The notes under the pieces: model-generated
Database searches by the model: none
The model's input: only the letters and a program-made list of their open reading frames with translations
What the model was told of the DNA's origin: nothing
Part shown: one piece after another, positions 1-45,848 of the stretch
Numbering within the stretch: the stretch's first letter is position 1
Layout of the letters: each line of letters opens with the position of its first letter
Translations under genes and position numbers: made by a program
NCBI GenBank assembly: GCA_947625975.1
Contig: CANQQL010000005.1
Location: 1 to 45,848 of the forward strand
Length of the DNA: 45,848 bases
Origin: an uncultured Bacilli bacterium
Lineage (GTDB): Bacteria > Bacillota_I > Bacilli_A > RFN20 > CAG-826
Reading direction: 5' to 3'

Positions 1-1
1 G

Positions 2-29
2 GAGCATTCAATAGAGTGCTCTTTTTTTT
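2..29 (+). terminator. Rho-independent terminator of the gene upstream of the window
   Basis: GAGCATTC (2-9) pairs with GAGTGCTC (14-21) through eight base pairs including one G-U, closing an AATA tetraloop, and is followed directly by eight T. It separates the preceding transcription unit, outside the window, from the dcw operon. Confidence 0.85.
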
Positions 30-49
30 ATTATTTCCTAAAAATTAAC

Positions 50-78
50 TTTACACTTTTATAATTATTATATATAAT
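50..78 (+). promoter_or_regulatory. Sigma-A promoter of the dcw operon
   Basis: The -35 hexamer TTTACA (50-55) and the perfect -10 TATAAT (73-78) are separated by exactly 17 bp. The predicted start near 84-86 leaves a leader of only about 20 nt before the mraZ ATG at 104. Confidence 0.8.
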
Positions 79-79
79 T

Positions 80-103
80 GTGGTAGAAAGTGGGAGAAAG
101 TGT
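80..103 (+). promoter_or_regulatory. MraZ-box direct repeats overlapping the start site and RBS
   Basis: Three in-phase copies with a 10-bp period are visible: GTGGTAGAAA (80-89), GTGGGAGAAA (90-99) and a partial GTG (100-102). MraZ proteins bind short G-rich direct repeats with this kind of spacing upstream of their own operon. The array covers the predicted transcription start, and its second copy also supplies the GGGAG Shine-Dalgarno of mraZ. Occupancy would therefore be expected to block initiation, which is an inference. Confidence 0.6.
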
Positions 104-532
104 ATGTTTTTTGGTAGTTATCAACACACTTTAGATGCAAAAGGTCGGCTAACTATTCCTTCGAAAATGAAAGATGAAGTTGGGACAGTGCTTTTCATTA
201 TGAAAGGCTATGACGGATGTATAAGTGTGTTTAAACAACAAGACTTTCAAAATAAGATGAATGAACTAGAAAAACTCCCATTTAATCAAATGGATTCTCG
301 TGATTGTATGAGAATCGAAGTAAGTAGTGTTGTAGATTTGGAAGTTGACGAGGCATTTAGAATCTTACTTCCGAAAAAGGTTTTAAGGGATTATAAAATT
401 GGTAAGAAGGTTATGATTGTCGGAATGCTTGATCACTTTGAAATATGGGATTTGGAATCTTGGAAGAGTTATCTCAGTGAAAAAGAGAAACTTTATGAAG
501 AAAAGGCCAATTCTTTACCAAAGGTAGAATAA
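104..532 (+). CDS. mraZ: MraZ, DNA-binding regulator of the dcw operon
   Basis: A 142-residue protein of the MraZ/AbrB-like fold, first gene of the division and wall cluster. The N-terminus MFFGSYQHTLDAKGR is the family signature, and the second repeat follows around residues 75-120 (VDEAFRILLPKKVLRDY). A GTG at 80 is in frame upstream, but the ATG at 104 is preferred: it restores the conserved N-terminus, has GGGAG seven bases upstream, and the region before it is the repeat array rather than protein. MraZ normally binds DNA as a ring and regulates its own promoter, and the boxes directly upstream fit autoregulation. rsmH follows after 3 bp. Confidence 0.95.
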   Translation: MFFGSYQHTLDAKGRLTIPSKMKDEVGTVLFIMKGYDGCISVFKQQDFQNKMNELEKLPFNQMDSRDCMRIEVSSVVDLEVDEAFRILLPKKVLRDYKIGKKVMIVGMLDHFEIWDLESWKSYLSEKEKLYEEKANSLPKVE

Positions 533-535
533 TTT

Positions 536-1483
536 ATGGAAAAGCATATTCCTGTAATGTTGAATGAAGTAATTGAAAATCTCAACATTAAAGAAAATGG
601 ATTATATGTCGATTGCACTTTAGGAAGAGGTGGTCATGCCAGCGAAATTTTAAAAAGAATCCCACTTGGTCATTTATATGCCTTTGATCAAGATATCAAG
701 GCTATCCAAGAATCTAGGCCATTATTGAAATCTATTGCTGATAATTTTACTTTAATTCATGCAAATTTTGTTAATGTTAAAGAAAAATTAAATGAATTTG
801 GTGTAAAAAAAGTCGCAGGTATTCTAATGGATTTGGGTGTATCTTCGCCCCAATTCGATGATGGTGAACGAGGCTTTTCTTATCGCTATGACGCAAGATT
901 AGATATGCGTATGGATCAAAATAACAATCTTGATGCCCATTATATTGTTAACAATTATTCTTTAGAAAAATTAGTAAGAATATTTAGAGATTATGGCGAA
1001 GAAAAATATGCCTACAATATTGCTAAAAGCATCATAAAAGAGAGGGAAACAAAAACAATAAATACAACTTTCGAACTCGTTGATATTATTAAAAAAAGTT
1101 TACCCTATAAAGAATTAGCCAAAAAAGGGCATCCGGCCAAACAAGCATTTCAAGCCTTGCGTATCGAGACAAATCATGAATTGGATTATTTAAATAATAC
1201 TCTTAAAGATGCGCTGGAATTATTAGCAATAAACGGACGGTTAGCCATAATTACATTTCATTCTTTGGAAGATCGAATGGTAAAAAAAGCTTTTAAAAGC
1301 GTCAGTGAGATAGAGGGAACAAGACATGGCCCAATCTTACTACCAAGTGAAGTTCGAAAGCCAAAATATCGCTTAGTAAACCATCAGGTGATTATCCCTA
1401 GTGCGGAAGAAGTACAAAATAATCCCCGTGCGCAAAGTGCAAAATTAAGAGTAATTGAAAGGACTGAAAACGATGAAAGATAA
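536..1483 (+). CDS. rsmH: 16S rRNA (cytosine-1402-N4)-methyltransferase
   Basis: RsmH (MraW) of 315 residues, the usual length, transfers a methyl group from S-adenosylmethionine to C1402 of 16S rRNA. The SAM-binding loop VDCTLGRGGHA is near residues 25-35. Other family signatures are MDLGVSSPQFDDGERGFSYR near residue 100, the KQAFQALRIETN stretch, and ITFHSLEDRMVKKAF in the last third. It lies 3 bp after mraZ with AAGG about twelve bases before the ATG, and its last 11 bp overlap ftsL. The mraZ-rsmH-ftsL order is the standard dcw start. Confidence 0.97.
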   Translation: MEKHIPVMLNEVIENLNIKENGLYVDCTLGRGGHASEILKRIPLGHLYAFDQDIKAIQESRPLLKSIADNFTLIHANFVNVKEKLNEFGVKKVAGILMDLGVSSPQFDDGERGFSYRYDARLDMRMDQNNNLDAHYIVNNYSLEKLVRIFRDYGEEKYAYNIAKSIIKERETKTINTTFELVDIIKKSLPYKELAKKGHPAKQAFQALRIETNHELDYLNNTLKDALELLAINGRLAIITFHSLEDRMVKKAFKSVSEIEGTRHGPILLPSEVRKPKYRLVNHQVIIPSAEEVQNNPRAQSAKLRVIERTENDER

Positions 1484-1730
1484 ATTAACTAAAAAAACAG
1501 ACACAAAATTTGATAGTTTTTGTAATAAGATAAAAAAAGTATCTCTTAGCTTTTTGTGCTTGTCGTTTATATCATTTGTACCGATTAATTTAGTTTTGGA
1601 TTCACGTGAGCAAACTATCGTAACGGAAATTGTGGCTTTGAAAGCTGAACAAGATGAATTGCTCATGGCACATGACACTTCAATTGCGCATAATGCCCGC
1701 TCTCGACATGCCCTTATCTTAAAGAAATAA
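1473..1730 (+). CDS. ftsL: FtsL-type division protein
   Basis: An 85-residue bitopic membrane protein in the ftsL position. It has a short basic cytoplasmic part (1-22), one membrane segment (about 23-42, LSFLCLSFISFVPINLVL) and an extracytoplasmic heptad-like stretch rich in Leu, Glu and Lys. FtsL partners DivIC and DivIB and helps recruit the septal transpeptidase/FtsW pair. The family is poorly conserved in sequence, so the call rests on topology, size and synteny. A TTG at 1455 lies in frame upstream, but the ATG at 1473 has GAAAGGA nine bases before it. It overlaps rsmH by 11 bp, and an intrinsic terminator follows. Confidence 0.85.
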   Translation: MKDKLTKKTDTKFDSFCNKIKKVSLSFLCLSFISFVPINLVLDSREQTIVTEIVALKAEQDELLMAHDTSIAHNARSRHALILKK

Positions 1731-1731
1731 T

Positions 1732-1755
1732 AACCATCGTCAAGATGGTTTTTTT
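1732..1755 (+). terminator. Intrinsic terminator inside the dcw operon
   Basis: AACCATC (1732-1738) and GATGGTT (1744-1750) form a perfect 7-bp stem with a GTCAA loop, followed by seven T (1749-1755). It sits two bases after the ftsL stop, inside an otherwise tightly packed operon. It could partly end a short mraZ-rsmH-ftsL transcript. Confidence 0.75.
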
Positions 1756-1797
1756 AATATTTATGCATTCATCATCATAGGTTTTATTGGTGATTAT

Positions 1798-3702
1798 ATG
1801 ATTGAGGCTATCTCTTTTAAAAAAATAAAAATTATCGAAGTATTAAGTATTGTCGCCCTAGTACTTGTAGGAACAAAGTTGAGTTATGAAACAATTATCA
1901 GAAATGAAATTTTAGAAGCTAAAGCCAATGATTTGTGGGAACGCTCATTCCCACTTGTGGCTCCGCGCGGTTTGATTTTAGATCGCAACAATAATGCTTT
2001 AGCCATTAATAACCCCACTTATTCGGTTGCGGTTATCCCATTTCAAGTGGTGGATAAAGAAAATGCCGCTCGGTTAATCGCCCCCATTTTAGATACAAAA
2101 GAAGAAGTAATTTATGAAAAAATTTCTAAGAAAGCTTCTATTATTCGTCTACATCCTGAGGGGAGAAGAATTTCATTAGCCGAGGCCAGTAAAATAAATG
2201 ATTTGCATCTAGAAGGTGTTTATTTAATAAATGACAATGAAAGATTTTATCCCTATGGTGAATCTATGGCATCCCTACTTGGCTTTGTTGGCATTGATAA
2301 TCAAGGCTTGGCCGGTATTGAAAGTTATTATGATAAATATTTAACTGGCGTGGATGGAACACTAAATTACTTAACTGATGCTAAGGGTGGCCTTTTTGAA
2401 AATAAATCTTCCCGCATTGTTGCACCACTAGATGGCTTAAATTTAAATTTAACCTTGGACATCGAGATACAGAATGTCTTAGAGCGTGAGATGAGTAACG
2501 CATGGATTAAATATAATCCTAAAGAAATTATTGCTCTGGCAATTGATCCAAATAATGGGGAAATTTTGGGTATTGGCAACCGACCGACTTACAATAATAA
2601 TAATTATCAAGATTATGACCAAGAGGTGTATAATCGCACTTTAGCGGTCTTTTCATCCTTTGAGCCCGGATCGACTTTTAAGGCCATAACTTTTGCCTCA
2701 GCTCTAGATGCCGGAGTTATCGATATGGATAATGACTATTACTATGACAAAGGTTATGAAATAGTTGCCGGAGTTCGCATTAAATCCTGGAAAAAAGGCG
2801 GACATGGACTTCAAACCTTTTTAGAAGTTTTGCAAAATTCTTCCAATCCGGGATTTGTTGAAATTTCTCGACGTTTGGGTAAAGATCGCCTATATGCTTA
2901 TTACAAAAAATTTGGAGTTGGAGAGAAAACCGGTGTAGATATAAGCGGTGAAAATAAGGGCATAATGTTTAGCTACGATAAGTATGGTCCACTGGAACAA
3001 GCGACGAGCAGTTTTGGTCAGGGCGTATCCTTAACGGCCATCCAACTTGCCACCATGTTTTCTGCGACAATAAATGGCGGTTATTTATATACACCACATA
3101 TTGCCAAATCAATTTATACAAGTCAAACTAACGAGATTGTTTATACTTTTCCTAGTACTCCTAAACGTCAAGTTATCAGTAAAGAAGCCAGCGATAAAAT
3201 GCGCCGCGCACTTGAATGTGTAGTGGCCCTTGGCTCAGGAAGAAAAGCATATGTAGATGGTTATCGAGTGGGTGGTAAAACAGGTACTGCTCAAATTGCG
3301 GAAAATGGCGTTTATCAAGATGGTCGCTATGTCTTAAGTTTTATTGCCGCAGCACCCATGGATGATCCTAAAGTGGTAATATATTTTGCGATGCGAGAGC
3401 CAAAAAATACTATTCAATATGGAGGTACGACCGTTGGTCCGATTATGGGAAGTATCCTAAGAGAAGTGTTGCCAATTTTAAAAGTAGAAAAAAGGGAATC
3501 ACCGATTAATCGTGAATATAATTGGGATGATGTGAAATCATATGAAGTAGAAAATTATATTGGATTAGAGAAAAATAAAGTAAAATCCAAGTATTTTAAA
3601 TTTGCCTATTTTGGTGAAGGAAATAAAGTCATCGATCAATTACCAAAAGAAGGGGAACTTTTAAAAGAAGGATCGACAATTATGATAATGCTAGGTGAAT
3701 AG
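1798..3702 (+). CDS. pbpB: Division transpeptidase, class B PBP with a PASTA domain (FtsI/PBP2B/SpoVD type)
   Basis: A 634-residue class B penicillin-binding protein. It has a membrane anchor at about 13-28, a dimerisation domain starting at the PRGLILDRNNN motif (56-66), and a transpeptidase domain with the three active-site motifs: STFK (292-295, catalytic Ser292), SSN (348-350) and KTG (494-496). One PASTA repeat lies at about 570-634. It cross-links septal peptidoglycan with FtsW. Bacillus subtilis carries both pbpB (division) and spoVD (spore cortex) here. Only one gene is present, and sequence alone does not tell which role it has. AGGTGA precedes the ATG. murE begins one base after the stop. 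Confidence 0.93.
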   Translation: MIEAISFKKIKIIEVLSIVALVLVGTKLSYETIIRNEILEAKANDLWERSFPLVAPRGLILDRNNNALAINNPTYSVAVIPFQVVDKENAARLIAPILDTKEEVIYEKISKKASIIRLHPEGRRISLAEASKINDLHLEGVYLINDNERFYPYGESMASLLGFVGIDNQGLAGIESYYDKYLTGVDGTLNYLTDAKGGLFENKSSRIVAPLDGLNLNLTLDIEIQNVLEREMSNAWIKYNPKEIIALAIDPNNGEILGIGNRPTYNNNNYQDYDQEVYNRTLAVFSSFEPGSTFKAITFASALDAGVIDMDNDYYYDKGYEIVAGVRIKSWKKGGHGLQTFLEVLQNSSNPGFVEISRRLGKDRLYAYYKKFGVGEKTGVDISGENKGIMFSYDKYGPLEQATSSFGQGVSLTAIQLATMFSATINGGYLYTPHIAKSIYTSQTNEIVYTFPSTPKRQVISKEASDKMRRALECVVALGSGRKAYVDGYRVGGKTGTAQIAENGVYQDGRYVLSFIAAAPMDDPKVVIYFAMREPKNTIQYGGTTVGPIMGSILREVLPILKVEKRESPINREYNWDDVKSYEVENYIGLEKNKVKSKYFKFAYFGEGNKVIDQLPKEGELLKEGSTIMIMLGE

Positions 3703-3703
3703 T

Positions 3704-5035
3704 ATGAAAATATCGAAATGCTTAGAATTTTTTAATATTAAAAACAGTGATCAGAGAGTGGCAAAGTACTTAGTATCCGACTCCAGAAAGATGAAACCCA
3801 AAGCAATCTTTATAGCCATCGATAAAGGAATTGAATACATCAATGATTTGGCAATTGAGCCGTTATTAATAATTTCTAATGTCGAAAGACCAAACGTAGT
3901 TTATATTCCGAATTTAAAAGAAAAAATCGCTGAATTTGCTATATATTTTTACCATTTAAATAAAAATCATCCCCAGTTAATTGGAATTGTCGGTACCAAT
4001 GGCAAAACAAGTACGGCAAACATTTTGCATATGCTTTTAAAGAAATCCTTGCTTATTACGACCATACAAGGCCTTCCTGATTCCGTAATCAGTGAGAATA
4101 CTACGCCAAATGCAATTGAATTAATAAATGATCTTGTTTATGCACGTCGACAAAAATATAACTTTGTCATTCTAGAAGTTTCCTCAATTGGCATAAAAGA
4201 AAAAAGGGTGGAAGGCTTGACATTTAGTTATTTGATATTTTTGAATTTAACCAAAGATCACCTTGATTATCATAAAACGTTAGAAGATTATCAGAATACA
4301 AAGATTAATTTTGTCTTAAACAGTGAAGCGCCAGCTATCGTAAACGCTAACGATAAATTCGGAATCAAAATTTTGAAATGCAAAAGCAATAGTGTCCCTT
4401 TTAAATTTGCTAAAGAGATTATCATAAAGCACACATTGCAAGGAACCGTTTTTAAATATGATAATCGTTATGTTAAAACCAATTTAATTGGGGAATTTAA
4501 CATGGAAAATTTACTTAGTGTTTTAACCCTTTTGAAAGTAATGAAAAAAAGAATTGACTATGCTTTGATATCCGAAATTAAACCAATAAAAGGCCGAATG
4601 GATATTATCAATTTTGCACCCAATATCGTCGTGGATTATGCGCATACAAGCAAAGCATTTGAATTGGCATTAAAAGAACTAAAAAGTCTAATTACCGGAC
4701 GGTTAATTATAATATTTGGGGCCGGAGGAGATCGCGATAAATCAAAGCGAAAAATTTATGGCCAGTTAGCGTTAAAATATGGGGATGAAATAATACTTAC
4801 GAATGATAACCCACGTAAAGAAAATGAAGTAGATATTATAAATGATATCCATCTTGTTAATGAAAAAAAAGTGACTGTAATTTTAGATCGGCACTTAGCA
4901 ATAAAAGAAGGAATACGAAGGTTAAAAAAAGAAGATACACTGGCAATTATCGGTAAAGGTCATGAAAACTATCAAATTATCGGAGACAAAAAGTATCACT
5001 TTTCCGATTATGAGGAGGTTAAAAAATGGTTATAA
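3704..5035 (+). CDS. murE: UDP-N-acetylmuramoyl-tripeptide synthetase, probably meso-DAP-adding
   Basis: A Mur ligase of 443 residues with the ATP-binding loop GTNGKTST (97-104) in the central domain. It adds the third stem-peptide residue to UDP-MurNAc-L-Ala-D-Glu in the cytoplasm. The C-terminal motif DNPR (368-371) is the known signature of diaminopimelate-adding enzymes, whereas lysine-adding enzymes carry other residues here. This suggests meso-DAP peptidoglycan. An in-frame GTG lies at 3695, but the ATG at 3704 has AGGTG six bases upstream and is preferred. The last 10 bp overlap mraY. Confidence 0.94.
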   Translation: MKISKCLEFFNIKNSDQRVAKYLVSDSRKMKPKAIFIAIDKGIEYINDLAIEPLLIISNVERPNVVYIPNLKEKIAEFAIYFYHLNKNHPQLIGIVGTNGKTSTANILHMLLKKSLLITTIQGLPDSVISENTTPNAIELINDLVYARRQKYNFVILEVSSIGIKEKRVEGLTFSYLIFLNLTKDHLDYHKTLEDYQNTKINFVLNSEAPAIVNANDKFGIKILKCKSNSVPFKFAKEIIIKHTLQGTVFKYDNRYVKTNLIGEFNMENLLSVLTLLKVMKKRIDYALISEIKPIKGRMDIINFAPNIVVDYAHTSKAFELALKELKSLITGRLIIIFGAGGDRDKSKRKIYGQLALKYGDEIILTNDNPRKENEVDIINDIHLVNEKKVTVILDRHLAIKEGIRRLKKEDTLAIIGKGHENYQIIGDKKYHFSDYEEVKKWL

Positions 5036-6003
5036 ATTATGAAGTTTTCCTGCGCATAATTGTGACGTTTTTTTTAAGTATTGCTCTCTCTTTCTTTATT
5101 AATAAGAAAATAATAAAAAAGGAAACCGAGCGACATTTAGGACAAGCAATACGCGATGATATTGTTTCTACACATTTTATAAAAAAAGGTACTCCCACAA
5201 TGGGAGGAGTGGGAATAGTGTTGGCAATTCTTTTTACCACTTTGCTAAATTTTTCTTTTTTAAATGTTAAAATACTTATAATTTTGGCTTTGATGTTTAG
5301 TTTCTTTCTCATTGGCTTCTTTGATGATTATATTAAAATCAGATATAAAAATTCCAAAGGTTTAAGTGCAGGCTTACGCTTCACTTTAGAGATAATGTTT
5401 ACTATGCTTGCACTCGTTTTCTTAAATTTTAATCAGCAAAGTATGTGGCATATTCATTTGCCCAATGACTATGTGTATTTAGGACCATTTTTTATATTTT
5501 TAATTGTTTTTATGATTGTTGGTAGTGCAAATGCTGTAAATATGGCGGATGGTTTAGATGGGTTAGCAGGTGGTTTAATAATTTTAAGTTATTTACCATT
5601 TTTATTAGTTTCTTTAAAAAGTAATAATTATGCCATAAGCATATTAATCACAAGTATTATCGGTGCGAATATCGGCTTCTTAATACATAACGCTCATCCG
5701 GCAAAAATATTTATGGGCGATTCGGGAAGTCTTGCAAATGGAGCCTTATTGGCCTTGCTTGCTTTTTTACTGGAATCTGAATATTTATTGGTCATAAGCG
5801 GAGGCATTTTTATTATCGAGACGATATCCGTAATCCTCCAAGTCGGGTACTTTAAATTAACCCATAAACGTATTTTTCGGATGGCTCCTCTTCACCATCA
5901 TTTCGAGTCACTTGGCATGAAGGAATATCAAGTTGTGAATATGTTTTATCTTTTAGGCTTTATATTTGCATTTCTATCGATGATTGTGGGAGGTATATTA
6001 TGA
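5026..6003 (+). CDS. mraY: Phospho-N-acetylmuramoyl-pentapeptide transferase
   Basis: MraY, 325 residues and about ten membrane helices, transfers phospho-MurNAc-pentapeptide to undecaprenyl phosphate to make lipid I. Visible signatures are the N-terminal KKGTPTMGG, the FFDDYIKI aspartates, NAVNMADGLDGLAGG, the GDSGSLANGA loop and the histidine motif PLHHHFESLG near residue 290. GAGGAGG lies eight bases before the ATG, inside the end of murE. Its stop overlaps the murD start as ATGA, implying translational coupling. Confidence 0.97.
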   Translation: MVINYEVFLRIIVTFFLSIALSFFINKKIIKKETERHLGQAIRDDIVSTHFIKKGTPTMGGVGIVLAILFTTLLNFSFLNVKILIILALMFSFFLIGFFDDYIKIRYKNSKGLSAGLRFTLEIMFTMLALVFLNFNQQSMWHIHLPNDYVYLGPFFIFLIVFMIVGSANAVNMADGLDGLAGGLIILSYLPFLLVSLKSNNYAISILITSIIGANIGFLIHNAHPAKIFMGDSGSLANGALLALLAFLLESEYLLVISGGIFIIETISVILQVGYFKLTHKRIFRMAPLHHHFESLGMKEYQVVNMFYLLGFIFAFLSMIVGGIL

Positions 6004-7259
6004 AGAAGGCATTAATACTGGGCTATGGCATTACAGGGGCGGCTTGTTTGAATTTTTTAAAAGATGAGTATGAGGTCTTTGTATTTGACAAAAAAACATT
6101 AAAGAACGTCAGACAAATAAGTGAAGATGAGCTTTTAAATACATTACCATTATTTGATTTAACCATTCGAAGTCCGGGTTTTAATATTCAAAGTGAAATG
6201 TTTGCCCTTATAAATTTGTTATCGAAAGAAGTAATTTCCGAAATTGAGTTAGGATACCGATATTTAAAAGAAAAAAATGTTGATATTATTGCTGTTACTG
6301 GTAGTAATGGTAAGACCACGGTGGTTACTCTAATAGGGGAACTTTTAAACAGTATTAAGAAAAAATATTATTTATTAGGCAATATCGGGACTCCTTTAAT
6401 CAGTATGGTTAAAAATATTGAAGAAAGAAGTGTGGTCGTTTTAGAACTTTCAAGTTTTCAGTTAGAAAATATTAAAGATTTTAATTTCAATTTAGCAATT
6501 ATTACGAATATAACGCCAAATCATCTTGATCATGTCCCTAATTATAATTACTATTTTGCTTCAAAGAAAAAATTATTGCAAAATATTAAAAATCAGATAT
6601 TGCTCACTAATAGTTATGAGTATTTTAAGGAGTATCGAAATAATGTAATTAATATCCACGATAACAAGATTATCTATGTTAAGCGGAACAAATTGTTTTA
6701 TGTAGGACAAGAAATTTTAAATAAAAAAGATTTAAAAAATAAAAGCAGTTATATCCTCGAGGATATAAATTATGCGCTTTTAGCCGTCACTTTAATGTAT
6801 GGTTTTAATAAAAATTATCTTGCAGCTTTAAAAAACTTTTCGGGTGTTAAATATCGTCAAGAAATAATTAAAATTTCAAACACTATTTTCATTAATGATG
6901 GAAAATCTACCACTGTCGATGCACTAAATAACGCCCTAATATTATTTAAGCGCAAAAAAAGAATTATCATAATAGGCGGAATATATAAAAGCGAAGGTAT
7001 CGAAAATATAAAATTCAAAAAGAACGATATAATTTTACTTTATGGTAGAGATGGCGAGTATCTAAAATCCAAATTGAAGCGTGGTAAAGTATTTATAACC
7101 CTTGGAAATTTATTGGAATTTTTAAAAACCCAAAACTTAGATAATAAAGTAATCTTATTTTCACCAGCCTGTTCTTCTTTAGATCAATATCAAAATTATC
7201 TGGAAAGATCAAAGGAATTTGAGGACTTCACTAAGGAGTATCCATATGTATCAAAATAA
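6000..7259 (+). CDS. murD: UDP-N-acetylmuramoylalanine-D-glutamate ligase
   Basis: MurD, 419 residues, adds D-glutamate to UDP-MurNAc-L-Ala. It has a Rossmann-like N-terminus (ALILGYGITG), the ATP loop GSNGKTT at about 101-107, the central motif ELSSFQLE, and NITPNHLDH. The sequence is somewhat shorter and more diverged than Bacillus MurD, and the linker regions are rich in Lys, Asn and Ile, in keeping with the AT-rich genome. The start overlaps the mraY stop by 4 bp and the end overlaps ftsW by 14 bp. Confidence 0.95.
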   Translation: MKKALILGYGITGAACLNFLKDEYEVFVFDKKTLKNVRQISEDELLNTLPLFDLTIRSPGFNIQSEMFALINLLSKEVISEIELGYRYLKEKNVDIIAVTGSNGKTTVVTLIGELLNSIKKKYYLLGNIGTPLISMVKNIEERSVVVLELSSFQLENIKDFNFNLAIITNITPNHLDHVPNYNYYFASKKKLLQNIKNQILLTNSYEYFKEYRNNVINIHDNKIIYVKRNKLFYVGQEILNKKDLKNKSSYILEDINYALLAVTLMYGFNKNYLAALKNFSGVKYRQEIIKISNTIFINDGKSTTVDALNNALILFKRKKRIIIIGGIYKSEGIENIKFKKNDIILLYGRDGEYLKSKLKRGKVFITLGNLLEFLKTQNLDNKVILFSPACSSLDQYQNYLERSKEFEDFTKEYPYVSK

Positions 7260-8325
7260 ACGATATTCGCTATACATCACTTTTATAACTTTTTTACTTG
7301 TTGTTTTTGGCGTCTTTATGGTATATAGTGCCTCGAGTGTTTGGGCTTTAGCAAAATTTAATGATTCCTTTTACTATTTGAAAAGACAAAGCCTCTTTGC
7401 CCTCTTAGGAGGAATTGGCTTTTTCATTATGACCAAAATATCTAGTGATTTTTTATATAAAAATGCCACGAAAATTATGATTGTTTCACTAGTTTTACTT
7501 GGATTAGTTTTGATACCGGGTCTAGGCATTGAAAGGAATGGTTCAAGATCTTGGTTTGGTATCGGTCCATTTGCAGTGCAACCATCGGAACTTTTTAAAA
7601 TAGCAATTGTTATTTATGCGGCAAAGTATATTTCTACTCATTTTAATGAAACAAAGCGTTTGAAAGGCTTTTTGTCTCTTTTACTCATGATGGTTATTGG
7701 CTTTGTATTAATAATGCTACAACCTGATTTTGGAACTGCAATTGTTATTTTATCATCGCTAGTGTTAATGATGTTTATTACAAAATTGCCGACAAAGTAT
7801 TTTGTGATGATGGGTGGCGTCGGCGTCTTGATGATTGTAGCCTTAATTATTATGGCCCCTTATCGCTTCCAAAGAATTACGGCTTTCATTAATCCCTGGA
7901 GTGATCCACTTGGCAGTGGCTTCCAGATTATTCAAAGTCTTTATGCGATAGGGCCAGGAGCATTGCTGGGTAATGGTCTTTTTGCTTCATACCAAAAACA
8001 TTTTTATTTGCCAGAACCTCAAACAGATTTTATTTTTGCCATCATTGTAGAAGAATTTGGACTCGTCGGAGGAATAATTATTCTCATAGCTTTTGCCTTA
8101 TTGTTTATCTTTGGCTTTAAATTGGCCTTAAATCAAGATCGGGAGTTTGATGCGCTACTTATCACCGGTCTTTTAGGTCTTATTATGGTACAAGTAATCA
8201 TAAATTTGGGTGTTGTGGTGTCCCTGTTACCGGTTACGGGAATTACGCTTCCCTTAATAAGTTATGGTGGCTCTTCTTTGTCAGTTTGTTTGTGTTCATT
8301 AGGTTTAATTGCATCAAGAAAGTAG
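7246..8325 (+). CDS. ftsW: FtsW-type SEDS peptidoglycan polymerase
   Basis: A 359-residue polytopic SEDS-family protein, which polymerises lipid II into glycan strands and pairs with the class B PBP. Signatures in order are VYSASS in the first helix region, NGSRSWFGIGPFAVQPSE near residue 90, LQPDFGTA, PEPQTDFIFAIIVEEFG in the large extracellular loop, and the C-terminal PVTGITLPLISYGGSSL. The ATG at 7246 is chosen because AAGGAG lies seven bases upstream and the protein then starts just before the first helix. In sporulating relatives the copy here may be SpoVE (cortex). The two cannot be separated by sequence alone. Confidence 0.93.
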   Translation: MYQNKRYSLYITFITFLLVVFGVFMVYSASSVWALAKFNDSFYYLKRQSLFALLGGIGFFIMTKISSDFLYKNATKIMIVSLVLLGLVLIPGLGIERNGSRSWFGIGPFAVQPSELFKIAIVIYAAKYISTHFNETKRLKGFLSLLLMMVIGFVLIMLQPDFGTAIVILSSLVLMMFITKLPTKYFVMMGGVGVLMIVALIIMAPYRFQRITAFINPWSDPLGSGFQIIQSLYAIGPGALLGNGLFASYQKHFYLPEPQTDFIFAIIVEEFGLVGGIIILIAFALLFIFGFKLALNQDREFDALLITGLLGLIMVQVIINLGVVVSLLPVTGITLPLISYGGSSLSVCLCSLGLIASRK

Positions 8326-8334
8326 AGGTTATTT

Positions 8335-9342
8335 ATGCATATTTTAATATTAGCATCCGGCAGTGGAGGCCATGTCTATCCGGCGATAAGTTTTATGAAA
8401 AATAGCAGTAATCATACCTTTACCTATTTAACGATAAAAAATGGCTTTGAAAGAAAACTTGTCAGTGAAGACTCTCCCTATTTGGATGTTAAAAACCAAT
8501 TAAAAAGTTACTTAAAAAATCCAGTAGAGTTTTTTAAACTGAAAAGAGAACTCAAACGCAATAAAGATATTTTAGAAAAAGTTGATGCGATTCTTTGTTT
8601 TGGAGGTTTCGTTTCCTTTATCGGTTTGTTAATTTCTTTTAAATTTCATAAGCCGTTATATTTGCATGAACAAAATCTAAACCTTGGTGACGCAAACAAA
8701 TTTGCCAGATTTCGTGCTAAAAAAATTTTTGTTAGTTTTTCTTCAACAGTTAAAGAAAATCCTAAAATGATATATGTAGGTAATCCCCGTATGGATGATG
8801 TAATTATCAATAAAAAAGACCATCTTGGCTTCAATATTTTATTTTTCGCCGGAAGTCTTTCAAGTAGCAGTTTAAATAAAATCATTAAGGGTCTATTAAT
8901 GAAAAACTATTCTAAAAAAATAAATCTTTATGTCATAACCGGTGAGAAGGAATATAAAGATTTTCTTCCGTTTAGTAAAAATAATGTAAATATTTTAGCA
9001 TATCAGAAAGATATGATTGCCTTAATGCGTGATATGGACTTAGTTATTATGCGAGCAGGAGCGACATCAATCGCAGAAGTTATCGCTTTTAATCTGCCGA
9101 GTATATTAATTCCATCCCCGAATGTTAAGCATAATCACCAATATGAAAATGCTCATGAACTTGCCAAAAATAACGCTGCTGTTTTAATCGAAGAAAAGGA
9201 CTGCACAAGCGAGGTGTTGTATCAAGAAATAGAAATGCTTTCACGGGATTATTCAAAATATTTAGACATTAAACATAATCTTAAGAAATTTAAGAAAGAA
9301 AATGTCTCTCAAACTATTTTAAAGGTAATGACAAATGAGTAA
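8335..9342 (+). CDS. murG: UDP-N-acetylglucosamine-undecaprenyl-PP-MurNAc-pentapeptide transferase
   Basis: MurG, 335 residues, a GT-B glycosyltransferase that converts lipid I to lipid II on the inner membrane face. The N-terminal glycine-rich loop ASGSGGHVYPA (about 7-17) binds the lipid carrier side. LHEQN and the C-terminal donor-binding MRAGATSIAE followed by PSPNVKHNHQYENA are family signatures. It lies nine bases after ftsW and overlaps murB by 8 bp. It is slightly shorter than the roughly 360 residues usual in Bacillus. Confidence 0.95.
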   Translation: MHILILASGSGGHVYPAISFMKNSSNHTFTYLTIKNGFERKLVSEDSPYLDVKNQLKSYLKNPVEFFKLKRELKRNKDILEKVDAILCFGGFVSFIGLLISFKFHKPLYLHEQNLNLGDANKFARFRAKKIFVSFSSTVKENPKMIYVGNPRMDDVIINKKDHLGFNILFFAGSLSSSSLNKIIKGLLMKNYSKKINLYVITGEKEYKDFLPFSKNNVNILAYQKDMIALMRDMDLVIMRAGATSIAEVIAFNLPSILIPSPNVKHNHQYENAHELAKNNAAVLIEEKDCTSEVLYQEIEMLSRDYSKYLDIKHNLKKFKKENVSQTILKVMTNE

Positions 9343-10198
9343 TTATGAGATTTTTGAAAATTTTGATACCCGTAACATATCCTCTGTTAAAATAGGAGGT
9401 ATAATTAAATATTTCTATGTTGTTAACAATATACAAGGCATAAAAGAAGTTTTTAAAATTATAAAAAATAAGAACTATGACTATTACGTAATTGGTGGTT
9501 GTAGTAAAATTTTGTTTCCGGATATCTTCATGCGTGAATGTCTGGTAAAATTAAATATCGATGTTCTGCAAGAAACAAAGAAATACGTAAGAGTTGGTGC
9601 CGGAACTTCCTTAAAAAAACTTGCCGCATTTATGGCCAGCAAAGGTTATAAAGGTTTCAGTGGACTTATCTCCATACCGGGAAGCGTTGGTGGAGCAATC
9701 TGTAATAACGCTGGCGCTTTTGGTGATGAAATATCAACCTATCTCTCCTATGTAAAGGTGTTTGAGAATGGTAAAATAAAGATCTTATCCCGCGATCAAT
9801 TGGATTTCTCGTATCGAAGCTCAAGCTTTAAACAAAAAAAAGCGATAATACTCGAAGCATATTTTGCTAAAATTAAGGGAAATAAAGAAGAAATACTAGT
9901 AAGAGCTAAAGCAAATGCCGAAATGCGTGCTAAAACACAACCCATTAATGCTTTTACGTTGGGATCAACTTTTAAAAATAAAGATGAAATAAAAATTGCT
10001 AAAATATTAGATGAATTATCTTTAAAAGGTTTCGCACAAAATGGACTAAAAATATCAGAAATACATGCAAATTTTATACTAAATGTCACAAATTCTACGC
10101 AAAAAAACTTTCTTAATATACTTGTTATATTAAGAACTCTTGTTTATAATAAACTTAAGTATTTGCCGGATTTAGAGATAATAATACTTAGGTGGTGA
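9335..10198 (+). CDS. murB: UDP-N-acetylenolpyruvoylglucosamine reductase
   Basis: A 287-residue FAD enzyme that reduces UDP-GlcNAc-enolpyruvate to UDP-MurNAc. FAD-domain signatures are present: SGLISIPGSVGGAICNNAGAFG (about 107-128) and the SYRSSSF active-site segment. The usual GGGSN loop near residue 50 is replaced by GGCSKILFPD, a local divergence. The C-terminal domain contains the typical NGLKISEIHANFILN substrate-binding segment. Its start overlaps murG by 8 bp, and divIB follows after 4 bp. Confidence 0.93.
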   Translation: MSNYEIFENFDTRNISSVKIGGIIKYFYVVNNIQGIKEVFKIIKNKNYDYYVIGGCSKILFPDIFMRECLVKLNIDVLQETKKYVRVGAGTSLKKLAAFMASKGYKGFSGLISIPGSVGGAICNNAGAFGDEISTYLSYVKVFENGKIKILSRDQLDFSYRSSSFKQKKAIILEAYFAKIKGNKEEILVRAKANAEMRAKTQPINAFTLGSTFKNKDEIKIAKILDELSLKGFAQNGLKISEIHANFILNVTNSTQKNFLNILVILRTLVYNKLKYLPDLEIIILRW

Positions 10199-10202
10199 GA
10201 GA

Positions 10203-11045
10203 ATGAACGACTTTGAAGATGATCAAATCTTAGTGGATGTTGCCAATTTTAAAGAAAAAATTAACAAATCCACGAAGAAGAGTTTCATAAAAGTCCTGGT
10301 TCGTTCTTTTTTTTCGCTATTTTCCCTTGCTTTAATTTTGATTTACATAGTTTCACCCCTTAATAAAGTAAAAATAAACCAACTTTCTGGTAACTTTTAT
10401 TTAACATCCGAAAATGTCTTGGAACTTGCTAATTTAACTACCGAGGATAGCCTTTTACGCTACCATAAGCAAGAAATAATGGAACGATTAAATTCTTCCT
10501 CATTTGTAGCTTCATCTAAGGTGGAGTGGCATATGACTTATTTAAATGTTTATATTGATGAAGTTGCTCCTTTAGCGAAAAGTGGAAATGATATCCTTCT
10601 TTCAAATGGTGCCTTACTTTCCAATTACCAACAATTGCATAACGATTATCATATACCAGAGAATATTCATCTTCCCGCTTTCCTTGATTTTAAATACTCA
10701 AAAGATTCAATGATGTTTCTCAATAGTTTGAAAAGTTTAGATAAGAATCTTTTTAACAAAGTAGTATATTTTGATGAACATTTGGTAAGTTTAGATGGCA
10801 GAAATGAAGAGAAATATTTTGGGCTGTATTTTACGATTAAGGATGATTTATTTCGTTTGCAAATACAGAAATCGATTGTGGCTGAGACACTAAAAGATTG
10901 CCAAGATGTCATACTCAGTGCTTTAGATAGTTATAGCTCTTTTAGTAAAAGAGCGGTTAATGAATTAGAGAAAGAAGTTTACAATGCGATATGTTATTTT
11001 GATGGATCGACATATAAAGTACAAAGTTTAGTTGAAAGGAGTTAA
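10203..11045 (+). CDS. divIB: DivIB/FtsQ-type division protein
   Basis: A 280-residue bitopic protein with an acidic then basic cytoplasmic N-terminus (1-30), one membrane segment (about 31-51, ending LALILIYIVSPL) and an extracellular POTRA-like beta region starting NQLSGNFYLTSENVLELANL. DivIB forms a complex with FtsL and DivIC at the septum. The call relies on the POTRA signature, topology and position between murB and ftsA. The Shine-Dalgarno GGTGAGAG lies just before the ATG. Confidence 0.88.
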   Translation: MNDFEDDQILVDVANFKEKINKSTKKSFIKVLVRSFFSLFSLALILIYIVSPLNKVKINQLSGNFYLTSENVLELANLTTEDSLLRYHKQEIMERLNSSSFVASSKVEWHMTYLNVYIDEVAPLAKSGNDILLSNGALLSNYQQLHNDYHIPENIHLPAFLDFKYSKDSMMFLNSLKSLDKNLFNKVVYFDEHLVSLDGRNEEKYFGLYFTIKDDLFRLQIQKSIVAETLKDCQDVILSALDSYSSFSKRAVNELEKEVYNAICYFDGSTYKVQSLVERS

Positions 11046-11049
11046 ACCG

Positions 11050-12267
11050 ATGAATGATGTTGTAACAGTTATAGAAATTGGCGCTAGTGCAATTAAACTA
11101 GTAGTAGGTTATAAATTTGAACGCGAAGTAATTGTGCAATTTGCTAGTGCGAAAAGTTTGCCACATAGTGCGATTATCGATCATAATGTGTGCGATGAAG
11201 ATAGTGTTTCTAAGACTATTCGTGAAATAGTTCTTGAAGCTGAAAATACCTTAAAATTTGATATTAATGAAGTAACACTCGTTTTACCGGCTATTGGACT
11301 AGAAGTATTTGGCAATACTCGGATGACTCCGGTTTTATCTCCTAACAATAAAATCTCCGAGACAGATATCAGAAATGTCATTGCGACGGTCTTTAAAGAT
11401 AAATATCCGACTCCGAATGAGGTAATCGATGTTTTACCGATATTATATATCTTGGACAATAATCGAGAATTTTCTAATCCTCCTATTGGAGAAGAGACCA
11501 CAATGCTTAATTTAAAGGCCAATGTGCATACTTTACCGGTAAAAATTGTGAAAAACTATCGCCGTTTAGTAGAAAATATCGGATTAAAAGTGAAGTCATT
11601 AGTGGCGGCACCTTATGGTATTGCGCAAATGCTTACATCTTATAAAGAGATTGGAGAAGAATATTTTCTCGTCAATATAGGTGCTAAAACTACGACTGTT
11701 ACCACCATTTCTAATGGGGAACCATTTAAATCATTTCACACGGATATCGGGGGAGATACCATAACCGTGGAACTCCAAACCCGTTTAGGGCTAACTTATG
11801 AGAAGGCCGAAGAGCTAAAGAAGACTTACGGATTGGATCCTTTGAAATACGATTTTGTCGCCACAATTGCTACAAGTGACAACAATCCTAATGCCAAACT
11901 GACTGTCAAAGATTTAAATCCGATAATTGAGAATGAACTCAATCATTTACTAAAAGACATTACAAGAGCAATAAAATTACTATCGGAAGATGATACTTTT
12001 AATAAATTGCCTGTTGTATTTGTCGGGGGAGGTAGTCGCCTGATCGGTCTTAAAGATTTTATGATTAAGAAAATCGAAGATCGGAAAGTTATCTTTCCGA
12101 TGATAAAGACTTTGGGCGCGCGAAATATGACATTTATCAATGTTTTAGGTGGAATAAAAGTTACTTCAAATATTGTGAATGAAAGTATAAATCATGAGGC
12201 ACCACCGCTTTTGACAAGAGACAGTCCTAAGAAAACAAAATATTCAGAAACGGAAGATAACTTATAG
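11050..12267 (+). CDS. ftsA: FtsA, actin-like membrane tether of the Z ring
   Basis: An actin/HSP70-fold protein of 405 residues. The N-terminal phosphate-1 loop is VIEIGASAIKLVVG, the phosphate-2 motif is NIGAKTTTVTTISNG, and the adenosine motif is VFVGGGSRLIGLKDF. It links FtsZ to the membrane. The C-terminus (SPKKTKYSETEDNL) does not show the clear amphipathic membrane helix usually found at the end of FtsA, so membrane attachment may be atypical. An in-frame TTG at 11032 exists, but AAAGGAG at 11035-11041 clearly serves the ATG at 11050. Confidence 0.93.
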   Translation: MNDVVTVIEIGASAIKLVVGYKFEREVIVQFASAKSLPHSAIIDHNVCDEDSVSKTIREIVLEAENTLKFDINEVTLVLPAIGLEVFGNTRMTPVLSPNNKISETDIRNVIATVFKDKYPTPNEVIDVLPILYILDNNREFSNPPIGEETTMLNLKANVHTLPVKIVKNYRRLVENIGLKVKSLVAAPYGIAQMLTSYKEIGEEYFLVNIGAKTTTVTTISNGEPFKSFHTDIGGDTITVELQTRLGLTYEKAEELKKTYGLDPLKYDFVATIATSDNNPNAKLTVKDLNPIIENELNHLLKDITRAIKLLSEDDTFNKLPVVFVGGGSRLIGLKDFMIKKIEDRKVIFPMIKTLGARNMTFINVLGGIKVTSNIVNESINHEAPPLLTRDSPKKTKYSETEDNL

Positions 12268-12278
12268 GAGGTAAAAAT

Positions 12279-13349
12279 ATGAGTGATGTTGAAACAATTA
12301 ATTCAGCGGCTAAAATTTTAATAATCGGTATTGGCGGTGCAGGATGTAATGCCGTAAATCGCATGATTGATCAAAATTTTGAAGATGTGGATTTCTATGT
12401 TATGAATACGGATAATCAAGCCTTAGCCAGTTCTAAGACAGATAAAAAATTAACTCTTGGCACTGGTCTTGGCGCAGGTGGTGATCCGAAAGTGGGAAAG
12501 GCAACCGCTGAAGCTCAAGAAGATCAAATTAAAGAAATTATTCAGAATTACGATATGATTTTCATTGCCGCAGGTATGGGAGGCGGAACAGGAACAGGTG
12601 CATCTCCGGTTGTTGCACGTATTGCTAAATCGCTGGGAAAACTTACTTTGGCTATTGTAACCAGACCTTTTGGATTTGAGGGTAAAAAAAGAATAGAACA
12701 ATCAATTATCGGCTTAAATGAACTTAAGGCGGAGGTCGATAGCTTAATTGTCGTGTCCAATGATAAGTTGCTGGCAATGAATGGAAATTCCAGTATGTCT
12801 GATGCTTTTAAAGAAGCGGATAATGTATTGGCAAAGTCAGTCAAAACTATTACCGACTTAATCATAATGCCGGGAGTTATCAATCTTGATTTTGCTGATT
12901 TACGTAAAACATTAGAAAATTCCGGCATTGCTTTGATTGGCTTAGGTCAGGGTGAAGGACCAAATAAGGCAATCGATGCTGCCACTAGCGCCATGGCTTG
13001 CCCCTTACTGGAAGCATCAATCAACGGAGCAAGACGGGCAATTGTTTCGATTACGTGTGGTTCGAAGGTTTCTCTTATTGAAACACGAGATGCGGTAAAT
13101 CGAATCATTGACGCTACTGGTGAAGATTTGGATATCAAGTTCGGGGTGACGATTAATAATTTGTTAGAAGATGTAATTCTGGTGAGTGTTATCGCTACAG
13201 ACTTTGCGGAAGAATTTGATTTTACAGCTATTCCAAGTTACGATACCAATATTGTCAAGGAAGATAGTAATGATGAAGAAAAAGCACCAAATGAGACTAA
13301 AGAAGGACACAATTCGTTAATTTCAAGTTTTTTAAATCATGAAGATTAA
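12279..13349 (+). CDS. ftsZ: FtsZ, tubulin-like cell division GTPase
   Basis: A 356-residue tubulin homologue that polymerises into the Z ring. It has IIGIGGAGCNAVNRMI near the N-terminus, the GTP-binding tubulin signature GGGTGTG (101-107), the NLDFADLR T7-loop region, and the usual globular domain to about residue 315. The C-terminal tail is short and acidic and ends NSLISSFLNHED. The aliphatic-Pro-x-Phe-leucine-basic consensus for FtsA/SepF binding is not obvious. GGAGG precedes the ATG, and a strong terminator closes the operon 7 bp after the stop. Confidence 0.97.
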   Translation: MSDVETINSAAKILIIGIGGAGCNAVNRMIDQNFEDVDFYVMNTDNQALASSKTDKKLTLGTGLGAGGDPKVGKATAEAQEDQIKEIIQNYDMIFIAAGMGGGTGTGASPVVARIAKSLGKLTLAIVTRPFGFEGKKRIEQSIIGLNELKAEVDSLIVVSNDKLLAMNGNSSMSDAFKEADNVLAKSVKTITDLIIMPGVINLDFADLRKTLENSGIALIGLGQGEGPNKAIDAATSAMACPLLEASINGARRAIVSITCGSKVSLIETRDAVNRIIDATGEDLDIKFGVTINNLLEDVILVSVIATDFAEEFDFTAIPSYDTNIVKEDSNDEEKAPNETKEGHNSLISSFLNHED

Positions 13350-13355
13350 ATAATC

Positions 13356-13387
13356 AGTATTTGCATTTATGCAAATACTTTTATTTT
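13356..13387 (+). terminator. Terminator at the end of the dcw operon
   Basis: AGTATTTGCA (13356-13365) and TGCAAATACT (13370-13379) form a perfect 10-bp stem with a TTTA loop, followed by a T-rich run. It cleanly separates ftsZ from the spoIIGA promoter. Confidence 0.88.
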
Positions 13388-13418
13388 GTTTATACTTCGA
13401 CAAAATGTATGCTATCAT
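13386..13418 (+). promoter_or_regulatory. Candidate Spo0A-activated promoter of spoIIGA-sigE
   Basis: The Spo0A box TGTCGAA is present as its reverse complement TTCGACA at 13396-13402. An extended -10, TGC-TATCAT, follows (TATCAT 13413-13418). A -35-like TTGTTT (13386-13391) is 21 bp from the -10, too far for an ordinary sigma-A promoter. The Bacillus subtilis spoIIG promoter is also known for an over-long spacer compensated by Spo0A. One box is seen rather than a tandem array, so this stays a prediction. Confidence 0.55.
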
Positions 13419-13445
13419 TCGTTAATAATATTGATGGTGATATTA

Positions 13446-14195
13446 ATGAGTTTTTATTTAGATCTTAGTATTATCAGTCATATCTTATTGATGATTTTTT
13501 CTCTATCTTTTATTAATGTCGTAGATGTTAGTCGTTTAAAAATGAAAGGTAAAATCAAATTCATCATTATTGAGATTCCACTTATCTTGACGTTATATAT
13601 TAACAAGTGGATAGCATTAATTCTAATTGTAGTTTTGACGAGCATTATATTTATTCTGTTTTTCAAGAAAAAGTTTCTCACACCTCTTTTAGAATATTTA
13701 TTTAGCTACTATTATCTAGCGTTCATAATGAGTTTAATATCACCATATACGACATTTGTGAATTTCTCACTGGTTTTTTTAGATGTCAAAGGATTGATTT
13801 CCTTAATTACAATACCTGTTTCTTTTTTGATATTAAGAATAGTAACTTATCTTGTTGATAAGATGTATCATTTAGGTAACTATTCTTTAAATTTAATACT
13901 TAATTTCGAAGGGAAACATGCACGAGTTAAAGGGTATTATGACACTGGTAATACCTTAAAGTATAAGGGGTTGCCGGTAATATTTTTTAAAAGATCATCA
14001 TTTCCATTTGAATTACCGAAGAAATTTGAAATTATTGAATATCAAACAGTCAATGGTTATAATTCGACAAAATTGTATCCTGCTTCCGTAATAATCAACG
14101 AGAAAAAGGAAAGCTTGGTTTATGTCGCATTAGTGGGTAATGAAAATAGTTTCAATGGATGTGAGTGTTTGTTAAATGTCTATTTGGGAGTGTGA
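13446..14195 (+). CDS. spoIIGA: SpoIIGA, membrane protease that activates pro-sigma-E
   Basis: A 249-residue protein with five or so hydrophobic segments in its N-terminal half and a soluble C-terminal aspartic-protease-like domain holding the family motif YYDTGNTLKYKGLPVIFF, with the catalytic Asp at about 166. SpoIIGA sits in the mother-cell sporulation septum and cleaves the pro-peptide of sigma-E. The N-terminus MSFYLDL matches the family start and has GGTGA five bases upstream. The upstream in-frame codons from 13386 overlap the promoter and are not used. The stop lies 2 bp before the sigE start. Confidence 0.93.
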   Translation: MSFYLDLSIISHILLMIFSLSFINVVDVSRLKMKGKIKFIIIEIPLILTLYINKWIALILIVVLTSIIFILFFKKKFLTPLLEYLFSYYYLAFIMSLISPYTTFVNFSLVFLDVKGLISLITIPVSFLILRIVTYLVDKMYHLGNYSLNLILNFEGKHARVKGYYDTGNTLKYKGLPVIFFKRSSFPFELPKKFEIIEYQTVNGYNSTKLYPASVIINEKKESLVYVALVGNENSFNGCECLLNVYLGV

Positions 14196-14197
14196 TT

Positions 14198-14893
14198 ATG
14201 CTATTTGGAAGAATAATTAATTACTTGAAAAGAATTTTTCACATTAATAATTCTACCTACTACATTAATGGTTCAGAGAATTTACTTCCGCCTTTAAATA
14301 AAGATGAAGAGGAATTAGCCCTTAGCGAATATAAACTTGGTTCAATTGCTGCTCGCAATACTTTAATCGAACATAATTTACGTTTAGTGGTATATGTTGC
14401 GAAACGATATGAATCAAATCTATATAATTTGGAAGACTTAATTTCGATTGGAACTTTGGGGCTTATTAAAGCAATTTCTACTTTTAAAGCGGACAAAAAT
14501 ATTAAACTGGCTACTTATGCTTCACGGTGTATTGATAACGAGATTTTAATGTTTTTAAGAAAAAAGTCACGCATGAAAAGCGAGGTAAGTCTTGATGAAC
14601 CACTTAATCGAGATAAAGAAGGTAATGAATTATTAATTTCTGACATATTGGCCACTGATGAAAATGAAGTTGTGACCAGTATGTATGATGAAGAAACAAA
14701 AAATTCATTGCGCGAAGAAATAGCAAAATTAAGACCAAGGGAACGACAAATTCTCTCTTTGCGGTTTGGTTTAGACGGACAAGAAGAACTGACGCAAAAG
14801 GAAGTGGCAACTTTTCTGGGTATTTCGCAAAGCTACATATCGCGTTTAGAAAAGAAAATTTTAAAAAAATTAAAAGTAGGTTTAAAATATTAA
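14198..14893 (+). CDS. sigE: RNA polymerase sporulation sigma factor sigma-E (pro-protein)
   Basis: A 231-residue sigma-70 family protein closely resembling Bacillus sigma-E. It has a basic, amphipathic pro-sequence of about 24 residues (MLFGRIINYLKRIFHINNS), the conserved processing region TYYINGSENLLPPLNKDE, region 2 (NLEDLISIGTLGLIKAI, KLATYASRCIDNEILMFLR) and region 4 (QEELTQKEVATFLGISQSYISRLEK). It drives mother-cell transcription after septation. GGGAG precedes the ATG by seven bases. The spoIIGA-sigE pair is the conserved spoIIG operon. Confidence 0.96.
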   Translation: MLFGRIINYLKRIFHINNSTYYINGSENLLPPLNKDEEELALSEYKLGSIAARNTLIEHNLRLVVYVAKRYESNLYNLEDLISIGTLGLIKAISTFKADKNIKLATYASRCIDNEILMFLRKKSRMKSEVSLDEPLNRDKEGNELLISDILATDENEVVTSMYDEETKNSLREEIAKLRPRERQILSLRFGLDGQEELTQKEVATFLGISQSYISRLEKKILKKLKVGLKY

Positions 14894-14908
14894 ACATTTG
14901 GCACACTA
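14880..14908 (+). promoter_or_regulatory. Candidate sigma-F promoter of sigG
   Basis: GTTTA (14880-14884) fits the sigma-F -35 consensus GYWTA. After 14 bp, TGGCACACTA (14899-14908) matches GGnnAnAHTR at every informative position except the first G. It overlaps the end of sigE and would start transcription just before the sigG Shine-Dalgarno. In Bacillus, sigG is transcribed in the forespore by sigma-F. Confidence 0.4.
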
Positions 14909-14927
14909 ATTTTGAGGTGTCAAATAC

Positions 14928-15701
14928 GTGGCTGTCAATAAAGTTGTTCTTACGGGAGTAGACACGGGCAAATTAGTGGCGCTTTCATCCGAAAAAACAC
15001 GCGAGCTTATAAGCAAGTATCAAAAAGGTGATAAAGCAGCTAAGGATGAGCTGATATATGGAAATTTAAAACTTGTATTATCGTTAGTGAATAAATTTAC
15101 ACATCGCACAGATAATCTCGACGATATATTTCAGATTGGTGTTATTGGATTAATTAAAGCGATTGATAATTTTGATCTGACACAAGAGGTGAAATTTTCC
15201 ACATATGCGGTACCGATGATTCTTGGTGAAATTAAAAGATATCTTCGGGACAATTCGTTTTTACGTGTATCGCGTCAGATAAAAGATCGAGCGTATCAAG
15301 CAATGAAAATTAAAGAAGATTACCTAGCAAAGTATCAGAAAGAACCAACACATGAAGAAATCGCAAAGATCCTGCATGTAACGCCTTATGAAGTAAACGA
15401 AGCTTTAGATGCAATTAATACCGTGTCTTCTCTCTCTGAACCACTTTTTAATGACTTTGATGAATCATTAGAATTAGCGGACACAATCGCCAGCGATCCC
15501 AATTCGCAAACTAAATTAGTCAATCATCTCTCTCTTATGGAGGGAATGAATCATTTAAATGATATTGAAAAGCAGATTATTAAGAAACGATATTATGATG
15601 GGCTTACGCAATTTGAAATTGCAGAGGAATTTGATATTTCGCAAGCTCAAGTATCGCGCCTTGAGAAAAACGCTTTAAAAACCTTAAAAAATTACTTTTA
15701 G
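14928..15701 (+). CDS. sigG: RNA polymerase sporulation sigma factor sigma-G
   Basis: A 257-residue forespore sigma factor. The N-terminal signature MAVNKVVLTGVDTGKL matches the NKVxxxGVDTxKL start of sigma-G proteins. Region 2 (DDIFQIGVIGLIKAIDNFDLTQEVKFSTYAVPMILGEIKRYLRDN), region 3 and region 4 (GLTQFEIAEEFDISQAQVSRLEK) are complete. It uses a GTG start with GAGGTG nine bases upstream. Sigma-G controls late forespore genes. The sigE-sigG adjacency is conserved in spore formers. sepF follows after 10 bp. Confidence 0.95.
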   Translation: MAVNKVVLTGVDTGKLVALSSEKTRELISKYQKGDKAAKDELIYGNLKLVLSLVNKFTHRTDNLDDIFQIGVIGLIKAIDNFDLTQEVKFSTYAVPMILGEIKRYLRDNSFLRVSRQIKDRAYQAMKIKEDYLAKYQKEPTHEEIAKILHVTPYEVNEALDAINTVSSLSEPLFNDFDESLELADTIASDPNSQTKLVNHLSLMEGMNHLNDIEKQIIKKRYYDGLTQFEIAEEFDISQAQVSRLEKNALKTLKNYF

Positions 15702-15711
15702 GGAGGTTTTT

Positions 15712-16035
15712 ATGTCGATCAGAACATTTATCAAAGATAAGCTATTACCAAATACAGGCGATAGTGATACTTTAAGCACGAATAAAAAAGATAAAGAAAT
15801 AATAAAAATTAAACATCTGGCTCCTATTGTTTATAATGTGACCTCATATTATGAAATTGAAGGTATTGCTAAAAATTTATTTGTCAAGCAGAGCGTAATC
15901 GTAAATCTTTCCAATCTTGGAACGAAAGACAAATATCGCGTTGTGGATTTTTTAAGTGGTGTTACGTATTCTTTAAATGGAAAACGCGAAAAATTAGAAG
16001 AAAATATTTATATTTTTACCGTAAGCGATGAATGA
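15712..16035 (+). CDS. sepF: SepF, cell division protein
   Basis: A 107-residue protein matching the SepF core: VIVNLSNLGTKDKYRVVDFLSGVTYSLNG and ENIYIFTVS correspond to the family pattern VxVNLxxL...RxxDFLxGxxYxxxG...xNIFxxxP. SepF binds FtsZ and helps anchor and shape the Z ring. The linker before the core is short and charged, and the N-terminus (MSIRTFIKDKLL) may be the membrane-binding helix. It has a strong GGGAGG. In Bacillus, sepF lies in the ylm cluster between sigG and ileS. Here it is the only survivor of that stretch. Confidence 0.85.
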   Translation: MSIRTFIKDKLLPNTGDSDTLSTNKKDKEIIKIKHLAPIVYNVTSYYEIEGIAKNLFVKQSVIVNLSNLGTKDKYRVVDFLSGVTYSLNGKREKLEENIYIFTVSDE

Positions 16036-16091
16036 TTTATGGTTAATTAAGATAATTTTTTATAAAGTGGCATACTTAATTTTTTCTATTC

Positions 16092-16120
16092 TTGACAAGG
16101 CGCAAATATTATTTAATAAT
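16092..16120 (+). promoter_or_regulatory. Sigma-A promoter of the ileS T-box unit
   Basis: A perfect -35 TTGACA (16092-16097), a 17-bp spacer and a -10 AATAAT (16115-16120, five of six). It places the start near 16127, at the beginning of the T-box leader. About 50 bp before it, after sepF, hold nothing recognisable. Confidence 0.75.
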
Positions 16121-16126
16121 ATTTAA

Positions 16127-16353
16127 GTAAATCGTTGATAAAGACGTGTATCTTAAAATAACTGTTTTAGCGAGATGACAGACGGTGCAAGGTCATTAAT
16201 AAGAGTTTAAGATATATCACTTTTGAGAGTTTGTTCGATATGTAGAATAAAACGTTAATCGCGTTAAGATTAAGAAGGGGTTTCTATATTTAGAAACAAT
16301 TAAGGTGGTACCGCGTAATTTACGTCCTTAAGGAAGGGCGTTTTTATTTTTTT
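16127..16353 (+). ncRNA. T-box riboswitch with an isoleucine specifier
   Basis: The T-box consensus AAGGTGGTACCGCG is at 16302-16315. Stem I forms from GTGTATCTTAAA (16146-16157) and a 3' strand near 16206-16220, whose bulge exposes the specifier ATC at 16216-16218 followed by a purine, fitting isoleucine. The terminator is CGTCCTT (16323-16329) with AAGGGCG (16334-16340) and a long T run. Uncharged tRNA-Ile should stabilise the antiterminator and allow ileS transcription. Confidence 0.9.
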
Positions 16354-16366
16354 AGGAGGAAAAATT

Positions 16367-19114
16367 ATGGAAGTAAAAAAGTCATTATTGATGCCAAAAA
16401 CCGATTTTGAAATGCGAGGTAATTTACCAGTTAAAGAACCTAATTTTTTAAATTATTGGCAAGAAATCGACTTATATAATTTAATGCTTGAGAACAACAA
16501 AGGAAAAGAGGAGTACATGTTACACGATGGTCCACCATACGCAAATGGGGATATGCATTGTGGACATATGCTTAATAAAGTTCTAAAAGATTTTATCGTG
16601 CGTTTAAAGACCATGGAAGGATATTATACGCCATTTATTCCGGGTTGGGATACGCATGGCTTGCCTATCGAAAATGTTATCACAAAAAAAGGTGTCAATC
16701 GTAAGACAACACCGCTTCCAGAATTTCGTCAAAAATGTGAAGAGTATGCTCATGAACAAGTACATCGCCAAATGGCACAAATCAAACGCTTGGGTGTCGT
16801 CGGTGATTTTGACCATCGTTATATGACACTTACTCACGATTATGAAGCAATGCAATTAGAAGTATTTAAAGAGATGGCTTTAAAAGGTCTTATTTTTAAA
16901 GGATTAAAGCCTGTTTATTGGTCTCCTAGTAGTGAATCGGCGCTGGCTGAAGCCGAAATTGAATATGCCGATGTCAAATCTCATGCAATTTTTGTAGCTT
17001 TCAAAGTAAAAGATGGTAAAGGTCTCCTTGATCAAGATACAAGTTTTATTATCTGGACTACAACACCTTGGACCATGCCTGCCAATCTGGCGATTTGCTT
17101 GAATCCTGATTATACCTATGGCGTATTTAATACTAACAAAGGAAAATTTGTTTTCTTAAAAGAATTTCAAGAGACTTTAAGTGCCGAATTAGGATTTGAA
17201 ACCTGTAAGTTGGAAAAAGAATTTCTTGGTAAAGATTTGGAATATATTACATGTATTCATCCTTTATACGAGCGTGAATCGCTGGTTATATTAGGTGATC
17301 ATGTTACTAATGATGCCGGAACTGGCTGTGTTCATACTGCTCCGGGACATGGTGAAGATGACTTTGTCGTAGGTAAAAAATATGGCCTAGAGCCGTTATG
17401 CCCAGTTGATTCCAAGGGTTATATGATGCCGGAAGCCGGCGAAGAACTAGTGGGAATGTTTTATGAAGAAGCGAATGAAAAAGTATTAGAGATGCTCACT
17501 AATGCTGGAGCATTGATTAAAGATTCGCCAATTGTTCATAGCTATCCTCATGACTGGAGAACAAAAAAACCATTAATTTTTCGTGCTACACCACAGTGGT
17601 TTTGCTCCATTGATCCAATCAGAGAAAAATTGCTAGAAGAAATTTCGAAAGTAAAGTGGACGCCATCATGGGGTGAGCTACGCATTGCAAATATGATCAA
17701 AGATCGAGGAGATTGGTGTATTTCTCGTCAAAGAGCTTGGGGTGTACCAATTCCAATTTTCTATGCGGAAGATGGGACTCCAATTATTGAAAAAGAAGTA
17801 TTTGATCATGTTATTACTTTAGTAAAAGAATTCGGTTCCAATGTATGGTTTGAAAGAGAACCTAAAGATTTATTACCGGAGGGTTATACTAATCCCCATA
17901 GTCCCAATGGGGTATTTACCAAAGAAACGGATATTATGGATGTTTGGTTTGACTCAGGTTCCAGTTCCATTTCTGTTTTAAAACAGCGCAATTTAAAATT
18001 CCCCGCCGATCTTTATTTAGAAGGATCGGACCAATACCGCGGATGGTTTAATTCCAGTTTAATTATTTCGACTGCAATAAATGGCGTTGCACCTTATAAA
18101 CATGTTGTAACTCATGGATTTATTCAAGATGCCAACGGCGATAAAATGTCAAAATCCAAAGGCAATGGCGTCGATCCTATGAAGCTTATGAATGTTTACG
18201 GTGCAGATGTTTTACGTCTTTGGGTTAGCAATGTCGACTATCAAAGCGATGTGAGAATCGGAGAACCAATTATTAAGCAAGTTTCCGAATCATATCGTAA
18301 AATTCGCAATACCTTTAAATTTTTACTAGGTAATCTTTCTAATGGAGAGGAATCAAAATTTGATATTCATAAAGATTATCAAAATAATTTTGAGCGTGTC
18401 GATTTATACCTCTTAGCAAGATTAGAAAATGTCAAAAATACTGTAATTAACGCTATGAATGAATTTGATTTTGCTGGAGCAATCATGGCCATTACAAACT
18501 TTATGTCGAGTGATTTATCAAGTTTTTATCTTGATTTAACCAAAGATATTTTGTATTGCGAAGCAAAAAATTCCTTACGTCGTTTACAAGTGCAAACCGT
18601 AATTTACGAATGTTTGACAACTTTAAATAAATTATTAACGCCAATTTTGCCATTTACGATGGAAGAAGTTTATCAAAATATTCCGGGCGAACATAAAAAA
18701 TCCGTGCAATTAGAAAAATATCCGGAAATCAGTCATAAATATGACGTATCTTATTTAAAAGAATATTCCTTAATTTCTAAATTAAGAAGTGATGTGTTAA
18801 AAGCTTTGGAAGAAGAACGTGCGAATGGAGTGATTGGTTCGGCTCAAGAGGCCATTATTCGTTTACATATTTTAAATGAGGATGTTAAAAAGGCCTTCTT
18901 AAAATTTTCGAATGTGGAAAGAGAAAGATTGTTTATTGTTTCCAAAGTTGAACTTACTGATGATAAATTGTTAAAAGTTTTGGAAACTTCTGAAGTAGAA
19001 GTGCTCAAGCATCCTGGACATAAATGTGAACGCTGCTGGAATTATGTCGATGAAATAAATGAAATTGAAGGTGTACATCTTTGCCACCGTTGTAAAGAAG
19101 CACTAGGAGAATAA
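16367..19114 (+). CDS. ileS: Isoleucyl-tRNA synthetase
   Basis: A complete class I synthetase of 915 residues. It has PPYANGDMHCGHMLNK with the HIGH-equivalent HCGH (64-67), GWDTHGLPIE, the editing domain with TTTPWTMPAN and the GTGCVHTAPGHGEDDF segment, KMSKS (593-597), and a C-terminal zinc-binding module CERCWNYVDE...CHRC. It charges tRNA-Ile and hydrolyses misacylated Val-tRNA-Ile. The ATG follows AGGAGG. It is preceded by the T-box, and lspA starts 2 bp after the stop. Confidence 0.98.
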   Translation: MEVKKSLLMPKTDFEMRGNLPVKEPNFLNYWQEIDLYNLMLENNKGKEEYMLHDGPPYANGDMHCGHMLNKVLKDFIVRLKTMEGYYTPFIPGWDTHGLPIENVITKKGVNRKTTPLPEFRQKCEEYAHEQVHRQMAQIKRLGVVGDFDHRYMTLTHDYEAMQLEVFKEMALKGLIFKGLKPVYWSPSSESALAEAEIEYADVKSHAIFVAFKVKDGKGLLDQDTSFIIWTTTPWTMPANLAICLNPDYTYGVFNTNKGKFVFLKEFQETLSAELGFETCKLEKEFLGKDLEYITCIHPLYERESLVILGDHVTNDAGTGCVHTAPGHGEDDFVVGKKYGLEPLCPVDSKGYMMPEAGEELVGMFYEEANEKVLEMLTNAGALIKDSPIVHSYPHDWRTKKPLIFRATPQWFCSIDPIREKLLEEISKVKWTPSWGELRIANMIKDRGDWCISRQRAWGVPIPIFYAEDGTPIIEKEVFDHVITLVKEFGSNVWFEREPKDLLPEGYTNPHSPNGVFTKETDIMDVWFDSGSSSISVLKQRNLKFPADLYLEGSDQYRGWFNSSLIISTAINGVAPYKHVVTHGFIQDANGDKMSKSKGNGVDPMKLMNVYGADVLRLWVSNVDYQSDVRIGEPIIKQVSESYRKIRNTFKFLLGNLSNGEESKFDIHKDYQNNFERVDLYLLARLENVKNTVINAMNEFDFAGAIMAITNFMSSDLSSFYLDLTKDILYCEAKNSLRRLQVQTVIYECLTTLNKLLTPILPFTMEEVYQNIPGEHKKSVQLEKYPEISHKYDVSYLKEYSLISKLRSDVLKALEEERANGVIGSAQEAIIRLHILNEDVKKAFLKFSNVERERLFIVSKVELTDDKLLKVLETSEVEVLKHPGHKCERCWNYVDEINEIEGVHLCHRCKEALGE

Positions 19115-19116
19115 TA

Positions 19117-19668
19117 ATGAGAGAAGCATTAATAAAAATCAAAGACGGATTAATTTGGTTTTTAAAATCTTTTATATGGATTACACTAGTCGTTATTCTT
19201 ATTGATCAAACTACGAAATTGGTTTTTCAAGAAACATTAGGACCATATAGTGAAACAGGAAAAGATCTTGCAATCTTTTCTGATAAATTTATTAATATTC
19301 GCGTTACATATAACCTTGGAGCGGCTTGGTCCATTCTTCGCGATCACCACTGGCTTTTAGCTCTTATATCTGTTTTAGCTTCTATCGCTATTATCGTATA
19401 TTTGATATATAAATATAAAAAACTCGATGTTTATGAGAGAATCTGTATTTTTCTCATTTTAGGCGGTTGTATGGGAAATATGATTGATCGCGTGTTTTAT
19501 CCTAAAGGTGTTATAGATTTTATTTCTCTCGGATTCATGGACTTTCCGACTTTTAATATTGCGGATTCCGCTCTTTGTGTGGGAGTATTTCTGCTTTTTA
19601 TAAAAATCATTATTGATGAAATTAAAGGAAAAAATAGCGATGAAAAAAATTCTCAAAATAACAAATAG
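19117..19668 (+). CDS. lspA: Lipoprotein signal peptidase (signal peptidase II)
   Basis: A 183-residue protein with four membrane helices. Catalytic aspartates are in GNMIDRVF (Asp124) and FNIADSAL (Asp150). NLGAAWSIL, GGCMGN and the D30-containing IDQTTK segment complete the family pattern. It removes the signal peptide of diacylglyceryl-modified prolipoproteins. A basic N-terminal extension makes it a little longer than the roughly 160 residues usual. The last 29 bp overlap rluD. Confidence 0.94.
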   Translation: MREALIKIKDGLIWFLKSFIWITLVVILIDQTTKLVFQETLGPYSETGKDLAIFSDKFINIRVTYNLGAAWSILRDHHWLLALISVLASIAIIVYLIYKYKKLDVYERICIFLILGGCMGNMIDRVFYPKGVIDFISLGFMDFPTFNIADSALCVGVFLLFIKIIIDEIKGKNSDEKNSQNNK

Positions 19669-20548
19669 TGATTTATGGGGAATAAGACTCGATAAAGTTT
19701 TAGTGATAACTTTAAAGGAATATTCTCGGGAATTTATTATGCGACTGATTGAGAACGAAAAAATCTTAGTGAATAAAAAAAGTGCCAAAGCTTCCTATAA
19801 AGTAAGAGAAAATGACGAAATAGAGATTGAAATAGAAGAAGCAAAGGAGGCCACTAATGCTCCGCAAAATATTCCTTTAGATATTATTTACGAAGATGAA
19901 GATATTATTGTCATTAATAAAGCACGTGATTTTGTTGTGCATCCCAGTAATGGACATGAAGATGGTACATTGGTTAACGCTCTACTCCATCATTGCCAAG
20001 ATTTATCAGGTATAAATGGTATAAAAAGACCGGGCATTGTTCATCGTATTGATAAGGACACGACGGGACTTTTAGTAGTTGCAAAAAACGATGATGCTCA
20101 TGAGTTTTTGGCTCGTCAATTAGCAGACCATACTCTTCATCGCGAATACTTAGCTCTTGTTAAAGGGGTAATTAAAGAAGACAACGGGAGAATTATTGCT
20201 CCAATCGGACGCGATAAGTACAATCGGCAAAAAATGGCGGTGGACACAAGAAATGGGAAAGAGGCAATTACAAATTTTCATGTAGTAAAGAGATTTAATC
20301 AATATACTTTAGTAAAATGTGTCTTAGAAACAGGACGAACACATCAAATTCGTGTTCATATGAATTATATTGGCTATCCGATTGAAGGAGATCCAATTTA
20401 TGGACCCCGTAGTCATATGATTTTTAATAAAGGGCAATTGCTTCATGCTTATAAATTAATTCTTATTCATCCGAAAACGAAAAAGAAAATGGAATTTAAC
20501 GCTCCACTTCCTGATGACTTTAAAAATGTATTAGATAGTTTGGAATAA
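19640..20548 (+). CDS. rluD: RluD-family ribosomal RNA pseudouridine synthase
   Basis: A 302-residue pseudouridine synthase of the RluA/RluD group. It has an N-terminal S4 RNA-binding domain (about 15-70) and a catalytic domain with GIVHRIDKDTTGLLVVAK, where Asp138 is the catalytic residue. ETGRTHQIRVHM follows. It modifies uridines in large-subunit rRNA, and the exact positions cannot be read from sequence. The lspA-rluD pairing is standard in Firmicutes. Upstream in-frame starts lie inside lspA. The ATG at 19640 is preferred because AAAGGA sits 10 bases before it and the S4 domain starts normally. Confidence 0.92.
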   Translation: MKKILKITNSDLWGIRLDKVLVITLKEYSREFIMRLIENEKILVNKKSAKASYKVRENDEIEIEIEEAKEATNAPQNIPLDIIYEDEDIIVINKARDFVVHPSNGHEDGTLVNALLHHCQDLSGINGIKRPGIVHRIDKDTTGLLVVAKNDDAHEFLARQLADHTLHREYLALVKGVIKEDNGRIIAPIGRDKYNRQKMAVDTRNGKEAITNFHVVKRFNQYTLVKCVLETGRTHQIRVHMNYIGYPIEGDPIYGPRSHMIFNKGQLLHAYKLILIHPKTKKKMEFNAPLPDDFKNVLDSLE

Positions 20549-20584
20549 TAGCTACCGAGATTGGTGTTTTCCATAAATTTAATT

Positions 20585-21490
20585 TTAATTATTTAAATCT
20601 TTAAAATTCTTAAAATGTGCCTTAACTAGATCTTTTACTTCAGGTAATTCATGTGTTTTCATAAACTCAACTAAAAATTCATCAACTTTTTTTCCTGCAC
20701 CCAAAGGAAAATTTGTGAAATATTTTTTGTTTAATTGGGCAATTTTTTGTAGGAAGATATATCGTGCAATAATTGAAGCAGCGGCCACCGAAGGATAAGA
20801 TGATTCGCCGTGACACTTAAAATATATATTTGGAGCGATAGTCACATCATGAAGATAAGAAATATAGGTTTGTGCAGAAAGAAACTGATCAATGTAAATG
20901 GGGACATATTTTTGAATCCTATCAAGCACATTCAAATGAGCCTGGTTATGCATTTTTGCTTCTAAAGCGAGCTTTTTTTGCCCTTTTTCTAGTTCCGTAT
21001 TAAGTTTTTGGTTTGTCATGGTAAGAGAAGAATAGGTAAGCCTTTTTATTAAAAGAGGAGCGAGTTCAACAATTTTGTTATCGGTTAGTTTCTTGGAGTC
21101 TTTTATTCCCAATTTATCAAGATATTCAATATCTTTACTACTAGTGAACACCGCGACAACGACTGTAGGTCCGAATAAATCGCCAACGCCTACTTCATCA
21201 GAACCGATTTGATCGAGTATGTCAAGCCAAGTACTGTGCTTGTGTTCTTTGCCTTCTGAAACTTCAAAATTGCTATTAAAAATACTAGCTTCATTATAGG
21301 CATTTTTACCGGTAAACGTGGCTTTTAATTCTTCTTTTTTATTTTTATAAATTTTAATAGTGGTATCTTCGTACTTAGCTTTAAATATGACATAATCTTC
21401 ATTGATTTCCGACGTAAAATCTTTATAAAATTCTTGTATTTTATCTTTGGTTTTTTGATCGATTTTAAAGCTAAGACAATTATTTTGCAT
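20585..21490 (-). CDS. rnhC: Ribonuclease HIII
   Basis: Encoded on the minus strand between two plus-strand operons. The 301-residue protein has an N-terminal TBP-like substrate-binding domain (about 1-85) and a catalytic domain starting QIGSDEVGVGDLFGP, whose Asp98-Glu99 are active-site acids. KDSKKLTDNKI and AAASIIARYIF are also typical. It cleaves RNA in RNA-DNA hybrids. It is the only leftward core gene in the first 28 kb and is convergent with rluD. No strong terminator was found in the 36 bp between them. Confidence 0.93.
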   Translation of the reverse strand: MQNNCLSFKIDQKTKDKIQEFYKDFTSEINEDYVIFKAKYEDTTIKIYKNKKEELKATFTGKNAYNEASIFNSNFEVSEGKEHKHSTWLDILDQIGSDEVGVGDLFGPTVVVAVFTSSKDIEYLDKLGIKDSKKLTDNKIVELAPLLIKRLTYSSLTMTNQKLNTELEKGQKKLALEAKMHNQAHLNVLDRIQKYVPIYIDQFLSAQTYISYLHDVTIAPNIYFKCHGESSYPSVAAASIIARYIFLQKIAQLNKKYFTNFPLGAGKKVDEFLVEFMKTHELPEVKDLVKAHFKNFKDLNN

Positions 21491-21575
21491 CTATACTCAC
21501 CAGTATTAGTGTACCATACTTTATAATTATTTTAGTCTAAATTATAGAAATATGAGAAAAATATCGCATCTAGCA

Positions 21576-21581
21576 TATAAT
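21576..21581 (+). promoter_or_regulatory. Probable -10 element of the mutS2-uvrC promoter
   Basis: A perfect TATAAT lies 35 bp before the mutS2 ATG. The hexamer 17 bp upstream (TGAGAA, 21553-21558) is a poor -35, so only the -10 is well supported. Confidence 0.45.
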
Positions 21582-21616
21582 ACTGGATTTTGGTAAAATT
21601 ATAAAAGGTGATAAAA

Positions 21617-23929
21617 ATGCAAAGCATCTACGAATCTTTGGAATTTGCTCAAGTATTAGCAAAAGTAAATGAATATACACGTAGCGATATTGGAAAACAA
21701 TTAGTTTCTAGTATAAAAATTTTTTCAGATCAAACTGCTTTGCAACGCGAACTTGATCGTTTAAATGAGATGATGTCACAAATACTTAGATATGGTGAAT
21801 TGCCCATTGAAAATTCCGCAAATCTTCAAACAATAATCAATAATGGTTTAAAAACAGGTCTGTTAGCAATTCATGACCTGGAAAAGATTGCTTTTGATGC
21901 TTTAATAACGGAAAAAGTATGTAAGAAATTCTCACCTTTTGCAGATTCTTTTCCTAAATTAAACACAATTATTCGTGAGTTAAAAGACCTTAGTTTTATT
22001 GAAAAAGAAATTCACGCTATCATTAGCCCCAATTTTACGATTTATGATGAGGCTTCAAAAGAATTAAAAAACATCAGAAAGCAATTGTTAAATCTGGAAA
22101 GTGATGTGGCTTTAAAAGTCCGAAGTTTAATAAAAGTATATCAAGAATTTTTGACTGACAATACTGTTACAATTCGTAATGGTCACTATGTTATTCCAGT
22201 AAAAAATAGTTACAAGTTTAAAATTGAAGGTATAATACATGATACCTCAGATTCGGGAAATACAGTTTTTATCGAGCCGGCACTTATTGTTGAATTAAAT
22301 AATAAAATTGCGGCTTTAAAAATAGAAGAACAAGATGAAATTTTCAAAATTTTACGAAAATTAACCGAATTTGTTTTACAACATAAAGAGGACATTATAA
22401 AAAATAATCACACTATTGGTTATTTAGACTTTCTGACGGCTAAAGCAAAATACGCTATTAAGGAAGATGGTGTTGTGGCAAGTATTTCGAATGAACGTAT
22501 TTTGTCTTTAAAAGATGCTCGCCACCCTTTGATTTCGAAAGAGATCATTGTTCCGAATGATTTTTATTTGGATCCAGAGAAGCATATACTAATCATTTCA
22601 GGACCAAACGCAGGTGGAAAATCTGTAGCGTTAAAAGCTATTGGTTTGTTGACGGTTATGCATCAAGCTGGGTTACCGGTTTTAGCCCAACCATCCGCGA
22701 CTTTACCTTTTTTTAAACGAATACAAATTGATATTGGCGATCAACAGTCATTAAATGATTCGCTGTCGACCTTTTCTGCTCATATGCGGAACATTATTGA
22801 TTGCACAAAGAAAATGGGAGCAAAAGACTTAATTATTATTGACGAATTAGGAACAGGAACCGACCCCCAAGAAGGTGAAGCTTTAGCGAAATCAATCATT
22901 GATTTTATTCATTTTAAGCAAGCATTCGGAGTTATTTCTTCACATTTTATCGGTGTTAAAACCTATGCTTTAGACAAAACTTATGTCAATAACGCTTCAA
23001 TGATTTTTGATGAAAGTAATTTTATGCCAACTTATAAGATGCGACTAGGTGTGCCCGGTAAATCATATGGTATGGAAGTAGCATTACGTCTTGGCATGGA
23101 TCAAGCAATTATCGACAAAGCACGAAAATATTTACAAGAAGATAATACTAATCTATTTTCAACATCTTTAAGTAAGCTCGATGAAATTATAAAAAAATAT
23201 GAAAGGCTAGAAAAAGAAAATAAGGAAATAAAGAGTGCACTTTTAAAACGTGAAAAAGAATTAGATAAACTTAATGAAGATTTATCAAAAAGAAAAGCAA
23301 ACCTCTTGAATGAGGTCAAGGAAGAAAAAGAAGAAATTTTAGAAAACGCAAAGCAAAAAGTAAACGAAATACTTGCTTCCATTAGTAAAGATGATGTAAA
23401 GCTCCACGAAGTCATAAAGGCACGGGCTAATCTAGAAAATTTACAGGAAAAGGAAGAAGAAAGAAAAAGCAATCCGGAAATCCTTAACCTTGGGGATTAT
23501 GTCGACATTGTTGATATGAATTTAGAAGGTTCCATAATCCGTCTGGCCGGTGAAAAAATAACGGTGCAAACGGGAATTGGTAATCTAGTTGTTAGCAAAG
23601 ATGAACTGAGAAAAATTTTTAGGCCAAAAAGTAAAGATAAAAAATTTCAAGAGCATTATGTTGATCGGGCAATTATAAGTAGAAATGTTCCGCTCGAATT
23701 AAATGTGATAGGAAAACACGTAGAAGAGGCCATTAATGAAGTGGGTAAGTATTTAGATGACGTGCGCATAAAAGGCTATGAATCCGTTAGAATAATTCAT
23801 GGCTCGGGAACAGGAGTGTTAAGAAAAGCAATTCATGAATATTTGCAGAAGCAAAATTTTATAAAATCTTATCGGCTTGGTGGTCTAGGTGAGGGTGGCG
23901 TTGGAGCTACAGTGGTGTATTTAAAATGA
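21617..23929 (+). CDS. mutS2: MutS2 family ATPase/endonuclease
   Basis: A 770-residue protein with Walker A GPNAGGKS (329-336), Walker B LIIIDELGTGTDPQEG and SSHF downstream, a long charged coiled coil (about 500-625), a KOW-like segment and a C-terminal Smr domain (about 690-770). MutS2 proteins act in ribosome rescue (splitting collided ribosomes) and suppress recombination. The Smr LDLR motif is replaced by LNVIGK, while IIHGSGTGVLR is kept, so nuclease activity may be altered. The ATG at 21617 follows AAAGGTG. An in-frame GTG at 21608 lies inside that Shine-Dalgarno. Confidence 0.94.
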   Translation: MQSIYESLEFAQVLAKVNEYTRSDIGKQLVSSIKIFSDQTALQRELDRLNEMMSQILRYGELPIENSANLQTIINNGLKTGLLAIHDLEKIAFDALITEKVCKKFSPFADSFPKLNTIIRELKDLSFIEKEIHAIISPNFTIYDEASKELKNIRKQLLNLESDVALKVRSLIKVYQEFLTDNTVTIRNGHYVIPVKNSYKFKIEGIIHDTSDSGNTVFIEPALIVELNNKIAALKIEEQDEIFKILRKLTEFVLQHKEDIIKNNHTIGYLDFLTAKAKYAIKEDGVVASISNERILSLKDARHPLISKEIIVPNDFYLDPEKHILIISGPNAGGKSVALKAIGLLTVMHQAGLPVLAQPSATLPFFKRIQIDIGDQQSLNDSLSTFSAHMRNIIDCTKKMGAKDLIIIDELGTGTDPQEGEALAKSIIDFIHFKQAFGVISSHFIGVKTYALDKTYVNNASMIFDESNFMPTYKMRLGVPGKSYGMEVALRLGMDQAIIDKARKYLQEDNTNLFSTSLSKLDEIIKKYERLEKENKEIKSALLKREKELDKLNEDLSKRKANLLNEVKEEKEEILENAKQKVNEILASISKDDVKLHEVIKARANLENLQEKEEERKSNPEILNLGDYVDIVDMNLEGSIIRLAGEKITVQTGIGNLVVSKDELRKIFRPKSKDKKFQEHYVDRAIISRNVPLELNVIGKHVEEAINEVGKYLDDVRIKGYESVRIIHGSGTGVLRKAIHEYLQKQNFIKSYRLGGLGEGGVGATVVYLK

Positions 23930-25680
23930 ATGAAAGAATAAAAAGAGAAATCGATTTGTTACCGCATCGTCCCGGTTGCTATTTAATGCATGATAAGACG
24001 AATAAAGTAATTTATATTGGGAAAGCCAAGGATCTTTATAAACGCGTTTCGCAATATTTTTTGCGACCACAATCGGGTAAAGTGTTTAAAATGGTTAATC
24101 AAGTTGAATACTTTGAAACCATCATTACAAATACCGAAAAAGAGTCGCTTATTTTGGAGTGTAATTTAATTCAAAAATATTATCCGCGTTTTAATGTTTT
24201 ATTGAAAGATGGAAAGTCCTATCCATACATTGCGTTACGTAAAACTGATGATCCTATGCTAAAAATTGCCCGAAATAAAAAAGACAAAAACTATGATTAT
24301 TTCGGACCTTTTCCGAATTCCAGTGCGGCTTATGACATGATTGATTTATTAAATAAACTTTTCCCCATTCGAAAATGTCGTCATATTCCTAAATCGCCTT
24401 GTTTGTATTATCATCTTGGACAATGCTTAGGACCTTGTATCAATAAGATAACGGATAATGATTACCAAATACTTAAGAAAAAGATAACAAATTTCCTTTT
24501 AGGATATGATAAAGAAACTCGAAAGTTGCTTGTTGAAAAAATGAAAAAAGCCTCTGATAATCTAGAATTTGAGAAGGCTAACGAATACAAAACTCTCATT
24601 ACGGCGATTGATCATTGCACTCAAAAGCAAACTGTGCAAATTAAAGATAATAAACCACTTGATGTTGTTGCTTATTCTTTACGGGATGGATACTTAAGTA
24701 TAATTTTTATGATGTATCGGAATGGTAATTTACTGGGGAAAGAATTATATGTTGTCGAAGAGTTTAATGAATTAAATGATCAATTGGCGAACTTAATTGT
24801 GCAGTTTTATGATAAGCACGAGGTTCCAAAATGTTTAGTTTTATCATTGAAATCTTTAAAAGATCCTATTCAAGACGCTCTTAATTGTCGGGTGATTGTG
24901 CCAACACGAGGCTTACTTTTTAATTTGGTTTCTGATGCTTCGGTTAATGCGAAAAATGGTTTAGATGAGCATTTCTTAACGGCTAGATTAGATGATGACA
25001 AAAATGCCATGTTAGAGGAACTAGGCCGTATTGCGAATATTCCTACTCCTTATTACATCGAGCTCTTTGATAATTCGCATTTGCAAGGGAGTGAACCAAT
25101 TGGAGCAATGGTGGCCTTTATTAATGGAGAAAAGGCCAAGAAACTCTATCGTAAATTTAATATAACACACGATGAAGCTCGTGATGATTTTGCTTCTATG
25201 CGCGAAGTTATATATCGTCGTTATAAACGACTTAAATATGAAAACAAAGATTTACCAGATTTAATTATTGTGGATGGAGGTTTAGGACAAATTCATTCTG
25301 CCCAAGAAGCTTTAGATGCTGTAGGTGTTGAGATTAATCTTTTAGGTCTATACAAAAATGATAAACATCAAACGGATGGTCTCATGGACGTAAATGGAAC
25401 AAAATATCAAATTCAAAAAAATACCCCTTTGTTTTACCTTTTAATGCGCATGCAAGATGAAGTCCATCGCTTTGCTATAACCTTTCATCGCTCTAAACAT
25501 TTAAAAAACTATAAGTCATCTATTTTAGATAATATAAAAAATTTAGGTAGTGCGCGAAAGGAAGCCATTATGAAACTATATCCCTCAGTATCTGATTTGC
25601 TGAATGCAAGTGTGGAGGAGCTCTCGCAAATTGTACCGTTAAAAGTCGCACAAGATATTTATCAAAAACTTCATGGGTAG
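23926..25680 (+). CDS. uvrC: UvrABC excinuclease subunit C
   Basis: A 584-residue UvrC. The N-terminal GIY-YIG nuclease domain reads PGCYLMHDKTNKVIYIGKA. Next come a cysteine-containing segment (CRHIPKSPCLYYHLGQCLGPC), a UVR motif (LEFEKANEYKTLI), the C-terminal RNase H-like nuclease domain (ELFDNSHLQG, LIIVDGGLGQI) and helix-hairpin-helix repeats. It makes both incisions in nucleotide excision repair. The ATGA overlap with mutS2 indicates translational coupling. Confidence 0.97.
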   Translation: MNERIKREIDLLPHRPGCYLMHDKTNKVIYIGKAKDLYKRVSQYFLRPQSGKVFKMVNQVEYFETIITNTEKESLILECNLIQKYYPRFNVLLKDGKSYPYIALRKTDDPMLKIARNKKDKNYDYFGPFPNSSAAYDMIDLLNKLFPIRKCRHIPKSPCLYYHLGQCLGPCINKITDNDYQILKKKITNFLLGYDKETRKLLVEKMKKASDNLEFEKANEYKTLITAIDHCTQKQTVQIKDNKPLDVVAYSLRDGYLSIIFMMYRNGNLLGKELYVVEEFNELNDQLANLIVQFYDKHEVPKCLVLSLKSLKDPIQDALNCRVIVPTRGLLFNLVSDASVNAKNGLDEHFLTARLDDDKNAMLEELGRIANIPTPYYIELFDNSHLQGSEPIGAMVAFINGEKAKKLYRKFNITHDEARDDFASMREVIYRRYKRLKYENKDLPDLIIVDGGLGQIHSAQEALDAVGVEINLLGLYKNDKHQTDGLMDVNGTKYQIQKNTPLFYLLMRMQDEVHRFAITFHRSKHLKNYKSSILDNIKNLGSARKEAIMKLYPSVSDLLNASVEELSQIVPLKVAQDIYQKLHG

Positions 25681-25720
25681 CCTATTATCAAAGTATTTAT
25701 AAGCAAATTTTAAAATTCTG

Positions 25721-25729
25721 CATAAGATA
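25721..25729 (+). promoter_or_regulatory. Candidate sigma-K -10 element of gerE
   Basis: CATAAGATA matches the sigma-K -10 consensus CATAnnnTA exactly and is placed about 20 bp before the gerE ATG, giving a short leader with AAGGAG. No clear AC-type -35 was found. In Bacillus, gerE is transcribed by sigma-K in the mother cell. Confidence 0.45.
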
Positions 25730-25749
25730 AAATGACATAAGGAGAATTT

Positions 25750-25953
25750 ATGCCATCACTACTTACAAAACGTGAAAGAGAAGTCTTTACTCTGTTAGTC
25801 CAAAACTACTCGACACGTGATATTGCACAAGAACTATTTATCTCAGAAAAAACAGTTCGCAATCATATCTCTAATGTTATGCAAAAATTAGGTGTTAAAG
25901 GACGTGCTCACGCAGTAGTGGAATTAATCAGAATGAATGAAATTTCTTTGTAG
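25750..25953 (+). CDS. gerE: GerE, late mother-cell sporulation regulator
   Basis: A 67-residue protein that is essentially one LuxR-type helix-turn-helix domain: LLTKREREVFTLLVQ, the recognition segment ELFISEKTVRNHISNVMQKLGVKGRAHAVVELIRM. It is nearly superimposable on Bacillus GerE over its full length. GerE regulates spore coat genes. No receiver domain is present, which separates it from two-component LuxR regulators. It has AAGGAG before the ATG, and its stop codon lies in the terminator stem. The gerE-racE/murI-gerM neighbourhood is conserved in Bacillus. Confidence 0.93.
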   Translation: MPSLLTKREREVFTLLVQNYSTRDIAQELFISEKTVRNHISNVMQKLGVKGRAHAVVELIRMNEISL

Positions 25954-25979
25954 CCATCGCTGATGGCTATTTTTTTTTT
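25951..25979 (+). terminator. Terminator after gerE
   Basis: TAGCCATC (25951-25958) pairs with GATGGCTA (25962-25969) around a GCT loop, followed by ten T. The stop codon TAG is the first triplet of the stem, making gerE a monocistronic unit. Confidence 0.92.
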
Positions 25980-26024
25980 CATTTTTTAGCGAAAAAGCAA
26001 ATATGTATTAATGAGGAACTTAAA

Positions 26025-26675
26025 ATGAAAGTAATGATTTATGACACGGGAGTTGGCTTATTACCATTTTTAAAAGCAATTATAAACAAGCAAAAGTATA
26101 ATGAATATTACTTATATATGGATGAAGATGTTTTTCCGCTTGGCCAAAAAAACGAACAATTTATAATTCAGCATTTAAAGTTTATTTTAAGTTATGCTGA
26201 TAAGCGATTTAATCAGATTATTTTAGCATGCAATACGATATCTTCCTATTTACCATACATTGATATAAGTAAATATCAAATTAAAATTTTATCAATTTTT
26301 GAAGAAAATAATAAATTATTAGATGATAATACAACGTTCCTTGCGACTCAAGGCACACTAAAAAATGTTATATGTCCCTATAAGGTTGATGGAAGTGCTT
26401 TACCAACTTTAATTGAAAAAAACGACATCAGAGAGATTATTTTAAAGGTTAGTAATTTTTGTTTTAACACTCCTAAAGTTATTCTTGGATGCACGCATTT
26501 TCCTCTTATAAAATTTATATTTGAAGATTTTCATAAAGAGAAAGTTTTTATTTCCGGTGAAAATAATTTAATTGATCAATTGGAAAGTTCAGGTTTTATC
26601 ACTATCGATGGAAATAAAAAAGCTAAAAAGTATTTAAGTAGTTATTTAAATTTAAGTAATAAAATTTTGTGTTAG
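26025..26675 (+). CDS. murI: Divergent glutamate racemase (Asp/Glu racemase family)
   Basis: A 216-residue protein of the aspartate/glutamate racemase superfamily. Both catalytic cysteines are in recognisable contexts, LACNT (Cys69) and LGCTHFPLI (Cys156), and the N-terminal acid is in DTGVG (Asp7). Glutamate racemase supplies D-Glu for MurD. It is about 50 residues shorter than typical MurI. The usual DSGxGG reads DTGVGLL, and the YGDTxxxPYG segment reads YMDEDVFPLG. Its position between gerE and gerM matches racE of Bacillus. Function is probable, but substrate preference cannot be read. Confidence 0.75.
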   Translation: MKVMIYDTGVGLLPFLKAIINKQKYNEYYLYMDEDVFPLGQKNEQFIIQHLKFILSYADKRFNQIILACNTISSYLPYIDISKYQIKILSIFEENNKLLDDNTTFLATQGTLKNVICPYKVDGSALPTLIEKNDIREIILKVSNFCFNTPKVILGCTHFPLIKFIFEDFHKEKVFISGENNLIDQLESSGFITIDGNKKAKKYLSSYLNLSNKILC

Positions 26676-26702
26676 TAATATATTTTATTGAGGTGCGGAA
26701 AT

Positions 26703-27842
26703 ATGAAGAAAATTAAAAACTTTTTTTTATCATTAAAAGATAAATTTAAAAATTTATTTAAGAAAAAAGAAAAAACAGTTAAAACCAATGTGATAAACGA
26801 TCAGAATTTAAAACTAAAATTTAAAGGAAACAAAATGCCTAAAGTCATTGTCAACACAAAATTTTCGCTTAAAAAGGCAAGCATATTTATGGTGCCAATT
26901 GCGATAGCCGTGATTGGTATTACGGTTGGTATTTTGACAACACCGAAGGACACTGTTAAGGTTAATGTCGTCCTAGAAGATGAAAAAACATCTTATCGTG
27001 TTTTCTTAATTAGTGATGATAATATGGTCGTACCAGTCAGCATAGCTCAAGATGAAAAGATGACCAAAGATGAAGAAATCGTAGATAGATTTAATCTTAT
27101 CAAAGATGATAAACAATATGAAAATGGCAAAATCAGAGGTTATATACCTACAGATACGAAATTAAAAGATATTGCTTTAAATGAAGGAATATTAACTTTA
27201 GATTTAACTGCGGAATTTGCTAATTTATCACCAAAGAATATAAGACGAACAGTCGAAGCTCTTACTTATACCTTTTTAGACATCGAAGGAATAGATGGTT
27301 TAAAACTTTGTGTAGAAGGCGAAAATATTAACCAAGTTGCCGGTAATTATTTAATTCCTGATGTTCTTGATAAAACCATCGGTATCAATAAGCCTGTCAG
27401 TGCCTTAAGTGACCAAATTAACACTGAAGAAGTTGTAATGATTTATAACAAAACAATTAATAATAATAACTTTTATATACCAATGAGCATTGATGCCGAA
27501 AAGGGCACAACGAAAGTTGATACAATCTATAACGCAATTGACCTAAGACCAAGCTTATATACCGGTTTAAAAAAAGTGAAAGAATATTCATATTTAGACT
27601 TGACCGCATCACCAAAATATGAAGAAAAAACAGTATCATTAGATATTACAAAAGATGGCATGGTAGATGAGGTTACAATTTCAAAAGATTTATATGAACT
27701 TATGGCATTAACATTTGACTACTGTAATTTGGATTATAAAGTTAATCTTACTTTTGAGGGAGAAGACTATCAAGTCGATGGCATTATTGACGAAAGTGAT
27801 TACAAAGTATCTTCATTTGTATATAACGAAGTTCAATTGTAG
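26703..27842 (+). CDS. gerM: GerM-like sporulation/germination protein
   Basis: A 379-residue protein with a highly basic cytoplasmic stretch (1-58), one membrane segment (about 59-79, IFMVPIAIAVIGITVGILTT) and two extracytoplasmic GerMN repeats (about 95-225 and 235-370), each containing the LTLDLTAEFANL or YLDLTASP type strand. Bacillus GerM is a lipoprotein with two GerMN domains that supports the engulfment complex. Here no lipobox is visible and a transmembrane anchor replaces it. The ATG at 26703 has GAGGTG seven bases upstream. The call is supported by the gerE-murI-gerM order. Confidence 0.85.
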   Translation: MKKIKNFFLSLKDKFKNLFKKKEKTVKTNVINDQNLKLKFKGNKMPKVIVNTKFSLKKASIFMVPIAIAVIGITVGILTTPKDTVKVNVVLEDEKTSYRVFLISDDNMVVPVSIAQDEKMTKDEEIVDRFNLIKDDKQYENGKIRGYIPTDTKLKDIALNEGILTLDLTAEFANLSPKNIRRTVEALTYTFLDIEGIDGLKLCVEGENINQVAGNYLIPDVLDKTIGINKPVSALSDQINTEEVVMIYNKTINNNNFYIPMSIDAEKGTTKVDTIYNAIDLRPSLYTGLKKVKEYSYLDLTASPKYEEKTVSLDITKDGMVDEVTISKDLYELMALTFDYCNLDYKVNLTFEGEDYQVDGIIDESDYKVSSFVYNEVQL

Positions 27843-27897
27843 TAAATTTTCGCTAAATACTTGAAAAAATATTTAATTATGATAATATAAATGGCGT

Positions 27898-27974
27898 GTC
27901 CTTGTAGCTCAGCTGGATAGAGCAACTGCCTTCTAAGCCGTAGGTCGGGAGTTCGAATCTCTCCAAGGACGCCA
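27898..27974 (+). tRNA. tRNA-Arg (anticodon UCU)
   Basis: A full cloverleaf: acceptor GTCCTTG (27898-27904) with CAAGGAC (27964-27970), G discriminator and encoded CCA. The D arm is GCTC/GAGC, the anticodon loop CTTCTAA has anticodon TCT, and the T arm is GGGAG-TTCGAAT-CTCTC. The anticodon stem has one U-C mismatch (pair 29-41). It reads AGA, a codon expected to be common in this AT-rich genome. Accessory DNA begins right after it. Confidence 0.95.
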
Positions 27975-28010
27975 TTTAGAAATAAGGCGATATAATCGCT
28001 GTTAATTAAG

Positions 28011-28040
28011 AGAATTGTTGAACAGCAATTCTTTTTTTTG
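28011..28040 (+). terminator. Terminator after tRNA-Arg
   Basis: AGAATTGTT (28011-28019) and AGCAATTCT (28024-28032) make a nine-pair stem (one G-U) with a GAAC loop, followed by eight T. Confidence 0.85.
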
Positions 28041-28138
28041 ATTCAAGTGACCGAATAATTTGCTTAGTCCGTAGGCCGGAAATCATTTAAAGGTGAATAA
28101 TATCTATTTTTTATTTGATTATCTTTATGATCAATATC

Positions 28139-28245
28139 TCAATAAATTTGTGCCATAGTTATTGATTTATGTCCAAAAGTTCCTTTACAAGACAAATATC
28201 TAACGACTACAATGATGAGGCAGTATCTAAATGAAATATCAAATC
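28139..28245 (-). pseudogene. Remnant of a tyrosine recombinase C-terminus
   Basis: Read leftwards, this stretch encodes FRYCLIIVVVRYLSC, then GTFGHKSITMAQIY and a stop. This resembles the LRHT...LGHxSxxxTxxY block that carries the catalytic His-Arg, His and Tyr of phage-type integrases. The first box is degenerate (FRYC for LRHT) and no upstream domain remains. The frame continues past the stop with DIDHKDN. Its place about 165 bp beyond a tRNA 3' end suggests the decayed integrase of an island. From here to 28435 I see no intact gene. Confidence 0.5.
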
Positions 28246-28435
28246 ATGGTGGCAACGATTGGGTATTTTTAAAGCTTATTTTCATAAAAAGAAGTGAGAT
28301 CTTTTGAGAAAATTTTGGATCAACATGAGATTATTATGACGAAAGATTAGACAATTTATCAAAAAAATGTAATAATTAATTATATTTTTGAAGCAAACAA
28401 AAATGAGGAAAAAACATGAAATATAACTATTCAAA

Positions 28436-28612
28436 GTGTTAATTGAATTAAGATCTAGTCTAGATATATTTCAAATAGAATTATCATCTTTACTTGCGTT
28501 ATTTATGCTTCAATTAATAGATGAGAAAACAATAGAGCAACTACTACTAAGATTACGAGTTCGCATTGAGAAAATGTGCAAAGTAAATAATATAGAAATT
28601 GAAGAAGCATAG
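28436..28612 (+). CDS. Small hypothetical protein upstream of mod
   Basis: An open frame of 58 codons from a GTG, ending at a TAG that overlaps the mod Shine-Dalgarno. The predicted peptide is helical and charged (QLIDEKTIEQLLLRLRVRIEKMC). A nearby ATG at 28416 opens a different frame that stops after eight codons, and fusing the two would need one frameshift, so this may be a damaged gene. No family is recognised. Its tight junction with mod suggests it is or was the first gene of the restriction-modification operon. Confidence 0.4.
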   Translation: MLIELRSSLDIFQIELSSLLALFMLQLIDEKTIEQLLLRLRVRIEKMCKVNNIEIEEA

Positions 28613-28629
28613 GAGGGTACTTAATTAAT

Positions 28630-30378
28630 ATGAATAATAAGCTTGAATTAATGTGGTATGGAAAAGATAAGGAAATAAAAGCAGAACCTAGAATATTAAT
28701 TGAAAGACCTGACTTAAGTAATATCGAAAAAGACCATGATACTTCTAATATGCTTATTCATGGAGATAATTTACTTGCATTAAAAGCATTAGAAAAAGAG
28801 TTTGCAAACAAAATTAAATGTATATATATTGATCCTCCTTATAATACAGGAGCTGCATTTGAACATTATGATGATAATTTGGAGCATAGTATTTGGCTTT
28901 CTCTTATGAGAGGAAGATTGCTAATTTTACATAATCTGTTAAGAAAAGATGGATCAATTTGTGTACAAATCGATGCAACAGAATTGGCTCATTTAAAAGT
29001 ATTAATGGATGAAATATTTGGTAGAAATAACTTTGTAAATATTATTGCGGTCAAGACAAAAATTGCTGGAGTAAGTGGCAGTAATCTTGGAAAAAGCCTT
29101 CAAGATAATGTTGAATTTATTTTATTATATGCAAAAGATATTAATAATTTTTTATTAAATGTAATTCCTCAAAAAAAAGAAGAATTAATAGAATACATTA
29201 ATAACTATAAATTACAAGGCAAAAGTTGGAAATACACTAGTGTAGTCAAATATATTGATGAAGGAACTTATATTAAAAGTTTTAGTGCAGGGAATGGAGA
29301 TTTAATTAAATTATATAGACATGATAAAGTTGTTGTAAAATCTATTAACCAAATTGCTCAAGAAGAATTTGATGGAAATATTAATAAGGCATATTATACT
29401 TATATTGATAAAATTTTTAGAACAACAAATGCCCAAACATCTATAAGAAAAAAAGTAATTGATGAAACAAAAGATGTCGTAAGTTCTACAGGATTTTTTA
29501 GCATTGAATATGCACCAATAAAAGGTAAAAATAGTGGTAAAAGTATCAGATCATATTACAAAGATAACAATTTAATTGCATGGTTAAAAGATGTTGTTTC
29601 ATGGCGCGATAAAAAGATATTAAAATTAGATGTGATGGGAAACATTTGGGATGATATCCAATATAACAATTTAACAAAAGAAGGAAATGTACAATTTCCA
29701 AATGGTAAAAAGCCTGAAATCTTAGTCAAGCGTATCATAGAAATGATAAGTGAAGAGGGTGATTGGGTTTTAGATTCATTTTTAGGTTCAGGTACAACTT
29801 GTGCTGTTGCTCATAAAATGAATAGAAAGTGGATTGGAATTGAATTGGGAGAACAATGTTATGACCAATGCAAAAAGAGATTAGATAATGTAATTGCAGG
29901 TGAACAAAGTGGAATTTCCTCATCAGTAAATTGGCAAACGGGGGGGGGGTACAAGTTCTATGAATTGGCTCCAACGCTAATTCAAACAGATGCTTTTGGA
30001 CAACCTGTAATTAATAAAGAATATAGTCCAGAAATGCTCGCGGCAGCAGTTGCCAAACATGAAGGATACAAGTATAATCCAGATAATATTTGCTATTGGA
30101 AACAATCGAAAAGTGAGGAAAAATCTTATTTATATGTGACAACACAGCATATAAATGAAAATGCTATTAATAATATTCTTAGTGATATTCAAGAAGATGA
30201 ATTTCTTTTAATTGTTTGTAAATCTTTTGATAGTCTAATTTTAAGTGGCTTAGATAGGAGAATCTCTATTAAAAAGATACCTCAATCTTTGCTTAAAAAT
30301 TGTGAATTTGGAATTGATAACTATAACTTAAATATTGTTTGTCCTCCAGAATATGAGGAGGATGAAGATGATGAATAA
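28630..30378 (+). CDS. mod: Type III restriction-modification system, DNA adenine methyltransferase (Mod)
   Basis: A 582-residue beta-class N6-adenine methyltransferase. The catalytic motif DPPY (68-71) precedes the SAM-binding FLGSG motif (384-388). LIHGDNLLALKAL just before DPPY is typical of type III Mod subunits. Between the motifs lies the variable target-recognition region (about 130-330). Mod sets sequence specificity and methylates one strand. A run of ten G (29940-29949) encodes Thr437-Gly440 in the frame shown. One base more or less would stop translation within about 15 codons. GGAGGG is 12 bases before the ATG. The end overlaps res by 11 bp. Confidence 0.95.
   Translation: MNNKLELMWYGKDKEIKAEPRILIERPDLSNIEKDHDTSNMLIHGDNLLALKALEKEFANKIKCIYIDPPYNTGAAFEHYDDNLEHSIWLSLMRGRLLILHNLLRKDGSICVQIDATELAHLKVLMDEIFGRNNFVNIIAVKTKIAGVSGSNLGKSLQDNVEFILLYAKDINNFLLNVIPQKKEELIEYINNYKLQGKSWKYTSVVKYIDEGTYIKSFSAGNGDLIKLYRHDKVVVKSINQIAQEEFDGNINKAYYTYIDKIFRTTNAQTSIRKKVIDETKDVVSSTGFFSIEYAPIKGKNSGKSIRSYYKDNNLIAWLKDVVSWRDKKILKLDVMGNIWDDIQYNNLTKEGNVQFPNGKKPEILVKRIIEMISEEGDWVLDSFLGSGTTCAVAHKMNRKWIGIELGEQCYDQCKKRLDNVIAGEQSGISSSVNWQTGGGYKFYELAPTLIQTDAFGQPVINKEYSPEMLAAAVAKHEGYKYNPDNICYWKQSKSEEKSYLYVTTQHINENAINNILSDIQEDEFLLIVCKSFDSLILSGLDRRISIKKIPQSLLKNCEFGIDNYNLNIVCPPEYEEDEDDE
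29940..29949 (+). repeat. Poly-G tract (G10) inside mod, candidate phase-variation repeat
   Basis: Ten consecutive G, in strong contrast to the AT-rich surroundings, lie inside the coding frame just after the catalytic core. As assembled it reads ACG GGG GGG GGG (frame ON). With nine G the frame stops at CGC TAA, and with eleven it stops at CTA TGA. The tract encodes the glycine run of the WQTGGGYKFYEL segment. Confidence 0.85.
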
Positions 30379-33049
30379 TTTAAATAAGGAATTATTTTTA
30401 GAGTATTCTATAGACTATATTTCTAATATAATGGGACTTAGAAAACCCCAACGAAGAAGTTTAAAAATTCTTGATTCTATTTTAGATGAAATAAAATTAA
30501 GCAAAAATCTTGAATTAAATTCAGCAAAAGAAGAAATACACAATCAATATCCTATTTTTTCTGATTTTGAACACGAGTTTATGTCTTTAACGTTTGCACT
30601 AGCTACAGGTGTTGGTAAAACAAAATTAATGGGTACATTTATTACATATCTTTATACTAATAAAGGTATTAAAAACTTTTTTGTTGTAGCACCTAATTTA
30701 ACAATTTATAACAAGTTAAAGAATGATTTAGGGAATCCATCACCAGACAATAAAAAATATGTTTTTAATGGTGTTGGTTGTTTCGCTTCAGAAACACCTA
30801 ATATTTGGTGTGATGATGATTATAGAAATAGACCAGCACATTCTTTAACCGATAGTAATTCAATAAACATCTTTATATTCAATATTTCAAAATTTAATAG
30901 TGATGAAAGAAATATAATGTCTATAAATGAATATTTAGGTCAGTCATTTTTTGATTATTTAAAAGGGCTTGATGATCTTGTTATGATTATGGATGAATCA
31001 CACCATTATAGAGCACAATCTAGCGCTAAAGCAATCAACGAACTTAAGCCAATTCTTGGACTTGAACTTACAGCGACTCCTCAAGTTCAAAGTGGAAATA
31101 GAACAGTTTTATTTAAGAATGTTGTATACGAATATCCACTTTCACAGGCTATCAAAGATGGATATACAAGAACGCCCTATGCTTTAACAAGAAAAGATTT
31201 AAAAGCTTACAATTTAACAGAAGATGAACTTGATATGACGATGCTTAATGATGGAATAAATCATCATGAAAACATTAAAGCTGAGCTTTATAAATATTCT
31301 GTAAATAACAATGTTCCTTACGTTAAACCATTTATGTTAGTTGTTTGTAAGGACACAAAACATGCTGAAAAAGTCTTAACGCATGTTAAATCTAATGCTT
31401 TTAAAGAAGGAAAGTATAAAAATAAAGTTATTTTAATTCATAGTAATCAAACGGGTGCTGAAAAAGAAGAAAACATTCAATTATTGTTAGATGTTGAAAA
31501 ATCAGATAATCCAATTGAAATTGTTATTCATATTAATATATTAAAAGAAGGATGGGATGTTAATAATCTTTATACCATTGTTCCATTAAGAACTGCGGCT
31601 AGCAGAACATTAAGAGAACAAACTGTAGGAAGGGGATTAAGACTTCCATACGGTCAAAGAACCGGAGATAAATATATCGATTCGGTTACAATTACTGCTC
31701 ATGATAAATTTGATGAAATAATTGCCGAAGCACAAAGAGATGATTCTATTTTCAAAGCAGATGGCATTATCTATGCTGAATATGAAAAAGAAAAGAAAAT
31801 GACGCAAGTTTCTACAAATCCAGCTTTATTTGATCTTGATGAAATGCGAGGAGAAGTGTTAAACGAAATAGGATTTGATCATAATGATGAAAATGTTGTG
31901 CAAGGATATAATGCAATAATGTCTAGTATTATTGATGCAACAACAGAAGTTAAAAAATCTAGCTTTACTAAAAATGTTAAAAAAGAAGATATAAAGGAAA
32001 CTGTAGAAAAAGATCTTGGAGAACGTTATAAAGAAAACACAGATATTAATAAATTGCTTTCTCTTATATGGGGATTAGATCAAACTGATGAAATAATTGA
32101 AGATGCACAAGAAAAAACAATGTATATTCCTAAGATAAAAGTGGAAAATCTAGGTAACGAACAATATATAATTCAAGATTTTGAATTGGATTTGTCTAAT
32201 TTAACATATGTTCCTATTTCAAATGAAATCTTGCTTACAAATCTTTTGAATACATATAAAGATGCAGAAGTAATTAGTAAAGGTGTTATAGATTATGATT
32301 CTATTAATCCAGAAATATCACTTGTTTCATTAATAAGAGATGTTAATGAAATTGATTATGAAAAATGCCCCGATATTATTCAAAAATGTGTAAAAAACTT
32401 TCTTTCTTTTTATAGAAATAAATATAGTGAAGTAGAGGTAAGAAATATATGTTTGATGTATAAAAAAGATATTGTAAAAAAAATTGCCCATCAAATTATT
32501 CAGCACTTAGCTATTAAATATGATGACATTTTTGAATCTGTAGAAGGAATTGAAACTGTAGTAAACAAATATGTAATAGATGTAACTGATGGAATTAAAA
32601 ATATTAATGAGAGCACTGAAGTTGGAGAAAACATATCATCTATTGCCTTTGATGGTGCAAAAAAAGCCATTACCATTCCAGTAAAATTTGATAGTGAACC
32701 AGAAAGAAAGTTTGCTGTAGTATGCGAAAATTCTCCTGAAGTTCTTCAGTGGTTACGACCATCGCCAAAACAGTTTAATATTACTTATAATAATGGAAAA
32801 AGATATGAACCAGATTTTGTTGTAGAAACAAAGGATTGTTATTATCTTGTTGAGATAAAGGCAAGTAATAGATTGCAGGATCCCGATGTGTTAGCAAAGA
32901 AAGATAGAGCAATAAAATATTGCAAAGTCGCAAGTGAATATAATATTGCACATGGGCATAAGCCTTTTAGGTATTTATTTATACCTCATGATGAAATTTC
33001 ACTTTCATCAAGCTTTGATAACTTAAAACTTCGCTTTGAAGAGCAATAA
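30368..33049 (+). CDS. res: Type III restriction-modification system, helicase/endonuclease (Res)
   Basis: An 893-residue SF2 translocase/nuclease. Walker A is ATGVGKTK (79-86), the DEAD-box motif is DESH (209-212), motif III-like ELTATPQ follows, and motif VI reads REQTVGRGLRLP. The C-terminal PD-(D/E)xK nuclease carries Pro815-Asp816 and Glu829-Ile-Lys831. With Mod it cleaves DNA between inverted target sites. The start was chosen at ATG 30368, six bases after GGAGG. Further ATGs at 30362 and 30371 are alternatives. The overlap with mod means translation may be coupled, so a frameshift in mod could reduce Res. Confidence 0.94.
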   Translation: MMNNLNKELFLEYSIDYISNIMGLRKPQRRSLKILDSILDEIKLSKNLELNSAKEEIHNQYPIFSDFEHEFMSLTFALATGVGKTKLMGTFITYLYTNKGIKNFFVVAPNLTIYNKLKNDLGNPSPDNKKYVFNGVGCFASETPNIWCDDDYRNRPAHSLTDSNSINIFIFNISKFNSDERNIMSINEYLGQSFFDYLKGLDDLVMIMDESHHYRAQSSAKAINELKPILGLELTATPQVQSGNRTVLFKNVVYEYPLSQAIKDGYTRTPYALTRKDLKAYNLTEDELDMTMLNDGINHHENIKAELYKYSVNNNVPYVKPFMLVVCKDTKHAEKVLTHVKSNAFKEGKYKNKVILIHSNQTGAEKEENIQLLLDVEKSDNPIEIVIHINILKEGWDVNNLYTIVPLRTAASRTLREQTVGRGLRLPYGQRTGDKYIDSVTITAHDKFDEIIAEAQRDDSIFKADGIIYAEYEKEKKMTQVSTNPALFDLDEMRGEVLNEIGFDHNDENVVQGYNAIMSSIIDATTEVKKSSFTKNVKKEDIKETVEKDLGERYKENTDINKLLSLIWGLDQTDEIIEDAQEKTMYIPKIKVENLGNEQYIIQDFELDLSNLTYVPISNEILLTNLLNTYKDAEVISKGVIDYDSINPEISLVSLIRDVNEIDYEKCPDIIQKCVKNFLSFYRNKYSEVEVRNICLMYKKDIVKKIAHQIIQHLAIKYDDIFESVEGIETVVNKYVIDVTDGIKNINESTEVGENISSIAFDGAKKAITIPVKFDSEPERKFAVVCENSPEVLQWLRPSPKQFNITYNNGKRYEPDFVVETKDCYYLVEIKASNRLQDPDVLAKKDRAIKYCKVASEYNIAHGHKPFRYLFIPHDEISLSSSFDNLKLRFEEQ

Positions 33050-33072
33050 AAAAGAGCGTTCAAAATTATAGG

Positions 33073-33114
33073 AAAAACCATCATTGTCTATTGTGATCTT
33101 GGTGGTTTTTTGTT
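33073..33114 (+). terminator. Terminator after the restriction-modification operon
   Basis: AAAAACCA (33073-33080) pairs with TGGTTTTT (33103-33110) around a partly self-paired loop, ending in a T run. It lies 24 bp after the res stop. Confidence 0.65.
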
Positions 33115-33126
33115 TGCTTTGAGCTG

Positions 33127-33166
33127 CGTGTATTGTATCAAATTGGTAATCTTTTGCCATGTTAGA
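33127..33166 (+). repeat. Direct repeat A flanking the acyltransferase gene
   Basis: CGTGTATTGTATCAAATTGG... resembles repeat B at 34497-34542 over about 44 bases, with small gaps and roughly four of five positions the same. The sequence right after it (CCAAATTAATACAAT) can fold back on its start. Function unknown. Confidence 0.5.
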
Positions 33167-33205
33167 AAAACCAAATTAATACAATGAAATTCATCATTTA
33201 TAGTA

Positions 33206-34357
33206 TCAATTTGTTTTTATTTTCTTAAAAATATTTATCAGCTTTAGTTTAATTTTACTGAAGAAATCTTTATAAAATTGCGGGATTTTCCGATTAATTA
33301 TGAAAGCAAAGGGCGAATAGATGATAAAATAATAAAATAGTAAAAGAGTTATTGTCGAAAAAATTGATGAAACTACGCAATAAAAGAGATAATTTAAATT
33401 TTCAGTTCCTAAAATTCTAACACTTTGATACCAACCAGAGGCGAGATAATTATTAAATATAGGAATTGTCACAACTTGATGAAAAGCTAATAAGACAATT
33501 GTACTTTTTCCGAATTCACTGAATACCTTATTACGAATGCCATTACAAATTAGGATAACTCCAAGTGAATTTGAAACTGCGGACGGAAGGGTTAGATAAT
33601 ACTTTTGATACTGTCGCGCCCACATTTCGAGATATGTTCCATATGAATGATAATTATATTCGCTGATTAAGTAACCAATCGCAAATAAAGCGATACCGAT
33701 AAGCAAACTGATCCATCTTTTTGAAAGAAGAAAAGTTCGAATCCTCGTAAGATCTTGATGATTAAACAGGTATCCGATGAAGATAAAAAAGACACCAAAT
33801 AATGAAACATCGATATTCCATACATAGGTATAATTAAAAAACTTGTTAAAGAAGATTGCGATTCCTAAAAAAGCTAATGCAATTAAAGTGCAATAAACCA
33901 ATTTCTTTCTTCCTAATTTGACAACCGAATAAAAGAAAACATCAGCAAAGAATAAAGCTCCGACAAACCACAAAGCATAGACACGTTTTTGCTCGATTAA
34001 ATTGATTAACATTTGTCCAATATAAGTAATATCTTTAGGATTACCCGCCAAGGAAGCCATCATCATTTCGGAAAAGATTAAAAGAATTCCGAGACAAAAG
34101 ATTGGAATTAAATAGGACTTCATTTTGCGCTGCAAAAAGATTACAAATGGTTCATCGTCACGAATTTTTAGGGTTATGCCGTTTAACACGAAAAAAATTG
34201 GGAGACTGAAACTATAGCAGACATGGATTAATTCACCTTGACCGCCAGTTGTATGACAAAGTATAACTAGAAAAATAGTCAAGAATTTTGCGGTATCAAC
34301 ATAATCTAAACGTTTTTTCTTAATTTCCTGATTTGTTTCAAGCACAGCTTCTTTCAT
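33206..34357 (-). CDS. Membrane acyltransferase family 3 protein (OatA-like)
   Basis: A 383-residue minus-strand protein with about ten membrane helices. The family 3 signature near the N-terminus reads RLDYVDTAKFLTIFLVILCHT, with the conserved His. Such enzymes move acetyl or similar groups onto sugars of polysaccharides or peptidoglycan. The substrate here cannot be inferred, and no partner glycan genes are adjacent. It is a lone leftward gene between restriction-modification genes and gene remnants, bracketed by related direct repeats, so it may be a cargo cassette. The fused SGNH domain found in some OatA proteins is absent. Confidence 0.82.
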   Translation of the reverse strand: MKEAVLETNQEIKKKRLDYVDTAKFLTIFLVILCHTTGGQGELIHVCYSFSLPIFFVLNGITLKIRDDEPFVIFLQRKMKSYLIPIFCLGILLIFSEMMMASLAGNPKDITYIGQMLINLIEQKRVYALWFVGALFFADVFFYSVVKLGRKKLVYCTLIALAFLGIAIFFNKFFNYTYVWNIDVSLFGVFFIFIGYLFNHQDLTRIRTFLLSKRWISLLIGIALFAIGYLISEYNYHSYGTYLEMWARQYQKYYLTLPSAVSNSLGVILICNGIRNKVFSEFGKSTIVLLAFHQVVTIPIFNNYLASGWYQSVRILGTENLNYLFYCVVSSIFSTITLLLFYYFIIYSPFAFIINRKIPQFYKDFFSKIKLKLINIFKKIKTN

Positions 34358-34496
34358 TTTTCTTTCCTCATTATTTAAAATACATTATTATCCTAATTAT
34401 TCCAACTATTAAAGTTTTGATTTTTTAAGTGAATTGATTTATTTTTAAAAAAATTACTTATAAATTATTTATAGCCTGTGCATATTCGCTTGCACC

Positions 34497-34542
34497 CGTG
34501 TGCATTGTATCAAAATGGTTTGCTTTTGTCATGATGATAGAA
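34497..34542 (+). repeat. Direct repeat B flanking the acyltransferase gene
   Basis: CGTGTGCATTGTATCAAAATGG followed by CTTTTGTCATG and ATAGAA, aligned with repeat A in the same orientation about 1.37 kb away. It could be an old duplication, element ends or a recombination site. Confidence 0.5.
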
Positions 34543-34586
34543 TAAAGATGATACACTTTGAGAGTTTGAAAAAAATCAGTTTATCG

Positions 34587-34677
34587 TTAAGAAATTATTA
34601 ACAATATGCTATAATCTCATCTTTGACAGTTGGAGAAAAGGGAAAGAAGAAAAAAAGCCTAAATAAAGGCGTTTTTC
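34587..34677 (+). other. Short promoter-terminator unit, possible small RNA
   Basis: TTAAGA (34587-34592) and an extended -10 TGC-TATAAT (34610-34615) are 17 bp apart. About 35 nt after the predicted start comes GCCT-AAATAA-AGGC (34657-34670) flanked by A and T runs, which could terminate in either direction. No open frame fits between, so a transcript of roughly 55 nt is the simplest reading. The rest of the 34360-34840 gap holds nothing I can name. Confidence 0.35.
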
Positions 34678-34842
34678 TACTTTTAATATAATCAAAAAAA
34701 GTTGTCCCGTATCTATTTTTTGGAGTTAGAGATGATTTTTTTAATATTAGAAATTCCATAGGCCTCTTTGTTAAGAGGTAATTCAAATAATAAAACTAAT
34801 AAATTAGATAGGTTTGAAGTTTTGTAATTAGATGCATAACCA

Positions 34843-35423
34843 ATGTCTTTTAATTTAAATAAATCTAAGTGTTTTCATCATGTCAAGTACATACCTTCTT
34901 TCTGCTCTATGAATTTAGCAAAATTCGATGAATTTTATAAAGCCCGTATGAGACTTATGAAAATTGAATTAGTGAACGTTTTAGGCTGCTCTGACGAAGT
35001 AAAAGCAGTATTGAGGCATCAATCAACAATGAAATAAATGAGGAACAAAAAGCATATTGTGCCAAGTACATTCCGATGTTAGAAGATTTTTTTAATAATC
35101 CATTAAAGAATGAATGGTGCAAAAAATACAACATGTATTCTGATGAACCAAAGAACGCTGAGAATCATGATGCAATATACAAAAATTTAATGACTGATGC
35201 CTATGAAGCTGGTGTTGTAATTAATAACTATAATTCAGTATTAAAAGATATTCCAAATTTAGAAAATCCATCAGATGAATTCTTGTCTTCTTTATCATTC
35301 ATTCAATTAATAGCAGCAATTGCACATTATTTCCATGCTGACCATTTTGATAAAGGATGTTTAGTAAGAGTTGTGGGCAATGGAATATTATTAAAATATT
35401 TTAGAGAAGTAGTAAGAAGATAA
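34843..35423 (+). pseudogene. Frameshifted hypothetical protein, DUF6508-like C-terminus
   Basis: Two consecutive frames, 34843-35037 (64 residues) and 35076-35423 (115 residues), look like parts of one gene. The second frame is open further upstream (SINNEINEEQKAYCAKYIPMLEDFF) and meets the first near 35005-35010, where one extra base would join ...CSDEVKAV to EASINNE.... The C-terminal end (FIQLIAAIAHYFHADHFDKGCLVRVVGNGILLKYFREV) resembles DUF6508 proteins of unknown function, an assignment from memory and tentative. If the second part is expressed alone it would start at ATG 35076, which has no good Shine-Dalgarno. Confidence 0.45.
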
Positions 35424-35513
35424 GAAGCATAAGAACTTATATAAATAGGTATTGTTCGACTTGTATATTTATAAAAGTATTCTTAAACTATAAATGAGAT
35501 TATGATAAAATAA

Positions 35514-35738
35514 AAAAATAAAAGCTACAAAACATACCCAATTAACCATAACTTTTGTTTAAACAAAAAAGAAGTAGAAGAAATACTTGCAAAATATAAT
35601 GATTTTGGTTTCCCAAACTTTTGCTATATTGCATGTAGATATGAAAATGACTATTTATTAGTCTATCTAGATCCTATAGATTATTATGCATATTTTTGTA
35701 ATAAAACACTTTTTGAAGATATTATGGACATCGATTAA
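35514..35738 (+). pseudogene. Start-less open frame, gene remnant
   Basis: A 74-codon open stretch with protein-like composition (KKEVEEILAKYNDFGFPNFCYIACRYEN...LLVYLDPIDYY) but no start codon and an in-frame stop just upstream. It is not recognised. Between it and 35940 there is only AT-rich sequence and a terminator. Confidence 0.3.
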
Positions 35739-35918
35739 GAGGAAGAAGAATTTCTACTCCAAACATTAAAACCAAAAGTTATAAAGATTACAAAGAGAGA
35801 TATAACACTTTCAATAAAAGACTAAATTATTAAATTGTGAATAAAAGATTATTATAGTATTGAATATTGAGAATGAAATCTTCCTAAAATTTGATTTAAA
35901 ACAATGATTTAAGAAGCA

Positions 35919-35942
35919 AACCACTCTCCAGCGAGTGGTTTT
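35919..35942 (+). terminator. Intrinsic terminator
   Basis: AACCACTC (35919-35926) pairs perfectly with GAGTGGTT (35933-35940) around TCCAGC. The T run is short (four). Confidence 0.6.
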
Positions 35943-35945
35943 CCT

Positions 35946-36197
35946 TTGCTAAAGGTGAAGATTATTAAGGCGAAAAATATAATTGATCAAAAAAAATCAA
36001 ATATAGCAACTAACGGAGCTTGGTTATGTGAATATTCGGTCTTAAATAGAATTGAAACAAATTCTATTGTTGTAAATTCATTATTAACTATATTATTTTC
36101 CTTTGTTGTTTTAAAAGAAAAATTAAGTAAAAAATCATTACTTGGTTTATCACTATTAACAGGTTTGATTGTTTTAATTATTGTGTTTGGTTTGTAA
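35946..36197 (+). pseudogene. C-terminal fragment of an EamA/DMT-family transporter
   Basis: The 83 codons end in the last helices of a drug/metabolite transporter: GAWLCEYSVLNR, then NSLLTILFSFVVLKEKLSKKSLLGLSLLTGLIVLIIVF. This is the typical EamA repeat end with the ...LxEKLS... loop. The other eight or so helices are missing and the first 25 codons have no family likeness, so this is taken as a remnant. The 36198-36430 gap has no gene. Confidence 0.6.
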
Positions 36198-36431
36198 AAG
36201 CATCATTTTATTTTTATAGGGTTTGACAATCAACATTTAGGTATATTAAAGAAAACCAGACCTTTGAAAGTGCAGAAATTGCACATACTCGAAAAATATA
36301 GATAGATTTTTTGTGAAATTCTAAATTGTGCATGAAATTAATATTAAAACCCGTTTTGTGAATTAGAGGTTATGATAACAATGGTAGAAATAGAAGATTT
36401 TATTTTTAATCAGTTAAACAAATAAAAAAAA

Positions 36432-36445
36432 GAGGGAAAACCCTC
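36432..36445 (-). terminator. Terminator of the dinJ-yafQ operon
   Basis: On the minus strand GAGGG-TTTT-CCCTC is followed by eight T. The left arm overlaps the yafQ stop codon. Confidence 0.85.
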
Positions 36446-36722
36446 ATTTGAAAAGATCGGAATGACTACCAATTCTATTTAATACTAAAATAAGAACATC
36501 ATCCTTGATGGAATAAATTAAAAGCCAGTCGGGTTCAATATGGCATTCTCTTACACTGCTATAATTACCACTTAAACTATGATCCCTAAATTTAGGAGGA
36601 AGCGGTTCACCATTAGATAGCATCTCAATAATAGAAAACAGCCTATCTAAATCCTTTCCTTGTTTTTTTGCCTTCTTAATATCCTTTTGAAATTGGGTAG
36701 TAAATTGAATTTTATACTTCAT
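36444..36722 (-). CDS. yafQ: YafQ-family mRNA interferase toxin
   Basis: A 92-residue RelE-superfamily toxin. The catalytic residues known for YafQ are all recognisable: His48 in RDHSL, His61 and Asp65 in CHIEPDWLLIY, and His87 in IGSHSDLF. YafQ cleaves mRNA on the ribosome and is held inactive by DinJ. The start overlaps the dinJ stop by 4 bp, so the antitoxin is made first. Expected to be active if expressed. Confidence 0.93.
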   Translation of the reverse strand: MKYKIQFTTQFQKDIKKAKKQGKDLDRLFSIIEMLSNGEPLPPKFRDHSLSGNYSSVRECHIEPDWLLIYSIKDDVLILVLNRIGSHSDLFK

Positions 36723-36982
36723 ATATCCAAAGCCTTTTTTAAATCATCTATGTTACTAAAAGCAGTGGAAGTTAAAGATTTACCTTCTTCAATTGCTTTC
36801 AGTGTTGTTTCATTTGGAATATTTAATTTTACATCAAAAGGGATTCCCTGTTCCTGAATAGCTTTTCTTAAAAATATATTAATCGCAGTTGTCATATTTA
36901 AACCAAGTTCATTAAAAATCTTTTCGGCAGCATTTTTAACATCCTTATCCATACGGATATTAATATTTGTACTTTCTTGCAT
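36719..36982 (-). CDS. dinJ: DinJ/RelB-family antitoxin
   Basis: An 87-residue ribbon-helix-helix antitoxin: NINIRMDKDVKNAAEKIFNELGLNMTTAINIFLRKAIQEQGIPFDV is the DinJ DNA-binding domain, and the C-terminal part would wrap around YafQ. The Shine-Dalgarno is GGAGG. The pair likely represses its own promoter through the inverted repeat found between the -35 and -10. Toxin-antitoxin modules often stabilise genomic islands. Confidence 0.93.
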   Translation of the reverse strand: MQESTNINIRMDKDVKNAAEKIFNELGLNMTTAINIFLRKAIQEQGIPFDVKLNIPNETTLKAIEEGKSLTSTAFSNIDDLKKALDI

Positions 36983-37003
36983 AAGTTGACCTCCTATATT
37001 ATT

Positions 37004-37040
37004 TTATGCTTATTTTAGTATTTTATACGCATAATGTCAA
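37004..37040 (-). promoter_or_regulatory. dinJ-yafQ promoter with embedded operator
   Basis: On the minus strand TTGACA (37035-37040), a 17-bp spacer and TAAAAT (37012-37017). Arms TTATGCTTAT (37004-37013) and ATACGCATAA (37025-37034) are complementary at nine of ten positions and fill the spacer and -10, the expected place for DinJ autorepression. Confidence 0.7.
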
Positions 37041-37185
37041 CACAATGCACATATTATCAATAGATTTCTTGTAATTAGGAGATAGCCATATAAATTGCAT
37101 ATATTAAGATTCAATAATAGATGCCTGAACAAAGAGATATTATTTATAAAATTAGTTTAGCTTTAGAGATTGAGTTTGTAATGGC

Positions 37186-37488
37186 ATGTTAGAACTATTT
37201 ACAGGCGTTTCCGGTATTCTAGCTTCACTTGGCTTGATGGAAGCAATTGATGTACAAAAGGAATTTCAAAAACTTTATTTTGATCTTGCAGGGAATCCCG
37301 AACCTGTAGCGCTAGATATGTTGTGGATGGTGACGGATGACAATCGCATTGTTTACGGGAGTTATTATCCGCATTCCCCTGCTAAAGTAATTATTTCAAA
37401 GAAAAAACATTTAGAAAATAATCCAAAATATAAGGAATTACTCTTTAAAATTTATGGAGAAAATGAAAAAATAATTTTAAATAAATAG
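37186..37488 (+). pseudogene. C-terminal fragment of an amidohydrolase (ACMSD-like)
   Basis: 100 codons resembling the end of the amidohydrolase-2 family, including the metal-site segment RIVYGSYYPHSPAKVI, in which the usual GSDYP aspartate is replaced by Tyr. Full enzymes have about 300 residues, and the N-terminal metal ligands are absent. It starts at an ATG without a good Shine-Dalgarno. It is read as a non-functional remnant. Confidence 0.55.
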
Positions 37489-37695
37489 GACGACTTATAT
37501 CTATAATAAATTTCAATTTAACTGCCTAGTCAAATAAGTTATTTTAAATAAAAAGATATTTTGAACGAGTTAGCCTACAAAGATCAGTATCAACTCTGTT
37601 AATTTTGCGACATTGCCTCCATCAGTGCCACTGTTTTATTTGGCAAGAATTTATTTTAACTTGAAAAAAATTAAAGATTAATTTATATAAAATCT

Positions 37696-37746
37696 ACCCA
37701 GTGAAATAGACACTTAAATAGATGCTCTACCAACTGGGTTTTATTA
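37696..37746 (+). terminator. Possible terminator with a long loop
   Basis: ACCCAGT (37696-37702) pairs with ACTGGGT (37733-37739), followed by TTTTATT. The 30-nt loop makes it a weaker candidate. The remainder of 37489-37889 shows no gene. Confidence 0.4.
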
Positions 37747-37889
37747 TGCATAAAGGCGAAGATTTTATGCCCTATTATTAGATTTAGTAAACCTATTACT
37801 CTTAAGCAATATTAAACAATTTGTTAACTTGAAGTAGGCGTATTTATTCGAGTAAACTAAAAATACTATTTATTCGGAGAGTTATATTT

Positions 37890-38734
37890 ATGCAAAAGAT
37901 TATTACAGAGAAAACAATCAAAAAATTTTTAGCACACCTTAAAAGCGAGGAAAAAAGCAAAAATACCGTGGAAAAATATCTACGGGATGTACGAGGTTTT
38001 GCCATCGCCCAAAACGGAAAACCGGTAACGAAAAAAAATGTAATTTGCTACAAACAACACTTGATAGAAAGCGGTTATGCAATTCGTAGCGTCAATTCAA
38101 TTTTAGCAAGTCTTAATAGTTTGTTCACGCTTTTAAACTGGCACGATTGCCGAGTGAAAACTTTAAAAGTACAGCGACAATTATTTTGTCACGAAGAGAA
38201 AGAATTGAACAAAGCGGAATATCAACGTTTGTGCCAAGCAGCACAAAATAAGCATAATGAAACGCCTAAACCTTATTTTACAGACTATTTGCAGTACCGG
38301 TATTCGCGTGAGCGAACTTCCGTTTATCACCGTAGAAGCAGTTCAACGCGGTGAAGCTATTGTGAATTGCAAATGCAAAACAAGAATAGTATTTTTAGTC
38401 AAATCCCTACAAAAAAAAATTACGTCAATACATTATAAAGCAGAAACTCAAATCAGGTACAATTTTCGTCACCCGTAAAGGCAAGCCAATGAGTAGGACG
38501 AACATATGGCGTGAAATGAAGGCATTGTGTGAAAGTGCTAATGTTGCACCAGGCAAGGTCTTTCCCCATAATTTACGTCATCTATTCGCACGGGTGTTTT
38601 ATGGTATAGAAAAGGATATTGCCAAACTAGCAGACATTCTCGGTCACTGTAGCATCAATACAACGAGAATCTATATTGTCAGCACTGGTATAGAACATCG
38701 TCACAAAATGGAAGCCATGCGACTGATTATATAA
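37890..38734 (+). pseudogene. XerC-like tyrosine recombinase interrupted by two +1 frameshifts; probable switch invertase
   Basis: Joining three frames gives one recombinase of about 280 residues. The SAM-like core-binding domain (SEEKSKNTVEKYLRDVRGFA...) runs to about residue 110. Catalytic segments follow: TGIRVSEL (Arg), HNLRHLFA (His-x-x-Arg), LGHCSINTTRIYIVST (His and Tyr nucleophile). The first shift is at GAAACG (about 38258), where one A too many separates ...NKHNE from RLNLILQ. The second is at a run of nine A (38411-38419), where eight would keep frame. The start has GGAGAG upstream. It lies next to a perfect inverted repeat, as inversion recombinases do. Each break is a single extra A, so sequencing error or slippage is possible. 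Confidence 0.8.
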
Positions 38735-38760
38735 AAAGTCGCTGAAAAGCAAACAGCGAC
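38733..38760 (-). terminator. Leftward terminator facing the invertible segment
   Basis: On the minus strand GTCGCTG (38754-38760), a nine-base loop, CAGCGAC (38738-38744), then five T (38733-38737). There is no T run in the plus direction. It would stop transcripts leaving the invertible segment leftwards. Its first four bases are shared with the left inverted repeat. Confidence 0.8.
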
Positions 38761-38781
38761 ATAATACACATTATGTTGCAA
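38757..38781 (+). repeat. Left inverted repeat (IRL) of the invertible segment
   Basis: 25 bp beginning CGACATAAT and ending ATGTTGCAA, the exact reverse complement of 39059-39083. It contains its own near-palindrome ACATAAT-ACAC-ATTATGT, i.e. two recombinase-arm-like halves around a short asymmetric spacer, as tyrosine-recombinase crossover sites have. Confidence 0.93.
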
Positions 38782-38833
38782 AAACTAATAAAATGCATTA
38801 AAGCATATATGTATTGTTTTTGCGATCATATAT

Positions 38834-38862
38834 AAAATACTGATACTTTTCGCAATAGTCAA
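38834..38862 (-). promoter_or_regulatory. Promoter inside the invertible segment, facing left (OFF orientation)
   Basis: Minus-strand -35 TTGACT (38857-38862), a 17-bp spacer and -10 TATTTT (38834-38839), start near 38827. TTGCGA (38820-38825) and TCGCAA (38850-38855) form an inverted repeat around the -10 that could be an operator. As assembled, the transcript would run about 90 nt to the terminator at 38733-38760. Confidence 0.65.
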
Positions 38863-39058
38863 TAATGGAAACAAAAAAAATACAAAATGTTTAAAAACTT
38901 TTTTGAAAAAAGGTGAATTTTATTCCAGATTTATCAAAAATTTTATAACACGAAATAAGCCTTTTCAAAAGTACAAATGAAAAGACTTGTGTTTTTGTGC
39001 ACATTTTATGAAAAACAGTTCGATTAGATTACCAGATACTATTTTTATCAGACATAAG

Positions 39059-39083
39059 TTGCAACATAATGTGTATTATGTCG
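39059..39083 (+). repeat. Right inverted repeat (IRR) of the invertible segment
   Basis: 25 bp beginning TTGCAACAT and ending ATTATGTCG, exact reverse complement of 38757-38781. It ends 30 bp before the sipW ATG, so only a leader and Shine-Dalgarno separate the switch from the operon. Confidence 0.93.
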
Positions 39084-39113
39084 TTTTTGCATCGTAGGAA
39101 GGAGTTTATCTAT

Positions 39114-39755
39114 ATGGAATCGAATCAACTAGAAAACAGTAATAGTGCTGATAAACTAGGCAAAAAAACTGTCGGTGGAAAAAAACACAATTTTATCGGC
39201 ATCGCTAACATTATTGGAATTCTCCTTTGTATCCTCATGTTGCCGGGCTTTATAATCTCCACAACACTTTTCGCCAGTTCTCTAATTCATAGTGATCTTC
39301 CGCCAAGTTGCTTCGGTTATACACCCCTAATAGTGGAAACTGGTAGTATGTCACCGGTTTTTGATGAAGAGGATGTTGTGTTGATTAAAAATAGCACTCC
39401 CGACATGTCTTTCGATGTTGACGATATTATCTGCTATCATAGTGGTAACGTTTATGTGACACATCGAATAATAGAAGTTACCACAGATGAAAATGGGATC
39501 ACATTATATACTACAAAAGGAGACGCAAACAATGCCGCTGATGAAGAAGCGGTACACCAAGATCAAATCCTTGGCATTTACAAGACACGTTTTAAGGCCA
39601 TGGGCAAAACGCTTATGTTTATTCAAACACCAGCAGGTATGATTCTATGCGTAATGATACCTTTTTGCATTGTGCTCCTACTCTTTTTCGTCCCGCCACT
39701 AATCGCGGCTCGTAAAAAAGAAAATTCCTCGAAAGAGGAGCATTCTATTCGGTAA
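39114..39755 (+). CDS. sipW: SipW-type (ER-type) signal peptidase I, first gene of the fibre operon
   Basis: A 213-residue membrane protease. It has a transmembrane helix at about 26-58, the catalytic Ser78 in ETGSMSP, His117 in VTHRI and the acid in KGDANN (Asp137), the Ser-His-Asp arrangement of SipW/ER-type signal peptidases. A C-terminal helix lies at about 182-204. SipW processes TasA-like fibre proteins, whose precursors are encoded next. In-frame codons from 39069 fall inside the inverted repeat. The ATG at 39114 has AAGGAG ten bases upstream and gives a normal start. Expression probably depends on the orientation of the upstream switch. Confidence 0.92.
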   Translation: MESNQLENSNSADKLGKKTVGGKKHNFIGIANIIGILLCILMLPGFIISTTLFASSLIHSDLPPSCFGYTPLIVETGSMSPVFDEEDVVLIKNSTPDMSFDVDDIICYHSGNVYVTHRIIEVTTDENGITLYTTKGDANNAADEEAVHQDQILGIYKTRFKAMGKTLMFIQTPAGMILCVMIPFCIVLLLFFVPPLIAARKKENSSKEEHSIR

Positions 39756-39820
39756 TAGCCTGCCGGCCACACGGATTAGGTGATTACATATATTAAATTA
39801 TATTTTGGAGGTTTTGAAAC

Positions 39821-40441
39821 ATGTTTAAAACAAAGAAAAATGGTTTTTTAAAAGCATCTGGTATTATGCTAGCTTCCATGATGCTAGCTACTGGTGTCAT
39901 TTCTGGTACTATGGCAAAATACAAATCTACCGGAACCACTGAAGGTAGTGTAAGTATTGCAAAGTGGGACATTCAAGTTGGTTCATCCACACTCGCAGCG
40001 ATGGATGCCCTTCAATTCGAGATTTACGACACAGTTGAGTCTGGAGGCAAATTTACGAATGAAGATGATAATGTCAAAAAAGGTATGATTGCTCCAGGTA
40101 CATGGGGGTTTGCAAGAATAGAAATTAAAAATGTGGGTGAAGTTGATGCTAACATTAGCGCTACTTTCACAAAAAATAGTTTGAGTGGTGCTCTGCCTGC
40201 AGGAATGAAATTTGAGGTTGTTAAAGATGATGCACCAGTAGATTATAAAAGTATCACTGGCACGACACTTTCTATTAGTGATGAGGTCGTCACTAAAAAA
40301 ACTGGTACTCTCAATTTATATGTTGCATTTGTATGGTCATTCGAGAGTAATGATAATGATGCCAATGATATGACTTTTGCTTCAGGAGCTGAAAGTCTTA
40401 AATTAGGCGATCTAGCTATTACTGCTACTCAAGTAGACTAA
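39821..40441 (+). CDS. TasA/camelysin-like secreted fibre subunit 1
   Basis: A 206-residue exported protein. The N-terminus has the SipW-cognate signal: basic start MFKTKKNGF, hydrophobic GIMLASMMLATGVISGT and the MAKYKSTGT junction, with cleavage likely after Ala32. The mature part is an all-beta TasA-like domain: SIAKWDIQV, APGTWGFARIEIKNVGEVDANISA, LNLYVAFVWSFES. TasA and CalY polymerise into extracellular matrix fibres. GGAGG precedes the ATG. It follows sipW by 65 bp. Very similar in layout to the second subunit at 40768. Confidence 0.88.
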   Translation: MFKTKKNGFLKASGIMLASMMLATGVISGTMAKYKSTGTTEGSVSIAKWDIQVGSSTLAAMDALQFEIYDTVESGGKFTNEDDNVKKGMIAPGTWGFARIEIKNVGEVDANISATFTKNSLSGALPAGMKFEVVKDDAPVDYKSITGTTLSISDEVVTKKTGTLNLYVAFVWSFESNDNDANDMTFASGAESLKLGDLAITATQVD

Positions 40442-40450
40442 TAAGCAAAA

Positions 40451-40536
40451 ACAAGCAGACGACGCATGCGTCATCTGGATTGATACAACTGGACTGACAG
40501 CCTTAGATGTGGCGCTGGCTGTCTGGTCTGCTGTGT
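40451..40536 (+). ncRNA. Structured intercistronic RNA element between the two fibre-subunit genes
   Basis: Three nested helices can be drawn. An enclosing stem is AGCAGAC (40454-40460) with GTCTGCT (40526-40532). A 12-base self-complementary GACGCATGCGTC is at 40461-40472. A hairpin is GACAGCC (40496-40502) with GGCTGTC (40517-40523). The stretch is noticeably richer in G+C than its surroundings. No T run follows, so it is not a simple terminator. It may stabilise or process the mRNA. Confidence 0.5.
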
Positions 40537-40567
40537 CTAAAATTATTAATTAAACCTTTAATAGTGG

Positions 40568-40595
40568 AGTTTGCAAGAATAGTTTTCTGCAAACT
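40568..40595 (+). other. Hairpin in the leader of the second fibre-subunit gene
   Basis: AGTTTGCA (40568-40575) and TGCAAACT (40588-40595) form a perfect 8-bp stem with a 12-base loop. No T run follows. Confidence 0.45.
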
Positions 40596-40640
40596 ATACT
40601 CTTAAGTGCTTAAATTAGCAATAGAAGTGAGGTGTGCAAT

Positions 40641-40775
40641 ATGGAACTATATGAAATCACGAAATACGGAAATCGTAATTTTTTTCTTCCCTTTCTCTAT
40701 GTAGACAAGGCGATAGTAGACCAGGCATACATCAAAACACAAATTATATACATAGGAGGTTATGCAGATGATTGA
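40641..40775 (+). CDS. 44-residue small ORF overlapping the second fibre-subunit start
   Basis: ATG 40641 with GAGGTG upstream opens 44 codons (MELYEITKYGNRNFFLPFLY...IYIGGYADD) ending TGA at 40773-40775, eight bases into the next gene. The AGGAGG of the next gene lies inside this ORF. The layout suggests translational coupling or a leader peptide. No signal peptide and no family are recognised. Confidence 0.45.
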   Translation: MELYEITKYGNRNFFLPFLYVDKAIVDQAYIKTQIIYIGGYADD

Positions 40776-41433
40776 AATAAAGAAAAACAGCTTTCTTAAA
40801 ATTGCATGTCTTATGCTAGTTGTCATAATGCTAGCTACCAGCATAATTTCCGGAACTCTTGCTAAGTATTATAGTGAAGGGAATGTATCCGCTGGCAATT
40901 TAGCATTAACTATAGCGAAGTGGAATGTGCAGGTTGAAGATCAAACACTAGGTGACTCGGAATTTTCTGTTGAAATAAGCAATCTCGAGTGGGAAATCGC
41001 AAATATAGAAGAAGAGGTCACCACCGCGGCAACACCTTATGCTGCTGCACCTGGAACATGGGGATTTGCACAAATCGTCACGATTGAGAACCAAAGCGAT
41101 GTGGATGCAATCGTGAAAATCAATTTCGATGATTTTTCACTGCCTGATGCAACGAAATATGGTAAATATGGTATGGAGTTCAAGATTGTTGCAATGCCTC
41201 ATATTGAATCAATTGATGATATGTCGGGTTATGAAGACATGACAAACGATGACGTGGTTGACCTTAAAAATGACGGTGTTAGAATTGCGATTAATGATAG
41301 TATAACTATTTATGTTTGCTATACATGGGAGTTCGATGGTGATACCAAAAATAATGTTGATGATACGGATATAGCCGGAGAATCGATTGAATTTGGTGGT
41401 ACTATCACCATCACAGCGGAGCAGGCAAACTAA
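40768..41433 (+). CDS. TasA/camelysin-like secreted fibre subunit 2
   Basis: A 221-residue precursor paralogous to the 39821 product. The signal KNSFLKIACLMLVVIMLATSIISGTLAKYYSEG aligns without gaps (cleavage likely after Ala32). The TIAKWNVQVEDQTL, APGTWGFAQIVTIENQSDVDAIVKI and ITIYVCYTWEFDG segments match, with an insert at about 75-90. Of the ATGs at 40762 and 40768, the second has correct eight-base spacing from AGGAGG. Likely processed by one of the two SipW enzymes and incorporated in the same fibre, perhaps as a minor subunit. Confidence 0.87.
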   Translation: MIEIKKNSFLKIACLMLVVIMLATSIISGTLAKYYSEGNVSAGNLALTIAKWNVQVEDQTLGDSEFSVEISNLEWEIANIEEEVTTAATPYAAAPGTWGFAQIVTIENQSDVDAIVKINFDDFSLPDATKYGKYGMEFKIVAMPHIESIDDMSGYEDMTNDDVVDLKNDGVRIAINDSITIYVCYTWEFDGDTKNNVDDTDIAGESIEFGGTITITAEQAN

Positions 41434-41458
41434 GCAGTATTTTCTAGGCGCAAATAGC

Positions 41459-41986
41459 ATGATACAAAAAAATAGTTTACGTCTAACACGGAAGATTGCT
41501 AGAGGAATATTTGCGGGGTTATTTCTTCTGATTGTGTGCTTATTCGGATATACGACGATTGCGCGCGTTACAGGTAATCCCCTTCCCACCGTTTTTGGGT
41601 GGGGTAGCGCTGTAGTGCTTTCCGGTAGTATGGAACCGGAGCTTCCGGTTGGTACACTTATTCTCATTCACAAAGAGAATAGCTACAAAGCTGGAGAAAT
41701 TGTCACATACGAAGATGAATATGGGAACCTTGTCACCCATCGGCTGGTGTCTTTGGAAAACGGAGAGGCTATCACGAAGGGTGATGCAAATAATACAGAG
41801 GATGCCTCGTTCACAGCATCAAAGATTTATGGAAAAGTAAAGGCTGTGCTACCTGGCGTCGGTGGCATAATTCTATGGTTAAAGACGCCACTAGGAATTT
41901 GCACAATCTTATTGATTGGCGGGTTACTAATAATTATTTCAAGTTATTTCAAAAGAAAGGTGGATCAAAAAAATGCTCAAACATAA
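41459..41986 (+). CDS. Second SipW-type signal peptidase I
   Basis: A 175-residue membrane protease with one N-terminal helix (about 14-33), catalytic Ser57 in LSGSMEP, His94 in VTHRL, Asp109 in KGDANN and a C-terminal helix. It is shorter than the first SipW. The two differ clearly in sequence, so they may serve different precursors. Its Shine-Dalgarno is weak (TAGGCG), 25 bp after the fibre gene. The end overlaps the next gene by 14 bp, pointing to co-translation with that protein. Confidence 0.9.
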   Translation: MIQKNSLRLTRKIARGIFAGLFLLIVCLFGYTTIARVTGNPLPTVFGWGSAVVLSGSMEPELPVGTLILIHKENSYKAGEIVTYEDEYGNLVTHRLVSLENGEAITKGDANNTEDASFTASKIYGKVKAVLPGVGGIILWLKTPLGICTILLIGGLLIIISSYFKRKVDQKNAQT

Positions 41987-42710
41987 CGATAATTCGACGA
42001 TTCCGCCAATGGAGCGTGATTCAAAAGAGCCAATTACCGATCGAGAAAATTCGGCAAATGCTTTGATTACTCGTAAAACAAGAAAGTTATCCCAGTTGGT
42101 GATATTCAGTCTTGCTTTCTTGCTAACTACTGCACTTATTATGGTCGGTGGCTCGTTTTCTAGAATTACCTCTAAGGGAGATGTCTCGGCTTCTTCTCTT
42201 ACACTGATGACAGCGGGGATTGATGGCGTTGAAGTAGATGGCACAAGCTATACAGAAGAAGATAATGAATTATTTTTTTATAACGGTGATGATACGCTGA
42301 TTGAGCTCTACAGTTTCACGATAACCAATAATAGCGATGTAGATATAACCTATGATATGGAATTGAATATAAATGATATTTCTATAAATGATACTTCATG
42401 GTCGAATGAACTAGAAGGTTTAATATTTTGTCTTTATGATGATGATGCCGAAAGTGATGAGCCCATTGTAAGAATAGATAATGCGACATGGACTGGTATT
42501 GTTGAAAATAATGATCCTCCAGTGTTCAAATACTCTACCGGCACTGACCAAACGGTTATTTTGGATAGAGAAGATACAACATCGAAAACATATGTATTGG
42601 TTATGGATTGTTCCGATATTGAACTAATGGGTGGCGACAGGTATGATATTTGTATTTCCGGCACAATCACTTTCACGGTAAATCAAGTAGCAAAGGAGGG
42701 AGAATCGTAA
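41973..42710 (+). CDS. Secreted or membrane-anchored third component of the fibre operon
   Basis: A 245-residue protein with a long charged N-terminus (1-40), a hydrophobic segment (about 41-60, LVIFSLAFLLTTALIMVGG) and the SFSRITSKGDVSASSLTLM junction that recalls SipW-type signals. The acidic, beta-rich exterior part includes ELYSFTITNNSDVDITYDMEL, similar in style to the NxSDVDAxxx strand of the fibre subunits. It could be a distant TasA-fold accessory subunit, analogous in place to TapA, but homology is not clear. AAAGGTGG precedes the ATG. It is probably processed by the overlapping second SipW. Confidence 0.7.
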   Translation: MLKHNDNSTIPPMERDSKEPITDRENSANALITRKTRKLSQLVIFSLAFLLTTALIMVGGSFSRITSKGDVSASSLTLMTAGIDGVEVDGTSYTEEDNELFFYNGDDTLIELYSFTITNNSDVDITYDMELNINDISINDTSWSNELEGLIFCLYDDDAESDEPIVRIDNATWTGIVENNDPPVFKYSTGTDQTVILDREDTTSKTYVLVMDCSDIELMGGDRYDICISGTITFTVNQVAKEGES

Positions 42711-42712
42711 AA

Positions 42713-43168
42713 ATGAAAAGCAATCGTAATATGCCCGTCAAAACAATTTTCTATAGCATTCCTGCCTTGATTCTACTCTTTGTGGCAATTATCCTTCCCG
42801 TTGGTACGACTTTAGGAAAATATAGCAAAGAGCTTGATTCGCTTACATTTGATAACACATTCCCGTTAACGCAGGAAATCTTTGATAATTTTACTAAGAA
42901 TGATCCACCTGATACTAACAATCGCCCTGGCATGGAGGAAGAAACGCCGACGACCATTTATCAGGTGCAATCCGGTGATACGCTTTCTTCTATTGCAGAG
43001 AAGTTCCACACAACTGTAGAAGCATTGCTAGCGTTCAATCATATGGACAATGCCGACTGTTTACAAGTTGGTATGATTTTGCATATTCCTCCAAAGGACT
43101 ATGTTGTTCCTGAGTTAGATGAAGAAACAAATAGTACTAAAATGACATCTAACATCGAATCTGATTAA
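42713..43168 (+). CDS. Membrane/exported LysM protein of the fibre operon
   Basis: A 151-residue protein: hydrophobic segment (about 12-33), then GTTLGKYSKELDSLTF, which resembles the GTxAKY junction of the fibre subunits, a linker, and one LysM domain (83-126, YQVQSGDTLSSIAEKFHTTVEALLAFN...LQVGMILHIP). LysM binds the glycan of peptidoglycan, so the protein could anchor the fibre to the wall. The Shine-Dalgarno GGAGGGAG overlaps the end of the preceding gene. It is the last gene before a terminator. Confidence 0.85.
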   Translation: MKSNRNMPVKTIFYSIPALILLFVAIILPVGTTLGKYSKELDSLTFDNTFPLTQEIFDNFTKNDPPDTNNRPGMEEETPTTIYQVQSGDTLSSIAEKFHTTVEALLAFNHMDNADCLQVGMILHIPPKDYVVPELDEETNSTKMTSNIESD

Positions 43169-43186
43169 ATTTATAATTCATTTTTC

Positions 43187-43217
43187 AAAGAGCCTAGTTA
43201 ATCGAGGACTCTTTTTG
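43187..43217 (+). terminator. Terminator of the fibre operon
   Basis: AAAGAGCCT (43187-43195) pairs with AGG-A-CTCTTT (43205-43214, one bulge), followed by five T. It lies about 20 bp after the LysM gene. Confidence 0.75.
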
Positions 43218-43400
43218 GCATTTTAAGAAAATATTTAGCATCTGACAATCATGCCATTGATATTAAAGCATGACTATTAAAGAAAATTTATAGAGGCTTT
43301 TTACCTACGAATAAAATTAAAAATAAAGTGAGTATTTCTACAGAAAATAACGATTGGAGGGCTATAAATGCCTTTAAGTTAATATTTCACAGAAATCACC

Positions 43401-43430
43401 TTGACAACACAAAATGTGAAATGTTATTCT
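43401..43430 (+). promoter_or_regulatory. Promoter of the 43456 membrane protein gene
   Basis: TTGACA (43401-43406) and an extended -10 TGT-TATTCT (43425-43430), spacer 18. ATTTCAC (43384-43390) and GTGAAAT (43416-43422) form an inverted repeat around the -35, a possible operator. The rest of 43218-43400 holds nothing recognised. Confidence 0.6.
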
Positions 43431-43455
43431 GCACTTGAAAAGGAGTTAAATATAT

Positions 43456-44454
43456 ATGGAAAAAATAAAAAAACTAGAAAGCTTAATGGACAAAGGCTGG
43501 TTTAGAATAGTCCTTTTTCTAGCATTTGGCGTGTTTAGCATCGTGGTAGCATGTATCTTTGCAATCTTAGGTAATTACATTTCTTTGACAGGCGGTGAGG
43601 AAGGGTATATGTTTTTAATGTATGCAATTGGCTATCCTACCTTAATCTTAATGTATTATGTCTGCGATGTTATAAATAATTCTAAACATTCGGTTACTAA
43701 ATTCATTCGAAGATTATTAATGATCATCTCTTTGATAGTGTATCTGTTTTTATTGATATGTGCATGCTGTATCTTTATACAAGATTTCAATGAAGGAAAT
43801 ATAAAAAATGCTTTTTTTGCAGGTTGGGGCTTTGCTCCATTGATAACTTACCCTTTAGTATATTTCTTTCTCGCCGGAAGATTTCAAAACAATGTTTCAA
43901 AACGTACACAATTTATTTTATTGCTTGGGGCAAATATCTTACCGATTTTACTTGGCTTTATTATCATGTTAATATTGAGGGGCGTGAATAATAGCACAAC
44001 AACAAAGATCGTTTTGATTGGCTTTATAGTTCTCATCATTTTAGCATTTATTGTGCGCATTAAAAAACATGGCTTCTTCGTTGATGATATTAATTATAGT
44101 TCCTCAAGTTCAACATCGGACTATAGTTCATCTGATTATTCAAGTGATGATAACGATTATGATTCTGCAGTTAGAAATATGGAAACCATGGCTTCTTGGC
44201 GATATAAATTAAGTCAGGCAATCATAAATAGCGGTGGAAGAAATTACATGACTGTCTCATGCGATACAAGAGTTAGTGACTCAGTCATTTATTTGGATGT
44301 TACGATCGATGTTTCTTATGTGGCAAAAACTATGCCAGATATGCTTGAACATGAATATGAGGTCATGTGCAAAGAAGTCGAACGAGCTTGGAGAAATGCC
44401 GCGCGAGATTGTCCTTATGATTCAGAATTAAATTTTGGACAACCTATTTATTGA
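43456..44454 (+). CDS. Hypothetical polytopic membrane protein with a Ser-rich linker
   Basis: A 332-residue protein of unknown family. There are six predicted helices in the first 200 residues, a Ser/Asp/Tyr-rich low-complexity linker (about 212-235, YSSSSSTSDYSSSDYSSDDND) and a soluble C-terminal domain (about 240-332) with YMTVSCDTRVSDSVIYLDVTIDVSYV, likely cytoplasmic or external depending on topology. It has its own promoter and AAAGGAG. It is monocistronic between two terminators, so no partner is implied. I cannot assign a function. Confidence 0.75.
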   Translation: MEKIKKLESLMDKGWFRIVLFLAFGVFSIVVACIFAILGNYISLTGGEEGYMFLMYAIGYPTLILMYYVCDVINNSKHSVTKFIRRLLMIISLIVYLFLLICACCIFIQDFNEGNIKNAFFAGWGFAPLITYPLVYFFLAGRFQNNVSKRTQFILLLGANILPILLGFIIMLILRGVNNSTTTKIVLIGFIVLIILAFIVRIKKHGFFVDDINYSSSSSTSDYSSSDYSSDDNDYDSAVRNMETMASWRYKLSQAIINSGGRNYMTVSCDTRVSDSVIYLDVTIDVSYVAKTMPDMLEHEYEVMCKEVERAWRNAARDCPYDSELNFGQPIY

Positions 44455-44518
44455 TTAGGTAATTAATTATTAAGAAAACCTAATAATTATTCGTTTTTAT
44501 AAGCCATTTAAATTTAAT

Positions 44519-44553
44519 AACCACTGATGTTATGTAACTTTGGTGGTTTTTTT
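44519..44553 (+). terminator. Terminator after the membrane protein gene
   Basis: AACCAC (44519-44524) and GTGGTT (44543-44548) close a hairpin with an 18-base loop, followed by seven T. Confidence 0.7.
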
Positions 44554-44671
44554 GTATTATAGATTTGTGCTATACGCAACTAAAGATTTAAAACAATACT
44601 TTATCAAACAATTGTTTTTTATTACTCAAGAAGTTTATGTTATACTTAAGAAGTCATTTGAGGTGGAAACT

Positions 44672-45580
44672 ATGGATAAGTACGAATTATTTTTTAAAAA
44701 TGGTGAATACCAAAAAATTGTGGACGAACTTGAATTTTCTATTAATCCTCAGGAAATTTGGTTAGTAGTCGATGCTTATGTTCAACTAAATCAACTAGAT
44801 AAGGCCATCCGCACTATTGAAAATAATCGCGAATTACTCTTAAAAGATGATGCCAAAAAGACGATGTTTTTAAATATTGATTTGCTATTATTAACTAATG
44901 ATTTTGTAAGAGCTTTAACTGCTTATAGCTACTATGAAGAACTACCCTATATTTCCATTGAAATTGAGGAATTTTTGCCAGAATTAAAAAAGTATATCTA
45001 TCAAAAAATATCTAACAAAACTTCTAAAATGAGTGATGATGAAATTATTAATAATTTAAAGAATTTTGATCATAGAGATTTGTTTTTAAAGTCGATTTAT
45101 GAAGTGCAAAAACGCGATATTAAGCCATTTTTGCCCTTTTTAAAAGATGCATTAAAAAGTGAAAAAATTGATAACACGATAAAAAGTCTCATTCTGGTCT
45201 TATTAGTAGAAAAAAAAGTTGAAGATGAAGTAAAGGTAAATAAAAATGGGTGCGAATATACATTAATACCACGCTTTCTAGATCCGATAATTACTACGAA
45301 AGAAATTGAAACTATCGTCTACCGACATATTAAAGACAAAGACGTTTCAATTTTAAATTTAGTTAATCAACTAATGGTGGATTTTGCGCTAAAAATTTAT
45401 CCAGACAATTTTCTAGAGGAAAGCGAAGAAGAATATTTGATGGCCTTTTATATACTGGCCTATGAAATGTTTAATAAAGATGTCAGAAGTATTGAAGCAA
45501 TGATTAAAGAAAAGAAACTGAACATTCAAACAATTCGAGGTCTTAAAACTCTTATTGAAAATACGATTAAAAATCTTTAG
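44672..45580 (+). CDS. TPR-like hypothetical protein (YsoA/DUF3196-like)
   Basis: A 302-residue, largely helical, soluble protein. The N-terminus shows TPR-like pairs (YELFFKNGEYQKIVDELEF, EIWLVVDAYVQLNQLDKAIRTIENN). It resembles the TPR protein found beside tig/clpX in many Firmicutes, an assignment from memory and tentative. The ATG at 44672 has GAGGTGG upstream. Upstream in-frame codons from 44540 fall in the terminator and promoter. An extended -10 TGT-TATACT lies at 44641-44646. It appears to mark the return of core-type sequence after the island. Confidence 0.7.
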   Translation: MDKYELFFKNGEYQKIVDELEFSINPQEIWLVVDAYVQLNQLDKAIRTIENNRELLLKDDAKKTMFLNIDLLLLTNDFVRALTAYSYYEELPYISIEIEEFLPELKKYIYQKISNKTSKMSDDEIINNLKNFDHRDLFLKSIYEVQKRDIKPFLPFLKDALKSEKIDNTIKSLILVLLVEKKVEDEVKVNKNGCEYTLIPRFLDPIITTKEIETIVYRHIKDKDVSILNLVNQLMVDFALKIYPDNFLEESEEEYLMAFYILAYEMFNKDVRSIEAMIKEKKLNIQTIRGLKTLIENTIKNL

Positions 45581-45603
45581 AATATGCACTTTCTCATTTG
45601 TTA

Positions 45604-45651
45604 GCAGAGTCTTTTGTTTTTCTTAATAGCAAGTTCATAGTTAGACTCTGC
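45604..45651. repeat. Inverted repeat after the TPR-like gene
   Basis: GCAGAGTCT (45604-45612) and AGACTCTGC (45643-45651) are perfect complements separated by 30 bases. No T run follows on either strand, so it is not a typical terminator. The remaining sequence to 45848 shows no gene. The window ends there. Confidence 0.5.
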
Positions 45652-45848
45652 AAAGTATAAATTGGACTTCTTTAATGCTGTTTATTTTTTGTTTGTCTAG
45701 AAGTATTTTAAAGGAAGCAAAATTTCTTTTTTAAACTGATTTTATTTATTAATTTACAATATTTATATTTGCGTGAATTGAAAAAGTAAAATCCAGAATC
45801 ATAAAGTGTAAAAAGGATGAAAGAGAGAAGTCCAGAAAAAGGGCAAAA

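Follow-up and report, generated by a model that had tools for sequence, protein, structure and literature searches.

A putative invertible promoter with a frameshifted Xer-like recombinase precedes a SipW-type operon in an uncultured Bacilli genome

Invertible promoters lying beside tyrosine recombinase genes are already a known kind of switch. Phase-variable surface structures shape gut colonisation, and have been described mostly in Bacteroidota. The tapA-sipW-tasA operon of B. subtilis is under SinR-type regulation. The described invertons closest to the locus analysed here are those of hCom2 group 139, which, according to the main text of PMC11892184, is dominated by Clostridia (32/33), has a tyrosine-type recombinase/integrase nearby, and shows flipping backed by reads. 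The same text reports repeats of 26 bp about 205 bp apart in Clostridium sp. D5, and of 14 bp about 227 bp apart in Intestinimonas butyriciproducens (PMC11892184).

The window, a stretch of 45,848 nucleotides analysed as a whole, contains what is very probably an invertible promoter with a dedicated recombinase, acquired horizontally, whose flipping would by now be lost in this genome or dependent on a recombinase acting in trans (features in Table 1). Positions 38757-38781 are the exact reverse complement of 39059-39083 (25/25 bases, gap of 277 bp), so that the perfect inverted repeat of the original prediction was reproduced; the wider match, 38752-38781 against 39059-39088, reaches 28/30 bases. 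By chance, the 45,848-nt window should contain about 7×10−7 exact inverted pairs of 25 bp lying no more than 1 kb apart, and a chance origin of the repeat was ruled out on this basis. The 277-bp interval, which had been described as non-coding, has no ORF that reaches 80 aa, and the locus thus has inverted repeats around a short non-coding segment, as invertons do. The core reads ACATAAT-ACAC-ATTATGT, with palindromic arms and an asymmetric spacer, and fits the near-palindromic crossover site that was expected. Over the 1.27 Mb of the genome, ACATAA-N6-TTATGT was found at the two sites of the window and once, unpaired, on contig C8. This last match (C8:19438) was discarded as a further site and attributed to chance, as it is single and base composition predicts about one.

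Table 1. Features of the switch and of the operon behind it (positions in the window)
Feature	Position	Strand	Remarks
Xer-like tyrosine recombinase gene, two single-base frameshifts	37890..38734	+	SAM-like N-terminal and Phage_integrase domains
Crossover site 1, ACATAAT-ACAC-ATTATGT	38759..38776	+	within repeat 38757-38781; core ACATAA-N6-TTATGT conserved beside relatives' recombinases
Putatively invertible non-coding segment between the two 18-bp cores	38777..39063		homologous segments in both orientations among relatives
Candidate promoter TTGACT-N17-TATTTT, facing away from sipW (OFF)	38834..38862	-	57 bp from site 1, versus about 47 in relatives
Hairpin of the AAGCCTTTTC..GAAAAGGCTT type, within the segment	38955..38990		conserved across segments
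Crossover site 2, inverted copy of site 1, identical spacer	39064..39081	-	within repeat 39059-39083
sipW1, ER/archaeal-type signal peptidase I	39114..39755	+	TIGR02228 74.0 bits (cut-off 51.85)
TasA-like secreted protein 1, SipW-type signal sequence	39821..40441	+	homologues in L018, L062, L029
TasA-like secreted protein 2	40762..41433	+	36% identical to protein 1
sipW2, second SipW-type signal peptidase	41459..41986	+	TIGR02228 82.5 bits
TasA-like secreted protein 3	41973..42710	+	homologues at same operon position in L018, L062
LysM-domain protein	42713..43168	+	PF01476 56.7 bits; homologues in L018, L062, L029

The gene to the left of the first site had been proposed to encode a XerC-like tyrosine recombinase. 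It is indeed adjacent and of the tyrosine type, but it is not intact. Its two domains and the R..H-x-x-R..H..Y residues are recognised in pieces, owing to the frameshifts, which alignment with intact relatives placed near 38260 and within the A-run 38411-38419. Coding is spread over three frames, and the catalytic motifs GIRVSEL, HNLRH, GH and TRIY are still legible piecewise; a read-through translation was used solely as search query. Internal stops were absent from 77 of the 78 relatives checked. That the copy meant to act on these sites is frameshifted counts against an active switch, not against the architecture. No second copy of this recombinase family was found in the genome, whose 89% completeness makes an overlooked one possible; apart from it, the search matched two Xer recombinases of the ordinary kind. 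The recombinase was absent from the same-genus genomes searched, and megablast against plasmids gave no match. Given the frameshifts, and since no further family member was found, the OFF state may be permanent here.

The frameshifts could also be sequencing or assembly errors, or the A-run could itself be a slipping tract, in a strain that still flips between ON and OFF with a fully active switch. We regard this as possible but rather unlikely. Both frameshifts are of a single base and lie in A-runs, one of which has 9 A; the remainder of the recombinase, with its catalytic motifs, shares 79% identity with an intact relative, and the ORFs of the operon are intact, as would fit an active switch. 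Against errors stand the run of just 3 A at the other frameshift, the low likelihood of two independent errors within one gene, and the long ORFs of the window that stay open (904, 915 and 773 aa), from which it follows that the assembly is not generally indel-prone.

A putative host dif, ACTTCGCATAA-TAGATA-TTATGTAAACT, was found on another contig of the genome (G000 contig C12:27717-27737, L104), with a gene for a Xer recombinase at a distance of about 4.4 kb. The sites of the inverton match it at 11/12 core positions, and the host has its two Xer recombinases in intact form, so that XerC/XerD might act on these dif-like sites in trans while the resident recombinase is dead. This appears improbable to us: the arms of the inverton sites are symmetric, continuing as TTATGTTGYA and not as TTATGTAAACT, and nearly every relative has kept a dedicated recombinase. 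Xer recombination normally requires FtsK and is biased towards resolution, two properties that weigh against inversion by XerC/XerD. Three possibilities are left for the switch of the window: locking, service in trans, or an error in its sequence. As read, it is OFF in this genome and probably no longer self-sufficient.

A scan of GTDB genome contigs yielded 80 recombinase loci, to which the window and two further search loci were added; the module count was restricted to the 66 loci with at least 450 bp downstream of the recombinase. Two ACATAA-N6-TTATGT sites were present in 62 of these 66, the first lying 3 to 81 bp past the recombinase gene and the second mostly 220-305 bp away, usually about 260 bp; 4 of the examined loci had no recognisable site pair. 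The N6 spacer was identical, in inverted orientation, within the locus in 62/63 two-site loci, with 51 distinct N6 across loci, and none of 76 spacers had a palindromic inner N4, where 4.3 were expected from column composition. Spacers matched per locus and never palindromic are the pattern of a strand-exchange overlap, because homology is needed there and asymmetry enforces inversion; the locus-specific N6 would have this role. Conservation drops fast beyond the 12 core positions (consensus TTATGTTGYA). The exact site pattern was present only as the single inverton pair in 6 of 10 relatives' genomes, and in three genomes with several modules each (G531, G537 and G538) every site pair had a different spacer. 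This suggests spacer-coded insulation, in which a private N6 would stop different invertons of one genome from recombining together. Four loci (L052, L063, L073, L081) carry extra tandem crossover sites at one segment end, giving a total of three or a pair of direct copies; deletion, or inversion between other pairs of sites, could then become possible.

Promoters were called over the 62 segments with a home-made sigma-70 score. A segment usually held one promoter, its −10 most often about 46-50 bp from one site. It lay beside site 1 and pointed back (OFF) in 43 segments, beside site 2 and towards the operon (ON) in 10, and was unclear in 9. BLAST between segments gave orientations with which the aligned promoters agree: those of L030 and L033 are opposite relative to fixed flanks (80.7% over 161 bp), and those of L032, L033 and L050 are opposite to the window group. 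Both orientations are thus found, all differences being between species. Contig ends at most 400 bp from the recombinase fell on the inverton side at 16 of the 80 loci, and on the opposite side at 2 (p = 0.0013). Such a bias would be expected if both orientations coexist in samples, and other repeats may contribute to it.

In the window, the predicted TTGACT-N17-TATTTT exists on the minus strand (38862..38834). Taken alone it is not above chance, as it scores 9/12 and 3 promoter-like matches were found in 38500-39200 versus 3.7 expected; the −10, TATTTT, is a weak one, and the minus strand has another match, TTGAAA-N17-TAAAAT, at 38968..38940. We favour the first as the promoter because its position is conserved in relatives. 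Inversion would bring the end of its −10 to 108 nt before the sipW ATG at 39114, close to the 100 nt or so proposed initially. A promoter within the segment deciding the expression of the adjacent gene is thus indicated by its sequence and by a conserved position in 53/62 segments. The conserved hairpin, which swaps side along with segment orientation, is probably a bidirectional terminator or insulator. As a whole, the invertible-promoter architecture, the OFF orientation and the control of the sipW operon put forward in the original prediction are supported by the 62 loci with a site pair, matched spacers and both orientations.

Inverted repeats are also known as operators or element ends, and those of the window might be an operator, an attenuator or the ends of a mobile element, with no inversion taking place. 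Covariation of spacers within loci, the lack of palindromic spacers, mirror-placed promoters and segments in both orientations are all hard to explain without inversion, and we hold this possibility to be very remote. In the inversion mechanism that we propose, the dedicated Xer-like tyrosine recombinase, encoded directly upstream, would recombine the two inverted dif-like sites. In the ON state the promoter of the segment would drive sipW, TasA-like 1 and 2, sipW2, TasA-like 3 and LysM. In the OFF state, seen here, the promoter would face the recombinase and the hairpin would stand between upstream transcription and sipW, so that the operon should be silent.

The operon of the window has the order sipW–TasA-like–TasA-like–sipW–TasA-like–LysM, and all six ORFs are intact. 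A SipW/TasA/LysM fibre operon had been announced; SipW (TIGR02228) and LysM (PF01476) stood up to profile searches, while TasA had no profile match. Both sipW products match the archaeal/ER-type SPase I profile; on the NF046067 SipW model, sipW1 scored 89.9 bits and did not reach the cut-off of 190. Searches of Pfam, NCBIfam and PDB sequences gave the window proteins no match to TasA or camelysin. A low-confidence AlphaFold model of a TasA-like protein (pLDDT 54), compared with the jelly-roll, donor-strand type of fold expected of TasA, has a beta fold, with pilus subunits as top matches and the TasA fibre (8aur) at rank 5. We did not retain TasA identity as established, as it has for it a SipW-type signal peptide, this beta-fold model and the SipW neighbourhood. 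Cargo proteins of some relatives match camelysin PF12389 and TIGR04088. The LysM protein is presumably a cell-wall anchor.

The same operon was found behind the same switch in two rabbit MAGs (L018 and L029) and in Candidatus Soleaferrea massiliensis AP7 (L062), a sequenced isolate whose recombinase is intact, with the order sipW–TasA-like–(another secreted protein)–sipW–TasA-like–LysM. Across 391 Clostridia genomes sampled, a sipW1 orthologue was found in Soleaferrea only, and this exact operon is therefore rare. About eleven further modules precede SipW-type peptidases or SipW-signal proteins, several of which score to TIGR04088 or camelysin, and SipW/TasA-like secretion makes up about a quarter of the modules with readable cargo; other modules have large secreted proteins, SPFH-like proteins or others. 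In six loci (L052, L056, L057, L063, L073, L077), the inverton is followed by a TetR-like regulator, then by SipW/TasA-like genes, a recurrent order that would pair phase variation with regulation. In four genomes (L037, L050, L066, L072), the gene after the module is SPFH-like (IIKYEGDNSTFIWKHP), which is not a surface cargo and is unusual as such.

In the recombinase tree, the recombinases of the window and of L013, both from Bacilli, pair inside Clostridia. The genes flanking window positions 27,843-44,674 sit 0.2-1.2 kb apart in two congeners, so that about 16.8 kb is an insertion; GC content is 38-40% versus about 28%. Horizontal transfer from gut Clostridia probably brought the module into this Bacilli genome. 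In a third congener the corresponding place is taken up by about 9.7 kb, so that it looks like an insertion hot spot. The island also contains a type III restriction-modification system (N6_N4_Mtase and ResIII, 28630-33049) and, just left of the switch, a YafQ/RelB toxin-antitoxin pair (36444-36982) surrounded by gene remnants across 34.4-37.5 kb.

Such a locus could be a dead remnant, a horizontally gained switch in decay, permanently OFF, with a silent operon. The frameshifted recombinase, the degenerate −10, the gene remnants close by and a recent island missing from congeners would all fit; six intact operon ORFs and two sites that are still perfect 25-bp repeats do not. We take decay as a serious candidate, though we stop short of favouring it. 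Under the mechanism proposed above, the frameshifts would have put an end to flipping, or left it to a related recombinase, for instance the host Xer.

With one rule (ACATAA-N6-TTATGT twice, inverted, just behind a characteristic recombinase), switches that are self-contained can be recognised in some Bacilli and in many uncultured Clostridia of the gut. We lean, by a little, towards the view that these are widespread mobile dif-derived cassettes of gut Firmicutes, with their own recombinase and an insulating 6-bp spacer code, placed repeatedly before SipW/TasA-type operons and making fibres a heritable coin-flip. Phase-variable fibre formation is directly testable in S. massiliensis AP7, an isolate with intact recombinase, switch and operon.

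Like Xer/dif systems (XerC/D, XerS, XerH, XerA), the inverton sites have a 6-bp centre and arms matching the TTATGT half of dif, but they are paired, inverted, beside a gene and symmetric in their arms, versus a single dif (PMC5357621). The recombinase scores best to the XerA and XerD models, yet below all Xer equivalog cut-offs (for an intact relative, XerA 143.8 vs 220, XerD 124 vs 330, XerC 117 vs 335). As in the Bacillus tapA-sipW-tasA operon, a SipW-type peptidase is encoded together with likely secreted substrates bearing SipW signals; the window differs by its two sipW, three TasA-like genes and one LysM gene, with TasA homology unsupported by profile, and by a putative invertible promoter in place of the SinR-type regulation of B. 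subtilis. In the Clostridioides difficile RecV switches (flg, cwpV), a tyrosine recombinase likewise inverts a short non-coding segment before surface-structure genes, but RecV serves several distant switches, whereas here every switch has its own adjacent recombinase (PMC5903667). Within the open-licence literature, no paper was found that links SipW or TasA with an inverton or phase variation, and this cargo appears undescribed; the main text of PMC11892184 makes no mention of SipW or signal peptidases. That the case is not a standard described one, as originally stated, is thus fair for the cargo, but the type of switch is well known, and its sub-family may have been surveyed already as group 139 (main text of PMC11892184). 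By its description there, group 139, with invertase group 35, may belong to the same family as the switch of the window: it is dominated by Clostridia, has a tyrosine-type recombinase nearby, and is the closest published match (PMC11892184).
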